A DNA stretch of 64,000 bases, from the NCBI GenBank assembly GCA_903889445.1, contig CAISXF010000079.1, positions 1 to 64,000 of the forward strand, read 5' to 3'. Under the pieces are notes generated by a model. That model had not been told where the DNA came from. It was given only the letters and a program-made list of their open reading frames with translations, and ran no database searches. Both the position numbers and the translations under genes were made by a program. The DNA is from an uncultured Pseudomonadota bacterium (GTDB lineage Bacteria; Pseudomonadota; Gammaproteobacteria; Methylococcales; Methylomonadaceae). Positions 1 through 64,000 of the stretch are shown here, piece after piece (the first letter of the stretch is position 1; the number at the start of each line of letters is the position of its first letter).

Positions 1-2
1 AC

Positions 3-77
3 GGTACATCGGCTGATGATTTTGTTGTTATAACTGGCATTTCAGCATTAACAGCGGCTGATTTTATCTTTGCATAA
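3..77 (+). CDS. C-terminal end of an RTX-like / calcium-binding repeat protein (partial)
   Basis: An open frame enters from the left edge and stops with TAA at 75-77, giving 24 residues ending in LTAADFIFA. This ending (acidic and hydrophobic, finishing in a short ..DFIFx tail) resembles the C-termini of haemolysin-type Ca2+-binding repeat proteins exported by type I secretion. That family assignment rests on the tail only. The gene converges on dapD and shares a terminator with it. Confidence 0.45.
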   Translation, partial: GTSADDFVVITGISALTAADFIFA

Positions 78-102
78 GGTTTAGTTTAGCTTTTCAAACT
101 AT

Positions 103-142
103 AAAAAACCGCCTCTCGGCTCACGCTGAGGGCGGTTTTTTG
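103..142. terminator. Bidirectional intrinsic terminator between the RTX-like gene and dapD
   Basis: AAAAAACCGCC and GGCGGTTTTTT form a strong GC stem with an A run on one side and a T run on the other, so it can act on both strands. It sits between two converging genes. Confidence 0.8.
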
Positions 143-166
143 TTGGGTAACGATTTTTGAAAACGT

Positions 167-985
167 TTAATCGCGTAACAATTCGTTAATGCCGGTTTTG
201 CTGCGCGTGCGTTCATCAACTTGCTTGATAATCACCGCGCAATACAAACTGTGCGAACCATCCGACGAAGGTAAATTCCCCGACACGACAACCGAACCCG
301 CTGGAATGCGTCCGTAAGTAATTTCACCCGTCATGCGATTGAAAATTTTGGTACTTTGACCAATATAAACGCCCATCGAAATCACACAGCCGTCTTCTAC
401 AATCACGCCTTCCACCACTTCGGAACGTGCGCCAATAAAGCAATTATCGCCAATAATCGTTGGATTCGCTTGCAACGGTTCTAATACGCCGCCGATGCCC
501 ACGCCGCCTGACAAATGCACGTTTTTACCGATTTGAGCGCACGAACCGACCGTCACCCAAGTATCGACCATTGTTCCCGTGTCAATATATGCGCCGATGT
601 TGACGTAAGACGGCATCAAAATAACGCTCGACCCGATAAATGAACCGTGACGCGCCACGGCATTTGGCACCACTCGCACACCGGCGGTGGCAAAATCGGC
701 TTCGCTATACGTTGAAAACTTGCTTTCGACTTTGTCGTAATAACGGGTGTTTCCGCCGTCCATTAAACGGTTGTCGTTGATTCGGAACGACAATAAAACC
801 GCTTTTTTCAACCATTGATGCGTCACCCAATCGCCGTCGATTTTTTCAGCGACGCGCACAATCCCCTTATCAAGTAGGTTAATCGTTTCGGTGACGGCTT
901 CGCGGACTTCAGGAGTGGCGTTTGCAGGGGTGATTTCAGCGCGGTTTTCAAATGCGGCGTTAATGATATTTTCTAAATTGGTCAT
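167..985 (-). CDS. dapD: 2,3,4,5-tetrahydropyridine-2,6-dicarboxylate N-succinyltransferase
   Basis: DapD succinylates tetrahydrodipicolinate with succinyl-CoA in the lysine / meso-diaminopimelate pathway in the cytoplasm. The 272-residue length is normal for the family. The middle and C-terminal half carry the left-handed beta-helix built from hexapeptide repeats (for example [35 protein letters not shown]), and the protein ends in a short helix with TGINELLRD. It lies two bases after dapC on the same strand, so the two consecutive pathway steps are probably cotranscribed from upstream of dapC. Nothing odd was seen. Confidence 0.97.
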
Positions 986-987
986 GA

Positions 988-2181
988 TTATTTTGGTAAA
1001 GAGTTAATGAAATTTTTAATGCGTTTTGCCGCTTCAATACATTCTGCAAGTGGCGCGACTAGGGCAATTCTAACATGATTCGCAGCTGGATTTACGCCTT
1101 CAAATTCACGCGATAAAAAACTTCCTGGCAAAACCGTGACGTTTTCTTGAGCAAAAAGCTGTTGCGTAAAATCGGTGTCTGAAATCGATGTTTTAAGCCA
1201 AATATAAAAACTCGCGGGTGGTTTTTGAATTTCGCAAACATCACGCAAAATTTCAACAAACGCCGCGAATTTTTCACGATACAAACGTCGATTTTCGACA
1301 ACATGCGCTTCATCTTGCCACGCCGCAATGCTCGCGTATTGCGTCGGAACTGACATCGCGCAACCGTGATAAGTTCGATACGCAAAATAATGTTTCAAAA
1401 TTTCCGCGTCACCCGCGACAAATCCCGACCGCAAACCCGCGCAATTTGAGCGTTTCGACAAACTGTGAAATACCACACAACGTTTGAATTCACGATTGCC
1501 CATTTTTGCCGCAACTTCCAAAAGTCCAACGGGCGGATTCGCTTCGTCGTCGTACAATTCGCTGTAACATTCGTCGGACGCAATCACGAAATCGTATTTT
1601 TCAGCCAACGTTAAAACGGTTTCAAAATCTGCCGCGCTCATCACTGAACCGCTAGGATTCGCGGGCGAACAAATATAAAGCAATTGGCAACGTTGCCAAA
1701 CGTCAGCGGGAACGGCGGCAAAATCAGGCAAATAATTCGTTTCGGCTGTGGTGTTTAAAAAATACGGTTCTGCGCCCGCCAGTAAAGCCGCGCCTTCGTA
1801 GATTTGATAAAACGGATTTGGCATGACGACGAGCGAGTTTTTCGACGCATCAATCACACATTGCGCGAATGAAAATAACGCTTCGCGCGTGCCATTCACG
1901 GGCAAAACTTGAGTTTCAGGATTCACGTCGCAGGCAAAACGTTTTTCTAACCAATCTGCAATCGCTTCACGCAATTGTGGAATGCCTTTGGTAGTCGGAT
2001 AATTTGAAATGCTGTTGAGATTTTCAATCAAAACATCTTTGATAAAGGACGGCGTGGTGTGCGCGGGTTCGCCAATCGACAGCGTAATCGACGATTTATT
2101 CGCAGGCGGAATAATGCCTTTTTTTAGCTGTGCGAGTTTTTCAAATGGATACGGATGTAATTTTTTTAAATTTGGATTCAT
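988..2181 (-). CDS. dapC: Succinyldiaminopimelate transaminase
   Basis: A fold-type I PLP aminotransferase of 397 residues that transfers the amino group to N-succinyl-2-amino-6-ketopimelate, the step after DapD. The start [16 protein letters not shown] is characteristic of DapC. The PLP lysine lies in SLSKR, with [10 protein letters not shown] and SDECYSELY as the other cofactor-contact segments. It overlaps nothing, and dapD follows after two bases, which supports DapC over a generic aspartate aminotransferase. Confidence 0.93.
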
Positions 2182-2244
2182 AGATTATTGACACCTTGGT
2201 ATTTTTTGAACACATCGCCCTTTTAAGCATTTGAGATTTTTCAT

Positions 2245-2970
2245 TTAACGCACGCCTGTTTCAGTCACAATCACCTCAATACCACTTTGTTTCAATCGCG
2301 TCCGAATCGTACTCACACTGGTCATTTGCGTATAAGGTCCCAGTTTGATGCGATACCAAATCACTTCACCCACTTTTGCCCGCTCAACCCGCGCTTCAAT
2401 GCCCATCGATTCCAAATTGGTACGCAATTTTTCCGCGTCACTTGAATTTTTAAATGAACCAGCTTGCATCATGTAAGTAATCGCCGATTTCGTGGGTGTT
2501 TCAGCGGGAATCTTGGATGTAGTCACGTCAACTGGTGTTTCAGTTGGTGGATTCACTCGTTCCGCATGGGTTCGCATCACAATTTCATGATCTGGCACAA
2601 CGATTTCTTTGTCTTGCAAAATCGTATAAAAATCAAACTGCGGCATCACCCCATTTTCTAATTCCGTGGCGGCTTCGGGCGATAAATTAACATCTGGCGG
2701 TTGTTCCAATTTTTCAACCGTTTCGGGCGATAAACCTGATGAAATATTGGGTTTTGCGACTGGATAAATAGGTGTAACAGGCGCAGTGATTAGATTTTGG
2801 GGGAAATTCTGTTTCAGTTTTTTCAACCCATTACTTTTCAAATACACGCCCAAAACTACTAAACTAATCAGCAAGCCAGTAAGCAACATCCACTTAAACG
2901 CGCCACCCGACTTTTTAGGTGGGCGTTTGCGCGAATTTCTGTTGCGATTTGTACGATGTTGACTGGTCAT
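2245..2970 (-). CDS. SPOR-domain cell-division protein, FtsN-like
   Basis: The 241-residue protein has a basic cytoplasmic N-terminus rich in Arg/Lys (residues 1-26) and one membrane segment at about 27-44 (MLLTGLLISLVVLGVYL). A Pro-rich periplasmic linker follows, then a C-terminal SPOR domain at about 163-241 (YMMQAGSFKNSSDAEKLR ... WYRIKLGPY). SPOR domains bind denuded septal peptidoglycan. The topology matches FtsN, and an argS-SPOR arrangement is common in gammaproteobacteria. Its ATG follows the argS stop with no gap. FtsN identity is inferred from layout and position, since the essential FtsN segments are too divergent to call by eye. Confidence 0.8.
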   Translation of the reverse strand: MTSQHRTNRNRNSRKRPPKKSGGAFKWMLLTGLLISLVVLGVYLKSNGLKKLKQNFPQNLITAPVTPIYPVAKPNISSGLSPETVEKLEQPPDVNLSPEAATELENGVMPQFDFYTILQDKEIVVPDHEIVMRTHAERVNPPTETPVDVTTSKIPAETPTKSAITYMMQAGSFKNSSDAEKLRTNLESMGIEARVERAKVGEVIWYRIKLGPYTQMTSVSTIRTRLKQSGIEVIVTETGVR

Positions 2971-4728
2971 TTACATCGCTTCAGGTGCGCTAATACCTAA
3001 CAACGTCAAGCCATTCACCAACACTTGCTGAATGGCAGCAATTAAATTCAAGCGTGCATTTCGCACCGTGTCGTTCTCGACTAAAAATTGATGCGCGTTG
3101 TAATAAGTATGAAAATCGGTCGCCAATTGACGCAAATAGTTAATGATTAAATGCGGTTCATATTGCGTCGCCGCGCGTTCAATGACTTCGGGATAACGCG
3201 CCAACGTCGTCAATAATGCGGTTTCGTGTTCGGCAGTCAATTCGGCTAAATTCGCCATTCCCAACGCCATATCTTGAGTGAAACCTTTCTCACCCAATTG
3301 ACGGAACACGCTGCAAACTCTGGCGTGCGCGTATTGAACGTAGAAAACAGGATTTTCGTTTGATTTGGATTTCGCGAGTTCTAAATCGAAATCCATGTGT
3401 TGTTCGGAACGGCGCATAACGTAGAAAAATCGTGCGGCATCTCTGCCCACTTCGTCGCGCAATTCTCGCAACGTCACGAATTCGCCAGAGCGCGTGGACA
3501 TGGACACTTTTTCTGTGCCGCGCCACAAATTCGCAAACTGAACCAATAAAACATTTAACTTCGTTTGGTCTGCGCCCAAAGCCGTCAACGCCGCTCGAAC
3601 TCGCGCAATATAACCGTGATGATCCGCGCCCCAAATGTCGATTAACACGTCAAAACCGCGTTCTAATTTGTTCCAATGATAGGCAATATCCGACGCAAAA
3701 TAAGTATATTGACCATTGTCACGAATCACCACGCGGTCTTTTTCGTCGCCCAATTCGCTCGATTTAAACCACGTCGCACCGTCTTTTTCGTACAAATAAT
3801 TATTCGATTTTAAAACCGCCAATGACTTTTCAATTGAACCGTCGTCCATCAACGAACGTTCTGAAAACCATTGATTATACGTCGTGCCAAATTCGGCTAA
3901 ATCGTCTTTGATGTCGCTTAAAATATCGTTCAAACCAGCGTCAAAAACCACACTATAACCGTCGCCCAATAATGCTTTTGCACGCAAAATAAGTGCGTCG
4001 ATATAATCATCTTTATCGCCGCCTTCGGGTTCGTCGAGCGGTAAATCAGCAAAAACGGTTGCCGTTGAATGTGAATAATTTTTGCCGTGAAATTCAACTA
4101 ATTTTTGAGCAATATCGCGCACATAGTCGCCCCGATAAGCGTTGCTCGGGAACGTAAATGTTTCGCCGCAGGCTTCTAAATAGCGCAACCAAACGCTGGT
4201 CGCTAAAATGTCCATTTGTCGTCCAGCATCGTTGACGTAGTATTCACGATGCACTTCAAAACCCGTCGCCGTTAATAAATTTCCCATCACCGAACCATAC
4301 GCCGCGCCGCGTCCGTGACCAACATGCAGCGGGCCAGTAGGATTGGCGGACACAAATTCAACTTGAACTTTTTTGCCCGCGCCGATTTGGCTTTTGCCGA
4401 AATTTTCGCCCGCTGTTTGAATATCGGCAATCACTTGATATTGCGCGTTGGAATTCATGAAAAAATTGATAAATCCTGCGCCCGCAATTTCCACTTTTAA
4501 AATCGCTTCGTTTATGGGTAATGCGGCAATAATTTGTTCCGCAAGTTGGCGCGGATTGGTTTTGGTTGGTTTTGCCAACATCAATGCGATATTCGTAGCA
4601 AAATCACCGTGCGCCGTGTCGCGGGTGCGTTCAATGTGAACCGTAGGATTTAAATCGACGGGTAAAATCTCTTGCGTTTTTAATGCCGCGACAGCTTGAG
4701 AAATAAGGGTTTCGAGTTGTTTTTTCAT
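2971..4728 (-). CDS. argS: Arginyl-tRNA synthetase
   Basis: A class I aminoacyl-tRNA synthetase of 585 residues that charges tRNA-Arg. An N-terminal additional domain comes first. The HIGH-type motif appears in [21 protein letters not shown], and the C-terminal anticodon-binding DALR domain ends in [12 protein letters not shown]. The KMSKS loop has the usual ArgS form [11 protein letters not shown], in which the family often lacks a canonical lysine pair. The length is typical. The SPOR gene follows directly. Confidence 0.97.
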
Positions 4729-4781
4729 GGTGTCACAAATAGTCTAAAAATTAGGGCGCATTATCCATTAAAGTGACTGAT

Positions 4782-5483
4782 TTATCCATTATCACGATTT
4801 AACCGTATTTGAGCGCGTTCGATTTCGGTTTGCGCGACTTTATCACGCAAATAAACGGGCTGTGCGAATTCCGCCGCCACGCCTAAACCGCGTTGAAAAC
4901 CGTAAACGCCCAATTCTGCAATCGTGCTGGATTGCGGCAAAACGTCGCTTTCAATTTGCGTGACGAAACCTTCTGTTTTCAACAATAACTCTTCTTTGTA
5001 AACGCGCCAACCTGAACCCATTCCCAGCGCGGATTGTGCTGGAAATTCAATTTGTTCAACGGGTAAAACCGCTTCTTTGCCGACTAATTCCATAAAACCG
5101 TCGGCGTTTCGTTGATAAACACCCCAAAAAATTTCGCCAATGCGTGCGTCGATAGCAACAAAAGCGCGTTCGGGTAATCGATTTTGCGCCAATGCGGCAA
5201 GCGTTGAAACGGGAACAACGGGCAAATCCGCGCCAAACGCCAAACCTTGAACTACGCCGGTTGCAATGCGTAAACCGGTGAATGAACCCGGACCGCAACC
5301 AAACGCCAGCGCGTCGAGTTGTGACAATTTTAATTCGGCTTCCGCGAGCAATGATTCAATCATTGGCAATAATAATTTCGTGTGCGCTTTGGGTGTGATT
5401 TCAAAACGTTGCCGAATTTCACCGTCGATAAATAGCGCGGCAGAGCAGGCTTCGGTGGAGGTGTCGAGTGCGAGTAATTTCAT
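4782..5483 (-). CDS. tsaB: tRNA threonylcarbamoyladenosine biosynthesis protein TsaB
   Basis: TsaB is the non-catalytic partner of TsaD in the bacterial t6A complex that modifies ANN-decoding tRNAs. The 233-residue length is standard. The ASKHA-fold start MKLLALDTSTEACSAAL and the GPGSFTGLRIA signature are intact. The neighbour tsaD is not in the window. Downstream of it, at 5541-5619, lies a stranded copy of another gene's 3' end. Confidence 0.95.
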   Translation of the reverse strand: MKLLALDTSTEACSAALFIDGEIRQRFEITPKAHTKLLLPMIESLLAEAELKLSQLDALAFGCGPGSFTGLRIATGVVQGLAFGADLPVVPVSTLAALAQNRLPERAFVAIDARIGEIFWGVYQRNADGFMELVGKEAVLPVEQIEFPAQSALGMGSGWRVYKEELLLKTEGFVTQIESDVLPQSSTIAELGVYGFQRGLGVAAEFAQPVYLRDKVAQTEIERAQIRLNRDNG

Positions 5484-5540
5484 AATTTTGCCTTCAGAGT
5501 GATGCGTGACGAAGGTTTAGTGTGGGTGTTTAAATTCTCG

Positions 5541-5619
5541 TTCATTTCCAAATACTCACAATGTTGGTGAAATCATCTGTCCATGCCGGCATATCGAAAT
5601 AAAGCGGTATTTTTTGCCA
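5541..5619 (-). repeat. 79-bp direct repeat, copy A: stranded 3' end of the MFS/spermidine-synthase-like gene
   Basis: The segment matches 9340-9418 with about nine mismatches in 79 bp by eye. Read on the minus strand it encodes WQKIPLYFDMPAWTDDFTN..IWK and a TGA stop. The intact gene at 9341-11602 ends the same way. Most differences are at third codon positions, so this copy diverged while it was still coding. It has no upstream gene body here and lies between tsaB and the VWA gene. Together with copy B it brackets the MoxR/VWA pair. Confidence 0.85.
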
Positions 5620-5639
5620 AAACAGGTTTGCGATAGTTT

Positions 5640-7280
5640 TCAAAGTACAACCACTTCGTCACTAAACTTGTCATCTATTCGTAAACCCGCACAAAGCACT
5701 GTGTAAATCGAACAATCTAACGCCGCTTTTCTGTTGTTTAGCGTTTCAACAAATTCCGTTGATAAACCACAATCGCCGTCTGAAATCATCAACACGTCCG
5801 CTTTTTGGTAGCTTTTTTGCACTTCGATGATTTCAAAAGCCCGTTTTAATGGGGTTTCAAAATCCGTCCCGCCACCGTAGCCCATTCGTAAAAATTGCAG
5901 TAAATCCGCCGCCGTCGCTTGATTGTGCATCGCAAATTCTTTCACTTGTCCCGAACTGCCAAACAACAAAACATACAACGCGCGTTTTTCTTTTTGCAAA
6001 ACCCCCGAAATTGCCAACAACAACGCTTTCGCTTTCAATAACGGTGCGCCTTCCATACTGCCCGACGTATCCAAACACGCCACAACCGCGCCCGTTCTTT
6101 TGTCGTGTGTTTCTTTTTCTTCGCGTTGCACAAATGTCGTGCCTTGCAATTCATACGTCAGCAGATTTTTTTCTAATAATCGTGCGTAAAACAGCATTTC
6201 CAGCGTTTCATCTTCTAAATTCAACAATTCGCTCGGCAACACGCGCATTAAATCATCGCTACGGTGTGTGCCATGCACTTCACTTTTGCTACGTTCTGGA
6301 ATGCGTTTTTGTTTTTTCTTTTCTTCCGAAATGTAATCACGCCCCATTTTTCGCACTAATTCTTTGATTCGTGCGTTGTCTTTGAGCGTATTCGCTAACG
6401 CCGCAAAATCTTCATTCAAATTTTTAAGTTGTGCGTAGGAAAAACCCGCGTCTGGGCATTGGGCGAGAAAGTGTTTTACTTCTTCATATTTCGTTGAAAT
6501 GTCAGTCAATGTTTGTCGAAAAACGGTCAATCGTTTGCGAACAGAATCGGGGATATTTTCATCTGAAATTTCCGTTTCGTATTCTTGCGTTGCCGCAAGT
6601 TCTTGGCGGATTTGTTCAATACTTTGCGAATTTAACGGCTGATTTTCAAAATAATCATTGATGGCTTGCCAATCAGGTTCGGGCGTTTCTTCCCGTTCAT
6701 TTTCGTTTTCCCAATCCCACAATCGCCATTTTGTAGCCCCCAATTTCTTACGCGCCGCACTTTTCAACGCGCCAATGGTCGGTTCCCATGTTCCATTTAT
6801 TTCAAACAAGCCGCTTAAAAATCCGCCTTGATAACCCGATTCAGCGTAATTCACGCATTTTTCAGAAAATTGATGGCAATTTTTTACCACCAATCCATAA
6901 AATGACCGTTCGCCTAAATGTCCAACTGCGCCAGCCGAAACCGTTTCATGTCCCACCGCGCCACGATTGTCAGAAGACACATAAATTTTGCGTCCCAATT
7001 TACTTTTTGACGTGAAATCGCGTGCGTCACTTTGTTGCACTTGGCTTTCTGCTAAACCTTCCACCACGATATTTGAAATTTTACCGTCGCCTGTGTAAAT
7101 GCCAGAATGCTCAACCAACACCCACAAATCACAATACAACACGCTTCCCGCAACAGGTGTCACTTTTTCTCGAAAATAATTGTCGATGAAATACTTCATT
7201 GGTTTCAAGCCAACATAAGCGGCTGAAAATAAACCGCTTCCAATTTTCGATGCGGCATTCGCTAAAAACGAAAACATCAC
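5640..7280 (-). CDS. LRAT-like domain fused to a ViaA-type VWA protein
   Basis: Residues 1 to about 150 resemble an LRAT/NlpC-P60 (papain-like) fold: a candidate catalytic His58 in VEHSGIY and Cys135 in VVKNCHQF, the circularly permuted order seen in LRAT-family acyltransferases and hydrolases. Residues 190-390 are charged and helical. Residues about 395-546 form a VWA domain with an intact MIDAS DTSGS (404-408) and a GGGTDF motif, closest in style to ViaA, the partner of RavA. It lies six bases after the MoxR-type ATPase gene on the same strand, as in other MoxR-VWA pairs. The natural reading is an ATPase that remodels or loads a VWA-linked enzyme. The catalytic role of the LRAT-like part is inferred from the His/Cys motifs only. 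No signal peptide is evident. Confidence 0.75.
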   Translation of the reverse strand: MMFSFLANAASKIGSGLFSAAYVGLKPMKYFIDNYFREKVTPVAGSVLYCDLWVLVEHSGIYTGDGKISNIVVEGLAESQVQQSDARDFTSKSKLGRKIYVSSDNRGAVGHETVSAGAVGHLGERSFYGLVVKNCHQFSEKCVNYAESGYQGGFLSGLFEINGTWEPTIGALKSAARKKLGATKWRLWDWENENEREETPEPDWQAINDYFENQPLNSQSIEQIRQELAATQEYETEISDENIPDSVRKRLTVFRQTLTDISTKYEEVKHFLAQCPDAGFSYAQLKNLNEDFAALANTLKDNARIKELVRKMGRDYISEEKKKQKRIPERSKSEVHGTHRSDDLMRVLPSELLNLEDETLEMLFYARLLEKNLLTYELQGTTFVQREEKETHDKRTGAVVACLDTSGSMEGAPLLKAKALLLAISGVLQKEKRALYVLLFGSSGQVKEFAMHNQATAADLLQFLRMGYGGGTDFETPLKRAFEIIEVQKSYQKADVLMISDGDCGLSTEFVETLNNRKAALDCSIYTVLCAGLRIDDKFSDEVVVL

Positions 7281-7286
7281 AACTCC

Positions 7287-9344
7287 TTACAACCAAACGT
7301 TATTGCGAATTTGTTGTAACAATAAATCTTCCATGCCTGTGTTGTTTTGTGTGGCGGGTTTTGATGTTGCGGTTGTTGATAAATTTCGTAATGCAGGACG
7401 ATTATTTGCATCGTCCCATTCCCAGATATTTTCAAAATCCCAACCCAAAGTCAGTTCATGATAACGTTGATTAAACATCGCGGCTGCCAACGTTTTGCCA
7501 TCTTTTCCAGCGGCATCATCACTGCCTTTGTACTGTGAATCAACTAGTAAAATAGTATCAATGGCAGCATTGTTTTTTAATGTGGGTTTTAATGTTTTGT
7601 GAGCAATACGAGAAAAATTTTTATCTCTAGTCGTGCTGAAGGCTCTCATGTTGGGGAATGTATCGCTCATTTTCACTGTAAGCACACCAACTGAACAATT
7701 TTGAATTGTGCTGTCGTTGCACATCCAAACAATCCCGCCAAAATTTGAACGTAGATGTTGTTGAATAATACCTGTTACAAAACAACGTTCCACACGGCTA
7801 TTTTTAGTCACCCTCTGTGCAATACATCCTAAAGAAGTCTCACCCAAAAGACTTACATTTATATCCACCGCGCAATCTACTATTTTGCAATCAATCGCAT
7901 TTCCTACTAAATTTGATTTAGCGTTGCATTCACTAATTTGGCAATTAGTAGCAGTATCTGATACCAAATTCTTATGTACTTCACATTGACTAATCTGACA
8001 ACCATGAGCATTAGTTACTAAACTAACATCAGATTGGCAATGTGTAATTTGGCTATCTTCTATGAACTTCGCTAAAACGCATTTTTCTAGTTTGAGATTA
8101 GAAAAGCTCGATTTTGATTGAACGTTAGAAAACACATAATTTTTTTTCAACAGGTTTTTAATCAAATGCCCATCACCATCATAATGCCCTTGAAAATCCA
8201 TCGGACTCCAATGCGTTAAACTGGCGCAATCAATATCAGCCGTTTGTTTAAAGTAATAACCTTTTGTGCCAATGTCGGGGCGGCTGATGTCCATAAAATC
8301 ATGTAACGATTGAATCAAAATCGGATCGTTTTCTGTGCCACTGCCTGAAAAACCTTTAATTTTTCCTTCGCTCTGATTCGGCACAGATTTTTTGATTTCT
8401 GATTCTTTTGTGATTTCTGCGTGCGTGGCGTTGAGAGGAACAGCGTAACTGTGTTTTTGTAACGTTTTGATGATAATGTCGCGGACTTTTTCGGCGTTAT
8501 CGTAATGATTCCACAAGCAATTCTTTAACAACATCACGTCGGATAAATCGACGGTTTGACGTTCATTCGTTGCCGCCGATACACGCAAAAGTTGAATGAT
8601 TTTTTTCAAACGACGGTCTGATAAATTTTCGCGGCGGTCTTCTTTGAAAGTGGTTTTATGTTGCGCCCAAATACTGCGAATCGCGTCAATAATTTCAGTT
8701 GGAAGGGTGACATTTTCAGCGGCTTGTTGAATGTGTGACAAATCAAGCTGGGTCAATTTTTGAAACGATGGCGCGGCGGTGTTTGCTTCAAAGAGTTTGT
8801 GTAAATTATCTTCGCGGACATAATCAACAAAACTCCGCACCAAAAAACGGTCGTACAAGGCGTTTAATTCTTCTTCGCCTGTGGGCAATTCATTTGACGC
8901 AGAAATCAACGACAACAACGGTACTTTTTGTGGCTCTGAACCGTTGTGAAAAACGCGCTCGTTTAAAATCGTGAGCAATGAATTGAGAATTGACGAACTG
9001 GCTTTGAAAATTTCATCTAAAAACGCGATTTGTACCGTTGGCAAATAACCCGCTGTGTTGCGTTTGAAACGGTCGGCTTTAAGTTCGGTAATCGACAACG
9101 GGCCAAAAATTTCTTCGGGCGTTGAAAATTTGGTCAACAGATATTCAAAATAACCTGCGTCCTGATGCGTTTCTAAAATATCCGCGACACGACGGGCAAT
9201 CATACTTTTGCCTGTTCCAGGTGGACCAATCAACACGAGATTTTCACCTGCTAACATTGTCAACAACGCGGTTTTGATGGCTTCTTCACGTTCAACTAAT
9301 CCGTGATTCATTTGAGTGAGTAATGTTTGAATCTTTTGTTTCAT
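7287..9344 (-). CDS. MoxR/RavA-type AAA+ ATPase fused to GLUG-like beta-helix repeats
   Basis: Residues about 1-300 are a MoxR-family AAA+ module: Walker A GPPGTGKS near 42-49, Walker B FLDEIF near 110, and the RavA-like segments FSTPEEIFGPLS and SASNELP. From about residue 332 the protein changes to GLUG-type repeats: GSGTENDPILI, YFKQTADIDC, FQGHYDGDGHLIKNL, then several short Cys/Ser turns, ending in LGWDFENIWEWD, the usual GLUG closing motif. Such repeats are normally found in secreted or surface beta-helix proteins. I start at ATG 9344 because it forms an ATGA overlap with the upstream gene's stop and has GGAA before it; an in-frame TTG lies at 9350. The start lies inside direct repeat copy B. 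Confidence 0.78.
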   Translation of the reverse strand: MKQKIQTLLTQMNHGLVEREEAIKTALLTMLAGENLVLIGPPGTGKSMIARRVADILETHQDAGYFEYLLTKFSTPEEIFGPLSITELKADRFKRNTAGYLPTVQIAFLDEIFKASSSILNSLLTILNERVFHNGSEPQKVPLLSLISASNELPTGEEELNALYDRFLVRSFVDYVREDNLHKLFEANTAAPSFQKLTQLDLSHIQQAAENVTLPTEIIDAIRSIWAQHKTTFKEDRRENLSDRRLKKIIQLLRVSAATNERQTVDLSDVMLLKNCLWNHYDNAEKVRDIIIKTLQKHSYAVPLNATHAEITKESEIKKSVPNQSEGKIKGFSGSGTENDPILIQSLHDFMDISRPDIGTKGYYFKQTADIDCASLTHWSPMDFQGHYDGDGHLIKNLLKKNYVFSNVQSKSSFSNLKLEKCVLAKFIEDSQITHCQSDVSLVTNAHGCQISQCEVHKNLVSDTATNCQISECNAKSNLVGNAIDCKIVDCAVDINVSLLGETSLGCIAQRVTKNSRVERCFVTGIIQQHLRSNFGGIVWMCNDSTIQNCSVGVLTVKMSDTFPNMRAFSTTRDKNFSRIAHKTLKPTLKNNAAIDTILLVDSQYKGSDDAAGKDGKTLAAAMFNQRYHELTLGWDFENIWEWDDANNRPALRNLSTTATSKPATQNNTGMEDLLLQQIRNNVWL

Positions 9345-9418
9345 TTCCAAATTCCTATAATGTTTGTGAAATCATCTGTCCACGCTGGCATATCAAAATA
9401 AAGCGGCATTTTTTGCCA
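9340..9418 (-). repeat. 79-bp direct repeat, copy B: functional 3' end of the MFS/spermidine-synthase-like gene
   Basis: This copy is the real C-terminus and stop codon of the gene at 9341-11602, and it also contains the ATG of the MoxR-type gene. It is about 89 percent identical (by eye) to 5541-5619. The two copies are in the same orientation and about 3.8 kb apart. Confidence 0.85.
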
Positions 9419-11602
9419 TGAACCGAGCTGGCTGGTTTGTAATGGTTTGAGCGTTTCGGGATTTTTTGCCAAAACGACCCAATCGGTGGCGACAATCAAA
9501 GGCGCGTCGGTTTGGGGTTTGAATTCGTTAATCAACGCGGCGAGGTGCATTTCTTCGGCGTGAATCGAAACCACTTTTTTCAACAACAAATGCCGATTCG
9601 TAATGTGAAACGCCAAAATGCCATTCGGTTTTAGCTTTTTGAAATAGAGTTCAATCGCTTCGCGCGTCAGCAAATGCGTTGGCACTGCGTCGGAACTAAA
9701 CGCATCCATCATCAATAAATCAAACGTGCCATCGGGTTTATTTTGAATGGACAAACGCGCGTCACCAATTTCTGAAACCGCATTCGGCGCACATTGGCTG
9801 AGATAAGAAAAATAGGCAGAATTTTTGGCAATGTCCACAACGAGCGGATCAATTTCGTAAAGCGTCCACGTTTGCGACGGTTTCGCGTAACACGCCAACG
9901 CGCCCGCACCCAAACCCACCACACCGATATTCCAGCTTTCATTTTGAGCATCGAACGTTTTAAATAATTGTCCCATCGGACTGGGGCGGCTGTAATACGT
10001 CAACGGTGTTTTGCTTTCGGTCGGAATTAAACGCTGTGCGCCGTGTTTGGTCGTACCGTGAAATAATTCGTGATACATTTCGGGCTGATTTTTTTCGTCG
10101 GTCAACAGACTTTCACGCACCGCCATCACGCCAAAAAAAGTGCGTTCTTGCATCAAGGTGTGACTTTCGGCGTGATGCAAACTCATCGCCGCAGAAATAA
10201 TCACGCCCATCAAGCCCGCATACGCTACGACGCGCTGACGTAAAAAATACACCGCAATCGTCAACACGCACAAACTAATCACCACGCCGTCGAAATAATC
10301 CGTTAAATTCGCCACGCTGAAATAAATCCCTGCGCCAATTATCAGCAATAAAAGCGGGTCAATCAGTTGCATTCCAATTTCTGGTAACGACAATTTTTTC
10401 AAACTCGGACGCAACAATAACGCCGCGATAATCATCAACGGATATTCATAAATGCCATTAAAAACAAATGGCGCGACGAACGTGTTAAACATTCCGCCGA
10501 GCATTCCCGCAAACGACATAATCAAATAATACGTTGTGAGGTGCGAACTGTGCGGACGTTGCGCGGCGAGTTCCCCGTGGCAAACCATAATCGCAAAGAA
10601 AAACGCTATAACGTGAAAAAACAAATACATCCAATACGGCAAATCAGCGGGATTGATAAACGCATACGCTACGAATGGAATTAAAAATACGGGCTGCAAT
10701 CGCACAAACCACGCATGACTTTTATCGTTCCAGCGCGAAAAGACAACGACGAATGAAAACAAATAAACCGTGAGCGGAATAATCCAAAGTAACGGCACGG
10801 ATGCAATATCGGTGCTGATAAAATTCGTCAAACCGAGCAATAAACTCGATGGCACAAAAGCCAATGCGCCCCAATAAAATTTGGTTTTCCACGAAAGCGG
10901 TGGCGCGTTTGACGCTGAAATTGTGACGTTTTCGTTTTCAATTGATTGATAATTTTTCCACAACGCAAACCCACACGCCGCAATTAACAAACACAATCCC
11001 ACATAACCCAACGTCCAATCCGATTGTTGCGCGTTCAAACCCCAATTCGGTTCAATCAAAAAAGGATAACTCAACAACGAAACCAAACTGCCCGTATTGC
11101 TGGCGGCGTAGAGAAAATATGGGTCGTGGCTGTCTTTATGTCCAACGTGTGCAAACCATTTTTGAATCAGTGGCGCGGTCGTCGAAAGCACGAAAAAGGG
11201 CAAACCAATTGCCAACGCCAAAGTTGAAAATAGCCAAAAAGTCGGATTGCTTTCTGTTGGCGGGATTAAATTTTCGGGCAAACCGACGGGCAACGCCAAA
11301 AAACTGAGTGAAATAACGGCGAGATGAACAATGATTTGATGGTTGGATTTTAAACGTGTGCCGAGCAAATGCGCGTACAAATAACCCAAAAACAACACGC
11401 TTTGATAAAACACCATGCAGCTATTCCACACCGCAGGCGTGCCGCCAAGTAACGGCAAAAGCAATTTTCCAAACAGCGGTTGCAACACAAACATCAATAA
11501 TGCACTGGAAAATAACGTGCTGGCGAATAAGGCAATTAGGAAGATGGAACGATTTTGAAATGTAGGCATGAGTGACAACGAAGGCAATTGTTTGAAAGAC
11601 AA
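9341..11602 (-). CDS. Membrane protein fused to a spermidine-synthase-like methyltransferase-fold domain
   Basis: A 753-residue fusion. The first roughly 480 residues contain many hydrophobic helices of the MFS-like type (for example ALFASTLFSSALLMFVLQPLF, with later helices in PFFVLSTTAPLIQ and VIAFFFAIMVCHGELA). The C-terminal 230 residues are a Rossmann domain of the spermidine/spermine synthase family (VVGLGAGALACYA, LYEIDPLVVDIA, DAFSSDAVPTHLL). These 'fused MFS/spermidine synthase' proteins are widespread and have no settled substrate. The start could be slightly downstream of the first Met. Its 3' end is duplicated at 5541-5619. Confidence 0.85.
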   Translation of the reverse strand: MSFKQLPSLSLMPTFQNRSIFLIALFASTLFSSALLMFVLQPLFGKLLLPLLGGTPAVWNSCMVFYQSVLFLGYLYAHLLGTRLKSNHQIIVHLAVISLSFLALPVGLPENLIPPTESNPTFWLFSTLALAIGLPFFVLSTTAPLIQKWFAHVGHKDSHDPYFLYAASNTGSLVSLLSYPFLIEPNWGLNAQQSDWTLGYVGLCLLIAACGFALWKNYQSIENENVTISASNAPPLSWKTKFYWGALAFVPSSLLLGLTNFISTDIASVPLLWIIPLTVYLFSFVVVFSRWNDKSHAWFVRLQPVFLIPFVAYAFINPADLPYWMYLFFHVIAFFFAIMVCHGELAAQRPHSSHLTTYYLIMSFAGMLGGMFNTFVAPFVFNGIYEYPLMIIAALLLRPSLKKLSLPEIGMQLIDPLLLLIIGAGIYFSVANLTDYFDGVVISLCVLTIAVYFLRQRVVAYAGLMGVIISAAMSLHHAESHTLMQERTFFGVMAVRESLLTDEKNQPEMYHELFHGTTKHGAQRLIPTESKTPLTYYSRPSPMGQLFKTFDAQNESWNIGVVGLGAGALACYAKPSQTWTLYEIDPLVVDIAKNSAYFSYLSQCAPNAVSEIGDARLSIQNKPDGTFDLLMMDAFSSDAVPTHLLTREAIELYFKKLKPNGILAFHITNRHLLLKKVVSIHAEEMHLAALINEFKPQTDAPLIVATDWVVLAKNPETLKPLQTSQLGSWQKMPLYFDMPAWTDDFTNIIGIWK

Positions 11603-11604
11603 TT

Positions 11605-11787
11605 GGTATTTCCCACCTGCGCCGTTGCGTCCTTTCGTCCATGAACCGGAAGGTTCAAGTGGGAACGCTATTGGTTAATCGGGCTGCTTACACGGAGTAA
11701 GTATGCACGCCATAATCAGGATGCGCCCCCGAGGGTAATATAGGTTCAGGAAAACCCAGAACACTGTCAAACGCCGCAGGAAATACC
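11605..11787 (-). ncRNA. ssrS: 6S RNA
   Basis: This 183-nt segment lies directly downstream of zapA on the same strand, the classic position of 6S RNA in gammaproteobacteria. Its ends pair: 5' GGTATTTCC with 3' GGGAAATACC. The 3' half contains the ACTTGAACC...GGTTCA hairpin and a GCAACGGCGCAGG stretch resembling the E. coli 3' arm. The length matches the E. coli RNA (about 184 nt). 6S RNA mimics an open promoter and binds sigma70 RNA polymerase. Ends are assigned from the closing stem. Confidence 0.85.
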
Positions 11788-11805
11788 GGCATAGTTTAAT
11801 CGGCT

Positions 11806-12108
11806 TTAATCATTTTCTAAAACATTTTCTATTTTGTGACGCATATTTGATAAACATTCGTTGAGGTTTTGGTTGAGTCTCAAATTATCTTCTTTCAACA
11901 ATTGCAGTTCATGCGCGATATTTAATGCGACCATGACTGCAATTCGATCGTCGCCGTTAATTTTGCCCGCGTTGCGAATTTTTCGCATTTTTTCGTCTAA
12001 TTGTTTGGCGGATTCCAACAGTGATTCTTGTTCGTCAAAATCACAGGCGATTTTGTATTCTTTACCTAAAATAGTCAGCGAGATTGCCGACGGTTGTTTA
12101 TTATTCAT
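11806..12108 (-). CDS. zapA: Cell division protein ZapA
   Basis: A 100-residue FtsZ-ring-associated protein. The N-terminal globular part has the typical SLTILGKEYKIACDFDEQESLLESAKQLDEKM, split here as SLTILGKEYKIAC and ESLLESAKQLDEKM, followed by the motif DRIAVMVALNIAHELQLLK and a C-terminal coiled coil. It overlaps the upstream ZapB-like gene by four bases, and 6S RNA follows it. ZapA crosslinks FtsZ filaments at midcell. Confidence 0.95.
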   Translation of the reverse strand: MNNKQPSAISLTILGKEYKIACDFDEQESLLESAKQLDEKMRKIRNAGKINGDDRIAVMVALNIAHELQLLKEDNLRLNQNLNECLSNMRHKIENVLEND

Positions 12109-12332
12109 GTATTTTGCTCCATAGCTTTGAGACGACTAATCATTGCTTCGACTTGTGTGCGGGCGAGGGTGGTTTTTTCCAATAATTTCGCTTTTTCACG
12201 CACTAAAGCATCTTGTTTGATTTTCAAGGAAGTATTTTCGACTTTAGTGTGATGGTATTGTTCAATCAGCTTGTCGAGTTTGTCGTCAAAGAATTTTAAT
12301 TCTTCAGCTGGGTAGGATATATTTGGTTTCAT
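12105..12332 (-). CDS. ZapB-like small coiled-coil protein (TIGR02449-type)
   Basis: About 75 residues, almost entirely alpha-helical coiled coil with heptads of Leu and charged residues (LDKLIEQYHHTKVENTSLK, then AKLLEKTTLARTQVEAMISRLK). Small proteins of this kind lie directly upstream of zapA in many gammaproteobacteria, and the four-base overlap supports translational coupling. I prefer ATG 12332; an in-frame TTG at 12347 would add five residues. Function in division is inferred from context. Confidence 0.75.
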   Translation of the reverse strand: MKPNISYPAEELKFFDDKLDKLIEQYHHTKVENTSLKIKQDALVREKAKLLEKTTLARTQVEAMISRLKAMEQNT

Positions 12333-12479
12333 AGCATCAAAGTTCAAGAGTAATTAAAAAATAGGTCATCCACGTTTGAAACACGAAAAACCGCACAGAA
12401 ATGGTCATTAAGTCAATGAACAATGGTAGCATAACGTCTTATTTTAGTTTAGTAGAACCAACATTTTGTAGGGATATTT

Positions 12480-12989
12480 ATGAGTTACATGGCAATTGAT
12501 ACCATTTTAGGACAATATGACGCAGAATTATCTGCGGCGGAAGCGCATGGCATGGCGAGTGGCTTGCTTGCAGTGAATGTAAATTTTAGCGGCGAACAAT
12601 GGTTGACCGAATTATTACGGCACACCGCGCCATTAACTACTGAAACGCGCGTGGATTTAATGGGTTTATTTGATGACACGCAAGACGTGTTATTGCATGA
12701 CGAATTTGAATTTGAATTATTGTTGCCCGATGAAGATGACGCAACCTTAATCGAGCGCGTTGAAGCGTTAAGTCAGTGGTGCAAAGGCTTTTTATTCGGC
12801 GTAGGTTTTGCCAATACCGCGCCACAATTTTCACCGCAAGCGCAGGAAATTATCAAAGATATTGCCGAAATGACCAAATTAGACACGGCTATCGAATTGG
12901 AAGACGAAGAAGCTGAAAATGATTTTATGGAATTAACCGAGTATTTACGCGCGGGCGTGTTGGCGTTGCGGGATGAGTTTACTAAATAA
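12480..12989 (+). CDS. ygfB: UPF0149 family protein YgfB
   Basis: The 169-residue protein has the family pattern: ELSAAEAHGMASGLLAV near the N-terminus, CKGFLFGVGF in the middle and an acidic C-terminal helix region (ELEDEEAENDFMELTEYLRAGVLAL). Its start is divergent from the zapA group. ygfB normally heads the ygfB-pepP-ubiH operon. Here a DNA methyltransferase gene separates it from pepP. The molecular role is poorly defined; in pseudomonads a YgfB homologue affects antibiotic resistance regulation. Confidence 0.93.
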   Translation: MSYMAIDTILGQYDAELSAAEAHGMASGLLAVNVNFSGEQWLTELLRHTAPLTTETRVDLMGLFDDTQDVLLHDEFEFELLLPDEDDATLIERVEALSQWCKGFLFGVGFANTAPQFSPQAQEIIKDIAEMTKLDTAIELEDEEAENDFMELTEYLRAGVLALRDEFTK

Positions 12990-13005
12990 TGAAACAAGGT
13001 TTATC

Positions 13006-14523
13006 GTGAAAAACAAAATTTATTACGGCGACAACCTAGACGTTCTGCGCCGCTACATCAAAGATGAAACGGTCGATTTGTGTTACATCGACCCGCCGTT
13101 TAATTCCAAACGCAATTACAACCAAATTTACAACAACATCGGCAAAGAAGATGCCGCGCAATCGCAAGCGTTCACCGACACCTGGACATGGGACGACAAC
13201 GCCAATCAAGGGCTGGCTGAAATCAAAACCAATTACAACGGCGTTTTCACCGAGCAAAGCATCGATTTAATTTGCGGTTTAGAAAAGGTGTTGAAAAAAG
13301 GCGCGTTATTCGCGTATTTGGTGAGCATGACGTTACGGATTGCAGAAATTCACCGCGTGTTAAAACCCACCGGCAGTTTTTATTTTCATTGCGACCCAAC
13401 CGCCAGCCATTATTTGAAATTGGTTTTAGATGCTATTTTTTGTACGACGGGCGGGGATTTCTTGAATGAAATTGTTTGGTGTTACAACGTTGGTGGCAAA
13501 GGTAGTAAGCATTGGGCGAGAAAGCATGATGTCATTTTTTTCTATAGCAAATCACACAATTATTATTTTGACGGTAAATCTGTAGGAATAGCACGAGATA
13601 CGGGAACGAAAAGTTTTGGCGGCAAAATGGGGGTTGATGAAGACGGTAGACGATACCAAGACAAATTAGTGAAAAAAACAAATAAATACTATCGCTATTA
13701 TGTAGATGAACCAAAAATACCAGAAGATTGGTGGGTTGATATTAACTCAATACAATCAGGCTCAAAAGAACGTTTAGGTTATCCAACTCAAAAACCCGAA
13801 GCCCTTTTAGAGCGCATTATTAAAGCGAGTTCAAACAAAGATGGCATTATTTTAGATGCGTATTGCGGTTGCGGCACGACGGTTGCCGTGGCGCAAAAGT
13901 TGAATCGTCAATGGATTGGCATCGACATAACTTATCAAAGTATTTCGTTGATTTTGAAACGCCTCGAAGAACAAAGCAAAGATGCGTTAGACAATGTTGA
14001 AATTAGCGGCGTGCCAAAAGATTTTGAAAGCGCGGTAGCATTGGCGAATAAATCGGATGATAAAACGCGCAAAGAGTTTGAGAAATGGATGGTGTTACGG
14101 TATTCGGATAATCAAGCCATTATTAACGAAAAGAAAGGCGGCGACGGGGGCGTTGATGGCGTGGCGTATATTCCCGACCATATTGTTGGAAAGGTCATTG
14201 AATTTAAAAAAGTGATTTTCAGTGTGAAATCGAACGCAAAATTAACGCCGGCGGTTACTCGTGAATTATTCGGCGCGGTTGAACGTGAAAACGCCGCGAT
14301 TGGGATTTTATTAACGCTGTATCCAATGCCGAATTTAGTTAAAGACAGCAAACAATACGGGCTTTATCACAACGAATATGTCAGAGGTGGCAAAGATTAT
14401 CCAAAAATTCAGGTGATTTGCGTGGATGATATTTTGAATGGCGCGATTATGGACTTTCCTATTCCGGCTGAAGTGGTAAAAAAAGCCACACAGAAAGCGA
14501 CTGAACAGAAAGAGTTGTTTTAA
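13006..14523 (+). CDS. Site-specific DNA methyltransferase with an Mrr-like C-terminal domain
   Basis: An amino-methyltransferase of the beta order: catalytic motif IV DPPF at residues 29-32 precedes the SAM-binding motif DAYCGCGTT near residue 284. Between them is the target-recognition region. From about residue 345 the protein continues into a restriction-endonuclease-like (Mrr/PD-(D/E)xK) segment: GGDGGVDGVAYI, then VIFSVKSNAKL. The expected acidic or Gln residue before xK reads Ser, so nuclease activity is doubtful. GTG 13006 is preferred because AAGG lies six bases upstream and the family begins KNKIYYGDNL; ATG 12973 would overlap ygfB by 17 bases. It interrupts the usual ygfB-pepP neighbourhood and no separate endonuclease gene is adjacent. 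Probably an acquired modification or single-protein restriction-modification gene. Confidence 0.85.
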   Translation: MKNKIYYGDNLDVLRRYIKDETVDLCYIDPPFNSKRNYNQIYNNIGKEDAAQSQAFTDTWTWDDNANQGLAEIKTNYNGVFTEQSIDLICGLEKVLKKGALFAYLVSMTLRIAEIHRVLKPTGSFYFHCDPTASHYLKLVLDAIFCTTGGDFLNEIVWCYNVGGKGSKHWARKHDVIFFYSKSHNYYFDGKSVGIARDTGTKSFGGKMGVDEDGRRYQDKLVKKTNKYYRYYVDEPKIPEDWWVDINSIQSGSKERLGYPTQKPEALLERIIKASSNKDGIILDAYCGCGTTVAVAQKLNRQWIGIDITYQSISLILKRLEEQSKDALDNVEISGVPKDFESAVALANKSDDKTRKEFEKWMVLRYSDNQAIINEKKGGDGGVDGVAYIPDHIVGKVIEFKKVIFSVKSNAKLTPAVTRELFGAVERENAAIGILLTLYPMPNLVKDSKQYGLYHNEYVRGGKDYPKIQVICVDDILNGAIMDFPIPAEVVKKATQKATEQKELF

Positions 14524-14604
14524 ACGATGTGATTTTGAAAAGGGAGAATGAATGGTGCAAACGATTATTTTCATAACGAATAACTCATTATTTTTTGAGA
14601 AACA

Positions 14605-15927
14605 ATGAAACAAACTGAATTTAAAAAACGTCGTAAACAACTTATGCAGCGCGTCGGCAAAGGTAATATCGCCTTAATTGGCAGCGCAAATGTTCATACT
14701 CGCAATCGAGATGTGGATTATCCGTTTCGCCAAGACAGCGATTTTTATTATTTAACCGGCTTTAATGAACCTGATGGGTTAGCGGTATTTATTCCCGGGC
14801 GAGAGCAGGGCGAATACATTTTGTTTTGCCGCGAATTCGATAAGAAAAAAGCGTTGTGGGAAGGCGCACACGCGGGTTTAGAAGGGGCAACGAAACATTT
14901 CGCGGCGGACGATTCGTTTCCGATTGATGATTTAGACGAAATTTTGTCTGGAATGCTCGAAAACAAAACGAAAGTTTTTTACCCAATGGGGCGCGATTCA
15001 GATTTAGATCACAGTTTGCAGGTATGGATTAAACACATTCGCACTCAATCACGTTCTGGCGTGGTGGCTCCGGCTGAACTTGCGTCACTCGAACCGATTT
15101 TGCACGAAATGCGTTTGTTCAAAAGTCCTGCTGAATTAGAACTGATGCGTCGTGCGGCGGAAGTGTCTGCCGAAGCACACGTTAAAGCGATGCAACTCTG
15201 TCGTGCGGGACGTTATGAATATCAAGTGGAAGCCGATATTGTGCATCATTTTATGCAATCGGGTTTACGCGCGGTGGCGTATCCGTCCATTGTGGCTGGC
15301 GGTTCAAACGCTTGCACGCTGCATTACACCTACAATAAAGACCAATTAAAAAATGGCGATTTGTTGCTAATTGATGCAGGTGCCGAATGCGATCATTATG
15401 CTGCCGATATTACGCGCACTTTTCCGGTTTCTGGCAAGTTTTCTGAAGCACAAGCGCAACTTTATCAATTAGTTTTGGACGCGCAACTGGCCGCGATTGA
15501 ACAAATCAAACCCGATATTCCGTGGAATGCCGCGCACGATGCGTCGGTGGAAGTGATGACGAAAGGGCTGGTGAAATTGGGCTTACTGACGGGCAATGTC
15601 AAAAAACTGATTAAAGCCGAAAAATATAAACAGTTTTATATGCACCGCATTGGGCATTGGCTGGGAATGGATGTGCATGATGTTGGCGATTACAAACTCA
15701 ATCAAGAATGGCGCAACTTGCAGCCTGATATGGTGTTGACGATTGAACCTGGTTTGTATATTCCTGAAAATTGCAAAACGGTCGAGGCAAGGTGGCGCGG
15801 TATTGGCATTCGGATTGAAGATGATATTTTGGTTACGAAAACGGGGCATGAGATTTTGACCAATGGCGTGCCGAAAACGATTGCAGATATTGAAGCGTTG
15901 ATGGCGCGTGAAACGGGGGATGAATAG
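14605..15927 (+). CDS. pepP: Xaa-Pro aminopeptidase (aminopeptidase P)
   Basis: A 440-residue cytoplasmic metallopeptidase that removes N-terminal residues before proline. The N-terminal creatinase-like domain has the RNRDVDYPFRQDSDFYYLTGF-type signature in two parts (RNRDVDYPFRQ, DFYYLTGFNEPD). The pita-bread domain keeps the metal ligands in LLIDAGAECDHYAADITR, HRIGHWLGMDVHD, TIEPGLYIP and GIGIRIEDD. One base overlaps ubiH. In related genomes it follows ygfB directly. Confidence 0.96.
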   Translation: MKQTEFKKRRKQLMQRVGKGNIALIGSANVHTRNRDVDYPFRQDSDFYYLTGFNEPDGLAVFIPGREQGEYILFCREFDKKKALWEGAHAGLEGATKHFAADDSFPIDDLDEILSGMLENKTKVFYPMGRDSDLDHSLQVWIKHIRTQSRSGVVAPAELASLEPILHEMRLFKSPAELELMRRAAEVSAEAHVKAMQLCRAGRYEYQVEADIVHHFMQSGLRAVAYPSIVAGGSNACTLHYTYNKDQLKNGDLLLIDAGAECDHYAADITRTFPVSGKFSEAQAQLYQLVLDAQLAAIEQIKPDIPWNAAHDASVEVMTKGLVKLGLLTGNVKKLIKAEKYKQFYMHRIGHWLGMDVHDVGDYKLNQEWRNLQPDMVLTIEPGLYIPENCKTVEARWRGIGIRIEDDILVTKTGHEILTNGVPKTIADIEALMARETGDE

Positions 15928-17132
15928 TGGATTACGATTTACTCATTGTGGGTGGCGGATTGGCGGGAAATTGTTTGGCGTTAGCGTTGCAAGAGAGCGG
16001 TTTAAACATAGCGATTATTGAAGCGCAAGAACGCGAAGCCTTACAAACAGCAGCGTTAGGCGACAGAGCGTTGGCGTTGGCGGCTGGAACGGTGGAAGCA
16101 TTAAAATCGTTAAATCTTTGGCAAGGAATTGAACACGCCGCCACGCTGATTGAGCAAATTCACATTTCAGATAAAGGGCATTTTGGCAAAACTCGTTTGT
16201 CGGCTCAAAAAGAAAACGTGGCTGCGTTGGGTTATGTAATCACGGCGCGAAATTTGGAATCGCATATTGCTGACCAAGTGGCGGCGGCTGAAAATGTCAC
16301 GCTGTATTGTCCAGCGCGGGTGATGGGTTTAATCGCAGACGAAAATGCGGTGTTTGTGAATTTAAAACACCGTGACGAAACGCTGAATTTGACTGCAAAA
16401 TTAGTGGTTGGCGCAGACGGCGGAAATTCGTCGGTTCGACAATTATTAAACATTGAACAACAGGTTTCGGATTACGCCCAAACGGCATTAGTTACGACCA
16501 TTACCGCCGCGCGTCCACATAAAAATACTGCTTACGAACGTTTCACCTCGTCTGGCCCGCTCGCGTTATTGCCAATGGGAACGCATGATTTCGCCGTTGT
16601 TTGGACACGCACAAATGAAGAGGCGGAATCGCTCATGTTGGGTGGCGAAAATGATTTCATTGAACAATTGCAATCGTGTTTTGGTTATCGATTAGGGCTT
16701 GTGACGTTAAGTGCGCCACGTCGGGCTTTTCCGTTGTCGTTGATTCGCGCGAAAGCGATGATTTCACAACGGGCGGCGATTATTGGCAATGCCGCGCATC
16801 AATTACATCCGGTTGCAGGGCAGGGCTTTAATCTCGGATTGCGTGACGTGATGGAGTTGGCAAAAATGTTGCGCGTGCAAAATGAAACGGGCGATATTGG
16901 CGCGTGGGAATTTCTGCAACGCTTTTCTCAGACTCGACAAAGTGATCAATCGCGCACGATTCACTTTACGGATTTGGTGGTGCAAATTTTTTCAAACGAG
17001 TGGTTGGCACTCGCAGCGGTTCGCAATATCGGTTTGGCACTTTTAGACGTGCTGCCATTTGCAAAAACGAGGTTAGCGCGGCAAGCAATGGGTTTATCAA
17101 CGAGTGTGGCGCGTGTAAACAATCAGCAGTAA
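15927..17132 (+). CDS. ubiH: FAD-dependent ubiquinone-biosynthesis hydroxylase (UbiH/Coq6 family)
   Basis: A 401-residue flavoprotein monooxygenase. It shows the N-terminal dinucleotide motif LLIVGGGLAGNCLALALQ, the DG motif VGADGGNSSVRQLL and the second FAD motif GNAAHQLHPVAGQGFNLGLRD. It starts at GTG 15927, overlapping the pepP stop by one base. It acts in the ring hydroxylations of ubiquinone. The pepP-ubiH order supports UbiH; the usual third gene (visC/ubiI) is not next to it. Confidence 0.9.
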   Translation: MDYDLLIVGGGLAGNCLALALQESGLNIAIIEAQEREALQTAALGDRALALAAGTVEALKSLNLWQGIEHAATLIEQIHISDKGHFGKTRLSAQKENVAALGYVITARNLESHIADQVAAAENVTLYCPARVMGLIADENAVFVNLKHRDETLNLTAKLVVGADGGNSSVRQLLNIEQQVSDYAQTALVTTITAARPHKNTAYERFTSSGPLALLPMGTHDFAVVWTRTNEEAESLMLGGENDFIEQLQSCFGYRLGLVTLSAPRRAFPLSLIRAKAMISQRAAIIGNAAHQLHPVAGQGFNLGLRDVMELAKMLRVQNETGDIGAWEFLQRFSQTRQSDQSRTIHFTDLVVQIFSNEWLALAAVRNIGLALLDVLPFAKTRLARQAMGLSTSVARVNNQQ

Positions 17133-17158
17133 CAATCTATTTTTCAGAGGATAAAAAC

Positions 17159-17593
17159 ATGACAGAAATATTTTTTGTATTAACGGTAATTTATGCCGCG
17201 TATGTGATTTATGTCGTGGTCAGTGATAGTAAAAAAGCACGAGTCATCGACGATAGCGCGGAAGCATTGATGTCCGTGGCACACACCATGCCGCCGTTGA
17301 TTCCGGAAAAAGTAATGGCGCAACCATTGGTGAAACCTGTAACAAAAACAGCCATTGTGAAATCGGCGGCAATTAAATCAGGTTTGAGAAATCCTGAAAC
17401 GGGTGAAATTATTACAACGTATGCGAATTATCGTTTTATGAAACGCTGGATTAAAGAAGCGTTGGTCGCGGAAGGTTTGCTTGAAAAAATTTATAAAAAT
17501 AATGAGTTGAGCGTAGAAATTGAAACGACCATTAAAGACGCGGTGGCGCGTTTGGAAAGTATTGAGCGTTATCAGATTTTGATTACTTTATGA
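17159..17593 (+). CDS. Small membrane-anchored protein of unknown function
   Basis: A 144-residue protein with one N-terminal membrane helix (FFVLTVIYAAYVIYVVV) and a soluble part. The soluble part has a Lys/Val-rich linker and a C-terminal helical region (YRFMKRWIKEALVAEG ... VARLESIERYQIL). I chose ATG 17159, which has CAGAGG nine bases before it; a longer frame reaching into ubiH lacks support. It overlaps trmB by four bases and is probably cotranscribed with pepP-ubiH and trmB. I do not recognise the family. Confidence 0.75.
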   Translation: MTEIFFVLTVIYAAYVIYVVVSDSKKARVIDDSAEALMSVAHTMPPLIPEKVMAQPLVKPVTKTAIVKSAAIKSGLRNPETGEIITTYANYRFMKRWIKEALVAEGLLEKIYKNNELSVEIETTIKDAVARLESIERYQILITL

Positions 17594-18276
17594 CATTTGA
17601 ACATATCGAACCGCCGCGTATTAAAAGTTTTGTACAACGCAAAGGGCGCGTCACACCTGGGCAAAAATTCGCCTTAGAAAATCACGCGCCCCGTTATTGT
17701 CTTGACCCAAAAACAGAAGTCGATTTTGCTGAAGTGTTTGGAAATGACGCGCCACTGATTGTCGAAATCGGGTTTGGTAACGGTGATAGTTTGGCGAAAA
17801 CGGCGGCGAAAAATCCCGATAAAAATTATCTTGGCATCGAAGTTCATCAACCAGGTGTGGGACATTTGTTGGTGTTGATTGAAGAAATGCAACTCTCAAA
17901 CGTGCGAATTTATTGCCACGACGCGATTGAAATTTTAGAACAGCGCGTGCCGAATGAAAGTGTGGCAGGTTTGCATTTGTTTTTCCCAGACCCGTGGCAT
18001 AAGAAAAAACATTTTAAACGGCGGATTGTGCGCGATAGTTTTGTGGAATTATTGGCGCGAAAACTTGCGCCGAATGGCTATTTTCATGCTGCCACCGATT
18101 GGGAAAATTACGCAGAATGGATGTTAGAAATTTTGAATCGTGCGCCGAACTTTGAAAATCTCAGTTCGACGCAGACGTATTGTGAACGTCCCGAATATCG
18201 CCCGCTCACGAAATTTGAGCAACGCGGTATTCGGCTTGGGCATGGCGTTTGGGATGTGATATTTAAGCGCGTTTGA
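17590..18276 (+). CDS. trmB: tRNA (guanine-N7-)-methyltransferase
   Basis: TrmB makes m7G46 in the tRNA variable loop using SAM. The 228-residue protein has the SAM-binding VEIGFGNGDSL, the YLGIEVHQPGVG segment and the signature LFFPDPWHKKKHFKRR. The 3' end overlaps that of the convergent dihydroorotase-like gene by 14 bases. Confidence 0.96.
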   Translation: MTFEHIEPPRIKSFVQRKGRVTPGQKFALENHAPRYCLDPKTEVDFAEVFGNDAPLIVEIGFGNGDSLAKTAAKNPDKNYLGIEVHQPGVGHLLVLIEEMQLSNVRIYCHDAIEILEQRVPNESVAGLHLFFPDPWHKKKHFKRRIVRDSFVELLARKLAPNGYFHAATDWENYAEWMLEILNRAPNFENLSSTQTYCERPEYRPLTKFEQRGIRLGHGVWDVIFKRV

Positions 18277-19516
18277 AAATCAGTTTGCCTGTTTGAATCG
18301 TGTGCGTCACACGACCTGTTAAAGTTTGTCCCCAAAATGGCGTGTTGATTCCTTCACTTTGCCACAAATCAGCATCAACGCGCCACGCTAAATCAGAGTT
18401 GAAAATACAAATATCGGCTGGCGCGTCAATCGAAAGCGTGCCAGTTTTCAAACCTAAAATGTCGGCAGGTTTTGCATTCAATAACGCCAAACCGTGCGCC
18501 AAATCAATCACGTTTTCAGACACTAATTTCAACAATAACGGCAACAACGTTTCTAACGTCGAAATACCTGCTTTCGTTTCGGGAAATGCCGCGAGTTTGG
18601 AATCTAACAGATGCGGTTGATGGTCGCTACAAATCGCGTCAATCGTGCCATTCAATAACCCTGAGCATAAAAAATCGCGATCTTCTAAACTGCGAAACGG
18701 CGGTACAACGTGATAATTGCTGTCGAATGGAATTACGTCGTTTTCAGTTAAATGCAATTGGTGCATCGACACATCTGCCGTCACATTCAAACCGTATTTT
18801 TTCGCTTGGCGCAATTTAATCACTGCGCGTTTTGAACTCAATTGCCCAAAATGCACACGACAACCAGTCAATTCCGCCAATTCTAAACATTGTTCTAAGG
18901 CAATGGTTTCAGCGGCTTCGGGAATACTTGGCAAACCGTAGCGGGTCGCCATCGCGCCTTCGTGAGCGCAACCGCCATTGCTCAAACCAAATTCATTCGG
19001 ACGATAAACAAATAACAAATCATGACTCGCCGCGTATTCCATTGCGCGGCGCATAATCAGCAGGTTTTTAATCGGAAAGTTACCGTTGCTCATGGCTATG
19101 CAACCCGCTTGTTTGAGCGACAACATCGAACTTAATTCGCTGCCTTCCAATTTTTGCGTCAACGCGCCGATGAAATGGATTTGCGAATAATTGGCGCGTT
19201 CCGCTAATTCTTGCAAATGTTTGACGACTTCGGGCGTGTCAATCGTTGGTTTAATATCTGGTTGCACACAAAATGACGTTACGCCCGCACTTGCTGCTAC
19301 CGCACTTTCTTTCGCTACATTTTGCAAGCGCACACTCAAATCCACAAACCCCGCACAAACGATTTGCCCTGTTGCATCAATGATTTCGTCAGCATAAAAA
19401 TCAGGTGGCGCGTTATCCCACGAAACGATTTTGCCATCTTGAATGTAAATATCGCCGATGAAATCCAGTGCGTTTGCTGCGTCAAGAATTCTACCGTTTT
19501 GAATTTTTAATCCCAT
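18263..19516 (-). CDS. pyrX: Non-catalytic dihydroorotase homologue (PyrC'/PyrX type)
   Basis: A 417-residue amidohydrolase-fold protein aligned with dihydroorotase (start LKIQNGRILDAAN, end GRVTHTIQTGKLIFKR). The metal-binding HxH of active enzymes (GFVDLHVHLR) reads GFVDLSVRLQ, and the region that normally supplies the bridging lysine is also divergent. SDHQPH near the end is partly kept. Such dead homologues are known as structural partners of aspartate transcarbamoylase in pseudomonads. Here the gene is not next to pyrB. It overlaps nrdB by ten bases, which suggests coupling to deoxynucleotide synthesis. Role assignment is by family. Confidence 0.85.
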   Translation of the reverse strand: MGLKIQNGRILDAANALDFIGDIYIQDGKIVSWDNAPPDFYADEIIDATGQIVCAGFVDLSVRLQNVAKESAVAASAGVTSFCVQPDIKPTIDTPEVVKHLQELAERANYSQIHFIGALTQKLEGSELSSMLSLKQAGCIAMSNGNFPIKNLLIMRRAMEYAASHDLLFVYRPNEFGLSNGGCAHEGAMATRYGLPSIPEAAETIALEQCLELAELTGCRVHFGQLSSKRAVIKLRQAKKYGLNVTADVSMHQLHLTENDVIPFDSNYHVVPPFRSLEDRDFLCSGLLNGTIDAICSDHQPHLLDSKLAAFPETKAGISTLETLLPLLLKLVSENVIDLAHGLALLNAKPADILGLKTGTLSIDAPADICIFNSDLAWRVDADLWQSEGINTPFWGQTLTGRVTHTIQTGKLIFKRA

Positions 19517-20508
19517 TCTAAACTTCCACCCGCCGCATAAGACGCATTTTTGCCTTCAAAGAAATTGGTTTCGCCCAAATTCACTTTACTTGCGTCGTCA
19601 AACCACGGAATGGGATTTTTTACGTTATACATCGGTTCCAAACCAATCGAATCGAGGCGTTTGTCGGCTAAACTTTGAATAAAGCCTTCGACAATCGTAT
19701 CGGTCAAACCCAAAACGCCGTCTTGAATAATATATTTTCCCCACGCGATTTCATGTTGGACGGCAAGTTGAATCAACTCGCGGCATTCTTCAATCAATTT
19801 TTCGGTAAAAACATGCGGAATTTCTAAGCGCAACGTTTTCCACATATTGATAAATAAATGCAAATGCGCCTCTTCATCTTTTTGAATCAGCTGAATCATT
19901 TTCGCGCTATTTTTCATCAAGCCTTGACGTTCCAACGTGTAAAACGTCAAAAAACCATTGAAGAAATAAATCCCTTCGAGCGCGATATTTGCGACAACCG
20001 CTTTAACAAAATTCTCTTCTGAAAAACCCGAACCTAAAATTTCCGACGAGCGCGTGATGTACTCATTTTTCTCGGCTAAAACGGGATCAGTGTCGAACAT
20101 CCAATAAATTTCATCGGGGTCAAAGCCAATCGATTCAATAATTTGCGCGTAAGACAAAACGTGTTGCGCTTCTTCCCACGCTTGGCGCGTGATGCACATT
20201 GAAACTTCAGGCGAGGTAATGTATTTGCCGATATTTTTGGTTAAATTGTTAAGTTGAATCCCATCCAAATTACTCAAAAACGCCAACGCTTTTTTGTACG
20301 AATTCAAATTACCGTCGGTTAAATGTCCCATCGCATATTGTTTTGCATCTTCGGACAAATCCACTTCGCGCTGATCCCACGCATTATTTTGTTGCTGTTC
20401 CAACAATTGCATCGCCCACGCATATTTCACGGGGCGAATTTGCATCAAATTATTGACAGGGCCATTGATTAACTTTCGGTCGTTGATGCTAAATCGTTTT
20501 TCACTCAT
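19507..20508 (-). CDS. nrdB: Ribonucleotide reductase class Ia, beta subunit
   Basis: A 333-residue R2 protein that carries the diiron-tyrosyl radical cofactor. Metal ligands are visible in EEAQHVLSY (Glu, His and the radical Tyr four residues after the His) and in KDEEAHLHLF. I take ATG 20508 (MSEKRFSIND) as start; the frame extends upstream into the nrdA intergenic space without homology. It follows nrdA after 67 bases and partners with it to reduce ribonucleoside diphosphates. Confidence 0.95.
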   Translation of the reverse strand: MSEKRFSINDRKLINGPVNNLMQIRPVKYAWAMQLLEQQQNNAWDQREVDLSEDAKQYAMGHLTDGNLNSYKKALAFLSNLDGIQLNNLTKNIGKYITSPEVSMCITRQAWEEAQHVLSYAQIIESIGFDPDEIYWMFDTDPVLAEKNEYITRSSEILGSGFSEENFVKAVVANIALEGIYFFNGFLTFYTLERQGLMKNSAKMIQLIQKDEEAHLHLFINMWKTLRLEIPHVFTEKLIEECRELIQLAVQHEIAWGKYIIQDGVLGLTDTIVEGFIQSLADKRLDSIGLEPMYNVKNPIPWFDDASKVNLGETNFFEGKNASYAAGGSLEWD

Positions 20509-20575
20509 TTTGTGTTTTTGGTTGAGGTTAAAATTGAACGGACGACAGATTTCACTGCCGCCCGTATTTGAAAAA

Positions 20576-23500
20576 TTACTGACAGGCTTCACATTCAGAA
20601 TTATCGATAGAGCAAAGAAGGACAGGGGATTCATCTTCTTTAATGACTTCTTCGTAAGACAATTCGGAAATTTGTTGCTTCAAATAGTAAGTGGATTTAA
20701 GCCCAAGCTCCCACGCCAAGAAATACCAATCTGAAATCACATTGCCTTTCACGTTAGCACGTTTAAACAAATTCACCGACTGTGATTGGTCGATATATTT
20801 TTGACGAACAGCCGCCGCTTTAATCAACCATGTTTGGTCAATTTCAAACGCGGTTTTGCACAATTCTGGGCGGTTATGACGCATCGCAGGATCAACCACT
20901 TTGAATTTTCCTGATTTGTTTTCTTTCACAAACACTTGTTTGTAAATTGGCTCGATGCACGGTGTTGTGCCGACAATGTTTGCAATCGTGTTGTGATTCA
21001 CCATACCATTCGCCACATATTCATGCTCGTTCGGCACTTCAATATCAAACGTTGGAACAGCTTCTTTTTGTGGCACGTTTGAAATCACAGGCAACAACAA
21101 AATACCTTCTGACATCAACTGCCACGCTAAGGTGTTTTTAACGTCTTCATATTCAATGGCTAATTTTTCAAGCGCGTGAAACGATAAATGACCTTGACGT
21201 TTTGCGGTCGCCAAAAATGTTTTGGTGAATTTACTTAATCCGCGAAGAGCTTGAACTTCAGTAATCACTTTTTTGCCGTTCACGCACAAGCCTCTCAAGC
21301 TATCTCGTTCTGAACATTTATAAGCAGATACTTTTGATAAAGGTTCGCTCGAATGCCAACCAACTTCACTTAGAAATTTCACGGTGTGACTCGCGTTGGA
21401 GATTCTGACGCGATGAACGTCACGATAACCAAATGACCCAGGCTGTGATTTAATCCGTTTCGTCATATAACCCAATGCCCATAAAAGCGCGTGGAGTTGT
21501 GACGCTAAAGTTTCGCTCACCGTGCCAATTTCAACAACAGGCGAACCGCGTTCTTGAAACGTCAATGAACCATAGGTGAACAAACCTTGTAAAAATTTTG
21601 CAATAATCGTTCGTGGTGACATTCTAATTTTGAGTGGAATGAACGCGCCAGCCGCTCCTTCGCCGTTATTACCGCTCGGTTTTGTCCACAATTCTTCGAC
21701 AAATAATCTTCCGAGTTCAACCGAATAAAAACATAACGTTGTCACGCCCTGCGAGTGTTCATCCGCTGAATAAACGCCCCACGCTTTACCGATATTTCGC
21801 AACACGTCTAAAAATTCAACGTTGTTTTCATTTAGACTGATTTTTACACCTTCCGGCGTGCCGTCAGTTTTGTATTTAACGTAACCATTTGCCATATACG
21901 CGCCTAAAAACACTGCCATATCGTCATCAAGCAAAGCGGGGAGGGCGGTTTCTTTTGAATTTATGCCTTGTTCGCCCAATGTAATTATCGGTTGAATTTC
22001 AGTGGCTTCGTAGCCACCTAAACGGTGCGCGACTAAATCATCCACAGCGATGTCTTTTAAAAATTTCCATTCCAGTTTGTTTGCAGACGATAACACTTTT
22101 AAACGGTGCGAATCCGTGCCGGTGACAGCGTGACCGTTTGCCGTTGTAATGGTTCTAACGTTGTGAACACCGTTGCAATAAAACTTACTCGCTGGACTGT
22201 TCGCCGATTGTTGATTAACCACTAAATCAATCGCTTGCCATTGCTCGCCATTCACATCGCCAATTTCGTCCATTCGTAACAAACCGTTTTGTCCTGCAAC
22301 CAACGTATCTGCGGTAACGCAAGCCGTGGGTGCAATCGCCATACAGTTTGAATTTCGCATACCGTGCTGTTGAATTTCAGTTCGCAACGTATCCCATGAT
22401 TCCGCATCACGGCTTCCGTGTCGCCATTCGTCAGGTAATTGTCGAGCGGTATCAATCGGCAAAATGCCGTGCGCCCATTTTGAGCCTTCGTAACTACTGT
22501 AATGCCCTTTTTCTTTGGCGATTTCCATGGATGATTTGATTGCCCAATACGAGAAATCTTCAAATACAAAATCCGTTAAACGCAAATGTTCGTCCGATTC
22601 CCAATCGATGCCTTGCGAAATAATGTAATCCGTCCATCCCATCAAACCCAAACCAACTGGACGATGTTTTAAGTTTGAACGTCGCGCTTTTTCAGTCGGA
22701 TAAAAATTCAAATCGATGACGTTATCGAGCATTCGCATCGCAATCGGAATCACGCGCGGGAAATCCGCTTGCGTGCAAACTGAAACGTTAATTGAACCCA
22801 AATTACAAACGGCTGATTCTTCGTCGCTCGTATTCAGCGATATTTCTGAACAAAGATTACTTGAGCGAATAATCCCCACATGATTTTGGGGATTACGGCG
22901 ATTGTGTTCATCTTTGAAAGTGATTAACGGCGCACCGGATTCGACCAATGCCGTGATAATCCCTTTCCACAATTCCATTGCGTCGATAACTTTAATCGCG
23001 TCGCCACGTTCTTCAGCCGCCAAATAATTGCGTTCAAATTCTTCCCCGTGGGTTTCACACAATTCGACGTTTTTGTGCGAACAAAATAACGACCATTTGG
23101 CGCGGGCTTTGACGCGCTTCATGAATAAATCGTTTGCCCAAATGTACGGGAAAATTTCACGCGCCCTTAAACGTTCATCGCCGTTGGGTTTTTTCAAATT
23201 GATAAAACGTTCGATGTCGCCATGCCACGGCTCTAAATAAGCGGCGAAAGAACCATTGCGCTTGCCTCCTTGGTTAACAGAAACGGCGGTATCGTTGAAA
23301 ACTTTTAAATAGGGGACAACGCCTGACGACATGCCGTGCGTACTGCCAATGCCCGCGCCAGCAGGGCGAACGCGCGTCCAATCGGTGCCGATGCCGCCTG
23401 CAAATTTTGAATACAACGCACATTCTGTCATCGTCGCAAAAATGCCTTTGCCGAAATTTACGCCGTCTTGTTCTTCCCAAATCGAATCGTCAGTTGTCGT

Positions 23501-24151
23501 GACAAAGCATGAACTCATTTGTGAGAATTTCGTTCCTGAATTGAAAAGGGTCGGTGTTGAACTCACAAATTCAAATTTCGACAGCACATTATAAAATTCA
23601 ATCGCCCAGCTTGTGCGTGTTTCCGGTGTTTCATTAAGAGCGATGCCCATTGCGACGCGCATCCAAAAATGCTGCGGCATTTCAATAAGTTTTTGATTTT
23701 CATCACGCAATAAATAGCGATCATAAACCGTTTGCATTCCTAAGTATTTGAACAAATCATCACGCGAAACATCGATAGCAGCATTTAATGTTTCTAAATC
23801 AAATGATTGCATTTCTGGTTTAATTTTATCTAGCAAAATCGCGTTTGAAATATAAACCGATAACGTTGGGTAATCCGTGTGTTGTGTGACTTCTTTATAA
23901 ATTTGTTGCAATAATAAACGGGCGGCGGCGAATTCATAATCAGTTTTACCGACATCAATCAAACTCGCCGCGCTGTTGACGAGAGCCGTGTGAATTTGCG
24001 CGGTTTTGATGCCATCGAAAAATTGAATATGGGCATTAGTTTCGATTTCGGACAATGAAACCTCTAAACCATTGCACGCCCATTCGACCGCTTTGTGGAT
24101 TTTGGCAATAGCGATTTTTTGGGTTTCACCATTTCGTTTGACTACAATCAT
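20576..24151 (-). CDS. nrdA: Ribonucleotide reductase class Ia, alpha subunit, containing an intein
   Basis: 1191 residues, made of about 747 residues of NrdA and a 444-residue in-frame intein (residues 611-1054). The N-terminal ATP-cone (VVKRNGETQKIAIAKIHKAV) and the catalytic barrel with SNLCSEISL, AVCNLGSINVS and MAIAPTA are intact. The redox-active tail ends CSIDNSECEACQ. Splicing would join MAIAPTA to TIANIVGTTPC, restoring the conserved loop. Upstream are two NrdR-like boxes; nrdB and the dihydroorotase homologue follow. Function depends on splicing. Confidence 0.96.
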   Translation of the reverse strand: MIVVKRNGETQKIAIAKIHKAVEWACNGLEVSLSEIETNAHIQFFDGIKTAQIHTALVNSAASLIDVGKTDYEFAAARLLLQQIYKEVTQHTDYPTLSVYISNAILLDKIKPEMQSFDLETLNAAIDVSRDDLFKYLGMQTVYDRYLLRDENQKLIEMPQHFWMRVAMGIALNETPETRTSWAIEFYNVLSKFEFVSSTPTLFNSGTKFSQMSSCFVTTTDDSIWEEQDGVNFGKGIFATMTECALYSKFAGGIGTDWTRVRPAGAGIGSTHGMSSGVVPYLKVFNDTAVSVNQGGKRNGSFAAYLEPWHGDIERFINLKKPNGDERLRAREIFPYIWANDLFMKRVKARAKWSLFCSHKNVELCETHGEEFERNYLAAEERGDAIKVIDAMELWKGIITALVESGAPLITFKDEHNRRNPQNHVGIIRSSNLCSEISLNTSDEESAVCNLGSINVSVCTQADFPRVIPIAMRMLDNVIDLNFYPTEKARRSNLKHRPVGLGLMGWTDYIISQGIDWESDEHLRLTDFVFEDFSYWAIKSSMEIAKEKGHYSSYEGSKWAHGILPIDTARQLPDEWRHGSRDAESWDTLRTEIQQHGMRNSNCMAIAPTACVTADTLVAGQNGLLRMDEIGDVNGEQWQAIDLVVNQQSANSPASKFYCNGVHNVRTITTANGHAVTGTDSHRLKVLSSANKLEWKFLKDIAVDDLVAHRLGGYEATEIQPIITLGEQGINSKETALPALLDDDMAVFLGAYMANGYVKYKTDGTPEGVKISLNENNVEFLDVLRNIGKAWGVYSADEHSQGVTTLCFYSVELGRLFVEELWTKPSGNNGEGAAGAFIPLKIRMSPRTIIAKFLQGLFTYGSLTFQERGSPVVEIGTVSETLASQLHALLWALGYMTKRIKSQPGSFGYRDVHRVRISNASHTVKFLSEVGWHSSEPLSKVSAYKCSERDSLRGLCVNGKKVITEVQALRGLSKFTKTFLATAKRQGHLSFHALEKLAIEYEDVKNTLAWQLMSEGILLLPVISNVPQKEAVPTFDIEVPNEHEYVANGMVNHNTIANIVGTTPCIEPIYKQVFVKENKSGKFKVVDPAMRHNRPELCKTAFEIDQTWLIKAAAVRQKYIDQSQSVNLFKRANVKGNVISDWYFLAWELGLKSTYYLKQQISELSYEEVIKEDESPVLLCSIDNSECEACQ
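20990..22321 (-). mobile_element. Intein in NrdA with degenerate LAGLIDADG endonuclease domain
   Basis: Begins with Cys (CVTADTLVAG, block A), has the block B motif VTGTDSHRL, and ends in VNHN followed by Thr as the +1 extein nucleophile, with block F in FDIEVPNEHEYVANG. This is a complete splicing set. The central part has two LAGLIDADG-like helices, FLGAYMANGYV (21880-21906) and FLQGLFTYGSL (21561-21600). Neither carries the acidic residue that ends an active motif (Asn in the first, Tyr/Thr in the second), so the homing nuclease is probably dead while splicing should work. Confidence 0.93.
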
Positions 24152-24526
24152 GTTCGATTACCTTGGTTAAAATGTTTTTAATTTGAAGCGGAATAGGGAA
24201 GTGATTTCGCGTTTTGGGGCGTTGCGGGGATTTGTGCTAAAAAGCCGTTTATCGCAATATGTAGATTGTATATTCAAAATAAGCACAAGATGTAGGATTT
24301 CATGATTTTAATTTTCGGCAATAATGAAAATCAACGAGTTGGCAATTTTGGAATCGGTAGAGGACGGCATTTTATAACGCGACATTATTTATTTAACACA
24401 ATAACCATTATGCGAAGTCTATTATTACTATTTTGGAACTAGCAAATTACGGATTTTCATCGTGTTTCAAAGTCTTACCAGTGTTAAAATATCCGCTGTT
24501 CTTTTAACTTAACTTTTGAAATAATT
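24152..24526. other. Divergent intergenic region between nrdA and a membrane cytochrome gene
   Basis: This 375-base AT-rich region separates nrdA (minus) from the cytochrome gene (plus). Apart from the NrdR-like boxes at 24252-24298 I see no gene, no RNA structure and no repeat. It must hold divergent promoters, but I could not choose -35/-10 pairs with confidence. Confidence 0.6.
24252..24298. promoter_or_regulatory. Tandem NrdR boxes upstream of nrdA
   Basis: Two 10-base cores, CAATATGTAG at 24255-24264 and CAAGATGTAG at 24286-24295, resemble the NrdR core CwATATaTwG. They are 31 bases apart, the three-turn spacing typical of NrdR operators. They sit about 100-145 bases before the nrdA start. 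NrdR represses nrd operons when (d)ATP is plentiful. nrdR itself is not in the window. Confidence 0.65.
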
Positions 24527-25498
24527 ATGCCGCCTTACGTTTCACCACCCGAAGAAATCGATGATATTCCTGTCAAAGCAATTCCTAAATACATTCCGCT
24601 TAAAGATCACGATACGCCAGTTAAAGTGTTATTCACTGGCTACCTCTGCACAGTCGCAGTGGGTTATTTATTCGCTATTATTCAAATTCTATTTACGCAC
24701 GGTATGGCAGACGGAAAATTCGGTTTATCCGTTGATGATATTGTGTACAGCTATTACGGCAACCGTTCCGGTACAGTTTTAGAAACAAAATTGAATGGTT
24801 CTATGAAAGATAATGCCACGGAACAAGAACGTTTTGACATCATTCAATGGGTGCGCGACGGTGCGGATAAAGACGATTACATCGATAATGGAATCCAAAA
24901 AGTCGTTGAAAATAAGTGTGTTATGTGCCACAACAAAGACGCGGGCGGCTTGCCAGACTTGTCAAAATTTGACACGGTAAAAGCTCTCAGCGCACAGGAT
25001 ACAGGCGCAACTTTTGCCTCGTTAACACGCATTTCACACATTCATTTGTTTGGGATTAGCTTTATTTTTATGTTTGTTGGTATCATTTTTAGCTTTGCCG
25101 AAACAACAAAAACTCGCTTGAAATGTATTGCAATTGGAATGCCTTATGTGTTTTTGATTGCCGATATTTTGTCTTGGTGGCTGACCAAAATTCACCCCAT
25201 GTTTGCGATGCTTGTCATCCTTGCAGGTATGGGAATGGGCGCGTCGTTTGTCTATATGTGGGTGGTTTCGCTACTTGAGATGTGGCTCTATAAACCCGTT
25301 TTTGTCAGTGGTTTAGGCATTCATTATTTGCAATGGCGCGACAATGTTAAATCTGAGATTATTGGCAAAATTGCGGACTACCTTTTCAAGTTAGTCAGAA
25401 AAATTCACCCGATTTATATTGCGAAAAAAAGCTGGGAAATTGCCCTGCCCTTGCTGAAAAAATTGTGGGACTTTTTACTGAGTAAAATCAAAAAATAA
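24527..25498 (+). CDS. Integral membrane protein with one c-type heme motif
   Basis: The 323-residue protein has a membrane helix at about 33-56, then a soluble domain with a CVMCH heme-binding motif at 131-135 followed by MCHNKDAGGLPD, as in small cytochromes c. About four further hydrophobic helices follow (residues 168-190, 203-218, 224-255), and a Lys-rich cytoplasmic tail ends it. The heme domain should face the periplasm. Paired His residues in RISHIHLF and IHPMF could be extra heme ligands. I do not know the partner enzyme. It is followed by an intrinsic terminator, so it appears monocistronic. Confidence 0.75.
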   Translation: MPPYVSPPEEIDDIPVKAIPKYIPLKDHDTPVKVLFTGYLCTVAVGYLFAIIQILFTHGMADGKFGLSVDDIVYSYYGNRSGTVLETKLNGSMKDNATEQERFDIIQWVRDGADKDDYIDNGIQKVVENKCVMCHNKDAGGLPDLSKFDTVKALSAQDTGATFASLTRISHIHLFGISFIFMFVGIIFSFAETTKTRLKCIAIGMPYVFLIADILSWWLTKIHPMFAMLVILAGMGMGASFVYMWVVSLLEMWLYKPVFVSGLGIHYLQWRDNVKSEIIGKIADYLFKLVRKIHPIYIAKKSWEIALPLLKKLWDFLLSKIKK

Positions 25499-25521
25499 TC
25501 CTCGTTTTTAACTTTTCATCT

Positions 25522-25560
25522 GCGCGGTAATTGATTCATTGATTATCGCGCTTTTCTTTT
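25522..25560 (+). terminator. Intrinsic terminator after the membrane cytochrome gene
   Basis: GCGCGGTAAT pairs with ATTATCGCGC (one G-T pair) across a short loop, followed by a T-rich run. It lies 24 bases after the stop codon and just before tusD. Confidence 0.7.
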
Positions 25561-25569
25561 TGAGCTATT

Positions 25570-25926
25570 ATGAAATTTGCTATTCAAATCAATACCAGCC
25601 CTTACCATTCGTCCGCCAGTTTGACCGCCTTTCGTTTTGCGTCAGCGATTTTGGCGCAACATCATGAAATTTTCCGCGTGTTTTTTTACCACGACGGCAT
25701 TTATCACGCGCTTAAATCGGCAAATCCACCCGATGACGAATTCTCACTTTTTAAAGGTTGGAGCGAACTCGCTCACAAACACGATTTAGATTTAGTCGTG
25801 TGTATTTCAGCGGCACAACGACGCGGTTTGATTGATGAAAATGTGGCGGACGGTTTTCGATTGGGCGGTTTGGGGCAGTTGCTCGAAGCGACGATTTTAG
25901 CCGACCGTTTTTTAGTTTTTGAGTGA
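25570..25926 (+). CDS. tusD: Sulfurtransferase complex subunit TusD
   Basis: A 118-residue DsrE-fold protein. The start MKFAIQINTSPY and the active-site region VVCISAAQRRG, with the conserved Cys, match TusD/DsrE. TusBCD relays persulfide from IscS via TusA and TusE to MnmA for 2-thiouridine in tRNA; homologous DsrEFH functions in sulfur oxidation. tusC follows at once. No tusB is present, so it is unclear whether a full BCD hexamer can form from this locus. Confidence 0.88.
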   Translation: MKFAIQINTSPYHSSASLTAFRFASAILAQHHEIFRVFFYHDGIYHALKSANPPDDEFSLFKGWSELAHKHDLDLVVCISAAQRRGLIDENVADGFRLGGLGQLLEATILADRFLVFE

Positions 25927-25927
25927 A

Positions 25928-26290
25928 ATGATGATGAAACGTTTTTTATTTGTGCTTCGAAAATCCAGTTACGACGGGCTTTATGTGCAGGAAATGCTGG
26001 ATATTATTTTAACGACGGCGGCATTTGAGCAAGAAGTGAGCGTGTTATTTTTGGACGATGCTGTTTTTCATTTAAAAGTGAATCAAAATGCCCAAAATTC
26101 AGGTTATAAAAATACTGCAATGCTATTTGAAATTTTGCCGACTATGGACGTGAATGCTATTTTTGTTGAAACGGAATCGCTACTTGAACGCGGTTTGAAT
26201 GCAGAAATGTTAACGCAATCGGTACAATTCAAATCACGCGCCACGATTGCTGATTTCATGGCGCAATTTGATGTTGTTTTTGCAGGCTAA
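25928..26290 (+). CDS. tusC: Sulfurtransferase complex subunit TusC
   Basis: A DsrF/TusC-type protein of 120 residues (KRFLFVLRKSSYDGLYVQEMLDIIL near the start, FDVVFAG at the end, full family length). I start at ATG 25928, one base after the tusD stop; two more in-frame ATGs follow at once, so the exact start is uncertain. Its last 35 bases overlap the 3' end of the convergent jetD. The usual next gene tusB is absent and the Wadjet operon takes its place. Confidence 0.88.
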   Translation: MMMKRFLFVLRKSSYDGLYVQEMLDIILTTAAFEQEVSVLFLDDAVFHLKVNQNAQNSGYKNTAMLFEILPTMDVNAIFVETESLLERGLNAEMLTQSVQFKSRATIADFMAQFDVVFAG

Positions 26291-27449
26291 TTTCCAAATA
26301 ACTATAACTCACGCGCTCTTGTTCTAAGCGAATATGATGCGTTTTTAACGTTTGAAAAACGGCTTGTTCAGCTGCCGTTAAATTCGTTAATTCATGTGAA
26401 ACAGTTTTATCTTCTGGTTCTTTCGTCCACAAATTTTCAAATTTCATTAGCGTTTTGTTATCCATCAAAAACGATTCTGTTTCTGGAAAATAACCGCGCA
26501 TTCGAGACAAAATCGCAAAACCATGACTGTCCAAATCGCCCCAATAATAGATTTTTACGTTTTTCAAAAGTTGCGCCTGAGCGAGTAAATCGACTGCGTA
26601 ACCTAAGCGAAAAATCACCAGCGCATTTTCAACGTGTGGAAACGCTAAACCGTTAATTTTATTTTCGGTGATAAAAACAGCGTTAATCGGCAATTCAAGC
26701 TGATTAAATTCAAGCAAGCTCAACGTCAAATCCATCAATCCACAAATCGCCAAACGCTTGTCTAAAATCCGTAATCGAATCTGCGGCAATTCGTAACGCA
26801 AACCATAACGGCGTTCAAATCCATGATTACTCAATCCCGTGATGGTCAAATTACGCGCGGTTTCTGGCAAAATTACATCGAGAATTTCAGTCAAAATCGC
26901 CGTGTTATTTTCGATAAATTTCGTATCCACGCCCACAATATCAAGTTGCCGAATATACACATCAGGTCGCGGATGCTGCATAAAATAATCACAAACCGCC
27001 AGCAACGAAAACCAAACCGTCGCAAAATTCATCAGTTTGAACGGGTAACGATTCAACCAATTTTTTAACGTTGAAAAGCGTTGCAATGTTTTCTCCGCCA
27101 ACGTTTTAAATTCTGAAAATTCGTCACCGTGACGCACATAACGCAAAAAAATCGCTTCATTTTCAAATTCAACCGCAACGGGGATTTTTTGTTCGCCCAA
27201 TTGCCGATGATTCACGACGCTATGCAAAATCGTAAAACCATGTTTTTTGCTTTGTTCATTCAACGCATAAATCGCCTCTTGAACCGCAGAAAATTCCGTC
27301 AATAAAACTTTCGATGACCAACTCGGCAACGAAATCATCACAGGAAAACACACGCTATTCTCTAAAAATGCACGATGTAAATCCCCGCGTTGCCAGATTT
27401 TCGCCGCTTGTTCGAGAACGTATTTAGACGGGATTAACTCACGCGCCAT
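26256..27449 (-). CDS. jetD: Wadjet protein JetD, Toprim-type nuclease subunit
   Basis: JetD cleaves DNA after loop extrusion by the JetABC SMC complex in Wadjet anti-plasmid defence. The 397-residue protein has the DUF3322-like N-terminal part (ISLPSWSSKVLLTEF) and the DUF2220/Toprim-like C-terminal part with the acidic catalytic signature YYWGDLDSHGFAILSRMR. It overlaps jetC by 11 bases and is last in the operon, running into the 3' end of tusC. Length and motifs look intact. Confidence 0.93.
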   Translation of the reverse strand: MARELIPSKYVLEQAAKIWQRGDLHRAFLENSVCFPVMISLPSWSSKVLLTEFSAVQEAIYALNEQSKKHGFTILHSVVNHRQLGEQKIPVAVEFENEAIFLRYVRHGDEFSEFKTLAEKTLQRFSTLKNWLNRYPFKLMNFATVWFSLLAVCDYFMQHPRPDVYIRQLDIVGVDTKFIENNTAILTEILDVILPETARNLTITGLSNHGFERRYGLRYELPQIRLRILDKRLAICGLMDLTLSLLEFNQLELPINAVFITENKINGLAFPHVENALVIFRLGYAVDLLAQAQLLKNVKIYYWGDLDSHGFAILSRMRGYFPETESFLMDNKTLMKFENLWTKEPEDKTVSHELTNLTAAEQAVFQTLKTHHIRLEQERVSYSYLEISLQKQHQIAP

Positions 27450-30400
27450 TGGCTGATTTTTCTTGGTGATATTCGCTGATGGTTAAATTTCGGAGCATCG
27501 ATTTTTTGCCGTCTTCGTTGTGAACCAAATTCACGCTTTTTACATAATCCTCAATGACATGGATTTTTTGCAACGGTGTCACAATCAACAATTGCAGATT
27601 TAATTTTTTGAATAATTCCAAACCGTACCGCGCCGAATCGTCCGAACCCCGCCCAAACGCTTCATCAATCATCACAAAACGAAAACTGCGCGATTTGGTT
27701 TCGCCCCATTCCAAACCGAATTGATACGCCAACGCCGACGCTAAAATGGTGTACGCTAATTTCTCTTTTTGACCGCCCGATTTTCCCGCCGAATCCGAAT
27801 AGTATTCTTTTTCTTGGTCATCTTCGCGCCACCGTTCCGACGCTGAAAATAAAAACCAATTTCGCACATCAGTAACTTTTTTTGTCCACTTTTTGTCTAT
27901 ATCAACGCTACCTTCTTGTCCTTGAAAACGGTCGATGATTTTTTTGACCTGAAAAAAGCGATGCTCATCATATAAACTTTCTTCGCTACTCAACGCATCG
28001 GCTAAACACGCGCGTAAATCTTGTCGAAACGTTCGAACATCATTGTCATTGCTGTGTTCGCAAACCAATTTAATATACGTTCCCGCGTTGTAATCAATCG
28101 CCGATAACGAACGATTGATGCGCTCTAATTTATCGCGAATATCTTGTTGTTCTTTGTCTAAATTCGCCTGAAACATGGCGATTTTTTGAATCGTGCCTTC
28201 TTTGAGCATTTGATGAAAACGCTGCTCGTGGCGCGGCAAATCTTCCGATTCAAGTTTTTTAAATATCGCGCCAAATTCTGGGGCGGATTCCAATTTGACA
28301 TCGACATCGCGAGCTTCGATTTTGAAACGGTCTTTGTATTTCTGCATTTGTGCAGTAATTTTTCCGTTTAACTGCGTCGATTTATCCGATTCGCGGTTGA
28401 TTTGCCCGCCCAACCACGTCCGCATCGTGCTTTTACTGCTGTCGCAATTGGCAATCGTCAACATCACATTTTGCAACGCCGACGGTTGCATCGTGCGTAA
28501 TGTTGGAAAAATAGTGTGTCGTTTTTCTGCATCCAAACTTTCAACCACTTTCAAACCAGCTTTCAAATCGTTTTTATCGTGTTCTAAATTTGTTTCAAAA
28601 CTACCGCTGTTTTTAATCGCGATTTCAATTTCACAATCCTTCAGTTTCAACTTTTCAACGATTTCTTGTAATTGATTTTGCAGATTTTTGAGAATGTCGG
28701 AACCTTCTTCAATTTGTTTTTTCTCAGTAAGTAAATCGTCAATTTTACGAGTGAAACTTTGCCAATCAATATCGGCAAACGTTTCCACATTGAGTAAATC
28801 ACGGGCTTTATCACGGCGAGATTCTAACGATTTATGTTGTAAATCGAGGTTTTTTAACTTTTCAATACAAGTAAAACCATCGCGCACGAAGGTCGCTTGT
28901 TGTTGCCCAAGCGATTCAATTTTGGCGTGATTATCCCAACCCAAAATAAATTTTGAACGGTCGTCAATCGAATAACGATCATCTTTTTCGTGTCGATTCG
29001 CGCCACTTTTGATTTGCCCTGATTGCGTAATCGCTTTGGACTGACGACGAAATTCGTCCAAATTATCCGCACAAAAATAATCAAATCGGCGAGCAATTTC
29101 AAGGTTTAACCAATCGTAAAAACGGCTGTCGGTTTTAATCCGTAATTTGTGAAACAACGATTGTGGCGCGGGCAATTCAAATTTTTCAGCGGTAAATTCT
29201 TTGATGCGAAAATAAACAATCCGCCCTTTCAAACGATGATTATCAACATAGTGCGCGACTTTTTCGTAATGCTCTTCCGCCACCAACAAACTCAAACCAA
29301 AACCATGAAACACGCGCTCAATCGCGCCCGCCCATTCGGGTTGCGCTTCATCAACGTTGAGTAATTCGCCAATAAACGGCACCGAATCTGTCGAAACCCC
29401 AATCGCGGCGCAAAGTTGCTCGCGCATTTGTAAATTAGAAAGCGGAATGTTGCTGCGACGCGCCCGCAACGAGGTTAATTCGTCATCCAATTGTTTAATC
29501 GATTCATTTAATTCATTGCGCCGAATTGTCGTCGCCATTTTTTCTTGAGTGAGGTCAGCTTGTTGCGGCTCGATTTCGTTCAATAATTTTTGCGCGTGCT
29601 GGCGATTATCCAAAAAACGGTCGCTGTCATTCGCGTCAACTAAATCAATCGCGGCGCAAAACGCTTGATAACGTTTGGCTTGATGTACTTTTTGTTGTTT
29701 CTGACTTTCTAACCGCGAAATTTCTGTCGCTAAGGTTTCTAAACGTCGCCCGCCATTGTCTTCAATGCTTTGTTTGAGTTGATCGCGATGGTCGCGACAA
29801 TCAGAAATTTCTTGTTGCTGAGAAAGTAATTTTTCTTGATGTTTCGCCAGCTCAATTTCACGCTGACTAATTCGATCCGTTAAAAACGTGGCTTTGTAAT
29901 GGGCAAAATAGGCATCTAACGCCTCGCGACATTGTTCTTTTTCGGCGTGAACTTTCTGCGATTGTTGATAATCGTGGTAATCGGCGGCTAATGGACGCAG
30001 TAATTCGAGTTGTGATTTCGCTTTTAAAATCGCTTCGTGAGCGCGATTGAGATTATCAAATTCGTGGCAAATGGATTCTACTCGTTCTTGAACGGGCGGT
30101 GCTTCAAGCATTTGCTGTTGCACAAATGCCGTTAAATTGCCGACCGATTTCATCGAAACCGTTTGATAAAATAACGTGAGAGCTTGTTCAGATTCAATGC
30201 CTAAATGTCGCCGAAAATCTGCTGCGTATTGACTAAAACTGTCGAAAACTTCAACGTTATTAGATTGCCGTTTCAAACGCTTTTTCAAGTCTGAAATATC
30301 GCTGCCAAAATTCGAGAAATCATGAGCAATCGTTAATTCGTCGGTGCTGACAATGTAAAAACGTTCGGGTTGCGCTTTATCTTCTTTGCACCACAAAACC

Positions 30401-30807
30401 TGCGCCAACGTAACTTTGCTGTCATAACCTTGATTGTAAAAATAACCCAATAAAACGCTGTAATTATTTTTGTCTCGCAATGGAACAGGCTTTGAAGTTA
30501 AATCTTCAGCATCTTTGCCGCTTTTGTAATGCCCGCGCACATACGATTCTAAATTTCGTTCTTTTCCTTCTGCGCCAGCGGCTTTGTTGAAAATAATTTG
30601 TTGCGCGGGAACCAGTAGCGTCGTCAACGCATCCACCACCGTAGATTTCCCTGAACCAATATCGCCGGTGAGCAACGTATTTTCACCATTCGGGAAAATG
30701 TGCCAGATGGTTTTGTCGAAAGTTCCCCAGTTATAAAGTTCAAAACGATGCAGGCGAAATCCTGCAAACTCATTTTCGACCATAGATTCAAGCGGCATTG
30801 TGTGCAT
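27439..30807 (-). CDS. jetC: Wadjet protein JetC, SMC/MukB-like ATPase
   Basis: A 1122-residue SMC-like ATPase. It has Walker A GDIGSGKST near residue 50, long coiled coils on both sides of a hinge-like region, the ABC signature SGGQKEKL and Walker B FRFVMIDEAFGRG close to the C-terminus. It extrudes DNA loops together with JetA (kleisin) and JetB (KITE). It overlaps jetB by 20 bases at its start and jetD by 11 at its end, so the operon is translationally coupled. An in-frame ATG at 30783 is an alternative start. Confidence 0.95.
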   Translation of the reverse strand: MHTMPLESMVENEFAGFRLHRFELYNWGTFDKTIWHIFPNGENTLLTGDIGSGKSTVVDALTTLLVPAQQIIFNKAAGAEGKERNLESYVRGHYKSGKDAEDLTSKPVPLRDKNNYSVLLGYFYNQGYDSKVTLAQVLWCKEDKAQPERFYIVSTDELTIAHDFSNFGSDISDLKKRLKRQSNNVEVFDSFSQYAADFRRHLGIESEQALTLFYQTVSMKSVGNLTAFVQQQMLEAPPVQERVESICHEFDNLNRAHEAILKAKSQLELLRPLAADYHDYQQSQKVHAEKEQCREALDAYFAHYKATFLTDRISQREIELAKHQEKLLSQQQEISDCRDHRDQLKQSIEDNGGRRLETLATEISRLESQKQQKVHQAKRYQAFCAAIDLVDANDSDRFLDNRQHAQKLLNEIEPQQADLTQEKMATTIRRNELNESIKQLDDELTSLRARRSNIPLSNLQMREQLCAAIGVSTDSVPFIGELLNVDEAQPEWAGAIERVFHGFGLSLLVAEEHYEKVAHYVDNHRLKGRIVYFRIKEFTAEKFELPAPQSLFHKLRIKTDSRFYDWLNLEIARRFDYFCADNLDEFRRQSKAITQSGQIKSGANRHEKDDRYSIDDRSKFILGWDNHAKIESLGQQQATFVRDGFTCIEKLKNLDLQHKSLESRRDKARDLLNVETFADIDWQSFTRKIDDLLTEKKQIEEGSDILKNLQNQLQEIVEKLKLKDCEIEIAIKNSGSFETNLEHDKNDLKAGLKVVESLDAEKRHTIFPTLRTMQPSALQNVMLTIANCDSSKSTMRTWLGGQINRESDKSTQLNGKITAQMQKYKDRFKIEARDVDVKLESAPEFGAIFKKLESEDLPRHEQRFHQMLKEGTIQKIAMFQANLDKEQQDIRDKLERINRSLSAIDYNAGTYIKLVCEHSNDNDVRTFRQDLRACLADALSSEESLYDEHRFFQVKKIIDRFQGQEGSVDIDKKWTKKVTDVRNWFLFSASERWREDDQEKEYYSDSAGKSGGQKEKLAYTILASALAYQFGLEWGETKSRSFRFVMIDEAFGRGSDDSARYGLELFKKLNLQLLIVTPLQKIHVIEDYVKSVNLVHNEDGKKSMLRNLTISEYHQEKSANGA

Positions 30808-31393
30808 AATTTTGATAAATCGTTAATTTTTCGTTAAGCGCGGATGTCCAATCGGCATCAACCAGCGCGATAATAATGCGTTGAATTTCTAGGTTTTCAT
30901 CGTCTGTTTTCAGTTTGCGTAAAAACCCTAATTCAATCACTTTGTTAATAGTCGTGGCAATTTGTTCGGTGGTTTGCGCTTCATTACTTTTTTCAGGCAT
31001 AAACACCCGCATCGAATTTTGCAATTCTTGGCGCGACACAATGACACGCGGCGAATCGCCCGTTGCGTCGGATTCCACCAATTTTTTACGCAACAACACG
31101 CACAGCAAACTAATCGGGTAACTCAACTGCCGACGCGCCATCAAACGTGGCAAGGCTTTTTCTTTTTCAGTGGGATTTTCATCGACCGAAATGGCTTGTT
31201 GATACAACCACGCAAACCCTTCGCTGTCGTCAATTTGTAAATCCAAGCCTAAAACCGCAATGTAATCGCGCACCTCATTTTCTAAATCGAGCAATGATTC
31301 CCACAACGCTGGTTGCTCATCACGAAACAAAATGCCTTTTAAAAGGTGAATAACAACAGGTGAAATTTTGGAATGTCGTAAAGATTTAGTCAT
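30788..31393 (-). CDS. jetB: Wadjet protein JetB, KITE-like subunit (DUF4194)
   Basis: The 201-residue protein has the winged-helix pattern of DUF4194: LLKGILFRDEQPALWESLL, FAWLYQQ, then YPISLLCVLLRKKLVE and a C-terminal region FLRKLKTDDENLEIQRIIIALV. JetB bridges the JetC heads and JetA, as MukE does for MukB. It lies eight bases after jetA and overlaps jetC. Confidence 0.93.
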   Translation of the reverse strand: MTKSLRHSKISPVVIHLLKGILFRDEQPALWESLLDLENEVRDYIAVLGLDLQIDDSEGFAWLYQQAISVDENPTEKEKALPRLMARRQLSYPISLLCVLLRKKLVESDATGDSPRVIVSRQELQNSMRVFMPEKSNEAQTTEQIATTINKVIELGFLRKLKTDDENLEIQRIIIALVDADWTSALNEKLTIYQNYAHNAA

Positions 31394-31401
31394 ATTTTTG
31401 A

Positions 31402-32841
31402 TTAAGTTCGGCTAAAAATAATGCGTGGCATCATGGCGGATTTCTTTGTGCCGTCAGGCGTGAACCATTCAATTTCAACGGTTTTTTCAGTTTCGATAAT
31501 GCCACCGTTATCGGCGGTTGCTAAATTCAAATACGCCACCAATTCACTCAAGCCTTTTTCCAACGGATATTCAACACAGATTTCTTCTAACGTAATTTGC
31601 GTTTTAGTTTGTAAGGCTTTACGAATTCGCGCCAGCAATAACAACGTATCGACATAATGCTGACTATAAAGTGCGTCGGTTTCAAATTCCGCCACACCCG
31701 AAATCAACGCTTCAGATGACAAAATTTGGCGCGTCGGCGGAGAAAATAAACTGCGTGACATGGACAATATGATGGCGGCTTTCGTGTCATCCAAAAACAT
31801 AAAATCTTTGTCTTTCGGTGGATTCTGTTTGACGGCAATCGCTTGTTTTTCAACTTCGTGAATAATCGCCATAATCCGTTTATTTTCCAACCAAACTTGA
31901 TCATCCAAATAACGGCGCAATTGTTCAACCAAACTGGAACTGGTGCGTTGCACTTTTTCGCCCGCTTCGAGCAAATGATATTTCATGCGCGGCAATAATT
32001 CGTCCGGTTGGCAACTTTTCACTTCATCAATTGCCAACACTTTTTGAATCAAATCATTAAATTCGTCTTGTTTGGCGGGCGACATTAACAATCCCCAAAA
32101 GGCTTTGAAACTTTTGCCTTGATCGGAATCGCCGATTTCATCGTGTTCGCCGAAGATTTCGTCGAGCAATTCGCCTTTGTGTTTATCACTGGTGGTGATT
32201 TTTTCGCGGGTTTTGCGGTCAAGTTGGCGGAAATTTTCTTCAATTTGACGAAAATCCATCAATAAACTTCGGGCGGTTTCTTCCAACTGATAGAAGCGTT
32301 CTTTGATTTGGCGCGCGTCGTAACGGATGGTTTCGCCGTTTTTTAGGCGGTTAATGTCGGCTTCGATAAGCGATTTTTGTAATTCTAATTCGGCAATTTG
32401 TTGTTGCGGGTCGGTTTGCGTCGATTGCAAAATCGCTTTCAGTAAATTAAAAATCGTCAACAAACGCGATTCCGTTCCGATAAATTGCTTTTGCTCCAAC
32501 CCGCGTAACCATTCAATCGCTTTTTCACTCGCAGGCGTTAAATCAAATTCCGGCTCATCGCTATTTTCGGTGTAATACTTTCGTAAAAAACAATTATCGC
32601 CATGCGCCCAATCATTTAAATAGGTTTTGGCTGGCTTGGGATACGTTTTTTCGCCATGAATTTTTCGTAAATGAAACAGCGTATCGTCCAGCTTTTCCAC
32701 CAAATGACTTTGCAACAAAGAACGACTATTTGGCAGAATAAAAACGCGATAAAAAAAACTAATAATTAACGGCGCATTGTCGGCGCGTAATAATTGCCAC
32801 GTCGGATGTTGACGCAAATTCACTAAATAATCGTGTTCCAT
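31402..32841 (-). CDS. jetA: Wadjet protein JetA, kleisin-like subunit (DUF3375)
   Basis: A 479-residue DUF3375 protein. The conserved start is DYLVNLRQHPTWQLLRADNAP, and long helical segments with QLEETARSLL and LDRKTREK follow. I start at ATG 32841 because the frame upstream would run back into lipA, and the DUF3375 signature begins just after this Met. It starts one base after the lipA stop, so the defence operon is directly attached to lipBA with no room for its own promoter. jetA-B-C-D order and domain content identify type I Wadjet. Confidence 0.93.
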   Translation of the reverse strand: MEHDYLVNLRQHPTWQLLRADNAPLIISFFYRVFILPNSRSLLQSHLVEKLDDTLFHLRKIHGEKTYPKPAKTYLNDWAHGDNCFLRKYYTENSDEPEFDLTPASEKAIEWLRGLEQKQFIGTESRLLTIFNLLKAILQSTQTDPQQQIAELELQKSLIEADINRLKNGETIRYDARQIKERFYQLEETARSLLMDFRQIEENFRQLDRKTREKITTSDKHKGELLDEIFGEHDEIGDSDQGKSFKAFWGLLMSPAKQDEFNDLIQKVLAIDEVKSCQPDELLPRMKYHLLEAGEKVQRTSSSLVEQLRRYLDDQVWLENKRIMAIIHEVEKQAIAVKQNPPKDKDFMFLDDTKAAIILSMSRSLFSPPTRQILSSEALISGVAEFETDALYSQHYVDTLLLLARIRKALQTKTQITLEEICVEYPLEKGLSELVAYLNLATADNGGIIETEKTVEIEWFTPDGTKKSAMMPRIIFSRT

Positions 32842-32842
32842 T

Positions 32843-33802
32843 TTAAACCAACGCCTTCGCCTGCAAATCGGCATGATAAGACGAGCGAACCAACGGCGCA
32901 CTCGCCACTTGTTTGAAACCTAAGGCTTTTGCGGTGTCGGCGTAACGGTCAAATTGCGCGGGCGTAACATATTCTTCCACCGCTAAATGCGCTTTGCTCG
33001 GTTGCAAATACTGCCCCAGCGTCAACATTGAACAACCAACATTTAATAAATCACGCATAACTTGTTCAACTTCTTCTTCCGTTTCGCCAATACCCAACAT
33101 CAAACCGGATTTCGTGGGAATCTTGGGTTTTGCGGCATGAAATTGACGAAATAATTCCAGCGAACCGTCATAATTCGCACCAGGTCGAGCTTTCGCATAC
33201 AAACGCGGCACGGTTTCCATGTTGTGATTAAATACGTCACACGGTTGCGCGGCGAGAATTTCAACCGCTTTTTCAATTCGCCCCCGAAAATCAGGCACGA
33301 GAATTTCGATTTTTGTTTGTGGTGTTTGTTGGCGAATTTGGCGAATGCAATCGGCAAAATGTCCCGCACCACCGTCACGCAAATCGTCCCGATTCACCGA
33401 CGTAATCACCACATATTTCAACGCCATCGTTTGAATCGCTTCAGCCAATTGGCGCGGTTCATTAGCGTCTAGCGATTGTGGTTTCCCGTGGGCAACATCA
33501 CAAAACGGACAACGGCGCGTACACAAATCACCCATAATCATAAACGTCGCCGTGCCGTGTTTGAAACATTCGGCGAGATTCGGACACGCCGCTTCTTCGC
33601 AAACCGTGTGTAATTTACTTGCACGCAAAATCTGTTTGATGCGGCTGGTTTCTTGACCCGACGGCAATTTAATCCGAATCCATTCGGGTTTTCGCAACGG
33701 CGTTTCGGTGATTTCAACTTTGATGGGAATACGCGCCAATTTTTCACTGTTGCGTTGATGCGTTTTAGGCGTTGCGCGGGATAGAGCTTGATAATCAGTC
33801 AT
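32843..33802 (-). CDS. lipA: Lipoyl synthase
   Basis: A radical-SAM enzyme of 319 residues that inserts two sulfurs into protein-bound octanoyl groups. The radical-SAM cluster is in [13 protein letters not shown]. The auxiliary cluster uses the [12 protein letters not shown] segment, and RSSYHA near the C-terminus supplies the LipA serine ligand. It overlaps lipB by eight bases and is followed at once by jetA. Confidence 0.97.
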
Positions 33803-34403
33803 TCAAATTTTTTAGTAAGTGGGAGACAATTTGTTGAGAAAGTTCGTTAGTTTTAATAGTCACGCCAAAATCTGCCAATTGTGTCATTTTCAAATCGGCG
33901 TAACCGCACGGATTGATAAAATTAAACGGCGTTAAATCCATATTGTTATTCAAACTCAAGCCGTGATAACAGCCATTTTGTTTGATTCGCAGCCCAATCG
34001 AACCAATTTTTTTATTTTCGACATAAACGCCACGGGCATCGGCACGCGCCACAGCGGGAATTTTATAATCCGTGAGCGTTTGAATCATTGCATTTTCGAG
34101 GTGCGAAACAATCTGTTGGCTGTTGAGATTTCGCCGTTTCAAATCAAACAGAATATAGACAATCGCCTGCCCTTCCCCGTGATACGTCACCTGCCCGCCT
34201 CGGTCGGTTTGAATGACAGGGATTTCACCGACGTTTAAAAGATGTTCACGTTTGCCATTCAAACCCAACGTGTAAACAGGAAAATGCTCAACTAGCCAAA
34301 TCTCATCTGGCGTTTCTGGTGTGCGCGTTTGCGTAAATTGTTGCATGTCGCGCCACACTTTTTCATAAAGTTGAACGCCCAATTGACGGATTTTGAACGG
34401 CAT
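33795..34403 (-). CDS. lipB: Lipoyl(octanoyl) transferase
   Basis: LipB moves octanoate from acyl carrier protein to lipoyl domains, the substrate of LipA. Family motifs [11 protein letters not shown] and the catalytic Cys in [13 protein letters not shown] are present. ATG 34403 is chosen because GGAGAAGG precedes it and the family begins near FKIRQLG; a longer reading to 34424 has no support. It heads the lipBA-jetABCD run on the minus strand. Confidence 0.95.
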
Positions 34404-34546
34404 AACCTTCTCCAAAAAAATCAAGATTCCTGCTGATGTTTATTAACGCGGCGATAATCGCACATTTCTTTGTAATCGCGTATTATTTAACGCTTGTTTT
34501 TGTAGTTCAAGAAACTAAACACAATAATATATTTGGAGGATTTTCT

Positions 34547-34765
34547 ATGAATTTTGATTTCAAGCGCATGTTAAAGATTGAACGTAATTTAAGTGTAAAA
34601 GAAAAGCAGTACCGTTTGTATGCCGGTGTTGCGATGATTTTAATATCGGTATTTACCGCGAGTATTGCGCTATTAGTATTCGGTGTATTTTGTGTTTTTG
34701 AATTTTATTTATCATGGTGTCCCGTTTGTTCGGCTTTAAACAGAAACACTTGTGAAAATCCGTGA
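34547..34765 (+). CDS. Small inner-membrane protein (DUF2892/YgaP-like)
   Basis: A 72-residue protein with two hydrophobic stretches (LYAGVAMILISVF, IALLVFGVFCVFEFY) and the terminal WCPVCSALNRNTCE, which matches the DUF2892 ending CP...G.NTC. ATG 34547 follows a clear GGAGGA site. In other proteins this domain is attached to rhodaneses. It is monocistronic, with a terminator after it. Confidence 0.75.
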   Translation: MNFDFKRMLKIERNLSVKEKQYRLYAGVAMILISVFTASIALLVFGVFCVFEFYLSWCPVCSALNRNTCENP

Positions 34766-34805
34766 TTGAACGCGCCTATGGTTTGTAAAGCCTTAAAAAA
34801 GAGAG

Positions 34806-34838
34806 GCGGGCAAGAATTAGATTCTTGCCCGCTTTTTT
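34806..34838. terminator. Bidirectional intrinsic terminator between DUF2892 gene and gpsA
   Basis: GCGGGCAAGAAT and ATTCTTGCCCGC form a perfect 12-bp stem with a three-base loop, followed by six T; an A run on the other side serves the minus strand. Confidence 0.93.
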
Positions 34839-34842
34839 GTGA

Positions 34843-35841
34843 TTAAGATTCTGCTTTTTGTTCGCGAGCCAACAAATTTTGAACCGCTTCACGCGGCGCA
34901 AGTCCTTCGTAAAGCACTTTGTAAGTTTGTTCGGTAATTGGCATTTCAATTCCGAATTTTTGCGCCAATAAAAAGGTTTGTTTCGCTGCCGAAACACCTT
35001 CGATTTCTTGACCGATTTCTTGTCGTGCTTCGTCAGGACTTTTCCCTTGTCCCAACGCCAACCCAAATCGACGATTGCGCGATTGATTGTCGGTACAGGT
35101 CAAAAGTAAATCGCCCAAACCCGCTAAACCCATAAACGTATCTTGTTTGCCGCCGAGTTGAATTCCTAAACGAATAATTTCATTCAAACCGCGTGTAATC
35201 AACGCCGCGCGAGTGTTCGCACCATAACCCAAACCGTCCGCAATTCCCGCTGCAATCGCCATGACGTTTTTCACCGCGCCACCGACTTCCACACCGATTA
35301 AATCGTTGTTGGTGTACGCGCGAAAACGATCGCTGTGCAAAATCGTCGCAAGTTGCGCTGCAAATTCGGGTTGCGTCGAAGCAATCGTAATCGCGGTGGG
35401 TAAATCTGCCGCCACTTCTTTCGCAAAACTCGGCCCTGAAACCAATGCAGCGGATGTTTCTGAACCAAAAACCTCCGCAACAATTTCATGCAACAAACCG
35501 CCGTTTTCTTTGTTAAAACCTTTGGTTGCCCAGGCGATTTTCACGTTTTCAGACACCAACGGTTTCAACTTTTGCAGCGTATCTTTAAAAGCGTGCGAGG
35601 GAACAGACACCAAAATAATGTCACTGAATGCCGCTACTTCCGACAAATCCGACGTAAGCGTCAAATGGTCATTAAATGGCAAATTCGGCAAATATCGCCG
35701 ATTTTCGCGGTCGAGTTTCAGTGTTTCGATGTGCGCGGGATGATGCCCCCACAATAGCGTTTGGCAACCATTTCGTGCTGCCAACATGGCTAATGCCGTT
35801 CCCCAAGACCCCGCGCCAAGTACCGCTATTTTGTTAGTCAT
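34843..35841 (-). CDS. gpsA: NAD(P)H-dependent glycerol-3-phosphate dehydrogenase
   Basis: Makes sn-glycerol-3-phosphate from dihydroxyacetone phosphate for phospholipids. The 332-residue protein has the Rossmann start AVLGAGSWGTALA, the segments VSGPSFAKEV and GGAVKNVMAIAAGIADGLG with the catalytic Lys, and GLAGLGDLLLTCT. It lies 14 bases after secB, as in the conserved rhodanese-secB-gpsA group. Confidence 0.97.
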   Translation of the reverse strand: MTNKIAVLGAGSWGTALAMLAARNGCQTLLWGHHPAHIETLKLDRENRRYLPNLPFNDHLTLTSDLSEVAAFSDIILVSVPSHAFKDTLQKLKPLVSENVKIAWATKGFNKENGGLLHEIVAEVFGSETSAALVSGPSFAKEVAADLPTAITIASTQPEFAAQLATILHSDRFRAYTNNDLIGVEVGGAVKNVMAIAAGIADGLGYGANTRAALITRGLNEIIRLGIQLGGKQDTFMGLAGLGDLLLTCTDNQSRNRRFGLALGQGKSPDEARQEIGQEIEGVSAAKQTFLLAQKFGIEMPITEQTYKVLYEGLAPREAVQNLLAREQKAES

Positions 35842-35855
35842 AAGCCGTTTGAATG

Positions 35856-36317
35856 TTAGTTAATCGCGTCAGAACTAGGCGCATTCACAGCGGGTTCTTG
35901 TTGTGCGTGTTGCGCGTAAAGTGCGTCAAAATTAACGGGAGCAAGAATGAACTGTGGGAAACCGCCTTTTGCGACTAAATCCGACACCACTTCACGCGCG
36001 TACGGGAACAAAATGTTCGGGCAAAAGCTCCCCACCATGCCGCCCATTTCTTGTTCTGAAAAACCACCCAAAACGAAAATTCCCGCTTGCGTGACTTCTA
36101 CCAAATACGCCACAACGTCATCGCTTTTCACCGTGATGGTTAATTTGATGGCAACTTCAGCGAGGTTTTCGTCAAGTTGCTGAACATTGGTCGCCAAATT
36201 AAATTCAACGGCTGGTTTCCATTCTGCCACAAAAACTTGCGGTGAATTGGGCGTTTCAAACGAAATGTCTTTCGTGTAAATTTTTTGAATTGCGAATTGT
36301 TTTTCTTGTTCAGCCAT
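35856..36317 (-). CDS. secB: Protein-export chaperone SecB
   Basis: A 153-residue cytoplasmic chaperone that keeps preproteins unfolded and delivers them to SecA. The family segments FAIQKIYTKDISFETPN, FVLGGFSEQEMGGMVG-like and CPNILFPYAREVVSDLV are clear. It sits between a rhodanese gene and gpsA. The grxC gene often found in this cluster is absent. Confidence 0.97.
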   Translation of the reverse strand: MAEQEKQFAIQKIYTKDISFETPNSPQVFVAEWKPAVEFNLATNVQQLDENLAEVAIKLTITVKSDDVVAYLVEVTQAGIFVLGGFSEQEMGGMVGSFCPNILFPYAREVVSDLVAKGGFPQFILAPVNFDALYAQHAQQEPAVNAPSSDAIN

Positions 36318-36361
36318 GATTTTTCTCTCTTAAAGTTAAAGTTGTGGAAAGGTAAAAAGTT

Positions 36362-36817
36362 TTAGTTTGTTTTGGTAATACGATTTTTGCTGGTGATTTT
36401 AATCGGCAATTTGTATTCATCCTGCCACGCATTCATGCCGCCGGTCAAAATTAACACGTTTTCAAAATCCGATTTGGTTAATAATTTCGCTGCTGCCGCC
36501 GCACGAGTTCCCGTTTGGCAAGTAATTAACACCAGATTTTTTTTATATTGTTGCAGCGTGGGAAGTTGTTCGCTTAATTTGCTGAGTGGCGCGTTAATCG
36601 CGTTTTCAATGTGACCTTGAATAAAATCAGGCGATTCGCGCACATCCAAAACAATCGTATTTGCATCGTCAATTTTCATCACCGCCAACATCGGTGAAAT
36701 GAAATCGAACCTTTTGAACACAGTATCAAAAAATTCTTGGATAAGTAAAAATGTCACCACCGCCATTGCCAGTGACAAAATGTAATGATTTAAAATAAAT
36801 TCGAGATAACGATCCAT
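36362..36817 (-). CDS. Membrane-anchored rhodanese (YibN-like)
   Basis: 151 residues from ATG 36817 (MDRYLEFILNHY). One N-terminal membrane helix (LSLAMAVVTFLLIQEFF) precedes a single rhodanese domain with the active-site Cys in LITCQTGTRAA and the closing LTGGMNAWQDE. Homologues (YibN) lie upstream of secB in many gammaproteobacteria. Rhodaneses handle persulfide sulfur; the substrate here is unknown. Confidence 0.9.
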   Translation of the reverse strand: MDRYLEFILNHYILSLAMAVVTFLLIQEFFDTVFKRFDFISPMLAVMKIDDANTIVLDVRESPDFIQGHIENAINAPLSKLSEQLPTLQQYKKNLVLITCQTGTRAAAAAKLLTKSDFENVLILTGGMNAWQDEYKLPIKITSKNRITKTN

Positions 36818-36974
36818 GCGCCTTGCTTTCTGTGAAGTGAATAAATAATGCAAAATCATACCTTAATTTTGCGTGATGTCGCTGCCATTTTCAAAACACG
36901 GTGATTTTAATCGCGTGTTGAATTTTAGCAAATAGAATTTGAAGTAACTACCCGCAACGTTTATCTTTTCTGTT

Positions 36975-36983
36975 GGTATAATG
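36975..36983 (+). promoter_or_regulatory. Extended -10 promoter element for gpmI
   Basis: TGG directly followed by a consensus TATAAT, 55 bases before the gpmI ATG, fits an extended -10 (TGnTATAAT) sigma70 promoter. No good -35 was seen. Confidence 0.55.
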
Positions 36984-37037
36984 AACCGCAATTATACCCT
37001 ACCATTTGCCAATCAATTGTTATAAAGAGGAAAAATC

Positions 37038-38576
37038 ATGGTTCAACGTATTAAGCCGTTAGTTTTATTGATTCTTGATGGATTCGGCTATTCCCCAAAA
37101 ATTGAAAATAACGCCATTGCACTAGCGAAAACACCGTGCTGGGATAGATTGCAAAAAACGTATCCGATGACGTATTTAAAATGCTCTGGTCACGTTGTCG
37201 GTTTGCCAGACGGACAAATGGGCAATTCTGAAGTCGGACATTTACACATTGGCAGTGGGCGTTATGTGCCACAAGATTTTTCAAAAGTGAACGACGCGAT
37301 TGTGGACGGCAGTTTTTTTGAAAATTCAGTGTTATGCCAAGCCGTGGATACAGCGAAAAATAATGATAAAGCGTTACACATTTTAGGATTACTTTCAGCA
37401 GGTGGCGTTCACAGTCACGAAGCGCAAATTGCCGCGATGGTAGAACTTGCCGCGAAACGGGGTCTGACAAAAATTTACGTTCATGCGTTTTTAGATGGAC
37501 GCGACGTGCCGCCAAAAAGTGCCGCAAGTTCCTTCACATTTTTAGAACATAAAATGGCGGTATTGGGCGTGGGGGAAATCGTGTCGATAACCGGACGTTT
37601 TTACGCGATGGATCGCGATAATCGTTGGGAACGTGTGCAACACGCTTACAAAATGTTGATGCAAGCCGACGCACCCCATTTTGCGACAACGGCTCAATCC
37701 GGTTTGGAAGCGGCTTACGAACGCGGCGAATCCGACGAATTTGTGTTGCCAACCTTAATCGCTGCCAATCCCGAATCGGTGATTTCGATTGGTTTGGAAG
37801 ATGCGGTTATTTTCATGAATTTCCGTGCCGACCGCACACGAGAAATTAGCCAAGCGATTACCGAACCGACATTTGATAAATTTGAACGGAATCACGCGCC
37901 GCATGCTGGTTATTTTGCGACGTTGACCGAATATCACGAAAAATTCACTTATCCGATTGCGTTTCCGTCGGTTGAAATTAAAAACAGTTTGGGCGAATAT
38001 CTGTCACAACTCGGCATGACGCAATTGCGTTTGGCTGAAACGGAAAAATACGCGCACGTTACCTTCTTTTTTAACGGCGGACGGGATGAACCATTTGTCG
38101 GCGAAGACCGCATTTTAATTCCGTCGCCGAAAGTCAGAACGTACGATTTACAACCTGAAATGAGTGCGCCCGAAGTGACGTATCATTTGGTGAAAACCAT
38201 TCTCGAAGAAGAACACGACGTGATTATTTGCAATTACGCGAATTGCGATATGGTCGGACACACGGGGAATTTAGAAGCGGCAATTTTGGCAGTGGAAGCA
38301 GTGGATTATTCGCTGCACTGTATTGTCGATGCGTTAATTTCAGTCGGTGGACGCATGTTAATTACGGCGGATCATGGCAACATCGAACAAATGACAGACG
38401 AAAATACACATCAAGCGCACACCGCACACACCACGAATGTGGTGCCGTTGGTTTATGTGGAAGGCGATGGTGCGTTGGCGGACGGGGGCAATTTAGCTGA
38501 TATTGCACCGACGATGTTAGCGATTTTGGGAATTACGCCACCCGCTGAAATGAGCGGCAAATCGTTGTTGCGTTGA
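37038..38576 (+). CDS. gpmI: 2,3-bisphosphoglycerate-independent phosphoglycerate mutase
   Basis: A 512-residue Mn-dependent glycolytic mutase. The catalytic Ser lies in GQMGNSEVGHLHIG. Alkaline-phosphatase-type metal residues are visible in LLILDGFGYSP, FRADRTREIS, NCDMVGHTGN and TADHGNIEQM. A strong AGAGG lies before the ATG. It heads a gpmI-envC-ctpA group common in gammaproteobacteria. Confidence 0.97.
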   Translation: MVQRIKPLVLLILDGFGYSPKIENNAIALAKTPCWDRLQKTYPMTYLKCSGHVVGLPDGQMGNSEVGHLHIGSGRYVPQDFSKVNDAIVDGSFFENSVLCQAVDTAKNNDKALHILGLLSAGGVHSHEAQIAAMVELAAKRGLTKIYVHAFLDGRDVPPKSAASSFTFLEHKMAVLGVGEIVSITGRFYAMDRDNRWERVQHAYKMLMQADAPHFATTAQSGLEAAYERGESDEFVLPTLIAANPESVISIGLEDAVIFMNFRADRTREISQAITEPTFDKFERNHAPHAGYFATLTEYHEKFTYPIAFPSVEIKNSLGEYLSQLGMTQLRLAETEKYAHVTFFFNGGRDEPFVGEDRILIPSPKVRTYDLQPEMSAPEVTYHLVKTILEEEHDVIICNYANCDMVGHTGNLEAAILAVEAVDYSLHCIVDALISVGGRMLITADHGNIEQMTDENTHQAHTAHTTNVVPLVYVEGDGALADGGNLADIAPTMLAILGITPPAEMSGKSLLR

Positions 38577-38579
38577 GTT

Positions 38580-39809
38580 GTGAAACGTTTGTTTAAATTC
38601 TTCTTTGGCTTATTTTTTATGCTCATTGTCGCGAACAGTCACGCTGAAATGGCGGTCGATAAATCCGTGTTGCTCAATAATCAACTCGCCGAACTCGACA
38701 AGTTGTACGGCAACACCTCGGCGTTATTGCGAATGCTAGAAAATAAAACCGCGCATCAAAAGCAAAATTTAGCGAAAATTCACACCGAAGTGCAAGCGTT
38801 GTCGTTGGAAATTAGCAAACAAAACGACGAACTCGCAGGACAAGTGAAAACGATGTATGCGATGGGGCATAAAGAACGATTGAAATTATTGCTAAATCAA
38901 GAAAACCCCTTATTATCTAGTCGAATGTTGGCGTATTACGATTATTTGAACGCGCGGCGCGTGAATCAGCTGAAGAGTGTCAGCGAAACCTGGCGGCATT
39001 TGGAAAAGTTGAAGCAGCAAAATGAAGCCGAAACCGCGCAACTTGAACAAAATTTGACACAAAAACACCTTGAACAAAATGCGGTAGAATCACTCAGAAA
39101 ACAACGAGCGCAATTATTGAAACAAGCGAATCCTGATTTTTTGTCGAACGAACAACAAATCAATCGATTGAAAGACAGCGAAACGACGTTGAAAAATTTA
39201 CTTTCGACGTTACAAAACTCGAACAGTGATTTAAATGCTGAAATTGAAAAAGCGCGTGTGTTGCGTAAAACACGTTTGGAAGCGGAAGAAGCGGTTTTTG
39301 TTGCGCCAAAATTATTGATTGATGACGAACAACCGATTGCTGCCAAAGTTCACAAAGAAACGCCTGTTGTTGCGAAAATAACGCAACCCGTTAATGCTGA
39401 AAGTTTTCCGCCATTAGCGGGTGATTTTGCTACGCTGAAAGGTGAATTGCCGTGGCCATTAAAAGGCGAAATAATGCAAAAATTTGGCAGCGCACGAGAA
39501 GAAGGTAAATTAGACGGCGTGATTATTGCCGCCGATGAAGGCACGGAAATTCACACCATTACCGATGGTAAGGTGATTTATGCTGATTGGATGCGCGGTT
39601 ACGGTTTAATTATTATTGTCGATCACGGCAAAGGTTATATTAGTTTGTATGCGTTCAATCAAAGTTTATATAAAAAGGTCGGCGAGGTAGTCAATTCGGG
39701 CGATGTGATTGCTACGGTGGGTTTGAGTGGCGGTCACGATAGAGCGAGTTTGTATTTTGGTATTCGTAAAAAAGGCAAACCGCTCAATCCCGTGGAATGG
39801 TGTAAATGA
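38580..39809 (+). CDS. envC: Murein hydrolase activator EnvC
   Basis: The 409-residue protein has a signal peptide (LFKFFFGLFFMLIVANSHA), a long coiled coil (residues about 30-230) and a C-terminal LytM/M23 domain. The LytM domain lacks the zinc ligands (LDGVII and LYFGIR where active peptidases have HxxxD and HxH). This is the EnvC pattern: it activates division amidases and is not itself a hydrolase. It starts at GTG 38580, three bases after the gpmI stop. Confidence 0.93.
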   Translation: MKRLFKFFFGLFFMLIVANSHAEMAVDKSVLLNNQLAELDKLYGNTSALLRMLENKTAHQKQNLAKIHTEVQALSLEISKQNDELAGQVKTMYAMGHKERLKLLLNQENPLLSSRMLAYYDYLNARRVNQLKSVSETWRHLEKLKQQNEAETAQLEQNLTQKHLEQNAVESLRKQRAQLLKQANPDFLSNEQQINRLKDSETTLKNLLSTLQNSNSDLNAEIEKARVLRKTRLEAEEAVFVAPKLLIDDEQPIAAKVHKETPVVAKITQPVNAESFPPLAGDFATLKGELPWPLKGEIMQKFGSAREEGKLDGVIIAADEGTEIHTITDGKVIYADWMRGYGLIIIVDHGKGYISLYAFNQSLYKKVGEVVNSGDVIATVGLSGGHDRASLYFGIRKKGKPLNPVEWCK

Positions 39810-39869
39810 AAACAGCAAAAACGATTAAAACCCTAAATTTAAAAACTATTCGAGTATGAAAAGAAAATT

Positions 39870-41192
39870 ATGTTAAAAAAGAAAAGTGTTTATTTGTTGT
39901 CATTAGGCGTGGCGTTAGGCGGCACGATTGGCATGAGCAGCAACGTTTTTGCCCAACGCGCTGCAACGGCACCGAGCGAGGTAGCGGTTGATTCCGAAAC
40001 GTTGCCATTGGAAGATTTAAAAACGTTTACCGAAATTTTTGGACGTATTAAACAGGATTATGTCGAACCTGTTTCTGACAAAAAATTGTTGGAAGACGCG
40101 GTGCGTGGGATGTTGAGCGGTTTAGATCCTCATTCGGCATATTTGATTGCTGAAGAATATCAAGATTTAAAAGAAGGCACCACGGGGCAATTCGGCGGTC
40201 TGGGCATTGAAGTCACGATGGAAAACGGGTTTATCAAAGTCGTTTCGCCGATTGACGACACGCCCGCCCAACGTGCTGGCATTAAAACGGGCGATTTGAT
40301 TATTCGTTTGGACGACAAACCCGTGAAAGGCATGTCATTAGCGGATGCAGTGAAATTGATGCGCGGCGATGCGGGCAGCAAAATCTTATTGACCGTGGTG
40401 CGCGAAGGTTCCGAAACTCCGTTGAAAATTTCATTGACGCGCGACATTATCAAATCGAAAAGCGTTAAAAGTAAAATGCTGGACAAAAATTACGGTTATG
40501 TGCGAATCAGCAGTTTTCAATCTGGCACGGGCGAGAATTTGAAAGAAGCGTTAGCGAGTTTGAAAAAAGAAAACGGCAGCGCGTTGAAAGGCTTGGTTTT
40601 GGATTTACGCAATAATCCAGGTGGCGTTTTAAATGCGGCGGTGGATGTCAGCGACGCATTTTTGAAAAGCGGTTTAATCGTTTACACCAAAGGACGGATT
40701 CCAAATTCTGAAATGCGTTTTAGTGCCGCGCCCGATGATTTAATCGACGACGCGCCAATGGTCGTTTTGATTAACGCGGGTTCGGCTTCGGCTTCGGAAA
40801 TCGTCGCAGGTGCGTTACAAGATTCTAAACGTGCGATTATTATGGGCGAAAAATCATTCGGCAAAGGTTCGGTTCAAACGATTTTACCGACCAGCAACGG
40901 TTCAGCGGTGAAATTAACCACCGCGCGTTATTACACGCCGTCGGGTCGCTCGATTCAAGCGGAGGGCATTGAACCCGATGTGCCATTGGCGCAAATGAAA
41001 TTGGAATCGGTTGAAAAATCAGATTTCAAACCAGTGAAAGAAGCAGATTTGTCGAACCATTTGCAAAATAAAAAAGAAAAAGCCGCGACTGAAGAAGCGG
41101 GCGCGAAAGAAAAAGATGCCACCGATGCAAAAGATTACGCCTTGAACGAAGCGTTGACGTTGCTGAAAGGCATTAGCATTATGAAACGTTAA
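39870..41192 (+). CDS. ctpA: Carboxyl-terminal processing protease, S41 family
   Basis: The 440-residue exported serine protease has a signal peptide ending near VFAQR. A PDZ domain follows (GGLGIEVTMENGFIKVV ... AGIKTGDLIIRLD), then the S41 domain with catalytic Ser in NAGSASASEIVAG and Lys in GEKSFGKGSVQT. A Lys/Glu-rich segment near the C-terminus follows. CtpA trims periplasmic proteins including cell-wall endopeptidases, consistent with its position after envC. Confidence 0.94.
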   Translation: MLKKKSVYLLSLGVALGGTIGMSSNVFAQRAATAPSEVAVDSETLPLEDLKTFTEIFGRIKQDYVEPVSDKKLLEDAVRGMLSGLDPHSAYLIAEEYQDLKEGTTGQFGGLGIEVTMENGFIKVVSPIDDTPAQRAGIKTGDLIIRLDDKPVKGMSLADAVKLMRGDAGSKILLTVVREGSETPLKISLTRDIIKSKSVKSKMLDKNYGYVRISSFQSGTGENLKEALASLKKENGSALKGLVLDLRNNPGGVLNAAVDVSDAFLKSGLIVYTKGRIPNSEMRFSAAPDDLIDDAPMVVLINAGSASASEIVAGALQDSKRAIIMGEKSFGKGSVQTILPTSNGSAVKLTTARYYTPSGRSIQAEGIEPDVPLAQMKLESVEKSDFKPVKEADLSNHLQNKKEKAATEEAGAKEKDATDAKDYALNEALTLLKGISIMKR

Positions 41193-41216
41193 TTTTAAAA
41201 TCAACCAAGAGCATTT

Positions 41217-42431
41217 ATGTCAAACACAAAAAAAGTAGTTTTAGCGTATTCAGGCGGTTTGGATACATCAGTCATTTTGAAATGGTTACAAGACGTTTAT
41301 CAATGTGAAGTCGTCACTTTTACGGCGGATTTAGGACAAGGTGAAGAAGTCGAACCTGCTCGCGCCAAAGCCAAAGCGTTAGGCATTAAAGAAATTTACA
41401 TTGACGATTTGCGTGAAGAATTTGCCCGCGATTTCGTCTTTCCGATGTTTCGCGCCAACACCGTTTACGAGGGCGAATATCTTTTAGGAACGTCAATTGC
41501 GCGTCCGTTGATTGCGAAACGTTTGATTGAAATTGCGAACGAAACGGGTGCAGATGCTATTTCACACGGCGCGACAGGCAAAGGCAACGATCAAGTACGT
41601 TTTGAATTGGGCGCGTATGCGTTGCGCCCTGATATTCATGTGATTGCACCTTGGCGCGAATGGGATTTAAACTCGCGTCAATCGTTGCTGGATTACGCCG
41701 CGAAACACGGCATTCCCGTTGAAATGAAACAAGGCGGTTCGTCGCCGTATTCGATGGATGCGAATTTGTTGCACATTTCCTACGAAGGTCGTGTATTAGA
41801 AAATCCGTGGACAGAACCTGAAGAAACGATGTGGCGTTGGACGGTTTCACCTGAAAACGCACCTGACCAAGCAACATATATTGAGCTGACTTATGCGAAA
41901 GGCGACATCGTGGCGATTAACGACGAAGCCGTTTCGCCAGCGACCGTGTTGGAACGCTTGAATAAAATCGGCGGCGAAAATGGCATTGGACGTTTGGATA
42001 TTGTTGAAAATCGTTATGTCGGCATGAAATCACGCGGCTGTTACGAAACGCCAGCGGGAACGATTATGCTGAAAGCGCATCGCGCGATTGAATCGTTGAC
42101 GCTTGACCGCGAAGTCGCACATTTAAAAGATGAATTGATGCCGCGTTATGCGACGATTATTTATAACGGTTATTGGTGGAGTCCAGAACGCCAAATGTTG
42201 CAAACCATGATTGATGAATCGCAACTTAATGTGAACGGCAAAGTGCGTTTGAAATTGTACAAAGGCAACGTGATTGTGGTCGGACGCGAATCCGCCACAG
42301 ACAGTTTGTTCGACGAAAGCATTGCGACATTTGAAGACGATCAAGGCGCGTACGATCAAAAAGATGCCGCTGGATTTATTAAATTGAATGCGTTGCGGTT
42401 ACGAATTGCCGCGAAACGCAAGGTGAAATAA
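41217..42431 (+). CDS. argG: Argininosuccinate synthase
   Basis: A 404-residue ATP-dependent ligase joining citrulline and aspartate in arginine synthesis. The N-type ATP motif [12 protein letters not shown] and the motifs [15 protein letters not shown] and [16 protein letters not shown] are intact. It follows ctpA by 24 bases. Confidence 0.98.
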
Positions 42432-42528
42432 TTTTAAGATGTTGAATGTAAAAGTGCCGATTTATTTGTATCCGCTCACTAAAAAACAGTAAACTAAATG
42501 CTCTATTTTTGAATTACAGGGGAATACG

Positions 42529-43011
42529 ATGAAAAGATATGTAGTTACAGCAATGTTGAGCGTTATGTTGGCAACAACTGCTCATGCTGACACGTTTGTA
42601 TCGATGCAACGCGATTTGCAGGCTGTTCAAAAGTTTTACGAAATTATTAGTGATGGGACGAATCCAGCTTTACCCGATTCAGCTAAACAAGTCATTGCTT
42701 CCAATTGGAAGGCTATTCCAGCATCAATTGGTGGTAATAATTTGGAAGGGTTTGTTAAAACGTTTCAAATTTACGGTCAAGTGATTCCAGATATGAAATT
42801 TAAACCGCAAGAAATTTTGCGTGATGGAAATCGTTATATCGTGCGTTCGACCATAACCGGCACTCCCGTTGCGCCCTTTTTGGTTGGCACGTTACCTAAT
42901 GGTAAAAGTTTCAAAATCACAGCAACGGATATTCACACTGTCGTCAATGGCAAAATTGTGACTTCCTACCATGTTGAAGATTGGGAAGACGCTGCTCAAC
43001 AATTACAATAA
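42529..43011 (+). CDS. Secreted SnoaL-like (NTF2-fold) protein
   Basis: 160 residues with a signal peptide ending at AHA. The rest has the NTF2/SnoaL pattern of an ester cyclase-like protein (VQKFYEIISDG, FVKTFQIYGQVIPDMKFKP, ATDIHTVVNGKIVTSYHVEDW). No catalytic function can be claimed. It is a single-gene unit with its own terminator. Confidence 0.75.
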   Translation: MKRYVVTAMLSVMLATTAHADTFVSMQRDLQAVQKFYEIISDGTNPALPDSAKQVIASNWKAIPASIGGNNLEGFVKTFQIYGQVIPDMKFKPQEILRDGNRYIVRSTITGTPVAPFLVGTLPNGKSFKITATDIHTVVNGKIVTSYHVEDWEDAAQQLQ

Positions 43012-43041
43012 TAAAATTTTGTGTAGTTGAGCCTGACTTAG

Positions 43042-43071
43042 AAAAACCGCCGTAAAGGCGGTTTTTTTTAA
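43042..43071 (+). terminator. Intrinsic terminator after the SnoaL-like gene
   Basis: AAAACCGCC and GGCGGTTTT form a stem with a short loop and are followed by a T run, 30 bases after the stop codon. Confidence 0.9.
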
Positions 43072-43117
43072 ACAATGTAATCTTAACCAAAGTTAAAACT
43101 ATTAGGAATGTGAAATT

Positions 43118-44347
43118 ATGGCTGAAAAAACAAGCACGCTAACCGGACAAGAAACGCTTACCCACTCAGAAAAAATGATAATAATTCATGAACAAACCGC
43201 AACGGCAATTAAAGTAAATCTCAACGAGCCTACTTTTCAACACGGCGAAAATGAGCTTCTTTATTTTGCATTGATGAAGGCTTACGAAGAAATTGCTGCT
43301 CACCAAACTGAAAAAGAAAAACGGGCAGACGAATTAGAGATTGCGAACCAAAAATTGGTGTTTCAAAACGTTGAAAAAGATAAACGCGCGGCGGAACTCG
43401 TGATGGCAAACCAAGAATTGGCATTCCAAAACATTGAAAAAGAAAAACGCGCCGCCGAACTTGTGATGGCGAACAAAGAACTTAATTTTGTAATTACGCA
43501 AAATGAAATTCTGAATCAGCAAATCAATCACCTGCAAAAAATAGAAAGTATTGGGCGGCTGACGGCGGGTATTTCTCATGATTTCAATAACATTTTGGCG
43601 TGTATGTTGGGCTACAACGAAATGAATAATGACATTCGTCAGGATATGAAAGACGAGGCGTTAAAATCCGAACTGGAACACAACACTAAACAAATTGCGA
43701 ATGCCGGTCAACGCGCGGTGGGGTTAATTGCAAAAATGATGACCTATGCCCGCCAAGATACGCAACACGAAAAAGTTATGAACATAAGACACACTCCAGA
43801 AGTCATTAACCAGATGGTGGATATGTTACGCCCCGCGTTGACTAGCCGAATCAGACTTGAATTTGACAACAAATGTCATGTGAATACTAGCAACTGTGGT
43901 AATTGCTTCATTCGAGATAATTGCGACATGAATATTAAAATTGATGCCGATGAATTGCATCAAATTATCACGAATTTGGCGGTGAATGCGCGAGACGCCA
44001 TGAAAGATAACGGTAACATCATAACCATTTCGCTCGACAAGGTGACACCCAAATTAAATACTAAATGCACCGCCTGCGCGGCAATAATTGAAGGTAGTTT
44101 TATTGAATTAGGCGTGTCGGATAATGGGGCGGGCATCGAACCTAAAATGATTAGTCGAATTTTCGATCCATTTTTCACCACCAAACCACAAGGCGAAGGT
44201 ACAGGTTTGGGTTTATCAACATTAACGGGTTTGGTACATTCTGCAAAGGGGCATATTATAATTGATTCAAATTTGACACAGCCTAATCAAGGCACGGTGT
44301 TTAGATTGCTGTTTCCAGAACCGATTTTTATCCCAGTTTTGGTTTAA
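43118..44347 (+). CDS. Soluble sensor histidine kinase with coiled-coil repeats and a cysteine cluster
   Basis: The 409-residue kinase has no membrane segment and no PAS domain. Residues 64-126 are three near-identical 21-residue coiled-coil repeats. The H-box GRLTAGISHDFNNIL puts the phospho-His at 154. The ATPase domain has NLAVNARDAM (N box), DNGAGI and TGLGLST. Between H box and N box lies C253-x6-C-x2-C-x5-C269, and C317-x2-C320 follows the N box, a possible metal or redox site. No response regulator is adjacent. Confidence 0.85.
   Translation: MAEKTSTLTGQETLTHSEKMIIIHEQTATAIKVNLNEPTFQHGENELLYFALMKAYEEIAAHQTEKEKRADELEIANQKLVFQNVEKDKRAAELVMANQELAFQNIEKEKRAAELVMANKELNFVITQNEILNQQINHLQKIESIGRLTAGISHDFNNILACMLGYNEMNNDIRQDMKDEALKSELEHNTKQIANAGQRAVGLIAKMMTYARQDTQHEKVMNIRHTPEVINQMVDMLRPALTSRIRLEFDNKCHVNTSNCGNCFIRDNCDMNIKIDADELHQIITNLAVNARDAMKDNGNIITISLDKVTPKLNTKCTACAAIIEGSFIELGVSDNGAGIEPKMISRIFDPFFTTKPQGEGTGLGLSTLTGLVHSAKGHIIIDSNLTQPNQGTVFRLLFPEPIFIPVLV
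43307..43495 (+). repeat. Three 63-bp tandem repeats inside the histidine kinase gene
   Basis: Each unit encodes 21 residues of the form EKxKRAAELVMANQELxFQN, in frame, with slight divergence. Such units lengthen the signalling coiled coil and may vary in copy number between strains. Confidence 0.85.
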
Positions 44348-44507
44348 TTGTTAGAATTGACTTGCACTGACATTTAATCCATAATTTTTTTGCGGTTGAT
44401 TCGTAAAATCAACTGGTAGCAAAAACTGACAATCGGTATTTTAATGGCGAGAGCCAACTGCTTTTTGCTAGTCATGCACAAAAATTATTCTAAAATGAGG
44501 ACGAATT

Positions 44508-44903
44508 ATGGCTTTAATTACTTGGACAGCAGAACAATACGCCACAAATGTTGGGTTTGCCGATGACGAACACAAAATCTTGTTCGATAAGTTAAACACG
44601 TTGTACGATTTGGCGACGGGCGGTGCAGAACGCGCAGCGATTGGCGCACAGTTGGACGATTTAATTGCTTACGTTGTTGAGCATTTTGCCCATGAAGAAC
44701 GTGAAATGCAGGCAAAAGGTTATGCTGCTTTCGATGCTCACAAAGCAGAACACACCGCGTTAATTGATATTTGTGCCGATTTACAAAAGAAATTCCACGC
44801 TGGCGAAGCCGATGTGACGGAAGAAATCGGTCAATTAGTGAAAGGTTGGTTAGACAGTCATATTCCGACGTTTGATTTTGGTTACAGTAGCACCCTCGGT
44901 TAA
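44508..44903 (+). CDS. Bacteriohemerythrin
   Basis: A 131-residue four-helix diiron O2-binding protein. Ligand motifs are visible: DDEHKILFDKLN, HFAHEEREM, HKAEHTALI and DSHIPTFDFGYS. It is single-domain and cytoplasmic. In microaerophilic and methane-oxidising bacteria such proteins deliver or sense oxygen. It is a single-gene unit ended by a strong terminator. Confidence 0.93.
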   Translation: MALITWTAEQYATNVGFADDEHKILFDKLNTLYDLATGGAERAAIGAQLDDLIAYVVEHFAHEEREMQAKGYAAFDAHKAEHTALIDICADLQKKFHAGEADVTEEIGQLVKGWLDSHIPTFDFGYSSTLG

Positions 44904-44917
44904 TTTTTAACTACCTC

Positions 44918-44957
44918 AAAAAAGGCTTGTGAATTTAAACGTTCACAAGCCTTTTTT
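44918..44957 (+). terminator. Intrinsic terminator after hemerythrin gene
   Basis: AAAAAGGCTTGTGAA and TTCACAAGCCTTTTTT form a long perfect stem with a small loop, ending in six T. Confidence 0.93.
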
Positions 44958-45129
44958 GCGTTTGGCGTTTTTAAAACTGCATTCAATTAACACGTCAACA
45001 CCATTTCTCAAAAATCCCGCGCCATTCAAAGCTGCTAATTTATTTTAGTCCGTACAAATTCTAGCGATTCGTTTTAAAATGCGCGGCTACATTCCTTGCA
45101 CACATAACAAACATAACAAGAGAACTTTT

Positions 45130-46491
45130 ATGAACACAAACACAACAGCAACGCACGCCCATTGGTCATCACGGTTTGCGTTTATTTTAGCGGCAACCGG
45201 TTCAGCGGTGGGCTTGGGCAACATTTGGAAATTCCCGTACATCACGGGCGAGAATGGCGGTGGCGCGTTTGTGATGGTGTATTTAGCGTGTGTGTTGCTG
45301 ATTGGTATTCCGATTATGATTGCCGAAACCATGTTGGGGCGACGCGGTCAACGCAATCCGATTGAAACGATGGAAATGCTCACGACGGAAGCGAATGCCG
45401 ATAAAAATTGGCATTATTTGGGTTGGATGGGCGTGATTGCGGGCGTGTTGATTTTGTCGTATTACAGCGTGATTGCGGGTTGGGCTTCGGCGTATGTGTT
45501 AAAAGCATTTACTGGCAGTTTTTTCGATGCAGACGCGGCGGAAATTCAAACGTTATTCGATCATTTTATCGCCAGCCCGACGCAATTGATTTTTTGGCAC
45601 AGTTTATTTATGGGTGCGACCATGTGGATTGTGGCGCGTGGCGTGAATAACGGGTTAGAGAAAGCGGTGCGATTTTTAATGCCGAGTTTATTTGTGTTGC
45701 TGATTTTGTTGGTCGGTTACGCGATGACCACAAACAGTTATCAACGCGGGTTGGATTTTATGTTTAATGTTGATTTCAGTACGTTGACGCGCAATTCGGT
45801 TTTGACGGCGATGGGTCACGCTTTTTTCACGCTAAGTTTAAGCGTGGGCGCGATTATGGTTTATGGCGCGTATTTGCCAAAAAATGTGTCGATTGCGAAA
45901 ACGACGTATTTGGTCGCAGCGGCTGACACGCTGGTGGCATTATTGGCGGGGATTGCGATTTTCCCACTCGTATTTGAACACGGTTTGCATCCCGCGTCAG
46001 GACCTGGATTGATTTTTCAAACCTTGCCGATTGCCTTTGGTAATATGACGGGCGGTTGGTTGATGGGCATTTTGTTTTTTGTATTATTAGTTTTCGCGGC
46101 GTTGTCGTCGTCGATTTCATTGATTGAACCAGCGGTGGCGTGGTTGATTGAAAACAAAAATTTCAGCCGTGAAAAAGCCTGCATTTGGACAGGTTTGGGA
46201 ACGTGGTTTTTAGGCTTGGGAACGGTATTTTCGTTCAACATTTGGGCAAACGTGCATTTCTTTGAACGCACGATTTTTCAATTACTCGATTATGTCACCG
46301 CGAATTTAATGTTGCCAATTGGCGGATTTTGCATTGCCGTTTTCGCCGGTTGGATTATGAAACGCGAACACACGGAAAGCGAATTACAAATGCCATGTAA
46401 ATCCAGCTACAACCTTTGGCGCGTCTTGATTCGTTACGTTGCGCCCGCGTCGATTTTCTTCGTATTTTTGCACGTCGTCGGAGTTTTATAA
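45130..46491 (+). CDS. Sodium-dependent transporter, NSS family
   Basis: A 453-residue LeuT-fold membrane protein. The first helix has GSAVGLGNIWKFPYITGENGGGAF, here seen as GSAVGLGNIWKFPY and GENGGGAFVM, the sodium- and substrate-binding signature. About 11-12 hydrophobic helices follow. ATG 45130 is chosen because homology begins just after it; an upstream in-frame ATG at 45079 adds a hydrophilic stretch without homology. The substrate is probably an amino acid, but cannot be read from sequence. Confidence 0.9.
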   Translation: MNTNTTATHAHWSSRFAFILAATGSAVGLGNIWKFPYITGENGGGAFVMVYLACVLLIGIPIMIAETMLGRRGQRNPIETMEMLTTEANADKNWHYLGWMGVIAGVLILSYYSVIAGWASAYVLKAFTGSFFDADAAEIQTLFDHFIASPTQLIFWHSLFMGATMWIVARGVNNGLEKAVRFLMPSLFVLLILLVGYAMTTNSYQRGLDFMFNVDFSTLTRNSVLTAMGHAFFTLSLSVGAIMVYGAYLPKNVSIAKTTYLVAAADTLVALLAGIAIFPLVFEHGLHPASGPGLIFQTLPIAFGNMTGGWLMGILFFVLLVFAALSSSISLIEPAVAWLIENKNFSREKACIWTGLGTWFLGLGTVFSFNIWANVHFFERTIFQLLDYVTANLMLPIGGFCIAVFAGWIMKREHTESELQMPCKSSYNLWRVLIRYVAPASIFFVFLHVVGVL

Positions 46492-46493
46492 AA

Positions 46494-46928
46494 ATGACGC
46501 TCATAGAAAAAAGTGCGTTGGTGAAATTCTCCGCGCAACAAATGTTTGACTTGGTCAACGATATCGAAAATTATCCGAAATTTTTGCCGTGGTGCAGCGG
46601 CAGCCGCATTATTAAACGTGACGAAAATGTGATTGAAGCAGAATTGTCGATTGCAAAAGGCGGTTTTCACAAAAACTTTTCAACCCGCAACACGCTCGAA
46701 TTTGGTCAAAAAATGACGGTAGAATTACTTGATGGTCCATTTTCACATTTGACGGGCGAATGGAATTTTTTACCGTTGCGCGACGATGCCAGCAAAATTA
46801 CACTTGATTTAGAATTTGAATTATCGGGAAAATTAGCGAGTTTGGCATTTGGCGTGGTGTTCAATCAAATTTGTAACACGATGGTCAGCTCATTTACACA
46901 ACGCGCCAAAGAGGTTTATACCGCATGA
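46494..46928 (+). CDS. ratA: RatA / Coq10-family START-domain protein
   Basis: 144 residues with the START-like fold: KSALVKFSAQQMFDLVNDIENYPKFLPWC, seen as SAQQMFDLVNDIENYP and FLPWCSG, and the ending FNQICNTMVSSFTQRA. E. coli RatA was reported to block 70S formation; homologues (Coq10) bind ubiquinone. I start at ATG 46494, two bases after the transporter stop. It overlaps rnfH by four bases, the usual pair. Confidence 0.93.
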   Translation: MTLIEKSALVKFSAQQMFDLVNDIENYPKFLPWCSGSRIIKRDENVIEAELSIAKGGFHKNFSTRNTLEFGQKMTVELLDGPFSHLTGEWNFLPLRDDASKITLDLEFELSGKLASLAFGVVFNQICNTMVSSFTQRAKEVYTA

Positions 46929-47197
46929 TTGATGTCGAAGTGGTTTACGCTACGCCCGAAAAACAAACGTTATTAACCGTTCGCGTACCTAAAAAAAGTA
47001 CCGTGTCGCACGCGATTTTGGAATCAGGAATGTTAGCGCAGTTTCCAAAATTGAATTTGGACACGTTGAAAGTGGGAATTTTTTCCACGATTTGCCCGTT
47101 GGAACGGGAAATTAAATCGGGCGATAGAATTGAGATTTATCGCCCGTTACAAAACGATCCCAAAGATGCGCGGCGACAACGCGCGATGAAAAAATAA
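46925..47197 (+). CDS. rnfH: RnfH family ubiquitin-like protein
   Basis: A 90-residue beta-grasp protein of the RnfH/UPF0125 family (VEVVYATPEKQTLLTVRVP, VGIFSTICPLEREIKSGDRIEIYRPL). It is encoded with ratA as in many gammaproteobacteria. The role is not established. Confidence 0.94.
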   Translation: MIDVEVVYATPEKQTLLTVRVPKKSTVSHAILESGMLAQFPKLNLDTLKVGIFSTICPLEREIKSGDRIEIYRPLQNDPKDARRQRAMKK

Positions 47198-47229
47198 ATT
47201 GATAAAACTCGAACTGGAATGTGAATCGT

Positions 47230-48372
47230 ATGTTTAGACTTAGCCAATATATGCGCGAAGTGATTGCGCCAACGCCCATCAAACCGACGCGCAAACCCGT
47301 TGCGCCCGTGGTGATTTGGAATTTAATTCGGCGTTGTAATTTGACCTGCCAACATTGTTACACGACTTCAGCCGATCGTGATTTTCCAGGCGAATTGACC
47401 ACGCCCGAAATTTACACAGTGATGGATGATTTAAAAGCGTTCAAGGTTCCCGTGTTGATTTTATCGGGCGGCGAACCGTTGTTACATCCCGATATTTTTG
47501 ACATTTCACAACGCGCCACCGATATGGGTTTTTATGTGGCGTTGTCGAGTAACGGCACGAAAATTTCGCCTGAAAATATCGCCCAAATTGTCGCAATGAA
47601 TTATTCGTATATCGGCGTGAGTTTGGACGGCATTCAAGACACGCACGATAATTTTAGACGTTCAAAAGGGTCGTTTAATCAAGCGTTGCGCGGCATTGAA
47701 TTGTGTTTAGAAAAAGGCATAAAAGTGGGCATTCGGTTCACGTTAACGCAATCGAACGTGCAGGATTTTCCGGCAATGCTGCAATTGATGGACGATTACA
47801 ACATCGATAAATTTTATTTGTCGCATTTAAATTATGGCGGACGCGGCAATAAAAATCGCGGCGATGACGCGCATTTTTTCATGACGCGCGACGCAATGGA
47901 TTTGTTATTTGAAACCAGTTATCGCTGGCTGTTGGAAGGCAAAGAACGCGAATTTGTCACGGGCAATAATGATGCCGACGCGGTATATTTTCTGCATTGG
48001 GTACGCGCTCGTTTCCCTGAAAAAGCCGCGCATATTCAGGCGAAATTAGAACAATGGGGCGGCAATGCGTCGGGCGTAAATGTGGCGAATATCGACAACA
48101 CGGGCAATGTGCATCCTGACACATTTTGGTGGCATTACAATTTAGGCAATGTGAAAGAGCGTCCGTTTTCTGAAATTTGGCAAGATACCAGCGACCCGTT
48201 AATGGCGGGTTTGAAAAGTTCGCCGCGTCCGCTCGAAGGACGTTGCAAAACCTGTCATTATCAACCGATTTGTAACGGCAATACGCGCGTTCGTGCCGCG
48301 CAAACGACGGGGAATTATTGGGCGGAGGATTCGGGGTGTTATTTGAGTGATGGTGAGATAACTGAAAAATGA
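47230..48372 (+). CDS. nirJ: Heme d1 biosynthesis radical SAM protein NirJ
   Basis: NirJ removes propionate side chains from 12,18-didecarboxysiroheme on the way to heme d1 of cytochrome cd1 nitrite reductase. The 380-residue protein has the radical-SAM motif CNLTCQHCYTTSA and a SPASM-like C-terminal cluster (CKTCHYQPICNGN ... EDSGCYL). I take ATG 47230 because family members begin MxRxSQYxR; GTG 47221 is an in-frame alternative. Its 3' end overlaps the GIY-YIG gene by four bases. nirF lies nearby on the other strand. Other heme d1 genes and nirS are not in the window. Confidence 0.9.
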   Translation: MFRLSQYMREVIAPTPIKPTRKPVAPVVIWNLIRRCNLTCQHCYTTSADRDFPGELTTPEIYTVMDDLKAFKVPVLILSGGEPLLHPDIFDISQRATDMGFYVALSSNGTKISPENIAQIVAMNYSYIGVSLDGIQDTHDNFRRSKGSFNQALRGIELCLEKGIKVGIRFTLTQSNVQDFPAMLQLMDDYNIDKFYLSHLNYGGRGNKNRGDDAHFFMTRDAMDLLFETSYRWLLEGKEREFVTGNNDADAVYFLHWVRARFPEKAAHIQAKLEQWGGNASGVNVANIDNTGNVHPDTFWWHYNLGNVKERPFSEIWQDTSDPLMAGLKSSPRPLEGRCKTCHYQPICNGNTRVRAAQTTGNYWAEDSGCYLSDGEITEK

Positions 48373-49844
48373 ATAATTTTATCCAAATAGAACTTTTTAA
48401 TTCTGAACTGCCAAAAGAAAATTTAAAAATCGAAGTTGATGATGTTGATTGGCAAGCAATTCTGGGTTGTTCAATTTTTACACGCAAAGAAATCGCCGTT
48501 TTAATTTCTAAAAGCGAAGATTATTACATTTATGTGCTTTGGAAAATGTACACAGCAAAGCCAGTTCCGTTCTATGTTGGTAAAGGTCACTTTGACCGAG
48601 TTATCAAACACGAAATGCCAAGTGATAAGCAAAACAAAGTCAAAAATAACATCATCAATAAACATCAACGATTAGGTTTTAATGTTGGTTATTCAATTCT
48701 GAGTTGGCATAAAGAAGAACAAGACGCTCTCAATCGAGAAGTTGAATTGATTGTACAAATTGGCAGAGCCGATTTAAAACAAGGAATTTTAACCAATAAA
48801 ACAGAAGGCGGTGATGGTACACGCGGACATTTATCACCTAAACGTGGTGATAGTTATAGCGCAAAACCTGTTTATGCGATGGTTGATGAAAAAGTAACAC
48901 GCTTTTCTTGTGTTGAGGATTGTGCCAAAGCTCTTGGTATATCTGGTGGCGCGTTATCGAAACGAATTAAAAACGGTTGGATTGGATATTATTACGAAGA
49001 TGGAGGACAACAGCCCACAATTAGTACACATCAAGGTTTTTACCGAAAAGTAGTTCATACGCCAGATGGTGTTTTTGAATCACTTGCTGAAGCAGGACGG
49101 CAACTAAATGTTTCACATAAACAAATTCACAAACGAATAGGCTACGGTTGGGAAGGTTATTACTATGTTGATGAAGGACAACGCCCACGCCGTTGTGCTG
49201 AAAAAGCCGTAGAAATTACGGGAATAAAATTCAATAGTCAAACGGAAGCAGCTAGAGAATTTGAAATACCAAAAGATACGCTTGCTGTGAGATTAAGAAG
49301 TTCCAATTATCCTGATTGGTTAGACTTGTCAGGAACGATTAAGAAAGAAGAAAAAAGGCACGCTGTTCAAGCTATTTGGATTGGCGAAATAAAATACAGT
49401 TCGCTAGTTGAAGCTGAAAAAGCCACTGGTATTAAAAATTGTACTCTTGCCGCAAGAGCAAAAAGTTCAAATTATCCCGATATAAAAATCGACGGAATGG
49501 TTAAAACACAGCGGTCTGAAAAAATGGGAAAAATAGCCGTTTCAGTAACAGTTGAAGGCGTTGAATATAAAGCATTATCTGATGCGGCACGAGCAATCGG
49601 AATTGATATAAACTCGGTTAAACAAAGATGCCGTAGCACATCATTTCCTGCCTACATTTCAAACGATGTCGATTTGCAAAAGAAACTACCTAAAAGTGGA
49701 CTTCCTTATTTAGGCAAAATTGTTGTCGATGGCGTTAAATATCATTCGATAAGTGCGGCATTTGAAGCTGTTGGTATTCAACGGGCAAAATTAAAAAAAA
49801 TGGCTTTGGATAAAAGCGTGCCGAATGTTTATTTTGAAATTTGA
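48369..49844 (+). CDS. GIY-YIG nuclease with tandem NUMOD1-like DNA-binding repeats
   Basis: The 491-residue protein has an N-terminal GIY-YIG-type domain of the LEM-3-like kind: YIYVLWKM (53-60), then FYVGKGHFDRVIKH (68-81), with a candidate catalytic Glu in NREVELIVQIG. From about residue 178 to the end there are about six repeats of roughly 50 residues, each with a small helix-turn-helix of NUMOD1 style (FSCVEDCAKALGIS, FESLAEAGRQLNVS, FNSQTEAAREFEIP, YSSLVEAEKATGIK, YKALSDAARAIGID, YHSISAAFEAVGIQ). This layout is typical of free-standing homing endonucleases. It begins inside the last codons of nirJ and looks intact. Confidence 0.82.
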   Translation: MNNFIQIELFNSELPKENLKIEVDDVDWQAILGCSIFTRKEIAVLISKSEDYYIYVLWKMYTAKPVPFYVGKGHFDRVIKHEMPSDKQNKVKNNIINKHQRLGFNVGYSILSWHKEEQDALNREVELIVQIGRADLKQGILTNKTEGGDGTRGHLSPKRGDSYSAKPVYAMVDEKVTRFSCVEDCAKALGISGGALSKRIKNGWIGYYYEDGGQQPTISTHQGFYRKVVHTPDGVFESLAEAGRQLNVSHKQIHKRIGYGWEGYYYVDEGQRPRRCAEKAVEITGIKFNSQTEAAREFEIPKDTLAVRLRSSNYPDWLDLSGTIKKEEKRHAVQAIWIGEIKYSSLVEAEKATGIKNCTLAARAKSSNYPDIKIDGMVKTQRSEKMGKIAVSVTVEGVEYKALSDAARAIGIDINSVKQRCRSTSFPAYISNDVDLQKKLPKSGLPYLGKIVVDGVKYHSISAAFEAVGIQRAKLKKMALDKSVPNVYFEI

Positions 49845-49912
49845 AAATACATGAAAAATGCTGACTTAAACACAGGATGCACAATGTCATTTGCGCCAAT
49901 CAGCGTTAATGC

Positions 49913-51085
49913 CTACATTCCAATCCGATGCGCTCGCGCCGAAAAGAAAATACCGTTCGGTTTTTCGGCAGGCAAACGCGCCACTTCTTTCAACGTATTC
50001 GTATCATAAACGGTGACCGCATTATCGTCCCGCAACGCAATCCAAACCTGTTCGCCGCGTGGCGTAAATTCAAAATGCAACGCCGCTTTTCCCGCGCTAA
50101 ATGTATTTGAAACGTTCAGCGAATTCGCGTCGATAATTTGAATTTGTGAATTATCGGGCATCGCAAAATTGACCCAAATTTGCCGCCCGTCAGGTCGCGC
50201 CATCACAAAAATGGGTTGACCGATCACGGGAATCGTTTTGACCAATTGCCACGTTTTTTTATCGACCACCAAAACCTCGTGCCGCCCAATTCCAGGCACA
50301 AAAACGTAATCCGAAGTCATTGCCCAGCCTTCAAAATGCGGCATTTTATAAACCGGCAATTGCTCATCGTCTTTGCCATAATCTGCCAAAATGCGTTTGA
50401 CACCCGATTCAGAATGCCACAAATCCAATAACGCCAAGCCTTTTTCACCAAATAAACCGGCAATATAATAACGTCCGTCAGGTGAAATCAGCGCGTCGTA
50501 AGGTTGTTTGCCGATGTGGGTAAATTTTTCGATTTGCGGCGATTTAGGATTTTTCGCATCAATTACCCAAATTTCACCCGCATCAAATAAACTCACGACA
50601 AATTTTTGATTTGGTGCATCGACCAAACCAACGGTTTTTGAAAGTTGACCTTTTGCGTCAATTGCGGGAATTTCCGCCAGCAATTCCAGCGTGTCTGACG
50701 AAAATAATTTCACGCCCGCCGGTTGATAATTCGAGACGGCAATAATTTTTCCGTCTTGTGAAATCGCACCGCCAATTGAATTGCCACCTTGAACAATTCG
50801 TGCCGCAATTTCATCTTCGAGCAAATCAATTTTAGTCAATCCGCCGTCACGTCCAAAAACGTACGCAAAACGTTCGTCGCGCGAAAACACTACTGAAGCG
50901 TGTGATAAATCACCCAAGCCTTCAATTCTGGCGAGTTGGCGCGGTTGTGATGTGTTAATAATCAACGCCGAATTGGATTCCCGCTCGATAACCAAGCCCA
51001 AATCACCGGTGGCGCGTAATTCATCCGCGTGAACATTTAACACGAACAACAAACTAAAACTTAAAAAAGAAACGAATTTTGTCAT
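49913..51085 (-). CDS. nirF: Heme d1 biosynthesis protein NirF (cytochrome cd1-like propeller)
   Basis: The 390-residue protein has a signal peptide (FLSFSLLFVLNVHA) and an eight-bladed propeller related to the d1 domain of nitrite reductase. Blade motifs include ATGDLGLVIERESNSALI, FSRDERFAYVFGRDG, ISQDGKIIAVSNY and LISPDGRYYIAGLFGEKG. NirF is periplasmic and acts on a late heme d1 precursor. NirN or an NirS fragment is less likely, since no N-terminal heme c motif is present. It converges with the nuclease gene behind nirJ. Confidence 0.85.
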   Translation of the reverse strand: MTKFVSFLSFSLLFVLNVHADELRATGDLGLVIERESNSALIINTSQPRQLARIEGLGDLSHASVVFSRDERFAYVFGRDGGLTKIDLLEDEIAARIVQGGNSIGGAISQDGKIIAVSNYQPAGVKLFSSDTLELLAEIPAIDAKGQLSKTVGLVDAPNQKFVVSLFDAGEIWVIDAKNPKSPQIEKFTHIGKQPYDALISPDGRYYIAGLFGEKGLALLDLWHSESGVKRILADYGKDDEQLPVYKMPHFEGWAMTSDYVFVPGIGRHEVLVVDKKTWQLVKTIPVIGQPIFVMARPDGRQIWVNFAMPDNSQIQIIDANSLNVSNTFSAGKAALHFEFTPRGEQVWIALRDDNAVTVYDTNTLKEVARLPAEKPNGIFFSARAHRIGM

Positions 51086-51158
51086 GGCGATAGCGTGAAA
51101 ATAAGAAAAATAATGTCGGTCATGATAACAAAAAAAATAATGAATCAGCGGTAAAAAA

Positions 51159-51167
51159 TGCTAGAAT
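51159..51167 (+). promoter_or_regulatory. Probable extended -10 element for rpoH
   Basis: TGC followed by TAGAAT lies 35 bases before the rpoH start and fits an extended -10 sigma70 element. No convincing -35. Confidence 0.4.
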
Positions 51168-51202
51168 TTTGTCAACTTCTTAACGAACAGTAGGTGATTT
51201 CA

Positions 51203-52060
51203 ATGACAAACGCTTTAGCTTTACCGACTAATTTATCCGTTGGCACTTTTGACGCTTATTTGGGTGTTGTCCGTCAAATGCCGCAATTGACTGTTGAACA
51301 AGAACGCGAGCTGGCATTACGTTTTCGGGATGAAGGCGATTTAGAAGCCGCGCGTCAATTAGTCATGACTAATTTGCGTTTTGTGGTTCATGTCGCGCGA
51401 GGTTACAGCGGTTACGGTTTGTCGATGCCGGATATTATTCAAGAAGGCAACGTTGGTTTAATGAAAGCGGTGAAACGTTTTAATCCTGACATGGGCGTGC
51501 GATTGGTGTCTTTTGCGGTGCATTGGATTAAAGCCGAAATTCACGAATATGTGATTAAAAATTGGGGCATTGTTAAAATTGCGACCACGAAAGCGCAACG
51601 TAAATTGTTTTTTAACTTACGCAAAATGAAAAAAAATTTGAATTGGCTGACACACGACGATGCGACCGCGATTGCTGCCGATTTGAATGTGAGTGTGAGC
51701 GACGTTTATGAAATGGAAAAACGGTTGAGCAGTCACGATATGTCGTTTGATATGTCGAACGATGATAACGATGACGAAAATTACGCGGCACCCGTGAATT
51801 ATTTGCAAAAATATCACGCGGATCCAGCGGAATTGTTGGAAGCGTCTGATTGGGAAGGTCGTGAACATGAGTTATTAACCGAAGCGATGAAAACACTGGA
51901 TGAACGCAGTTTAGATATTTTGGCGAGTCGTTGGTTAATTGAAAAGAAATTAACGTTACAAGATTTGGCAGCGAAATATAATGTTTCGCCGGAACGAATT
52001 CGGCAACTCGAACAAAATGCGATGAAGAAAATCCGCAACGCCTCGGTGTTTATCGCTTAA
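51203..52060 (+). CDS. rpoH: RNA polymerase heat-shock sigma factor RpoH (sigma32)
   Basis: 285 residues. Region 2 contains [34 protein letters not shown], here seen as [19 protein letters not shown]; the RpoH box reads [13 protein letters not shown]; region 4 ends in [19 protein letters not shown] choose ATG 51203 ([10 protein letters not shown]) with AGGTG six bases before it; an in-frame GTG at 51194 adds three residues. It is a single-gene unit with a terminator. The RpoH box distinguishes it from RpoD/RpoS. Confidence 0.96.
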
Positions 52061-52077
52061 ATTAAATATAGCGTTAA

Positions 52078-52118
52078 AAAAAAGCCCCGATTTGCAGCTG
52101 TGGTTGGGGTTTTTTTGA
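52078..52118 (+). terminator. Intrinsic terminator after rpoH
   Basis: An imperfect stem AAGCCCCGA / TTGGGGTTTT with a T run follows the rpoH stop by about 20 bases. Confidence 0.65.
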
Positions 52119-52131
52119 GGCATTGAATTTT

Positions 52132-52464
52132 TTAATAAGCCGATTGTCTTAACGTATCAACCGCCCACTGATTAAGACTTTTTCCAGACGCACTCGCCGC
52201 ACTCGCGACGGCGGCATGGTCTTCGGGTGGAATTCGCAACACAAATTTTCCTGAATAGAATTTAAACGGTTCAACGCCATCTTCGTGGCAGGATTCCAGA
52301 AAAATTTTGAGTGAAATCGCACCTTCACGTTTTAAACCTTCAACATCTTTCGCATAAAAATCCGCGCCGCCATTCAGTCCTAAAAATTCACCGCGAAACA
52401 TATCAATGTCGGAATCGTAAGTAATGACCGCTTTCACGCCGTCAATGGTCATTTGGTTAATCAT
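52132..52464 (-). CDS. hicB: HicB-family antitoxin
   Basis: 110 residues. The N-terminal part is the HicB partial RNase-H-like fold (YDSDIDMFRGEFLGLNGGADFYA), and the C-terminal helix-rich part is a ribbon-helix-helix DNA-binding domain (RIPPEDHAAVASAASASGKSLNQWA). It should neutralise HicA and repress the operon. It overlaps hicA by four bases, toxin first, as usual for hicAB. Confidence 0.92.
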   Translation of the reverse strand: MINQMTIDGVKAVITYDSDIDMFRGEFLGLNGGADFYAKDVEGLKREGAISLKIFLESCHEDGVEPFKFYSGKFVLRIPPEDHAAVASAASASGKSLNQWAVDTLRQSAY

Positions 52465-52721
52465 GGTTTTACTCCGTTGTTAAATAACCAATCCCGCAAA
52501 CTGGCTAACGCGCCTTTATCGGTAGTTGGTGTGGGATGTGGACGTTGAAATACGCGCCATTCGCCGAATAATTTAATCAACATCCGTGAGCCTTCACGTT
52601 CTTCTTCTTCGATTTGTGCGCCGAGTTCAAACAACAAAGTTTCAATGTCAATCCAACGTACGTTTGCCGAAATTGGACGTGCAAAAATAAGCTCGAGTAT
52701 TTTTTGATGTTTTCTTTTCAT
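52461..52721 (-). CDS. hicA: HicA-family toxin
   Basis: An 86-residue double-stranded-RNA-binding-fold mRNA interferase. The family ending RPHPTPTTDKGALASLRDWL with NNGVKP is clear (quoted in pieces RPHPTP and DKGALASLRDWLF). This clade has GSRMLIKL where classical HicA has a GSHH active-site segment, so RNase activity should be tested. The ATG lies only seven bases from a consensus-like -10, so the mRNA is probably leaderless. Confidence 0.9.
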   Translation of the reverse strand: MKRKHQKILELIFARPISANVRWIDIETLLFELGAQIEEEEREGSRMLIKLFGEWRVFQRPHPTPTTDKGALASLRDWLFNNGVKP

Positions 52722-52728
52722 GCTCGAA

Positions 52729-52757
52729 ATAGTATCGATATTTAGTATCTAAGTCAA
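52729..52757 (-). promoter_or_regulatory. Sigma70 promoter of hicAB
   Basis: On the minus strand TTGACT (52752-52757), a 17-base spacer and TACTAT (52729-52734) form a near-consensus promoter. The spacer contains GATAC and ATCGATA elements that could bind HicB. Only seven bases separate the -10 from the hicA ATG. Confidence 0.75.
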
Positions 52758-52800
52758 AACAAAAACCCCCGATTGCATCCCGCCATCGAGGCTTTTTTGC
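52758..52800. terminator. Weak bidirectional hairpin upstream of hicAB
   Basis: CCCCGAT and ATCGAGG pair across a ten-base loop, with A/T runs on both sides. There is no obvious gene for it to terminate, so it may be left over from a lost neighbour. Confidence 0.4.
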
Positions 52801-52997
52801 GTGAAAAATCAAAATACAACCTCGCACTAAATAAAACCAATCGCCCGACCCTTGCACCACGACAACGCACAATTTTAAGGCAAACGCCTTTTTCATATTC
52901 ACCAAAAAGAACAATACATAATAAAATCAAAGCCTTTTAGCGTTGGCATTATGTTTGCGAATTGTAATTTCAAACAGCACTTTTGAGGTTACACGTT

Positions 52998-53204
52998 ATG
53001 AATACAAAACCCACACTCGTGGTCGTCGGAAACAGCATGGTTGGTCAGTATTTTCTTAGCCAACTTGCCGAAAGTCCGTTAAAAGAAACCCATCAAATCG
53101 TCACTTTTTGCGAAGAAATTCGTCCCGCTTACGACCGCGTGCATTTGTCTGAATTTGTTGAAGTTCTGGAAGATGGAACGGTTGAAATGATTGAGTTGAG
53201 TTAA
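52998..53204 (+). pseudogene. nirB: Truncated nitrite reductase large subunit NirB (N-terminal stub)
   Basis: 68 codons. Residues 1 to about 50 are the FAD-binding start of assimilatory NirB: TLVVVGNSMVGQYFL and FCEEIRPAYDRVHLSEF. NirB is normally over 800 residues, so almost all is missing. The last 16 residues (EVLEDGTVEMIELS) do not look like NirB and could be the C-terminal end of NirD, which would mean a deletion joined nirB to nirD. That second part is inference. The downstream kinase gene starts five bases later. Confidence 0.8.
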
Positions 53205-53208
53205 GCTA

Positions 53209-54930
53209 GTGTTAACGCTAAAAATACTTGTCGGTTGTGCTAGCGACAAAGGTATCAAACCGCGCAACGAAGATTTCGTTGGCGTACATTTCCCTGACGG
53301 TTCGGAATTAACGTTAAAAGGCGCAGTTGCGGCGATTGCCGACGGAATGAGTAGCAGCGAAGCCGGTCAACACGCCAGTCAATGTTGCGTCGTCAGTTTT
53401 TTAGCAGATTATTACAGCACGCCCGATTCGTGGTCAGTGAAACACGCCGCGCAGAAAATTTTATCCGCCACTAATTCGTGGCTTTACAGTCAAGGTCAAG
53501 CGCGTTATCAATCCACAAAAGGCATGGTCAGCACCTTGAGTTTGATTGTTTTTAAAGCTACCATCGCGCATTTATTTCATATTGGCGATTCTCGAATTTA
53601 CCGTTTACGCGCGGGGAATTTAGAACAATTAACCCGCGATCATCGAGTTTGGGTGTCGAGTGATAAAAGTTATTTAAATCGTGCAATGGGAATCGACCCG
53701 CGTTTGGAGGTCGATTATCAAGCGATTCCGTTGGAATTGGGCGACGTATTTTTGATGACGACGGACGGCGTGCATGATTTTATCGATGAAAAAACGATGA
53801 AAAAATTGCTGCTAAGTGACCATCATTTAAACGTTATTGCCCAAGATTTTATTCGTACTGCCAGTGAAAATAAAAGTGATGATAATTTAACCTGTCAAAT
53901 TCTGTGTGTGATGGAGTTGCCCGAAGTCAAAGAAGACGCAATCATTCGTCCGCAAAAAGCATTGCCTTTTCCACCGCCATTGTCGGTTGGCGAAAAATTA
54001 GACGGTTATCAAATCATTGCCGAACTTCACGCCAGCAGACGCACGCAAATTTATCAAGTAATTGACACAGATTCGGGCGAAACGGTGGTATTAAAAACGC
54101 CGTCTATTTTGTACGACGACGATACGAATTACATTGAAAATTTTATACATGAAGAATGGGCAGGTAAACGCTTAAATCATGCGAACATTTTGAATGTGTT
54201 AACGCCCAATCGTTACAGAACATATTTGTATTATGTGACGGAATTTTTGGACGGACAAACCTTACGCGAATGGATTGAAGCGAATCCCAAACCCGACATT
54301 AAAATCGTCGTCAAAATCATTGAACAATTAGTAAAAGGCTTGCAAGCATTTCATCGAATGGAAATGTTGCACCAAGATTTAAAACCCGAAAACGTGTTGA
54401 TTGACGTAACTGGCGTGGTGAAAATTATTGATTTTGGTTCGGTGAAAATTGCTGGCATTGCCGAAATTAGCCCGTTGCATTCGCATGAAGAAGAAAATGT
54501 GTTGGGAACGTTGAATTACACCGCGCCAGAATATCATTCTGGACAACGCGGCACGGTGAAATCGGATTTGTTTTCGTTGGGCGTGATGGCGTATGAATTG
54601 TTGAATGGCACGTTGCCGTTTGGTGACACGTTGCCCGATAAACCTACCGCAGCCCATTTTGCAAAATTGATTTATGTGCCGAGTTCGCAGCATAACGAAA
54701 TGATTCCAAATTGGATGGATGGCGCGTTGCGTAAAGCGACCGCGATAAATCCCACGCTGCGTTATGACACATTATCTGAATTTTTGTACGATTTCACGCA
54801 CCCCAATTCTGCGTTTTTGAAAGCCGAAAAATTTGTGCCGTTAATCGAACGAAATGCGACGCTTTTTTGGAAAGTGGTGTCACTCGTATTGCTGATTAGT
54901 AATTTAGTTTTGTTGTATAGATCACTCTAA
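53209..54930 (+). CDS. Bifunctional PP2C phosphatase / Ser-Thr kinase membrane protein
   Basis: A 573-residue fusion. Residues about 5-235 are a PP2C phosphatase (RNEDFVGVHF, AAIADGMSSS, HIGDSRIYR, TTDGVHDF, SDDNLTCQ). Residues 265-535 are a Hanks-type kinase with Lys296 in VVLKTPS, the catalytic loop HQDLKPEN at 388-395 and DFG at 408. The glycine-rich loop is degenerate (LHASRRTQIY, no GxGxxG). A C-terminal membrane helix follows (VVSLVLLISNLVLLY). It starts at GTG 53209. Proteins of this layout sit in nitrate-assimilation clusters of proteobacteria, consistent with the nirB stub before and nasA after. Confidence 0.88.
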   Translation: MLTLKILVGCASDKGIKPRNEDFVGVHFPDGSELTLKGAVAAIADGMSSSEAGQHASQCCVVSFLADYYSTPDSWSVKHAAQKILSATNSWLYSQGQARYQSTKGMVSTLSLIVFKATIAHLFHIGDSRIYRLRAGNLEQLTRDHRVWVSSDKSYLNRAMGIDPRLEVDYQAIPLELGDVFLMTTDGVHDFIDEKTMKKLLLSDHHLNVIAQDFIRTASENKSDDNLTCQILCVMELPEVKEDAIIRPQKALPFPPPLSVGEKLDGYQIIAELHASRRTQIYQVIDTDSGETVVLKTPSILYDDDTNYIENFIHEEWAGKRLNHANILNVLTPNRYRTYLYYVTEFLDGQTLREWIEANPKPDIKIVVKIIEQLVKGLQAFHRMEMLHQDLKPENVLIDVTGVVKIIDFGSVKIAGIAEISPLHSHEEENVLGTLNYTAPEYHSGQRGTVKSDLFSLGVMAYELLNGTLPFGDTLPDKPTAAHFAKLIYVPSSQHNEMIPNWMDGALRKATAINPTLRYDTLSEFLYDFTHPNSAFLKAEKFVPLIERNATLFWKVVSLVLLISNLVLLYRSL

Positions 54931-55010
54931 AAATAAAATCGCTTACCCATTGGCATCGCGCGTGCATTGCTTTCTCGTGTGAGTTACTATTACTCAAAGA
55001 GCCATTTGAA

Positions 55011-55127
55011 ATGTTCGATTCATTAAGACGTTGGGAATTAAAATTGATTTGCTTCGTCTGCGAACGCGCCAAAATTTACTTTGAGCTTCCCGATTACTAC
55101 AAATATTTTGCTCATCTTTTTATCTGA
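55011..55127 (+). other. Possible 38-residue small ORF in the kinase-porin gap
   Basis: ATG 55011 to TGA 55127 encodes a mixed, aromatic-rich peptide (starts MFDSLRRWELKL). There is no clear ribosome site and I know no family for it. The rest of the 230-base gap shows no RNA or repeat. Listed as a possibility only. Confidence 0.2.
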
Positions 55128-55160
55128 GTGCGAGAAATCGCATTAAACAGAGGATTTTTT

Positions 55161-56426
55161 ATGAAACGACGTACTCACGCCTTGTCGCTATTGACGGTGG
55201 CATTTTTTACCAGTTTAATCGCAGCAAATCCTGCGGCGGCTGATTACGATAAAACTATCGAAGATGCGTTGAAATTTGGTGATGGTGGCGCGATTAAATT
55301 TGATGCCAATTATCGCTGGGAAAATGTTGACCAAGATTTAGGCAAAAAAACTGCCAATGCCAACACGATTCGCACTCGAATTGGTGTGTTGTCACCAAAA
55401 TTTCACGGCTTTCAAGGTTTTGCTGAATACGAAGGCACGCACGCTTTGCAAGCGGATTACAATGATGGACGTGGCAATAAACCCACCTTTTCAAACATCG
55501 CAGACCCCGCACAAAACGAGTTAAACCAGTTGTGGATTAGCTACAGTAATTTTGACACCATTGTCAAAGGCGGTCGCCAGCGAATTGCTTTTGATGATCA
55601 GCGTTTTATTGGCAGCGTCCCTTGGCGACAAATGGAAACCACGTTTGATTCGGTTTTAGTCACGAACACGTCGCTTAAAAATTTAACGGTCAACGCCGGC
55701 TATATTGGCAATGTGCAGACGTTTTTATCAACGACTGAAAACATCAAAGCACCTATTTTGAATGTGAATTATAAACTCGGTGATTATGGCAATGTAGTTG
55801 GCTACGGTTATTGGTTGGATTATTCCGACAAAGATTCGGCTGCCATTCGTAATAAATCAAACCAAACATTTGGTTTACGTTTAAACGGTGCAACACCGAA
55901 ATTTTATGAACATTACAGCCTTCTTTACACGGCGGAATGGAGCATTCAACAAGATTACGGTCATCGTGCGGTTGCTTATGAAGCGAACCGTTATAACGTG
56001 ATGGGTGGTTTCAATGCTTATTTCTTAACGTTTCAAGGCGCGATGGAACAGTTAAACGGTAATGGTACAAGCGCATTTTTCACGCCTCTGGGTACAAATC
56101 ATCCTTTTCAAGGTTGGGCAGATTTGTTTTCTACTGGAACGCCCGTCAATGGTCTTCGTGATGTATTCGGAACGGTGAGCGCGAAAGTGTGGCACGATAG
56201 TTTGACATTAAGCGGCGTGTATCACGATTACAGCGACGATACGGGACAACAGCATTACGGCGACGAATGGGATTTCCAAGCAGTGAAAAAGTTTGGTAAA
56301 CATTATTCAGTGATGGCAAAGTATGCGTATTACAACGCAGATCGTAGTGACGGTTATTTAACGACTGGTACGAACGTCAATACTGACACCCAAAAAATCT
56401 GGTTGCAAGGTAATATCAACTTTTAA
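55161..56426 (+). CDS. Outer-membrane porin, alginate-export-like family
   Basis: 421 residues from ATG 55161, with a signal peptide (LLTVAFFTSLIAANPAAA) and a beta-barrel pattern of alternating aromatic strands, ending in IWLQGNINF with a terminal Phe as required for barrel insertion. The segment IRTRIGVLSPKFHGFQGFAEYEG, seen as NTIRTRIGVL and GFAEYEG, is typical of the alginate_exp family. In nitrate-assimilation clusters such porins accompany nasA. The substrate is not readable. Confidence 0.82.
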   Translation: MKRRTHALSLLTVAFFTSLIAANPAAADYDKTIEDALKFGDGGAIKFDANYRWENVDQDLGKKTANANTIRTRIGVLSPKFHGFQGFAEYEGTHALQADYNDGRGNKPTFSNIADPAQNELNQLWISYSNFDTIVKGGRQRIAFDDQRFIGSVPWRQMETTFDSVLVTNTSLKNLTVNAGYIGNVQTFLSTTENIKAPILNVNYKLGDYGNVVGYGYWLDYSDKDSAAIRNKSNQTFGLRLNGATPKFYEHYSLLYTAEWSIQQDYGHRAVAYEANRYNVMGGFNAYFLTFQGAMEQLNGNGTSAFFTPLGTNHPFQGWADLFSTGTPVNGLRDVFGTVSAKVWHDSLTLSGVYHDYSDDTGQQHYGDEWDFQAVKKFGKHYSVMAKYAYYNADRSDGYLTTGTNVNTDTQKIWLQGNINF

Positions 56427-56589
56427 TTCGGACAACGATTTTTATTTTAAAAATTAATATATAGTTTGGACGGTTTTTACAATAATGTTGATTTTAAATT
56501 GCTCTTTAAATTTACACGAAAAAATATAAATTTTTAATTTTTATTGCACTATATTTTTTCGTGTACGCTCTAACAAAACTGTCCGAATT
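56425..56589. repeat. AT-rich 165-bp element with 10-bp terminal inverted repeats and an inner 16-bp hairpin
   Basis: AATTCGGACA at 56425-56434 is the exact inverse of TGTCCGAATT at 56580-56589. Inside, TACACGAAAAAATATA (56513-56528) is the exact inverse of 56550-56565. No open frame lies within. It fills the whole porin-chemoreceptor gap. It could be a MITE-like element, a terminator or a regulatory palindrome pair; no target duplication was found. Confidence 0.5.
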
Positions 56590-56614
56590 TCCGAATTATT
56601 GAGAGTTAAAAAAT

Positions 56615-58714
56615 ATGAAAAAAATATCTCAACTCACTATTAAAGCCCGATTCGGCATTATTTTAAGCGTTTTAATTGTTGGCTTTTCACTCTTCGGCTT
56701 GGCAACGCTGAAAGCAATGAATACACTTAACGTGAATGGTCCAATTTACCAACGAATTGTTCAAGGGAAAGATTTAATCGCTGACATTTTGCCCCCGCCC
56801 GAATACATTTTGGAATCCTATTTGGTCGTTTTGCAACTTACTCACGCAACAAATACCGATGAAATTTTGGCGTTAACCGATCGCTTTCAAATTTTAAAAG
56901 TTGAGTACGACATGCGACACACTTATTGGCAAAATGAAACGTTAGAATCAGAATTAAAAACGCCACTATTAGAACGCTCTTATTATGCCGCGCAAGCCTT
57001 TTACAACGAAGCACAACAGCATTTTATTCCAAGTGTTCTGGCGCAAAATCACAACGAAATGATGGCTAGTTTGGAAAAAATGCGGGGGCGTTACGAACAA
57101 CATCGTTTGGCAATTGATGAAGTAGTTAAAGCTACGAGAAAACGTAATGGTGGAGACGAAAAACACGCTCATTCTTTGCTTGGCCGTTACGATGCGGGAT
57201 TATTAGCTATTTTCAGTTTAAGTGTTGTTTTAGCATTATTTTTAACCTGGTGGATTAGTCGTGGTATTTTGCAATCGTTGACTTCGGCGCGACAAATTGC
57301 GAATGCGATTTCGATAGGGAATTTAAGTTCAATCATTGATACTTCTCAAAGTGATGAAATAGGTGATTTATTACGTTCCATGAATACCATGCAACGTGCT
57401 ATTAACGCCTTCGTGCAAGCACAAGATGAAATGGCGGAAAGACACGCCGCTGGTTTTGTTAAAGAGTTGCTCGATGTATCACAATTTAGCGGTACTTATG
57501 CACGAATGGCACATGAAATAAATGATTTAATTCAATCTCGAATTGTGATTAACCGCCAAATTTTGGACATTATTAGCCAATACGCGAGAGGCGATTTTTC
57601 AATCGATATGGACGTATTGCCCGGCGAAACAATCCTAATTACACAAACCATGAACAGCATTAAACATGCTTTATTGTCGATAAATCATGAAATTGAAACT
57701 TTAGCGAAAGCAGGCGCAAACGGTGATTTTTCTAAACGTGCGAATGCTGATAATTTTGAATTTATGTTTCGCGATATGTTGAGTGATTTAAACTTATTGA
57801 TTGATACTTGTGACACGGGTTTTAACGATATTTTGCGGGTTTCAAATTCCTTAGCACAAGGCGATTTAACGCAAAATATCGTCCATAATTACCCTGGAAC
57901 TTTTGGCAAAGTGAAAGAAGGAATCAATTGCACCGTCGAAAATTTACAAGCGTTAGTGGGTGAAATTAAAGATTCGACTCAACAAATCAATACGGCGGCA
58001 CAAGAAATTGCGGCAGGAAATAATGATTTGTCACAACGCACTGAAAAACAAGCAGCCAGTTTAGAAGAAACCGCTGCAAGTATGACGCAACTCACCAGCA
58101 CCGTGCAGAACAACGCTGAAAATGCAAAACAAGCGAATGAGTTAGCCCGAGAAGCCGCCAGAATTGCGAGCCAAGGCGGAGTTGTGGTGGGTAACGTCGT
58201 GATAACAATGGAAATTATTAACGAATCCTCACGCAAAGTGGTCGAGATTATTTCAGTTATCGATAACATTGCATTTCAAACCAACATTTTAGCGTTAAAT
58301 GCCGCTGTTGAAGCGGCACGGGCGGGTGAACAAGGTCGTGGTTTTGCAGTAGTTGCAATTGAAGTGCGTAATTTGGCGCAACGTGCAGCGGCAGCGGCAG
58401 GTGAAATTCAAATATTAATCGGTGATTCCGTGGATAAAATTCAAGAAGGTAGTCAATTAGTCACGCAAGCGGGTAAAACGATGCACGAAATTGTGCAGGC
58501 TGTACAAGGTGTGACGACCATTATGGGCGAAATTACCGCTGCATCGGTTGAGCAAAGTGCCGGAATTGCTCAAGTCAATCACGCGATTTCTCAAATGGAT
58601 GACGTGACGCAGCAAAATGCGGCATTAGTTGAAGAAGCGGCGGCGGGTGCTGAATCGCTGGAGAATCAGGCGCAGAAATTATCTGTCACAGTAGCGAATT
58701 TTAAAACAGTTTAA
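56615..58714 (+). CDS. Methyl-accepting chemotaxis protein
   Basis: The 699-residue transducer has membrane helices at about 13-31 and 193-214 flanking a helical periplasmic sensor domain. A HAMP domain and extra HAMP-like segments ([18 protein letters not shown] and later repeats) follow, then a signalling domain with the hairpin tip [24 protein letters not shown] (seen as [17 protein letters not shown]). The second half of the tip reads [10 protein letters not shown] where VASEVR is usual. No CheR-binding pentapeptide ends it. Ligand unknown. It lies 19 bases before nasA, so chemotaxis may be tied to nitrate, which is an inference. Confidence 0.93.
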
Positions 58715-58733
58715 CTTTAATGGTTGCAAATTC

Positions 58734-61043
58734 ATGACTAAAACGATTCAAGCTACTTGCCCATATTGTGGCGTGGGCTGCGGCATTAGTGCAAAAGTTG
58801 ACGATAAAAATCGCCATATTAAAATCAACGGCGACAGTTCACATCCTGCGAATTTTGGGCGGTTGTGTTCAAAAGGTTCTGCGCTCGGCGAAACAATTGA
58901 ACTCAAAGGGCAATTATTGCAGCCGAACGTTTATGGACGTGAAACCTCGTGGACGGAAGCGTTAGATTTAGTCGCCGATTCGTTTAAAAGCGTAATTGAA
59001 AAACACGGCGCAAATGCCGTGGCAATTTACGGTTCGGGGCAATTATTGACCGAAGATTATTACGTTGCCAATAAATTGATGAAAGGCTTTATCGGTAGCG
59101 GCAACATGGATACCAATAGCCGTTTGTGTATGTCGTCATCCGTGGCGGGACACAAACGCGCGTTTGGTGGCGACGTGGTGCCGAATTGTTACGAAGATTT
59201 TGAACACGCGGATTTGATTTTGCTGATTGGTTCAAATGCCGCGTGGTGTCATCCCGTGAGTTTTCAACGCATTCGTGCCGCGAAAGAAGCGAATCCGAAT
59301 TTAAAAGTGGTCGTGATTGATCCGCGCAAAACAGCGAGTTGTGATATTGCCGATTTGCATTTGCCATTAGCGAGTGGCGCAGATGCGATTTTGTTCAACG
59401 GTTTATTTCAATTTTTGCACGCGCAAAATAAGTTGGATTTGGATTTTGTCAAAAATCATACTGAAGGATTTGAAGCGGTTTTAGCGGGTTTGAAATTGGA
59501 TAATGTCAGCGTTGAAAATGTCGCCAATCGTTGTAATTTAAAAACCCACGACGTTAAAAATTTCTACGAATGGTTTGCGAATACCGAAAAATCGTTGAGT
59601 TTATACAGCCAAGGCATCAATCAATCGGAATCAGGCACGGACAAAGTCAACGCGATTTTGAATTGTCATTTAGCCACGGGACGCATTGGCGAAGTCGGTA
59701 GCGGCGCGTTTTCATTGACGGGACAACCGAATGCAATGGGCGGACGTGAAGTCGGTGGACTCGCGCACCAACTCGCCGCGCATACCGATTTTTCAAATCC
59801 TGCCGAAATTGATTTAGTTTCACGTTTTTGGCACGCGCCCAATATCGCGCAAAAAGGCGGTTTGCCTGCGATTGAATTATTCGATGCGATTCACGATGGC
59901 AAAATCAAAGCAGTTTGGATTATGGGAACGAATCCCGTGGTCAGTTTGCCGAATACCGACAAAGTCAAAGAAGCGTTGAAGCAGTGTGAGTTTGTCGTGG
60001 TGTCCGATTGCATCGCACACACTGACACGACGGCGTTGGCACACGTTTTATTGCCCGCGCAAGGTTGGAGCGAAAAAGACGGCACAGTAACGAATTCCGA
60101 ACGGCGCATTTCACGGCAACGGGCGTTACTTTCACCCGCTGGCAGCGCAAAACCCGATTGGTGGATTGTCACGCAAGTTGCGCGACGTTTGGGTTTTGAG
60201 CAAGCATTTCATTATCAAAGCCCAGTTGAAATTTTCCGTGAACACGCGGCGTTATCTGGTTTTGAAAATAACGGTGAACGCGCGTTCAACATTTCAGCGT
60301 TGGCGAATATCAGCGGGGAAGATTACGATAATTTCCAACCGACGCAATGGGGCATTACGCCCGATTCACCGAACGGCACGGCACGTTTTTTTGCCGATGG
60401 ACAATTTTTTACAAAGTCGGGCAAAGCACAGTTAATTCCGATTACGCCGCGTTTGCCAGTGAATTCGCCAGACAAAAAATATCCGTTGATTTTGAACACA
60501 GGGCGAATTCGTGACCAATGGCATACGATGACGCGCACTGCGATTGCCGCAAAATTAAATCAGCATAAACCTGAGTCGTTTGTCGAAATTCATCCTGAAG
60601 ACGCGCAGCGTTTTGAATTGAAAACAAATCAGCTCGCAAAAATTGAAAGTGCTTGGGGTGCGATGTTGGCGCGAGTTCACGTCACCGACGCGCAACGCGA
60701 AAGTGAAATTTTCGTGCCGATGCACTGGACGGCGCAACAATCGAGCGCGGGGCGAATGGGCGCGTTGGTAAATCTTGTTTTTGATCCCATTTCAAAACAA
60801 CCCGAAAGCAAACACACGCCCGTTAAAATTTCACTTTATCAACCGGCGTGGCAAGGTTTTGTGTTGTCACGGCGCGAATTGAAAATCACCGAACCCGAAT
60901 ACTGGGTGAATAATAAAGGCGACGGATTTTATCGTTACGAATTAGCGGGAAATAAATCACCGAAAATTGGGCAGATTGGGCGCGAAATACGTTGTGCGCC
61001 AATGAAAGTATCGCGCCACAATGGCAAGAATACGCCGATTTAA
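58734..61043 (+). CDS. nasA: Assimilatory nitrate reductase catalytic subunit (C-terminus disrupted)
   Basis: 769 residues of a molybdopterin (bis-MGD) reductase that converts nitrate to nitrite in the cytoplasm. The [4Fe-4S] motif CPYCGVGC with a fourth Cys in GRLCSKG and the Mo-ligand Cys in NSRLCMSSSVAG are intact, as are the dinucleotide-binding regions. The reading frame is lost near 61010 and ends early in NGKNTPI. The missing part continues in other frames to 61384, see the next entry. The Mo core is complete, but the electron-input [2Fe-2S] domain is separated. Confidence 0.9.
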   Translation: MTKTIQATCPYCGVGCGISAKVDDKNRHIKINGDSSHPANFGRLCSKGSALGETIELKGQLLQPNVYGRETSWTEALDLVADSFKSVIEKHGANAVAIYGSGQLLTEDYYVANKLMKGFIGSGNMDTNSRLCMSSSVAGHKRAFGGDVVPNCYEDFEHADLILLIGSNAAWCHPVSFQRIRAAKEANPNLKVVVIDPRKTASCDIADLHLPLASGADAILFNGLFQFLHAQNKLDLDFVKNHTEGFEAVLAGLKLDNVSVENVANRCNLKTHDVKNFYEWFANTEKSLSLYSQGINQSESGTDKVNAILNCHLATGRIGEVGSGAFSLTGQPNAMGGREVGGLAHQLAAHTDFSNPAEIDLVSRFWHAPNIAQKGGLPAIELFDAIHDGKIKAVWIMGTNPVVSLPNTDKVKEALKQCEFVVVSDCIAHTDTTALAHVLLPAQGWSEKDGTVTNSERRISRQRALLSPAGSAKPDWWIVTQVARRLGFEQAFHYQSPVEIFREHAALSGFENNGERAFNISALANISGEDYDNFQPTQWGITPDSPNGTARFFADGQFFTKSGKAQLIPITPRLPVNSPDKKYPLILNTGRIRDQWHTMTRTAIAAKLNQHKPESFVEIHPEDAQRFELKTNQLAKIESAWGAMLARVHVTDAQRESEIFVPMHWTAQQSSAGRMGALVNLVFDPISKQPESKHTPVKISLYQPAWQGFVLSRRELKITEPEYWVNNKGDGFYRYELAGNKSPKIGQIGREIRCAPMKVSRHNGKNTPI

Positions 61044-61384
61044 CACGCTGCAATTATCGTTCGGCGCGGTTTATCGATGGGCATTTGGAAAGCCTATTTT
61101 TCGTCACGGCAACCGACGAATTGCCGTCGCGTCATTGGCTGATGAGTTTATTCGCGCAAACTGAAATTTCAAAAATTGAACGTTTAGCCTTAATTAACGG
61201 GCGAACCGCCGAAAGGCGCGGAAGATGTCGGAACGATTGTGTGTGCGTGTTTCAATATCGGTGAAAAAACGATTCAACAAGCGATTAAAAAATACGGTTT
61301 GAAAACCCTCAAGAAGTCGGCAACTGTTTGAAAGCAGGAACAAATTGCGGTTCATGCGTGCCAAAAATTAAAGCATTATTATAA
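61010..61384 (+). pseudogene. nasA: Frameshifted C-terminal [2Fe-2S] (BFD-like) part of nasA
   Basis: Three successive frames together restore a normal NasA tail. The first encodes PQWQEYADLTRCNYRSARF and SLFAQTEISKIERLALINGR. The second, after about 61205, encodes PKGAEDVGTIVCACFNIGEK. The third, after about 61308, encodes QEVGNCLKAGTNCGSC and ends at TAA 61384. The CxC and CxxC cluster motifs survive. At least three single-base indels are needed, so this is either recent decay or clustered sequencing error. Confidence 0.85.
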
Positions 61385-61530
61385 GTCGAGTGAGTATGCG
61401 TGTTTTAACATTTTTTAAAAGCGAAAAAGCACTATTTACCAAGTCTTAAATTTTGAAAAATTTCGTCAAAAAATGAAACATGAAAAAATGTTAAGCGACT
61501 TATTGCTTCTTAAATCAGTTAATCATTCCG

Positions 61531-62664
61531 TTAAAAATCTAATAATTGCATGTTTGATTTAGCTTCATCGATATTTTTTTCAAGGGACGAATCGGTGCTG
61601 ACCGCGTTATCACTTAAACTAATTTTCAAACGTAAATTGTTGGGTGAATCCGAATTTCCCAGCGCATTTTCAAGTGAGATTTTGCCTTGTTCGTACAATT
61701 TTTGCAGATGTGAATCAAAGGTTTGCATGCCGATATTTTCAGATTTTTCCATCGCTTCTTTAATACCGTGAATTTCACCTTTTAAAATCAAATCGCTAAC
61801 ATATTGAGTATTTAATAAAATTTCTATCGCCGCGACACGCTGACCGTCAATAGTGGGAACCAACCGTTGCGACACAAAGGCTTTTAAATTTAACGATAAA
61901 TCCATCAACAATTGTGAACGGCGTTCTTCAGGAAAAAAGTTAATAATTCGGTCGAGAGCTTGATTGGAATTATTCGCGTGCAAGGTTGATAAACATAAAT
62001 GCCCAGTTTCGGCAAACGCCAGCGCGTGCTCCATCGTTTCACGCGAGCGAATCTCACCAATCAAAATCACGTCGGGAGCTTGGCGCAACGTATTTTGTAA
62101 CGCATCTTCGTAACTCATGGTGTCCACGCCCACTTCGCGCTGATTGACCAACGATTTTTTGTGTTGATGAATAAACTCAATCGGATCTTCAATGGTAATA
62201 ATATGACCGGACGCATTGCTGTTGCGGTAATCGATTAACGCCGCTAACGAAGTCGATTTGCCCGAACCTGTGCCGCCGATAAACAAAATCAGCCCGCGTT
62301 TTTCCATAATCGATTGCTTTAAAATCGGCGGGAGTCCTAACGTATCGATATTGGGAATGTTGGTTTTAATGTTCCGAATGACCAATGAAAAACTATTTCG
62401 TTGGCGAAAGATATTGACGCGAAAACGTCCCACGCCGTGTTCTGAAATGGCCAAATTTAATTCGGGGTGTAATTCAAAGGCTTTTTTCTGTTCGTCGCTC
62501 ATCAAACTGTGCGCGATTTCTTGTAAACGTAGCGTGGTTAATTTGATATTTTCCAGCGGTTTTAACACGCCTTGGAATTTGGCAGCGGGCGGCGCACCCA
62601 ATGTGAGATATAAATCCGAGCCGTCGTTTTCAGCCAAAATGCGTAAGTAATCTTTGAATTCCAT
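61531..62664 (-). CDS. pilU: Type IV pilus retraction ATPase PilU
   Basis: A 377-residue PilT/PilU hexameric ATPase. It has Walker A GGTGSGKST, an Asp box with IITIEDPIEF, Walker B DVILIGEIRSRETM and the His box HLCLSTLHANN. The start MEFKDYLRILAENDGSDLYLT and the length beyond PilT (about 345) favour PilU. pilT is not adjacent. It powers or supports retraction of type IVa pili from the inner membrane. Confidence 0.92.
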   Translation of the reverse strand: MEFKDYLRILAENDGSDLYLTLGAPPAAKFQGVLKPLENIKLTTLRLQEIAHSLMSDEQKKAFELHPELNLAISEHGVGRFRVNIFRQRNSFSLVIRNIKTNIPNIDTLGLPPILKQSIMEKRGLILFIGGTGSGKSTSLAALIDYRNSNASGHIITIEDPIEFIHQHKKSLVNQREVGVDTMSYEDALQNTLRQAPDVILIGEIRSRETMEHALAFAETGHLCLSTLHANNSNQALDRIINFFPEERRSQLLMDLSLNLKAFVSQRLVPTIDGQRVAAIEILLNTQYVSDLILKGEIHGIKEAMEKSENIGMQTFDSHLQKLYEQGKISLENALGNSDSPNNLRLKISLSDNAVSTDSSLEKNIDEAKSNMQLLDF

Positions 62665-62940
62665 AAATGTCGTCTATTGTGGTGGGGGCAAAATTAAACA
62701 AAAAGTATCCTGAAAAAGTCGTCAGGTTGCAATAGACAAGATAGGTTTTTTAATTGTTACGAAAAATCATAATGTACCTGTCAAAATCAAATCGGCAAAG
62801 TATCAGGTTGTAAGAGGTAAAAAATGCTTGTACACCATCACCAGGTCGTAAAAATAGAGGTGGTCAATGATTCCCCATTCACCTGTTGGATAGATTTCCC
62901 CTGTATGTGAAAAAGCAAGAGCAGCACATAATAATAGTAA
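62665..62940. other. Gap between pilU and a transposase remnant
   Basis: AT-rich, with no usable gene. Three short direct copies of a CAGGTyG word occur at 62722, 62804 and 62842 (approximate), irregularly spaced. The last part is probably decayed IS sequence, because the transposase homology begins just after. A promoter for pilU should lie at its left end. Confidence 0.5.
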
Positions 62941-63195
62941 ATGTTTGAAAGGCGAGTTCGCCTCTTGTTAAACGAGGAGTCGGCACCACAAGACATTGAT
63001 TTACAAACGCCTTTACGGAAAAATAGGAAGGTCGATCGTCCAAAAACGTTTGTGCCGTTGCTAATGAAAAAACAGCAATTAATCAAAACCGTTATCGGGC
63101 AGCTAACCGATTGTTTTCATATCGAAAAAGTTCGCGCTCGAGATAGTTTGCATTTCAGTAATCAATTTATCCGCAAACTTCTAGCTCATACTTAG
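62941..63195 (+). pseudogene. IS982-family transposase, C-terminal remnant
   Basis: 84 codons remain. They match the end of IS982-type DDE transposases: DLQTPLRKN, DRPKTFVPLLMKK, LIKTVIGQLTDCFHIEKVRA and NQFIRKLLAHT. Most of the gene, with the catalytic aspartates, is gone, and no terminal inverted repeats were recognised. The insertion lies between pilU and ftsH. Confidence 0.8.
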
Positions 63196-63361
63196 GGAAA
63201 CATTTTTGAATCGAATTTTGGGAAATCCAATTTTGTATTTTGATGACTTGGTTTTGACCTAAAAGTCGAACATCGCATAAAATTGTAAAAAACCATCAAG
63301 CTAAAATCAATTCCCGATATAATTGCTCAAGTTTTCAACACTGAGAGTCTCGAAAAACAAT

Positions 63362-64000
63362 ATGATAAAAAATATACTTATCTGGAGTGCCATCGCCATG
63401 CTGCTGATGTCACTATTTAATAATTTTGGCAGCACACAAAACGAGCGCGGTGATTCGTCCTCATCGTCGCTGTCTTATTCGCAATTCATTGATTCAGTCA
63501 AAGCCGGACAAGTTCAGCAAGTGATGATTGATGACAATACGATTAAAGGTAAGTTGCAAAACGGTCAAATTTTCAAAACGTACGCGCCAAATGATGGGCA
63601 TTTAGTGGACGATTTGCTGGCTAATAATGTTGAAATCAAAGTGGTTCCGCCTGAACAGCCTACAATGCTGATGCAATTATTGGTGTCGTTTGGCCCGATG
63701 TTGTTATTGATTGGTGTGTGGGTGTTTTTCATGCGCCAAATGAACGGCGGCATGGGCGGAAAAAATCCCATGAGTTTTGGCAAAAGCAAAGCGCGTTTGC
63801 TTGAAGAAGATCAAATCAAAGTCACGTTTGTCGATGTCGCAGGTTGCGATGAAGCCAAAGAAGAAGTGGAAGAAATGGTTGATTTCTTGCGTGACCCCGC
63901 AAAATATCAAAAATTGGGCGGCAAAATTCCACGCGGCGCGTTGATGATTGGCCCGCCAGGAACGGGTAAAACTTTGCTGGCGCGGGCGATTGCGGGCGAA
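63362..64000 (+). CDS. ftsH: ATP-dependent zinc metalloprotease FtsH (5' part, cut by window edge)
   Basis: The first 213 codons are present. An N-terminal membrane helix ([15 protein letters not shown]), a periplasmic domain ([18 protein letters not shown]) and a second helix ([18 protein letters not shown]) are followed by the AAA+ start [16 protein letters not shown] and Walker A GPPGTGKT just before the edge. The zinc site lies beyond the window. FtsH degrades membrane proteins and, in E. coli, RpoH. Confidence 0.97.

Follow-up and report, generated by a model that had tools for sequence, protein, structure and literature searches.

We propose that two adjoining minus-strand genes in the window (the whole stretch of 64,000 nt that was analysed) constitute a two-component conflict module derived from RavA-ViaA, in which a variable sensor ATPase would control an effector active on membrane lipids, and we favour this reading by a modest balance of probability. 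The module looks like an undescribed variant of the known MoxR-VWA systems, and its role is probably defensive. We base the proposal on what can be observed directly in these sequences, namely the architecture of the two proteins, the co-occurrence of their genes, the exchange of the ATPase beta-helix between strains, the conservation of catalytic, MIDAS and Walker motifs, and the patchy presence of the pair at a variable locus, together with a WYL regulator gene found beside one outlying copy and with the literature on lipid enzymes, RavA-ViaA and MoxR-VWA systems.

The two open reading frames are 6 nt apart (Table 1), and the MoxR-VWA pair recognised in the preliminary description is confirmed by profile matches on both: a MoxR-clade AAA+ gene adjoins a VWA gene with a MIDAS, as in MoxR-VWA pairs generally. 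The ATPase matches Pfam bpMoxR (E=7e-61) and AAA_lid_8, and also NCBIfam RavA (NF010054, E=2.8e-77), the latter at 260.9 bits against an equivalog cut-off of 681 and over aa 3-303 only. The RavA-type C-terminal region that would follow the lid is absent, since the profile match ends at aa 303 and aa 330-614 form a beta-helix. Its partner matches VWA_2 above the Pfam cut-off (E=8e-9) and NCBIfam ViaA (NF008230, E=7e-39) at 134.3 bits against an equivalog cut-off of 500, with only aa 281-501 aligned. The Walker motifs of the ATPase, and the catalytic His58 and Cys135 and the MIDAS of the VWA protein, are kept in homologues down to 62% identity, and the AAA+ module is 97-99% identical in amino acids to those of two relatives, G216 and G217. 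Translation of the ATPase most likely starts at the ATG at 9344 (MKQKIQ...), as in all relatives, and this start codon overlaps the stop codon of spd as ATGA.

Table 1. Coordinates of the gene pair, its domains and its boundaries in the window.
Feature	Position	Strand	Details
ViaA-like LRAT-VWA protein	5640..7280	-	546 aa; ORF, Pfam, NCBIfam, homologue alignment
LRAT-like permuted NlpC/P60 domain	6711..7169	-	about aa 38-190
LRAT residues	7107-7109; 7071-7073; 6876-6878	-	His58; Asn70 (place of second LRAT His); Cys135
VWA domain	5643..6098	-	aa 395-546; complete MIDAS: DTSGS, T472-D473, D501
RavA-like MoxR AAA+ ATPase with C-terminal beta-helix	7287..9344	-	685 aa, counted from the ATG
AAA+ module and lid	8445..9344	-	aa 1-300; Walker A GPPGTGKS, Walker B FLDE, sensor I, sensor II
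Right-handed beta-helix	7503..8357	-	aa 330-614; Cys-containing rungs of about 20 aa; hypervariable core about aa 392-612
C-terminal cap and conserved tail	7290..7502	-	ends DLLLQQIRNNVWL
spd, hotspot anchor	9341..11602	-	fused MFS/spermidine-synthase-like gene
Proximal repeat copy	9340..9418	-	intact spd 3' end
Distal copy of spd 3' end	5541..5619	-	79 nt, last 26 codons and stop; 20 nt past VWA stop

A 79-bp direct repeat had been reported to delimit the pair on both sides. It does so, and BLASTN aligns its copies at 89% identity (E about 1e-24), but it proves to be a duplicate of the last 26 codons of spd and not the end of an independent mobile element. We therefore reject a repeat-delimited element, since what repeats is the 3' end of spd, terminating at the stop codon; neither an integrase nor a transposase was found inside the cassette. 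The distal copy recurs in G216, G217, G218 and G219, and not in G215.

The ATPase was also said to carry GLUG beta-helix repeats. The beta-helix fold is supported. AlphaFold2 predicted a beta-helix with high confidence, most of aa 330-560 lying at pLDDT 76-97, with 3n6z as the best PDB match, and a profile of the helix region matches the same beta-helix structure (E=2.8e-7). Pfam Glug (PF07581) fell short: the ATPase of the window has no significant match, none occurs in its own genome at E<=0.001, and among nine members there was one match, at E=0.0057. The likeness to GLUG-type proteins such as 3n6z extends to an N-cap (...GSGT..DPILI...GYYF.QTADIDC...G.YDG.G), to the rungs and to a C-cap (...LGWDF..VWEWD...PALR); unlike those secreted or surface proteins, the helix here sits on an AAA+ ATPase that is predicted to be intracellular.

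Judging from the sequences compared, this beta-helix is replaced wholesale between near-identical copies of the gene. In G216 and G217 the ATPase genes are 100% identical over their first 400 nt and the VWA genes about 82-95% identical, and yet, of about 600 nt of helix, BLASTN finds just 33 nt to be homologous, third-position identity falling from 0.99 to 0.42 on entry into the helix. Both dN and dS jump at the borders of the helix module, and the flanking DNA stays 90-100% identical. Within the helix dN/dS is about 0.1-0.4, and strictly speaking the divergence is therefore not positive selection. It could be argued that a tolerant repeat domain is simply varying neutrally, by slippage and under relaxed selection, and the repeat-based fold with its variable number of rungs would suit such an account; we consider it improbable, since the jump in synonymous divergence between nearly identical flanks indicates replacement and not drift alone, the N-cap and the C-cap are both conserved, and dN/dS lies well below 1. 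A diversity-generating retroelement is likewise unlikely because the 95% complete assembly yielded no reverse transcriptase (RVT_1), and we reject this route on that ground and because the divergence spans all codon positions. The DGR-diversified MoxR-vWA sensors (PMC10907252) share with the present pair a variable recognition domain on a MoxR-vWA system; unlike them, it has no reverse transcriptase in its genome and exchanges a whole beta-helix in place of a C-type lectin variable repeat. That the helix is the part exchanged between strains fits the sensor role suggested for it earlier.

For the VWA protein, an LRAT-like thiol-enzyme domain had been suggested, and we regard this assignment as probable. 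His58 and Cys135 are invariant in 8/8 homologues, the second LRAT His being replaced by Asn70, and against the PF04970 gathering threshold of 24.3 bits the window protein reaches 18.8-21.8 (full-length E=0.002), the G226 orthologue 29.2, and free-standing relatives 36.6-38.2. AlphaFold2 modelled the LRAT part with low confidence, at a pLDDT of about 25 from a shallow alignment, and a Foldseek search of the PDB with the LRAT-VWA model returned mainly VWA matches. The domain resembles LRAT and other permuted NlpC/P60 lipid enzymes such as Tox-Act1 (PMC12994826) in the His/Cys core of the permuted papain-like superfamily, and differs from them in its fusion to a VWA co-chaperone and in Asn70; its activity is putative. 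Antibacterial effectors are known within the LRAT superfamily (PMC12994826), and a polymorphic recognition domain exchanged between strains would also suit self/non-self discrimination or interbacterial competition, with the helix recognising a polymorphic kin or toxin factor and the LRAT-VWA protein serving as immunity protein or toxin. We regard this as very unlikely, since the cassette shows neither a signal for secretion nor a polymorphic-toxin tail nor a gene for immunity, and both proteins look cytosolic.

The host genome is of methanotroph type, carrying a PmoA/AmoA-family gene. Within its genus the pair is present in six of 18 genomes, each time just downstream of spd; five more have directly spliced empty sites, in which spd reads straight into the next gene without an insert, and the other seven have different neighbours there, including toxin-antitoxin, nuclease and methylase genes (VapB/PemK, HTH/MqsA-like, PDDEXK_2, PDDEXK_4, DNA methylase or IS-like). 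With 12/18 congeners lacking the pair and such empty sites at hand, we reject a core gene pair at a conserved locus. The suggestion of an acquired unit thus holds insofar as the locus is variable, but the one fixed site after spd marks the pair, within the genus, as the resident of a hotspot and not as a freely moving element. Hotspot residence alone does not prove defence. Outside the genus the pair is rare, being found in two or three relatives that belong to its order and in a single metagenome bin from beyond the order sampled. Within the order, eight genomes have the beta-helix ATPase, and the same eight have the LRAT-VWA protein; one more has only a VWA fragment at a contig end. Scans of viral contigs revealed no relative, and phage- or plasmid-borne copies were rejected as well, since the phage and plasmid matches were relatives of the ordinary ViaA or RavA kind that lack the LRAT part.

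This distribution bears on whether the pair might be a variant of the RavA-ViaA stress or assembly chaperone, remodelling a membrane complex or adjusting lipids in respiratory or antibiotic stress, with the helix docking a client. RavA and ViaA homology is clear, ordinary RavA-ViaA pairs occur in other genera of the family, examined as a contrast, and at the inner membrane RavA and ViaA bind lipids, namely anionic phospholipids, and modulate both the composition of the membrane and sensitivity to aminoglycosides (PMC9489729). As in E. coli RavA-ViaA, there is an AAA+ module with a lid, a ViaA helical middle followed by VWA, the same two-gene order and a membrane/lipid theme. However, the beta-helix replaces the RavA C-terminal region and the LRAT-like enzyme the ViaA N-terminal region, both proteins fall below the NCBIfam equivalog cut-offs, the locus is patchy with clean empty sites, and wholesale swaps of a recognition domain between close relatives would be unusual for a housekeeping chaperone. 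We think such a chaperone rather unlikely.

As a conflict module, the pair could work as follows. The AAA+ ring, hexameric by homology, would carry the variable beta-helix as its recognition domain, and the ViaA-like partner would dock through its VWA domain and restrain the LRAT-type enzyme. Once the helix recognised a ligand that came from an invader or was altered in some other way, the VWA protein would undergo ATP-dependent remodelling, which would release the LRAT domain or position it at the inner membrane, where it would attack phospholipid acyl groups and cause growth arrest or death of the infected cell. Ligand sensing, its coupling to ATP hydrolysis, the lipid substrate, and phage protection or target are what we infer here. 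Permuted NlpC/P60 enzymes do act on lipids, Tox-Act1 cleaving PG and PE (PMC12994826), and predicted conflict systems repeatedly feature MoxR-VWA pairs (Kaur et al. 2020, PMC7159879). With those ternary systems the pair shares a MoxR-vWA core bearing fused enzymatic or recognition modules, and its AAA module matches bpMoxR; it differs in comprising two genes, with no conserved third gene (VMAP, iSTAND, FtsH or beta-propeller) across the loci compared, and in having the recognition module fused to the ATPase. The main text of that paper mentions neither LRAT nor GLUG, and our search of the open-access literature found no published account of RavA/ViaA with an anti-phage role, of GLUG with an AAA ATPase, or of a MoxR-vWA-LRAT system.

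It is possible, and we put this forward tentatively, that the pair is an immune system whose interchangeable beta-helix receptor on the AAA+ ATPase is diversified without a retroelement, by homologous recombination across the conserved sequence that flanks it, and triggers a VWA-held, lipid-destroying LRAT effector. A conflict role, if true, would connect biological conflict with the RavA-ViaA family, the physiological role of which is a matter of debate, and would provide a minimal two-gene MoxR-VWA system with sensor and effector assignable to separate proteins. Through the helix swap, the presumed receptor is available in naturally occurring alleles on a near-constant ATPase, suited to specificity swaps, and the swap suggests a retroelement-free way of diversifying an intracellular receptor. 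Against a defence reading, PADLOC assigned neither protein to a specific defence family and gave just weak generic AAA matches; the viral-contig scans, the low-confidence LRAT model and the dN/dS of the helix also weigh against it. In its favour, a gene for a WYL regulator lies 14 nt upstream at the outlying GS5 locus, and regulators of this class frequently accompany defence operons.

By its sequence, the gene pair is of the MoxR-VWA kind, and no published description of its combination of fusions was found in the open-access literature. Profile searches of the ATPase matched bpMoxR (E=7e-61), AAA_lid_8 and, over aa 3-303, RavA (E=2.8e-77), yet it fails the full-length equivalog test for RavA; its partner, with VWA domain and MIDAS intact, matches the ViaA profile over aa 281-501 but likewise fails that for ViaA, and the pair falls outside the definition of the MoxR-vWA ternary systems. 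Both minus-strand open reading frames and the 79-nt direct repeat of the preliminary description were recovered.

That description also gave the ATPase a GLUG beta-helix. The C-terminal module matches 3n6z in a profile search (E=2.8e-7), AlphaFold2 models it as a beta-helix (pLDDT mostly 76-97), and Foldseek returned 3n6z as the top PDB match, followed by RavA itself. The Pfam Glug model gave no significant match, although on our own reading the module carries the GLUG-type beta-helix pattern. Over aa 1-198 the AlphaFold2 model is of low confidence, and assignment there rests on RavA homology. As to the LRAT-like domain proposed for the VWA protein, His58 and Cys135 are invariant among the homologues aligned and the LRAT profile is above threshold in the orthologue of G226, but it is sub-threshold in the window protein, and AlphaFold2 did not confirm the fold (pLDDT about 25 in this part). 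Asn70 stands where the second LRAT histidine would be. The LRAT match is strong in free-standing relatives with the same W(R/K).W(D) tail.

Coordinates and occurrence of features at and around the cassette
Feature	Genome or locus	Positions (strand)	Remark
spd (fused MFS/spermidine-synthase-like)	window	9341-11602 (-)	stop overlaps ATPase ATG as ATGA
ATPase gene	window	7287-9344 (-)	most likely start ATG 9344 (MKQKIQ...), common to relatives; 6 nt to VWA gene
LRAT-VWA gene	window	5640-7280 (-)	
Repeat, proximal copy	window	9340-9418	true spd 3' end, last 26 codons
Repeat, second copy	window	5541-5619	20 nt beyond VWA stop; last 26 codons of spd
PDDEXK_2 at spd locus	G207, G209, G211, G215		degraded in G219; start-like remnants in G216-G218
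PDDEXK_4 at spd locus	G207, G211		
VapB/PemK at spd locus	G207		
HTH/MqsA-like gene at spd locus	G206		
DNA methylase genes at spd locus	G208, G216		beyond cassette in G216
Free-standing LRAT-like proteins	L096; L093	7815-8294; 7459-7929	about 156-159 aa; LRAT module plus C-terminal W(R).W(D) tail as in LRAT-VWA proteins
REP-associated (Y1-type) transposase-like ORF	G229 (L090)	4453-4923	separates ATPase and VWA genes
Methylase-Mrr-like gene	window	12973-14523 (+)	between yecA and pepP
yecA-pepP, directly adjacent	G215 (L097)	9091-10952	
Ribonucleotide reductase large subunit	window	20576-24151 (-)	
Wadjet type I operon	window	26256-32901 (-)	complete (PADLOC)

The pair is present in 6 of the 18 genomes of the genus, every time after spd. 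In five congeners (G205, G210, G213, G214, G220) spd is followed directly by the gene of an ABC solute-binding protein, which is the arrangement of the empty site; the locus is variable and not core. Left of the cassette lies spd wherever the contig covers it, and the right-hand neighbour varies in nearly every genome (L094, L097, L098, L100, L092, window 4782-5483), including tsaB, a C5 methylase, and lolA-like, PIG-L-like deacetylase and RND/TolC genes. Repeat homology stops at the spd stop codon. Since the two copies within one genome are closely alike in G216 and G218, recombination between them is suggested there; the cassette holds no recombinase genes. The window genome has its solute-binding gene on another contig, alongside restriction-modification-like genes. 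Contig L170 (G000:C107, 10,717 bp) interrupts the solute-binding-protein gene; besides type III-like restriction-modification it encodes a C5 methylase and an endonuclease-like protein. Its ends are identical (139 bp in 10,715 bases, about 141 if continued to the contig end), and it is a circle in the assembly graph or else a genuine circular molecule that comes from the spd hotspot.

Among congeners, protein identity is 86-99% in the AAA+ part and 79-99% by segment in the VWA protein, and 38-69% in the helix core. Synonymous divergence also jumps in the helix, third-position identity between G216 and G217 falling from 0.99 (codons 1-140) to 0.42; aligning such divergent repeats inflates dS, so DNA-level BLASTN is the stronger evidence of helix exchange: the two operons align over nt 1-1169 and 1795-3738, with 33 nt only in between. 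The closest relative shifts along the operon (window and G216 at the caps, G216 and G217 in the first AAA+ half, G215 and G217 in capC and VWA), as would be expected for recombination; that the helix variation is neutral drift seems quite improbable. A search of the assembly for reverse transcriptases gave none.

For MoxR-VWA pairs, it is believed that ATP hydrolysis is coupled to the remodelling of a protein that the VWA MIDAS binds (PMC7159879). In E. coli, both RavA and ViaA bind to anionic phospholipids of the inner membrane (PMC9489729), and permuted NlpC/P60 enzymes are lipid-active (PMC12994826). In the simplest model, each functional step of which we infer, a variable receptor on the ATPase would control a membrane-directed thiol enzyme borne by the VWA partner. 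A stress-chaperone role for the pair is rather unlikely, and one in competition more so.

The window genome carries a PmoA/AmoA-family gene, consistent with a methanotrophic host. Within the order, G226 and G229 carry the pair (about 67-68% identity) at a different locus, and G001 shows just a fragment at the end of a contig. In G226 the two genes lie about 1 kb apart, with no long ORF between them. No additional full LRAT-VWA appeared in 399 evenly drawn genomes of the phylum; comparison of the window protein with about 85,000 species genomes, which detects close relatives only, gave one additional case, the metagenome bin GS5 (62% over the alignment; operon starting with a WYL regulator), and more distant cases may therefore exist.

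Elsewhere in the window, the DNA methylase inserted between yecA and pepP is an N6/N4 enzyme fused with a sub-threshold Mrr-like nuclease region, the ribonucleotide reductase has an apparent in-frame intein (about CVTADTLV to MVNHNT), and the Wadjet components score at E-values of 5e-191 (JetA), 4e-71 (JetB), 0 (JetC) and 1.5e-116 (JetD).

Follow-up and report, generated by a model that had tools for sequence, protein, structure and literature searches.

The 3′ end of a gene for an MFS/spermidine-synthase-like (SpeE-like) protein is an insertion hot spot for defence-like modules in a genus of lake methane-eating bacteria. The window, a stretch of 64,000 nt (positions 1–64,000 of the forward strand of contig CAISXF010000079.1, assembly GCA_903889445.1), comes from an uncultured Pseudomonadota bacterium (GTDB Gammaproteobacteria; Methylococcales; Methylomonadaceae) and was compared with its relatives in a set of 18 genus genomes. 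The best reading of the site, and a moderately probable one, is an insertion anchored by homologous recombination in the SpeE-like gene and closed on its other side by illegitimate recombination within the end of the resident gene. The gene itself, and no dedicated enzyme, would then guide the insertion.

An earlier note on this DNA had claimed a second copy of the host-gene 3′ end. A repeat search confirmed it, returning a single 79-nt direct repeat (5,541–5,619 and 9,340–9,418, 89% identical) that far exceeds in length every other direct repeat between positions 4,000 and 13,000. A query with positions 5,400–5,760 against the whole own genome likewise retrieved the 9,340–9,418 copy (E = 8.9e-23). 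All features of the locus lie on the reverse strand. Copy B (9,340–9,418) is the functional end, providing the last 25 codons and the stop of the SpeE-like gene (9,341–11,602), an open reading frame present in all 18 genomes whose product has a sub-threshold match to Pfam Spermine_synth (E 0.016). Copy A (5,541–5,619) has no gene attached and is, from the repeat search and the genus comparison, a stranded host-gene end; its homology possibly extends past 5,619 to about 5,640, and in one relative (G009) homology past the corresponding point is clear. Between the copies, the insert consists of two genes only. One encodes a MoxR-type AAA+ ATPase with a C-terminal variable domain (7,287–9,344; Pfam bpMoxR, 7e-61, AAA_5 and AAA_lid_8), whose start (ATG at 9,344) is overlapped by the stop in copy B, where ATAGGA stands in place of the GTGAGC or GTGAGT of relatives. 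The other encodes a VWA-domain protein (5,640–7,280; Pfam VWA_2, 8e-9).

The genus comparison supports a true insertion behind the gene, as the note had read it. Five of the 18 genomes (G003, G006, G012, G013 and G016) have an empty site, at which the SpeE-like stop overlaps the gene for an SBP_bac_5 solute-binding lipoprotein; in the other 13, other DNA lies directly behind the stop, and the inserts of G008 and G010 sit between the empty-site neighbours. The VWA gene occurs in six of the 18; MoxR and SpeE adjoin it on one side in every case, and what lies on the far side changes from genome to genome. A homologous side that stays constant, opposite a side that varies, is expected of homology-facilitated illegitimate recombination. 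The second gene end that the note placed beyond the insert is seen behind VWA in five of these six genomes; G004 has the module with no stranded end behind it. The order SpeE, module, stranded end is also found on single contigs in G010 and G014, and in G007 and G009 the two copies are on separate contigs, those of G009 being no simple continuation of each other. Three further genomes carry shorter stranded SpeE ends. The stranded ends measure about 79–100, 37, 26 and 33–40 nt, and every one finishes at the stop codon; their 5′ limits lie anywhere between about 26 and about 100 nt upstream of it, with no constant core.

The differences between copies had been described as mostly synonymous and attributed to divergence as coding sequence. 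For the A/B pair alone the description is weak, as the nine differences in 78 coding bases comprise four synonymous and five nonsynonymous changes, four of the latter clustered in two adjacent codons and carried by copy B. Over eight genus comparisons of proximal and stranded ends the description holds, with 17 of 23 differing codons synonymous, where random change would give about 19% (P 2e-8) and a conserved copy paired with a drifting one about 32% (P 5e-5), both P values treating related pairs as independent. This excess bears out divergence as coding sequence. Stranded copies also resemble the functional end of their own genome (2 of 120 permutations were equally good), and within-genome differences are low in G009, G010 and G014. 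Empty-site genomes are nearer copy A in four of five cases, as the note predicted, but nearer copy B in all five once the two codons with clustered changes are masked. Which copy looks resident thus depends on these four changes, and the masked result counts against the main reading given below. Of the proposed cassette that arrived with its own gene end and displaced the resident one, the insertion and the second end are supported, and the comparison of copies A and B with empty sites points both ways.

Homologous recombination, which the note had mentioned as an alternative, is the best fit to the synonymous excess and to a rise in synonymous similarity along the gene. Incoming DNA composed of a SpeE end and a module would recombine homologously with the resident SpeE gene on one side and be joined illegitimately, on the other, within the resident gene end. 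The gene would keep a complete 3′ end and the last bases of the resident would be left stranded before the old downstream neighbour. Once placed between two SpeE ends, the module could be swapped afresh by ordinary homologous recombination, the stranded end acting as the second arm. Such exchange would account for the likeness of stranded ends to the functional end in the same genome, and would require no integrase. In copy B, the four clustered changes may have created an AGGA ribosome-binding site that serves the MoxR start, with which the gene end newly overlaps. Towards the 3′ end of SpeE, synonymous codons become more alike between species, their third-position identity going from 0.71 and 0.66 to 0.81 (33 of 36 pairs rising), a trend absent in pairs with the basal genomes G012 and G016. 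As a sign of a donor tract in the anchoring gene, this gradient is no proof, because tsaB, the intended control, rises along its length too (33 of 36 pairs). SpeE is no more similar in the 10 genome pairs that share the module than in the 95 remaining pairs, and co-transfer of SpeE and module as judged by overall similarity was rejected. Capture by non-homologous end joining was also rejected, Ku being absent from all 18 genomes.

Integrative elements that use gene 3′ ends as attachment sites restore the gene end on one side and leave it stranded on the other. A classical element of this type, its integrase since lost, would leave the same arrangement as here, but we consider it unlikely. The site differs from such elements in lacking a constant core, as the variable 5′ limits of the stranded ends illustrate, and in the absence of an integrase from the insert ORFs tested. 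The note had reported none in the cassette, and we found none in the window's insert or in the insert ORFs tested from relatives, among which the only candidate recombinase was an Rpn-type nuclease that Pfam calls a transposase. Furthermore, the core pattern had no exact match when a donor was sought among 2.9 million viral contigs, and MoxR–VWA occurs elsewhere in the family with no SpeE end seen beside it. Even less probable is a tandem duplication of the gene, alone or together with the module, that has since decayed until only the 3′ end of the second copy was left. The gene ends do lie in tandem, and Rpn genes with shared ends occur in tandem at another locus (L269), but no relative has a longer second SpeE behind the module, several unrelated inserts show the same arrangement, and the full second paralogue at copy A that the note would have taken as contrary evidence was found in no relative examined. 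An assembly fault or a mixture of strains in the metagenome bin is the least probable of these explanations, and a very improbable one. The bin has 121 contigs, contains two versions of tsaB (contigs C79 and C6) and includes a contig (C107) that has overlapping ends and holds the old SpeE neighbour. Against a fault stands the same gene order on single contigs of G010 and G014; this bin stands alone only in the join to tsaB.

The tsaB gene (4,782–5,483; Pfam TsaD, 2.5e-27) has other neighbours in relatives, adjoining argS in the four examined, and was found beside SpeE in none of those with a readable SpeE flank. The short stretch before it (5,484–5,533) matches the end of the gene that precedes tsaB on contig C6 and in G010. 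The note had expected tsaB directly beside the host gene in an empty-site relative; the neighbour there is instead the SBP_bac_5 lipoprotein gene. From these comparisons, tsaB is not the ancestral neighbour and probably came to lie beside copy A through a secondary rearrangement.

A duplication of the target site is conceivable, if improbable. A cut-and-fill insertion, perhaps promoted by an Rpn-type PD-(D/E)XK nuclease, would duplicate 25–100 bp; both copies would derive from the same resident gene, and events at gene ends would survive as the gene stays intact. The low within-genome differences in G009, G010 and G014 agree with such an origin, as does a 47-nt copy at 98% identity at trpS in G010. 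An Rpn gene or remnant, the latter read by eye, lies beside SpeE in G002, G004, G008, G015, G009, G010, G014 and G007, and a role of Rpn proteins in RecA-independent recombination has been published (PMC5350276). Elsewhere in the genus, some toxin-antitoxin and Rpn nuclease genes also sit next to duplicated gene ends. Direct repeats flank 11 of 32 Rpn loci, three more having been set aside for short flanks, against 3 of 200 random places; among the 11, two or more consist of ends that Rpn genes share or of Rpn-like ends. These repeats are not specific to Rpn because PIN loci have them too (5 of 16), and Rpn-driven insertion as a general cause was rejected. Target-site duplication is further opposed by the synonymous excess between copies and by the window's genome, which has no Rpn gene at the site. 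The PIN and Rpn comparison was confined to loci with full 1.5 kb flanks (16 of 30 PIN, 24 of 28 Rpn in other genera, and 17 of 24 strong and 3 of 6 weak Rpn loci of the genus). In a narrower search, repeats flanked 2 of 24 Rpn loci in other genera and 4 of 17 in the genus (Fisher P 0.21), so an effect specific to the genus was not established. Nor was there a clear genome-scale excess of gene-end repeats, with two in 400 kb of G010, none in 200 kb of G025 and three in 200 kb of G027. The G027 genome is full of dispersed repeats.

We propose from its domains and variability that the MoxR–VWA pair is a conflict-type module whose MoxR carries a hypervariable domain (residues about 396–575; 7,620–8,159). 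Mean identity in alignment columns 390–660 of MoxR is 23–69%, compared to mostly 80–100% in the ATPase part, and dN is 0.24–0.64 versus 0.007–0.09. Positive selection on this domain has no support, as dS too is elevated and dN/dS comes to 0.25–0.45 where computable; these values point to exchange with diverged alleles. No Pfam model matches the variable part, the AlphaFold model of MoxR has a mean pLDDT of 36, and the repeats, read by eye, may suggest a beta-helix or GLUG domain. Searches for VWA in plasmids gave 62 records, all below 60% identity and none covering 80% of the protein; those for MoxR in phages gave 20, all below 60% and, among the matches listed, covering the AAA part only. The MoxR AAA+ and vWA pair of MoxR–vWA ternary conflict systems is present (Pfam bpMoxR and VWA_2), and no Pfam domain of the third component (VMAP, inactive STAND, FtsH, beta-propeller) occurs in the window's two-gene insert. 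The locus shares with these systems the core pair and strong variability between close relatives (PMC7159879, PMC10907252), yet the window's insert has no third gene and its variable part is a domain of MoxR itself. With its nearly invariant ATPase and hypervariable domain, MoxR may act as the sensor of a conflict system.

Homology-facilitated illegitimate recombination has been proposed for the displacement arrays of Vibrio type VI secretion clusters, which, like the event proposed here, have a homology anchor on one side and an illegitimate joint on the other; in both, displaced resident pieces remain downstream and serial events build arrays (PMC5361080). Unlike in Vibrio, only the last 25–100 bases of an unrelated core gene remain here, the core gene is intact and the cargo is no effector of that gene. 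The small variable segments of bacterial species genomes, for which illegitimate recombination was proposed, are also small inserts of which a fraction is flanked by direct repeats; those repeats are mostly <30 bp (PMC2884548), whereas here they are host-gene 3′ ends that measure at most about 100 nt and have diverged in the manner of coding sequence. The Rpn insertion between panC and panD of Enterobacteriaceae is another repeated, independent introduction of accessory genes at one intergenic place; the account of that case describes no gene-end duplication (PMC5350276), and the cargo here is mixed. Rather speculatively, copied host-gene 3′ ends could be portable homology arms, an integrase-free counterpart of the integron. 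Small defence-type modules (MoxR–VWA, Rpn nucleases, toxin-antitoxin, restriction-modification) would be gained, lost and stacked behind several core genes (SpeE-like, trpS, a methylase, pntB-like), forming arrays with gene-end copies at intervals; some cargo genes would even draw their final codons from the end of the host gene.

The site shows how accessory modules, probably of defensive function, can accumulate behind a core gene with no visible integrase and with the gene unbroken, and the stranded gene end is a readable footprint of such insertion events. If stranded ends serve as homology arms, naturally exchanging populations could share modules by RecA alone.

The 3′ end of the SpeE-like gene (9341-11602, minus strand), which carries a repeat at its end, recurs 3.8 kb downstream as a stretch of 79 nt with 89% identity in a direct-repeat search. 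A search of the whole genome with the region around the stranded copy (5400-5760) also returned the functional end (E 8.9e-23), bearing out the earlier note's observation that the gene end is present twice. Between the functional end (copy B, 9340-9418) and the stranded one (copy A, 5541-5619) lie, on the same strand as the SpeE-like gene, a gene for a MoxR-type AAA+ ATPase (7287-9344; Pfam bpMoxR and AAA_lid_8), whose start overlaps the SpeE-like stop as ATGA, and a gene for a VWA protein (5640-7280). The next gene beyond copy A is tsaB.

Motif searches identified at least one copy of the gene end in all 18 genomes of the genus, with additional ends in G000 (the window's own genome), G002, G004, G007, G009, G010, G014 and G015; the named contigs carrying the motif come from freshwater Methylococcales assemblies. 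In G003, G006, G012, G013 and G016 the site is empty: an SBP_bac_5 lipoprotein gene follows directly, its start overlapping the SpeE-like stop. In G008 and G010 these two genes are separated by an insert, made up of nuclease genes (PD-(D/E)XK and Rpn-type) or of the MoxR-VWA module and a C5 methylase gene. In G001 one contig reads as SpeE followed by a methylase gene, and another as a methylase gene preceding the lipoprotein gene. Most of the remaining genomes have the lipoprotein gene on a contig other than that of SpeE, in a sample of draft, mostly metagenome-assembled genomes with many contigs stopping near the site. Directly 3′ of the SpeE stop we found, depending on the genome, a PemK-type toxin-antitoxin pair, PDDEXK_4 or PDDEXK_2 nucleases, an HTH gene or unknown open reading frames (ORFs). 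A short SpeE gene end also lies far from SpeE in G004 (G004:C103:6146-6172, L154), between ABC-transporter-like and pseudouridine-synthase-like genes.

The earlier expectation that tsaB would lie beside SpeE in relatives did not hold: tsaB adjoins SpeE in none of those whose SpeE flank could be examined, several contigs ending shortly after SpeE. In G003, G004, G005 and G008 it precedes argS, with variable genes upstream (gene names assigned by eye). The window's genome bin contains two versions of tsaB, one in the window (4782-5483) and a partial one on contig C6 (L034 5634-6128; only residues 1-167 matched), which is preceded by the same gene as tsaB in G010. The former SpeE neighbors (C5 methylase and lipoprotein genes) are on contig C107 (L138; 10,717 bases), which also carries an NgoPII-type restriction-modification pair and type III restriction-like genes, with the SBP lipoprotein gene split across its ends; because the two ends overlap, the contig suggests a circular assembly path. 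Given the location of tsaB in relatives, its second version on C6 and the old SpeE neighbors on C107, copy A was probably brought next to tsaB by a secondary rearrangement; an assembly fault is less likely.

The VWA gene is present in 6 of the 18 genomes of the genus, and the order SpeE, MoxR, VWA is constant among them (in G007 it is pieced together from one contig with SpeE-MoxR and a second with MoxR-VWA). Towards SpeE the module has a constant flank, although some genomes carry a small cysteine-rich ORF and an Rpn gene or its remnant there; the far flank is different in all six. A second SpeE end lies beyond VWA in five of the six, the exception being G004. Within the family, 20 of 201 genomes matched VWA, and outside the genus the close matches come from G108, G125 and, in part, G111. 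In G108 and G125 the MoxR-VWA pair lies in a different context, where neither a SpeE gene nor a SpeE end was seen adjoining it; thus, the second gene end is no fixed part of the pair.

The copies differ from each other mainly as coding sequences would. Proximal (functional) and stranded ends differ at 9 of 78 positions in G000, 2 in G010, 3 in G014, 5 in G007 and 2 in G009 (copies on separate contigs in the last two), and the stranded copies are similar to the functional end of the genome in which they lie (2 of 120 permutations were as good). When the three short copies in G002 and G015 are added to these five pairs, 17 of the 23 codons that differ do so synonymously. Random change would yield about 19% (P 2e-8); if one copy were conserved and the other drifted freely, about 32% would be expected by our own estimate, which assumes equal rates on both branches (P 5e-5). 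These P values are optimistic, as some copy pairs are related by descent; dropping one or three synonymous codons gives 1e-4 and 6e-4, respectively. The synonymous excess therefore indicates that the copies diverged mainly as coding sequence, as the earlier note had argued. The proposal that empty-site relatives would match copy A fared less clearly: copy A is nearer in four of the five by plain counts, but copy B is nearer in all five once two codons (ATAGGA) are masked, so this comparison does not decide which copy was resident. The four clustered changes in these codons occur only in the functional end of the window's genome and create an AGGA upstream of the MoxR ATG, a putative ribosome-binding site that may have been gained once the MoxR start overlapped the stop.

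Third-position identity at codons for the same residue averages 0.69 in pepP (15 pairs), 0.64 in UPF0149 (28 pairs) and 0.69 in zapA (36 pairs). Over successive fifths of SpeE it runs 0.71, 0.66, 0.75, 0.79 and 0.81 (36 pairs, 9 genomes), and certain pairs climb from 0.58 to 0.91, a possible sign of homologous exchange. The control is mixed: the lipoprotein gene is flat (rise in 15 of 28 pairs), but an increase is seen in tsaB too (33 of 36). The SpeE rise is almost absent from pairs that include the basal genomes G012 and G016 (e.g., 0.53, 0.51 and 0.58 over SpeE thirds for G000-G012), and the genomes brought together by high SpeE values are far apart in tsaB and the lipoprotein gene; both observations on SpeE speak against plain constraint as the cause. 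Genome pairs that share the module show no greater SpeE similarity than the rest.

MoxR and vWA form the core pair of a class of predicted conflict systems whose other components are described as highly variable among close relatives (PMC7159879); another study reports some such loci with diversity-generating retroelements (PMC10907252). In the genus, the MoxR ATPase part is nearly invariant (dN 0.007-0.09). Residues of about 396-575 (7620-8159, minus strand), flanked by a linker and a C-terminus that are both conserved, are hypervariable: six relatives share 23-69% identity depending on the segment, with indels, and dN is 0.24-0.64 and dS 0.5-1.8 or saturated. The joint rise of dN and dS points to a swap of diverged alleles of the domain more than to selection acting site by site. 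We presume that the repeats in this domain are of the type labeled GLUG; a literature search combining MoxR with GLUG found no paper. Our guess is that the domain is a candidate sensor.

Similar arrangements occur at other loci of the genus. In G010 (L352 10176-11177, G010:C18; names by eye), a toxin-antitoxin-like pair lies behind trpS, and on its far side the trpS end recurs as a 47-nt copy at 98%; the sequence beyond this distal copy begins in the same way as that behind trpS in G000. G014 carries a methylase-like gene end of ~92 nt three times (one of 33 nt) around PIN and other toxin-antitoxin-like genes (L307 1201-3123, G014:C8; names by eye except PIN), and the end supplies the last codons of the PIN ORF. 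The last codons of an Rpn ORF in G008 (L268 4735-5687, G008:C33) likewise are a copy (52 nt, 92%) of the neighboring pntB-like gene end; Rpn terminates within a SpeE end in G002 and G015, and a kinase-like gene end lies behind it in G003 (pntB and kinase by eye). In the window, a methyltransferase-like gene (12973-14523; 33% identity to the N6_N4_Mtase ORF of L017) is inserted between UPF0149 and pepP, two genes that overlap in relatives, and is bounded at both ends by the 10-bp repeat AATGAAACAA, the start of pepP. This insertion lies 3.4 kb from the first and, like it, sits at a stop/start overlap. Direct repeats flank 11 of 32 Rpn loci (Fisher 1.7e-8) and 5 of 16 PIN loci (Fisher 6e-5), compared to 3 of 200 random places; some of these repeats are not gene ends but hairpins or intergenic sequence. 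The main rival explanation is a duplication of the target, perhaps with the help of Rpn-type nucleases (PMC5350276).

The constant homologous side, the variable other side, the stranded ends of variable length and the coding-type divergence are together consistent with homology-facilitated illegitimate recombination, which PMC5361080 proposes for displacement arrays of type VI secretion clusters. We found no recombinase in the inserts tested and no Ku in the 18 genomes, which fits this mechanism as well. In homology-facilitated illegitimate recombination, a first event would be anchored by homology, and the stranded end would then be available as a second homology arm, so that RecA alone would suffice for later exchanges.
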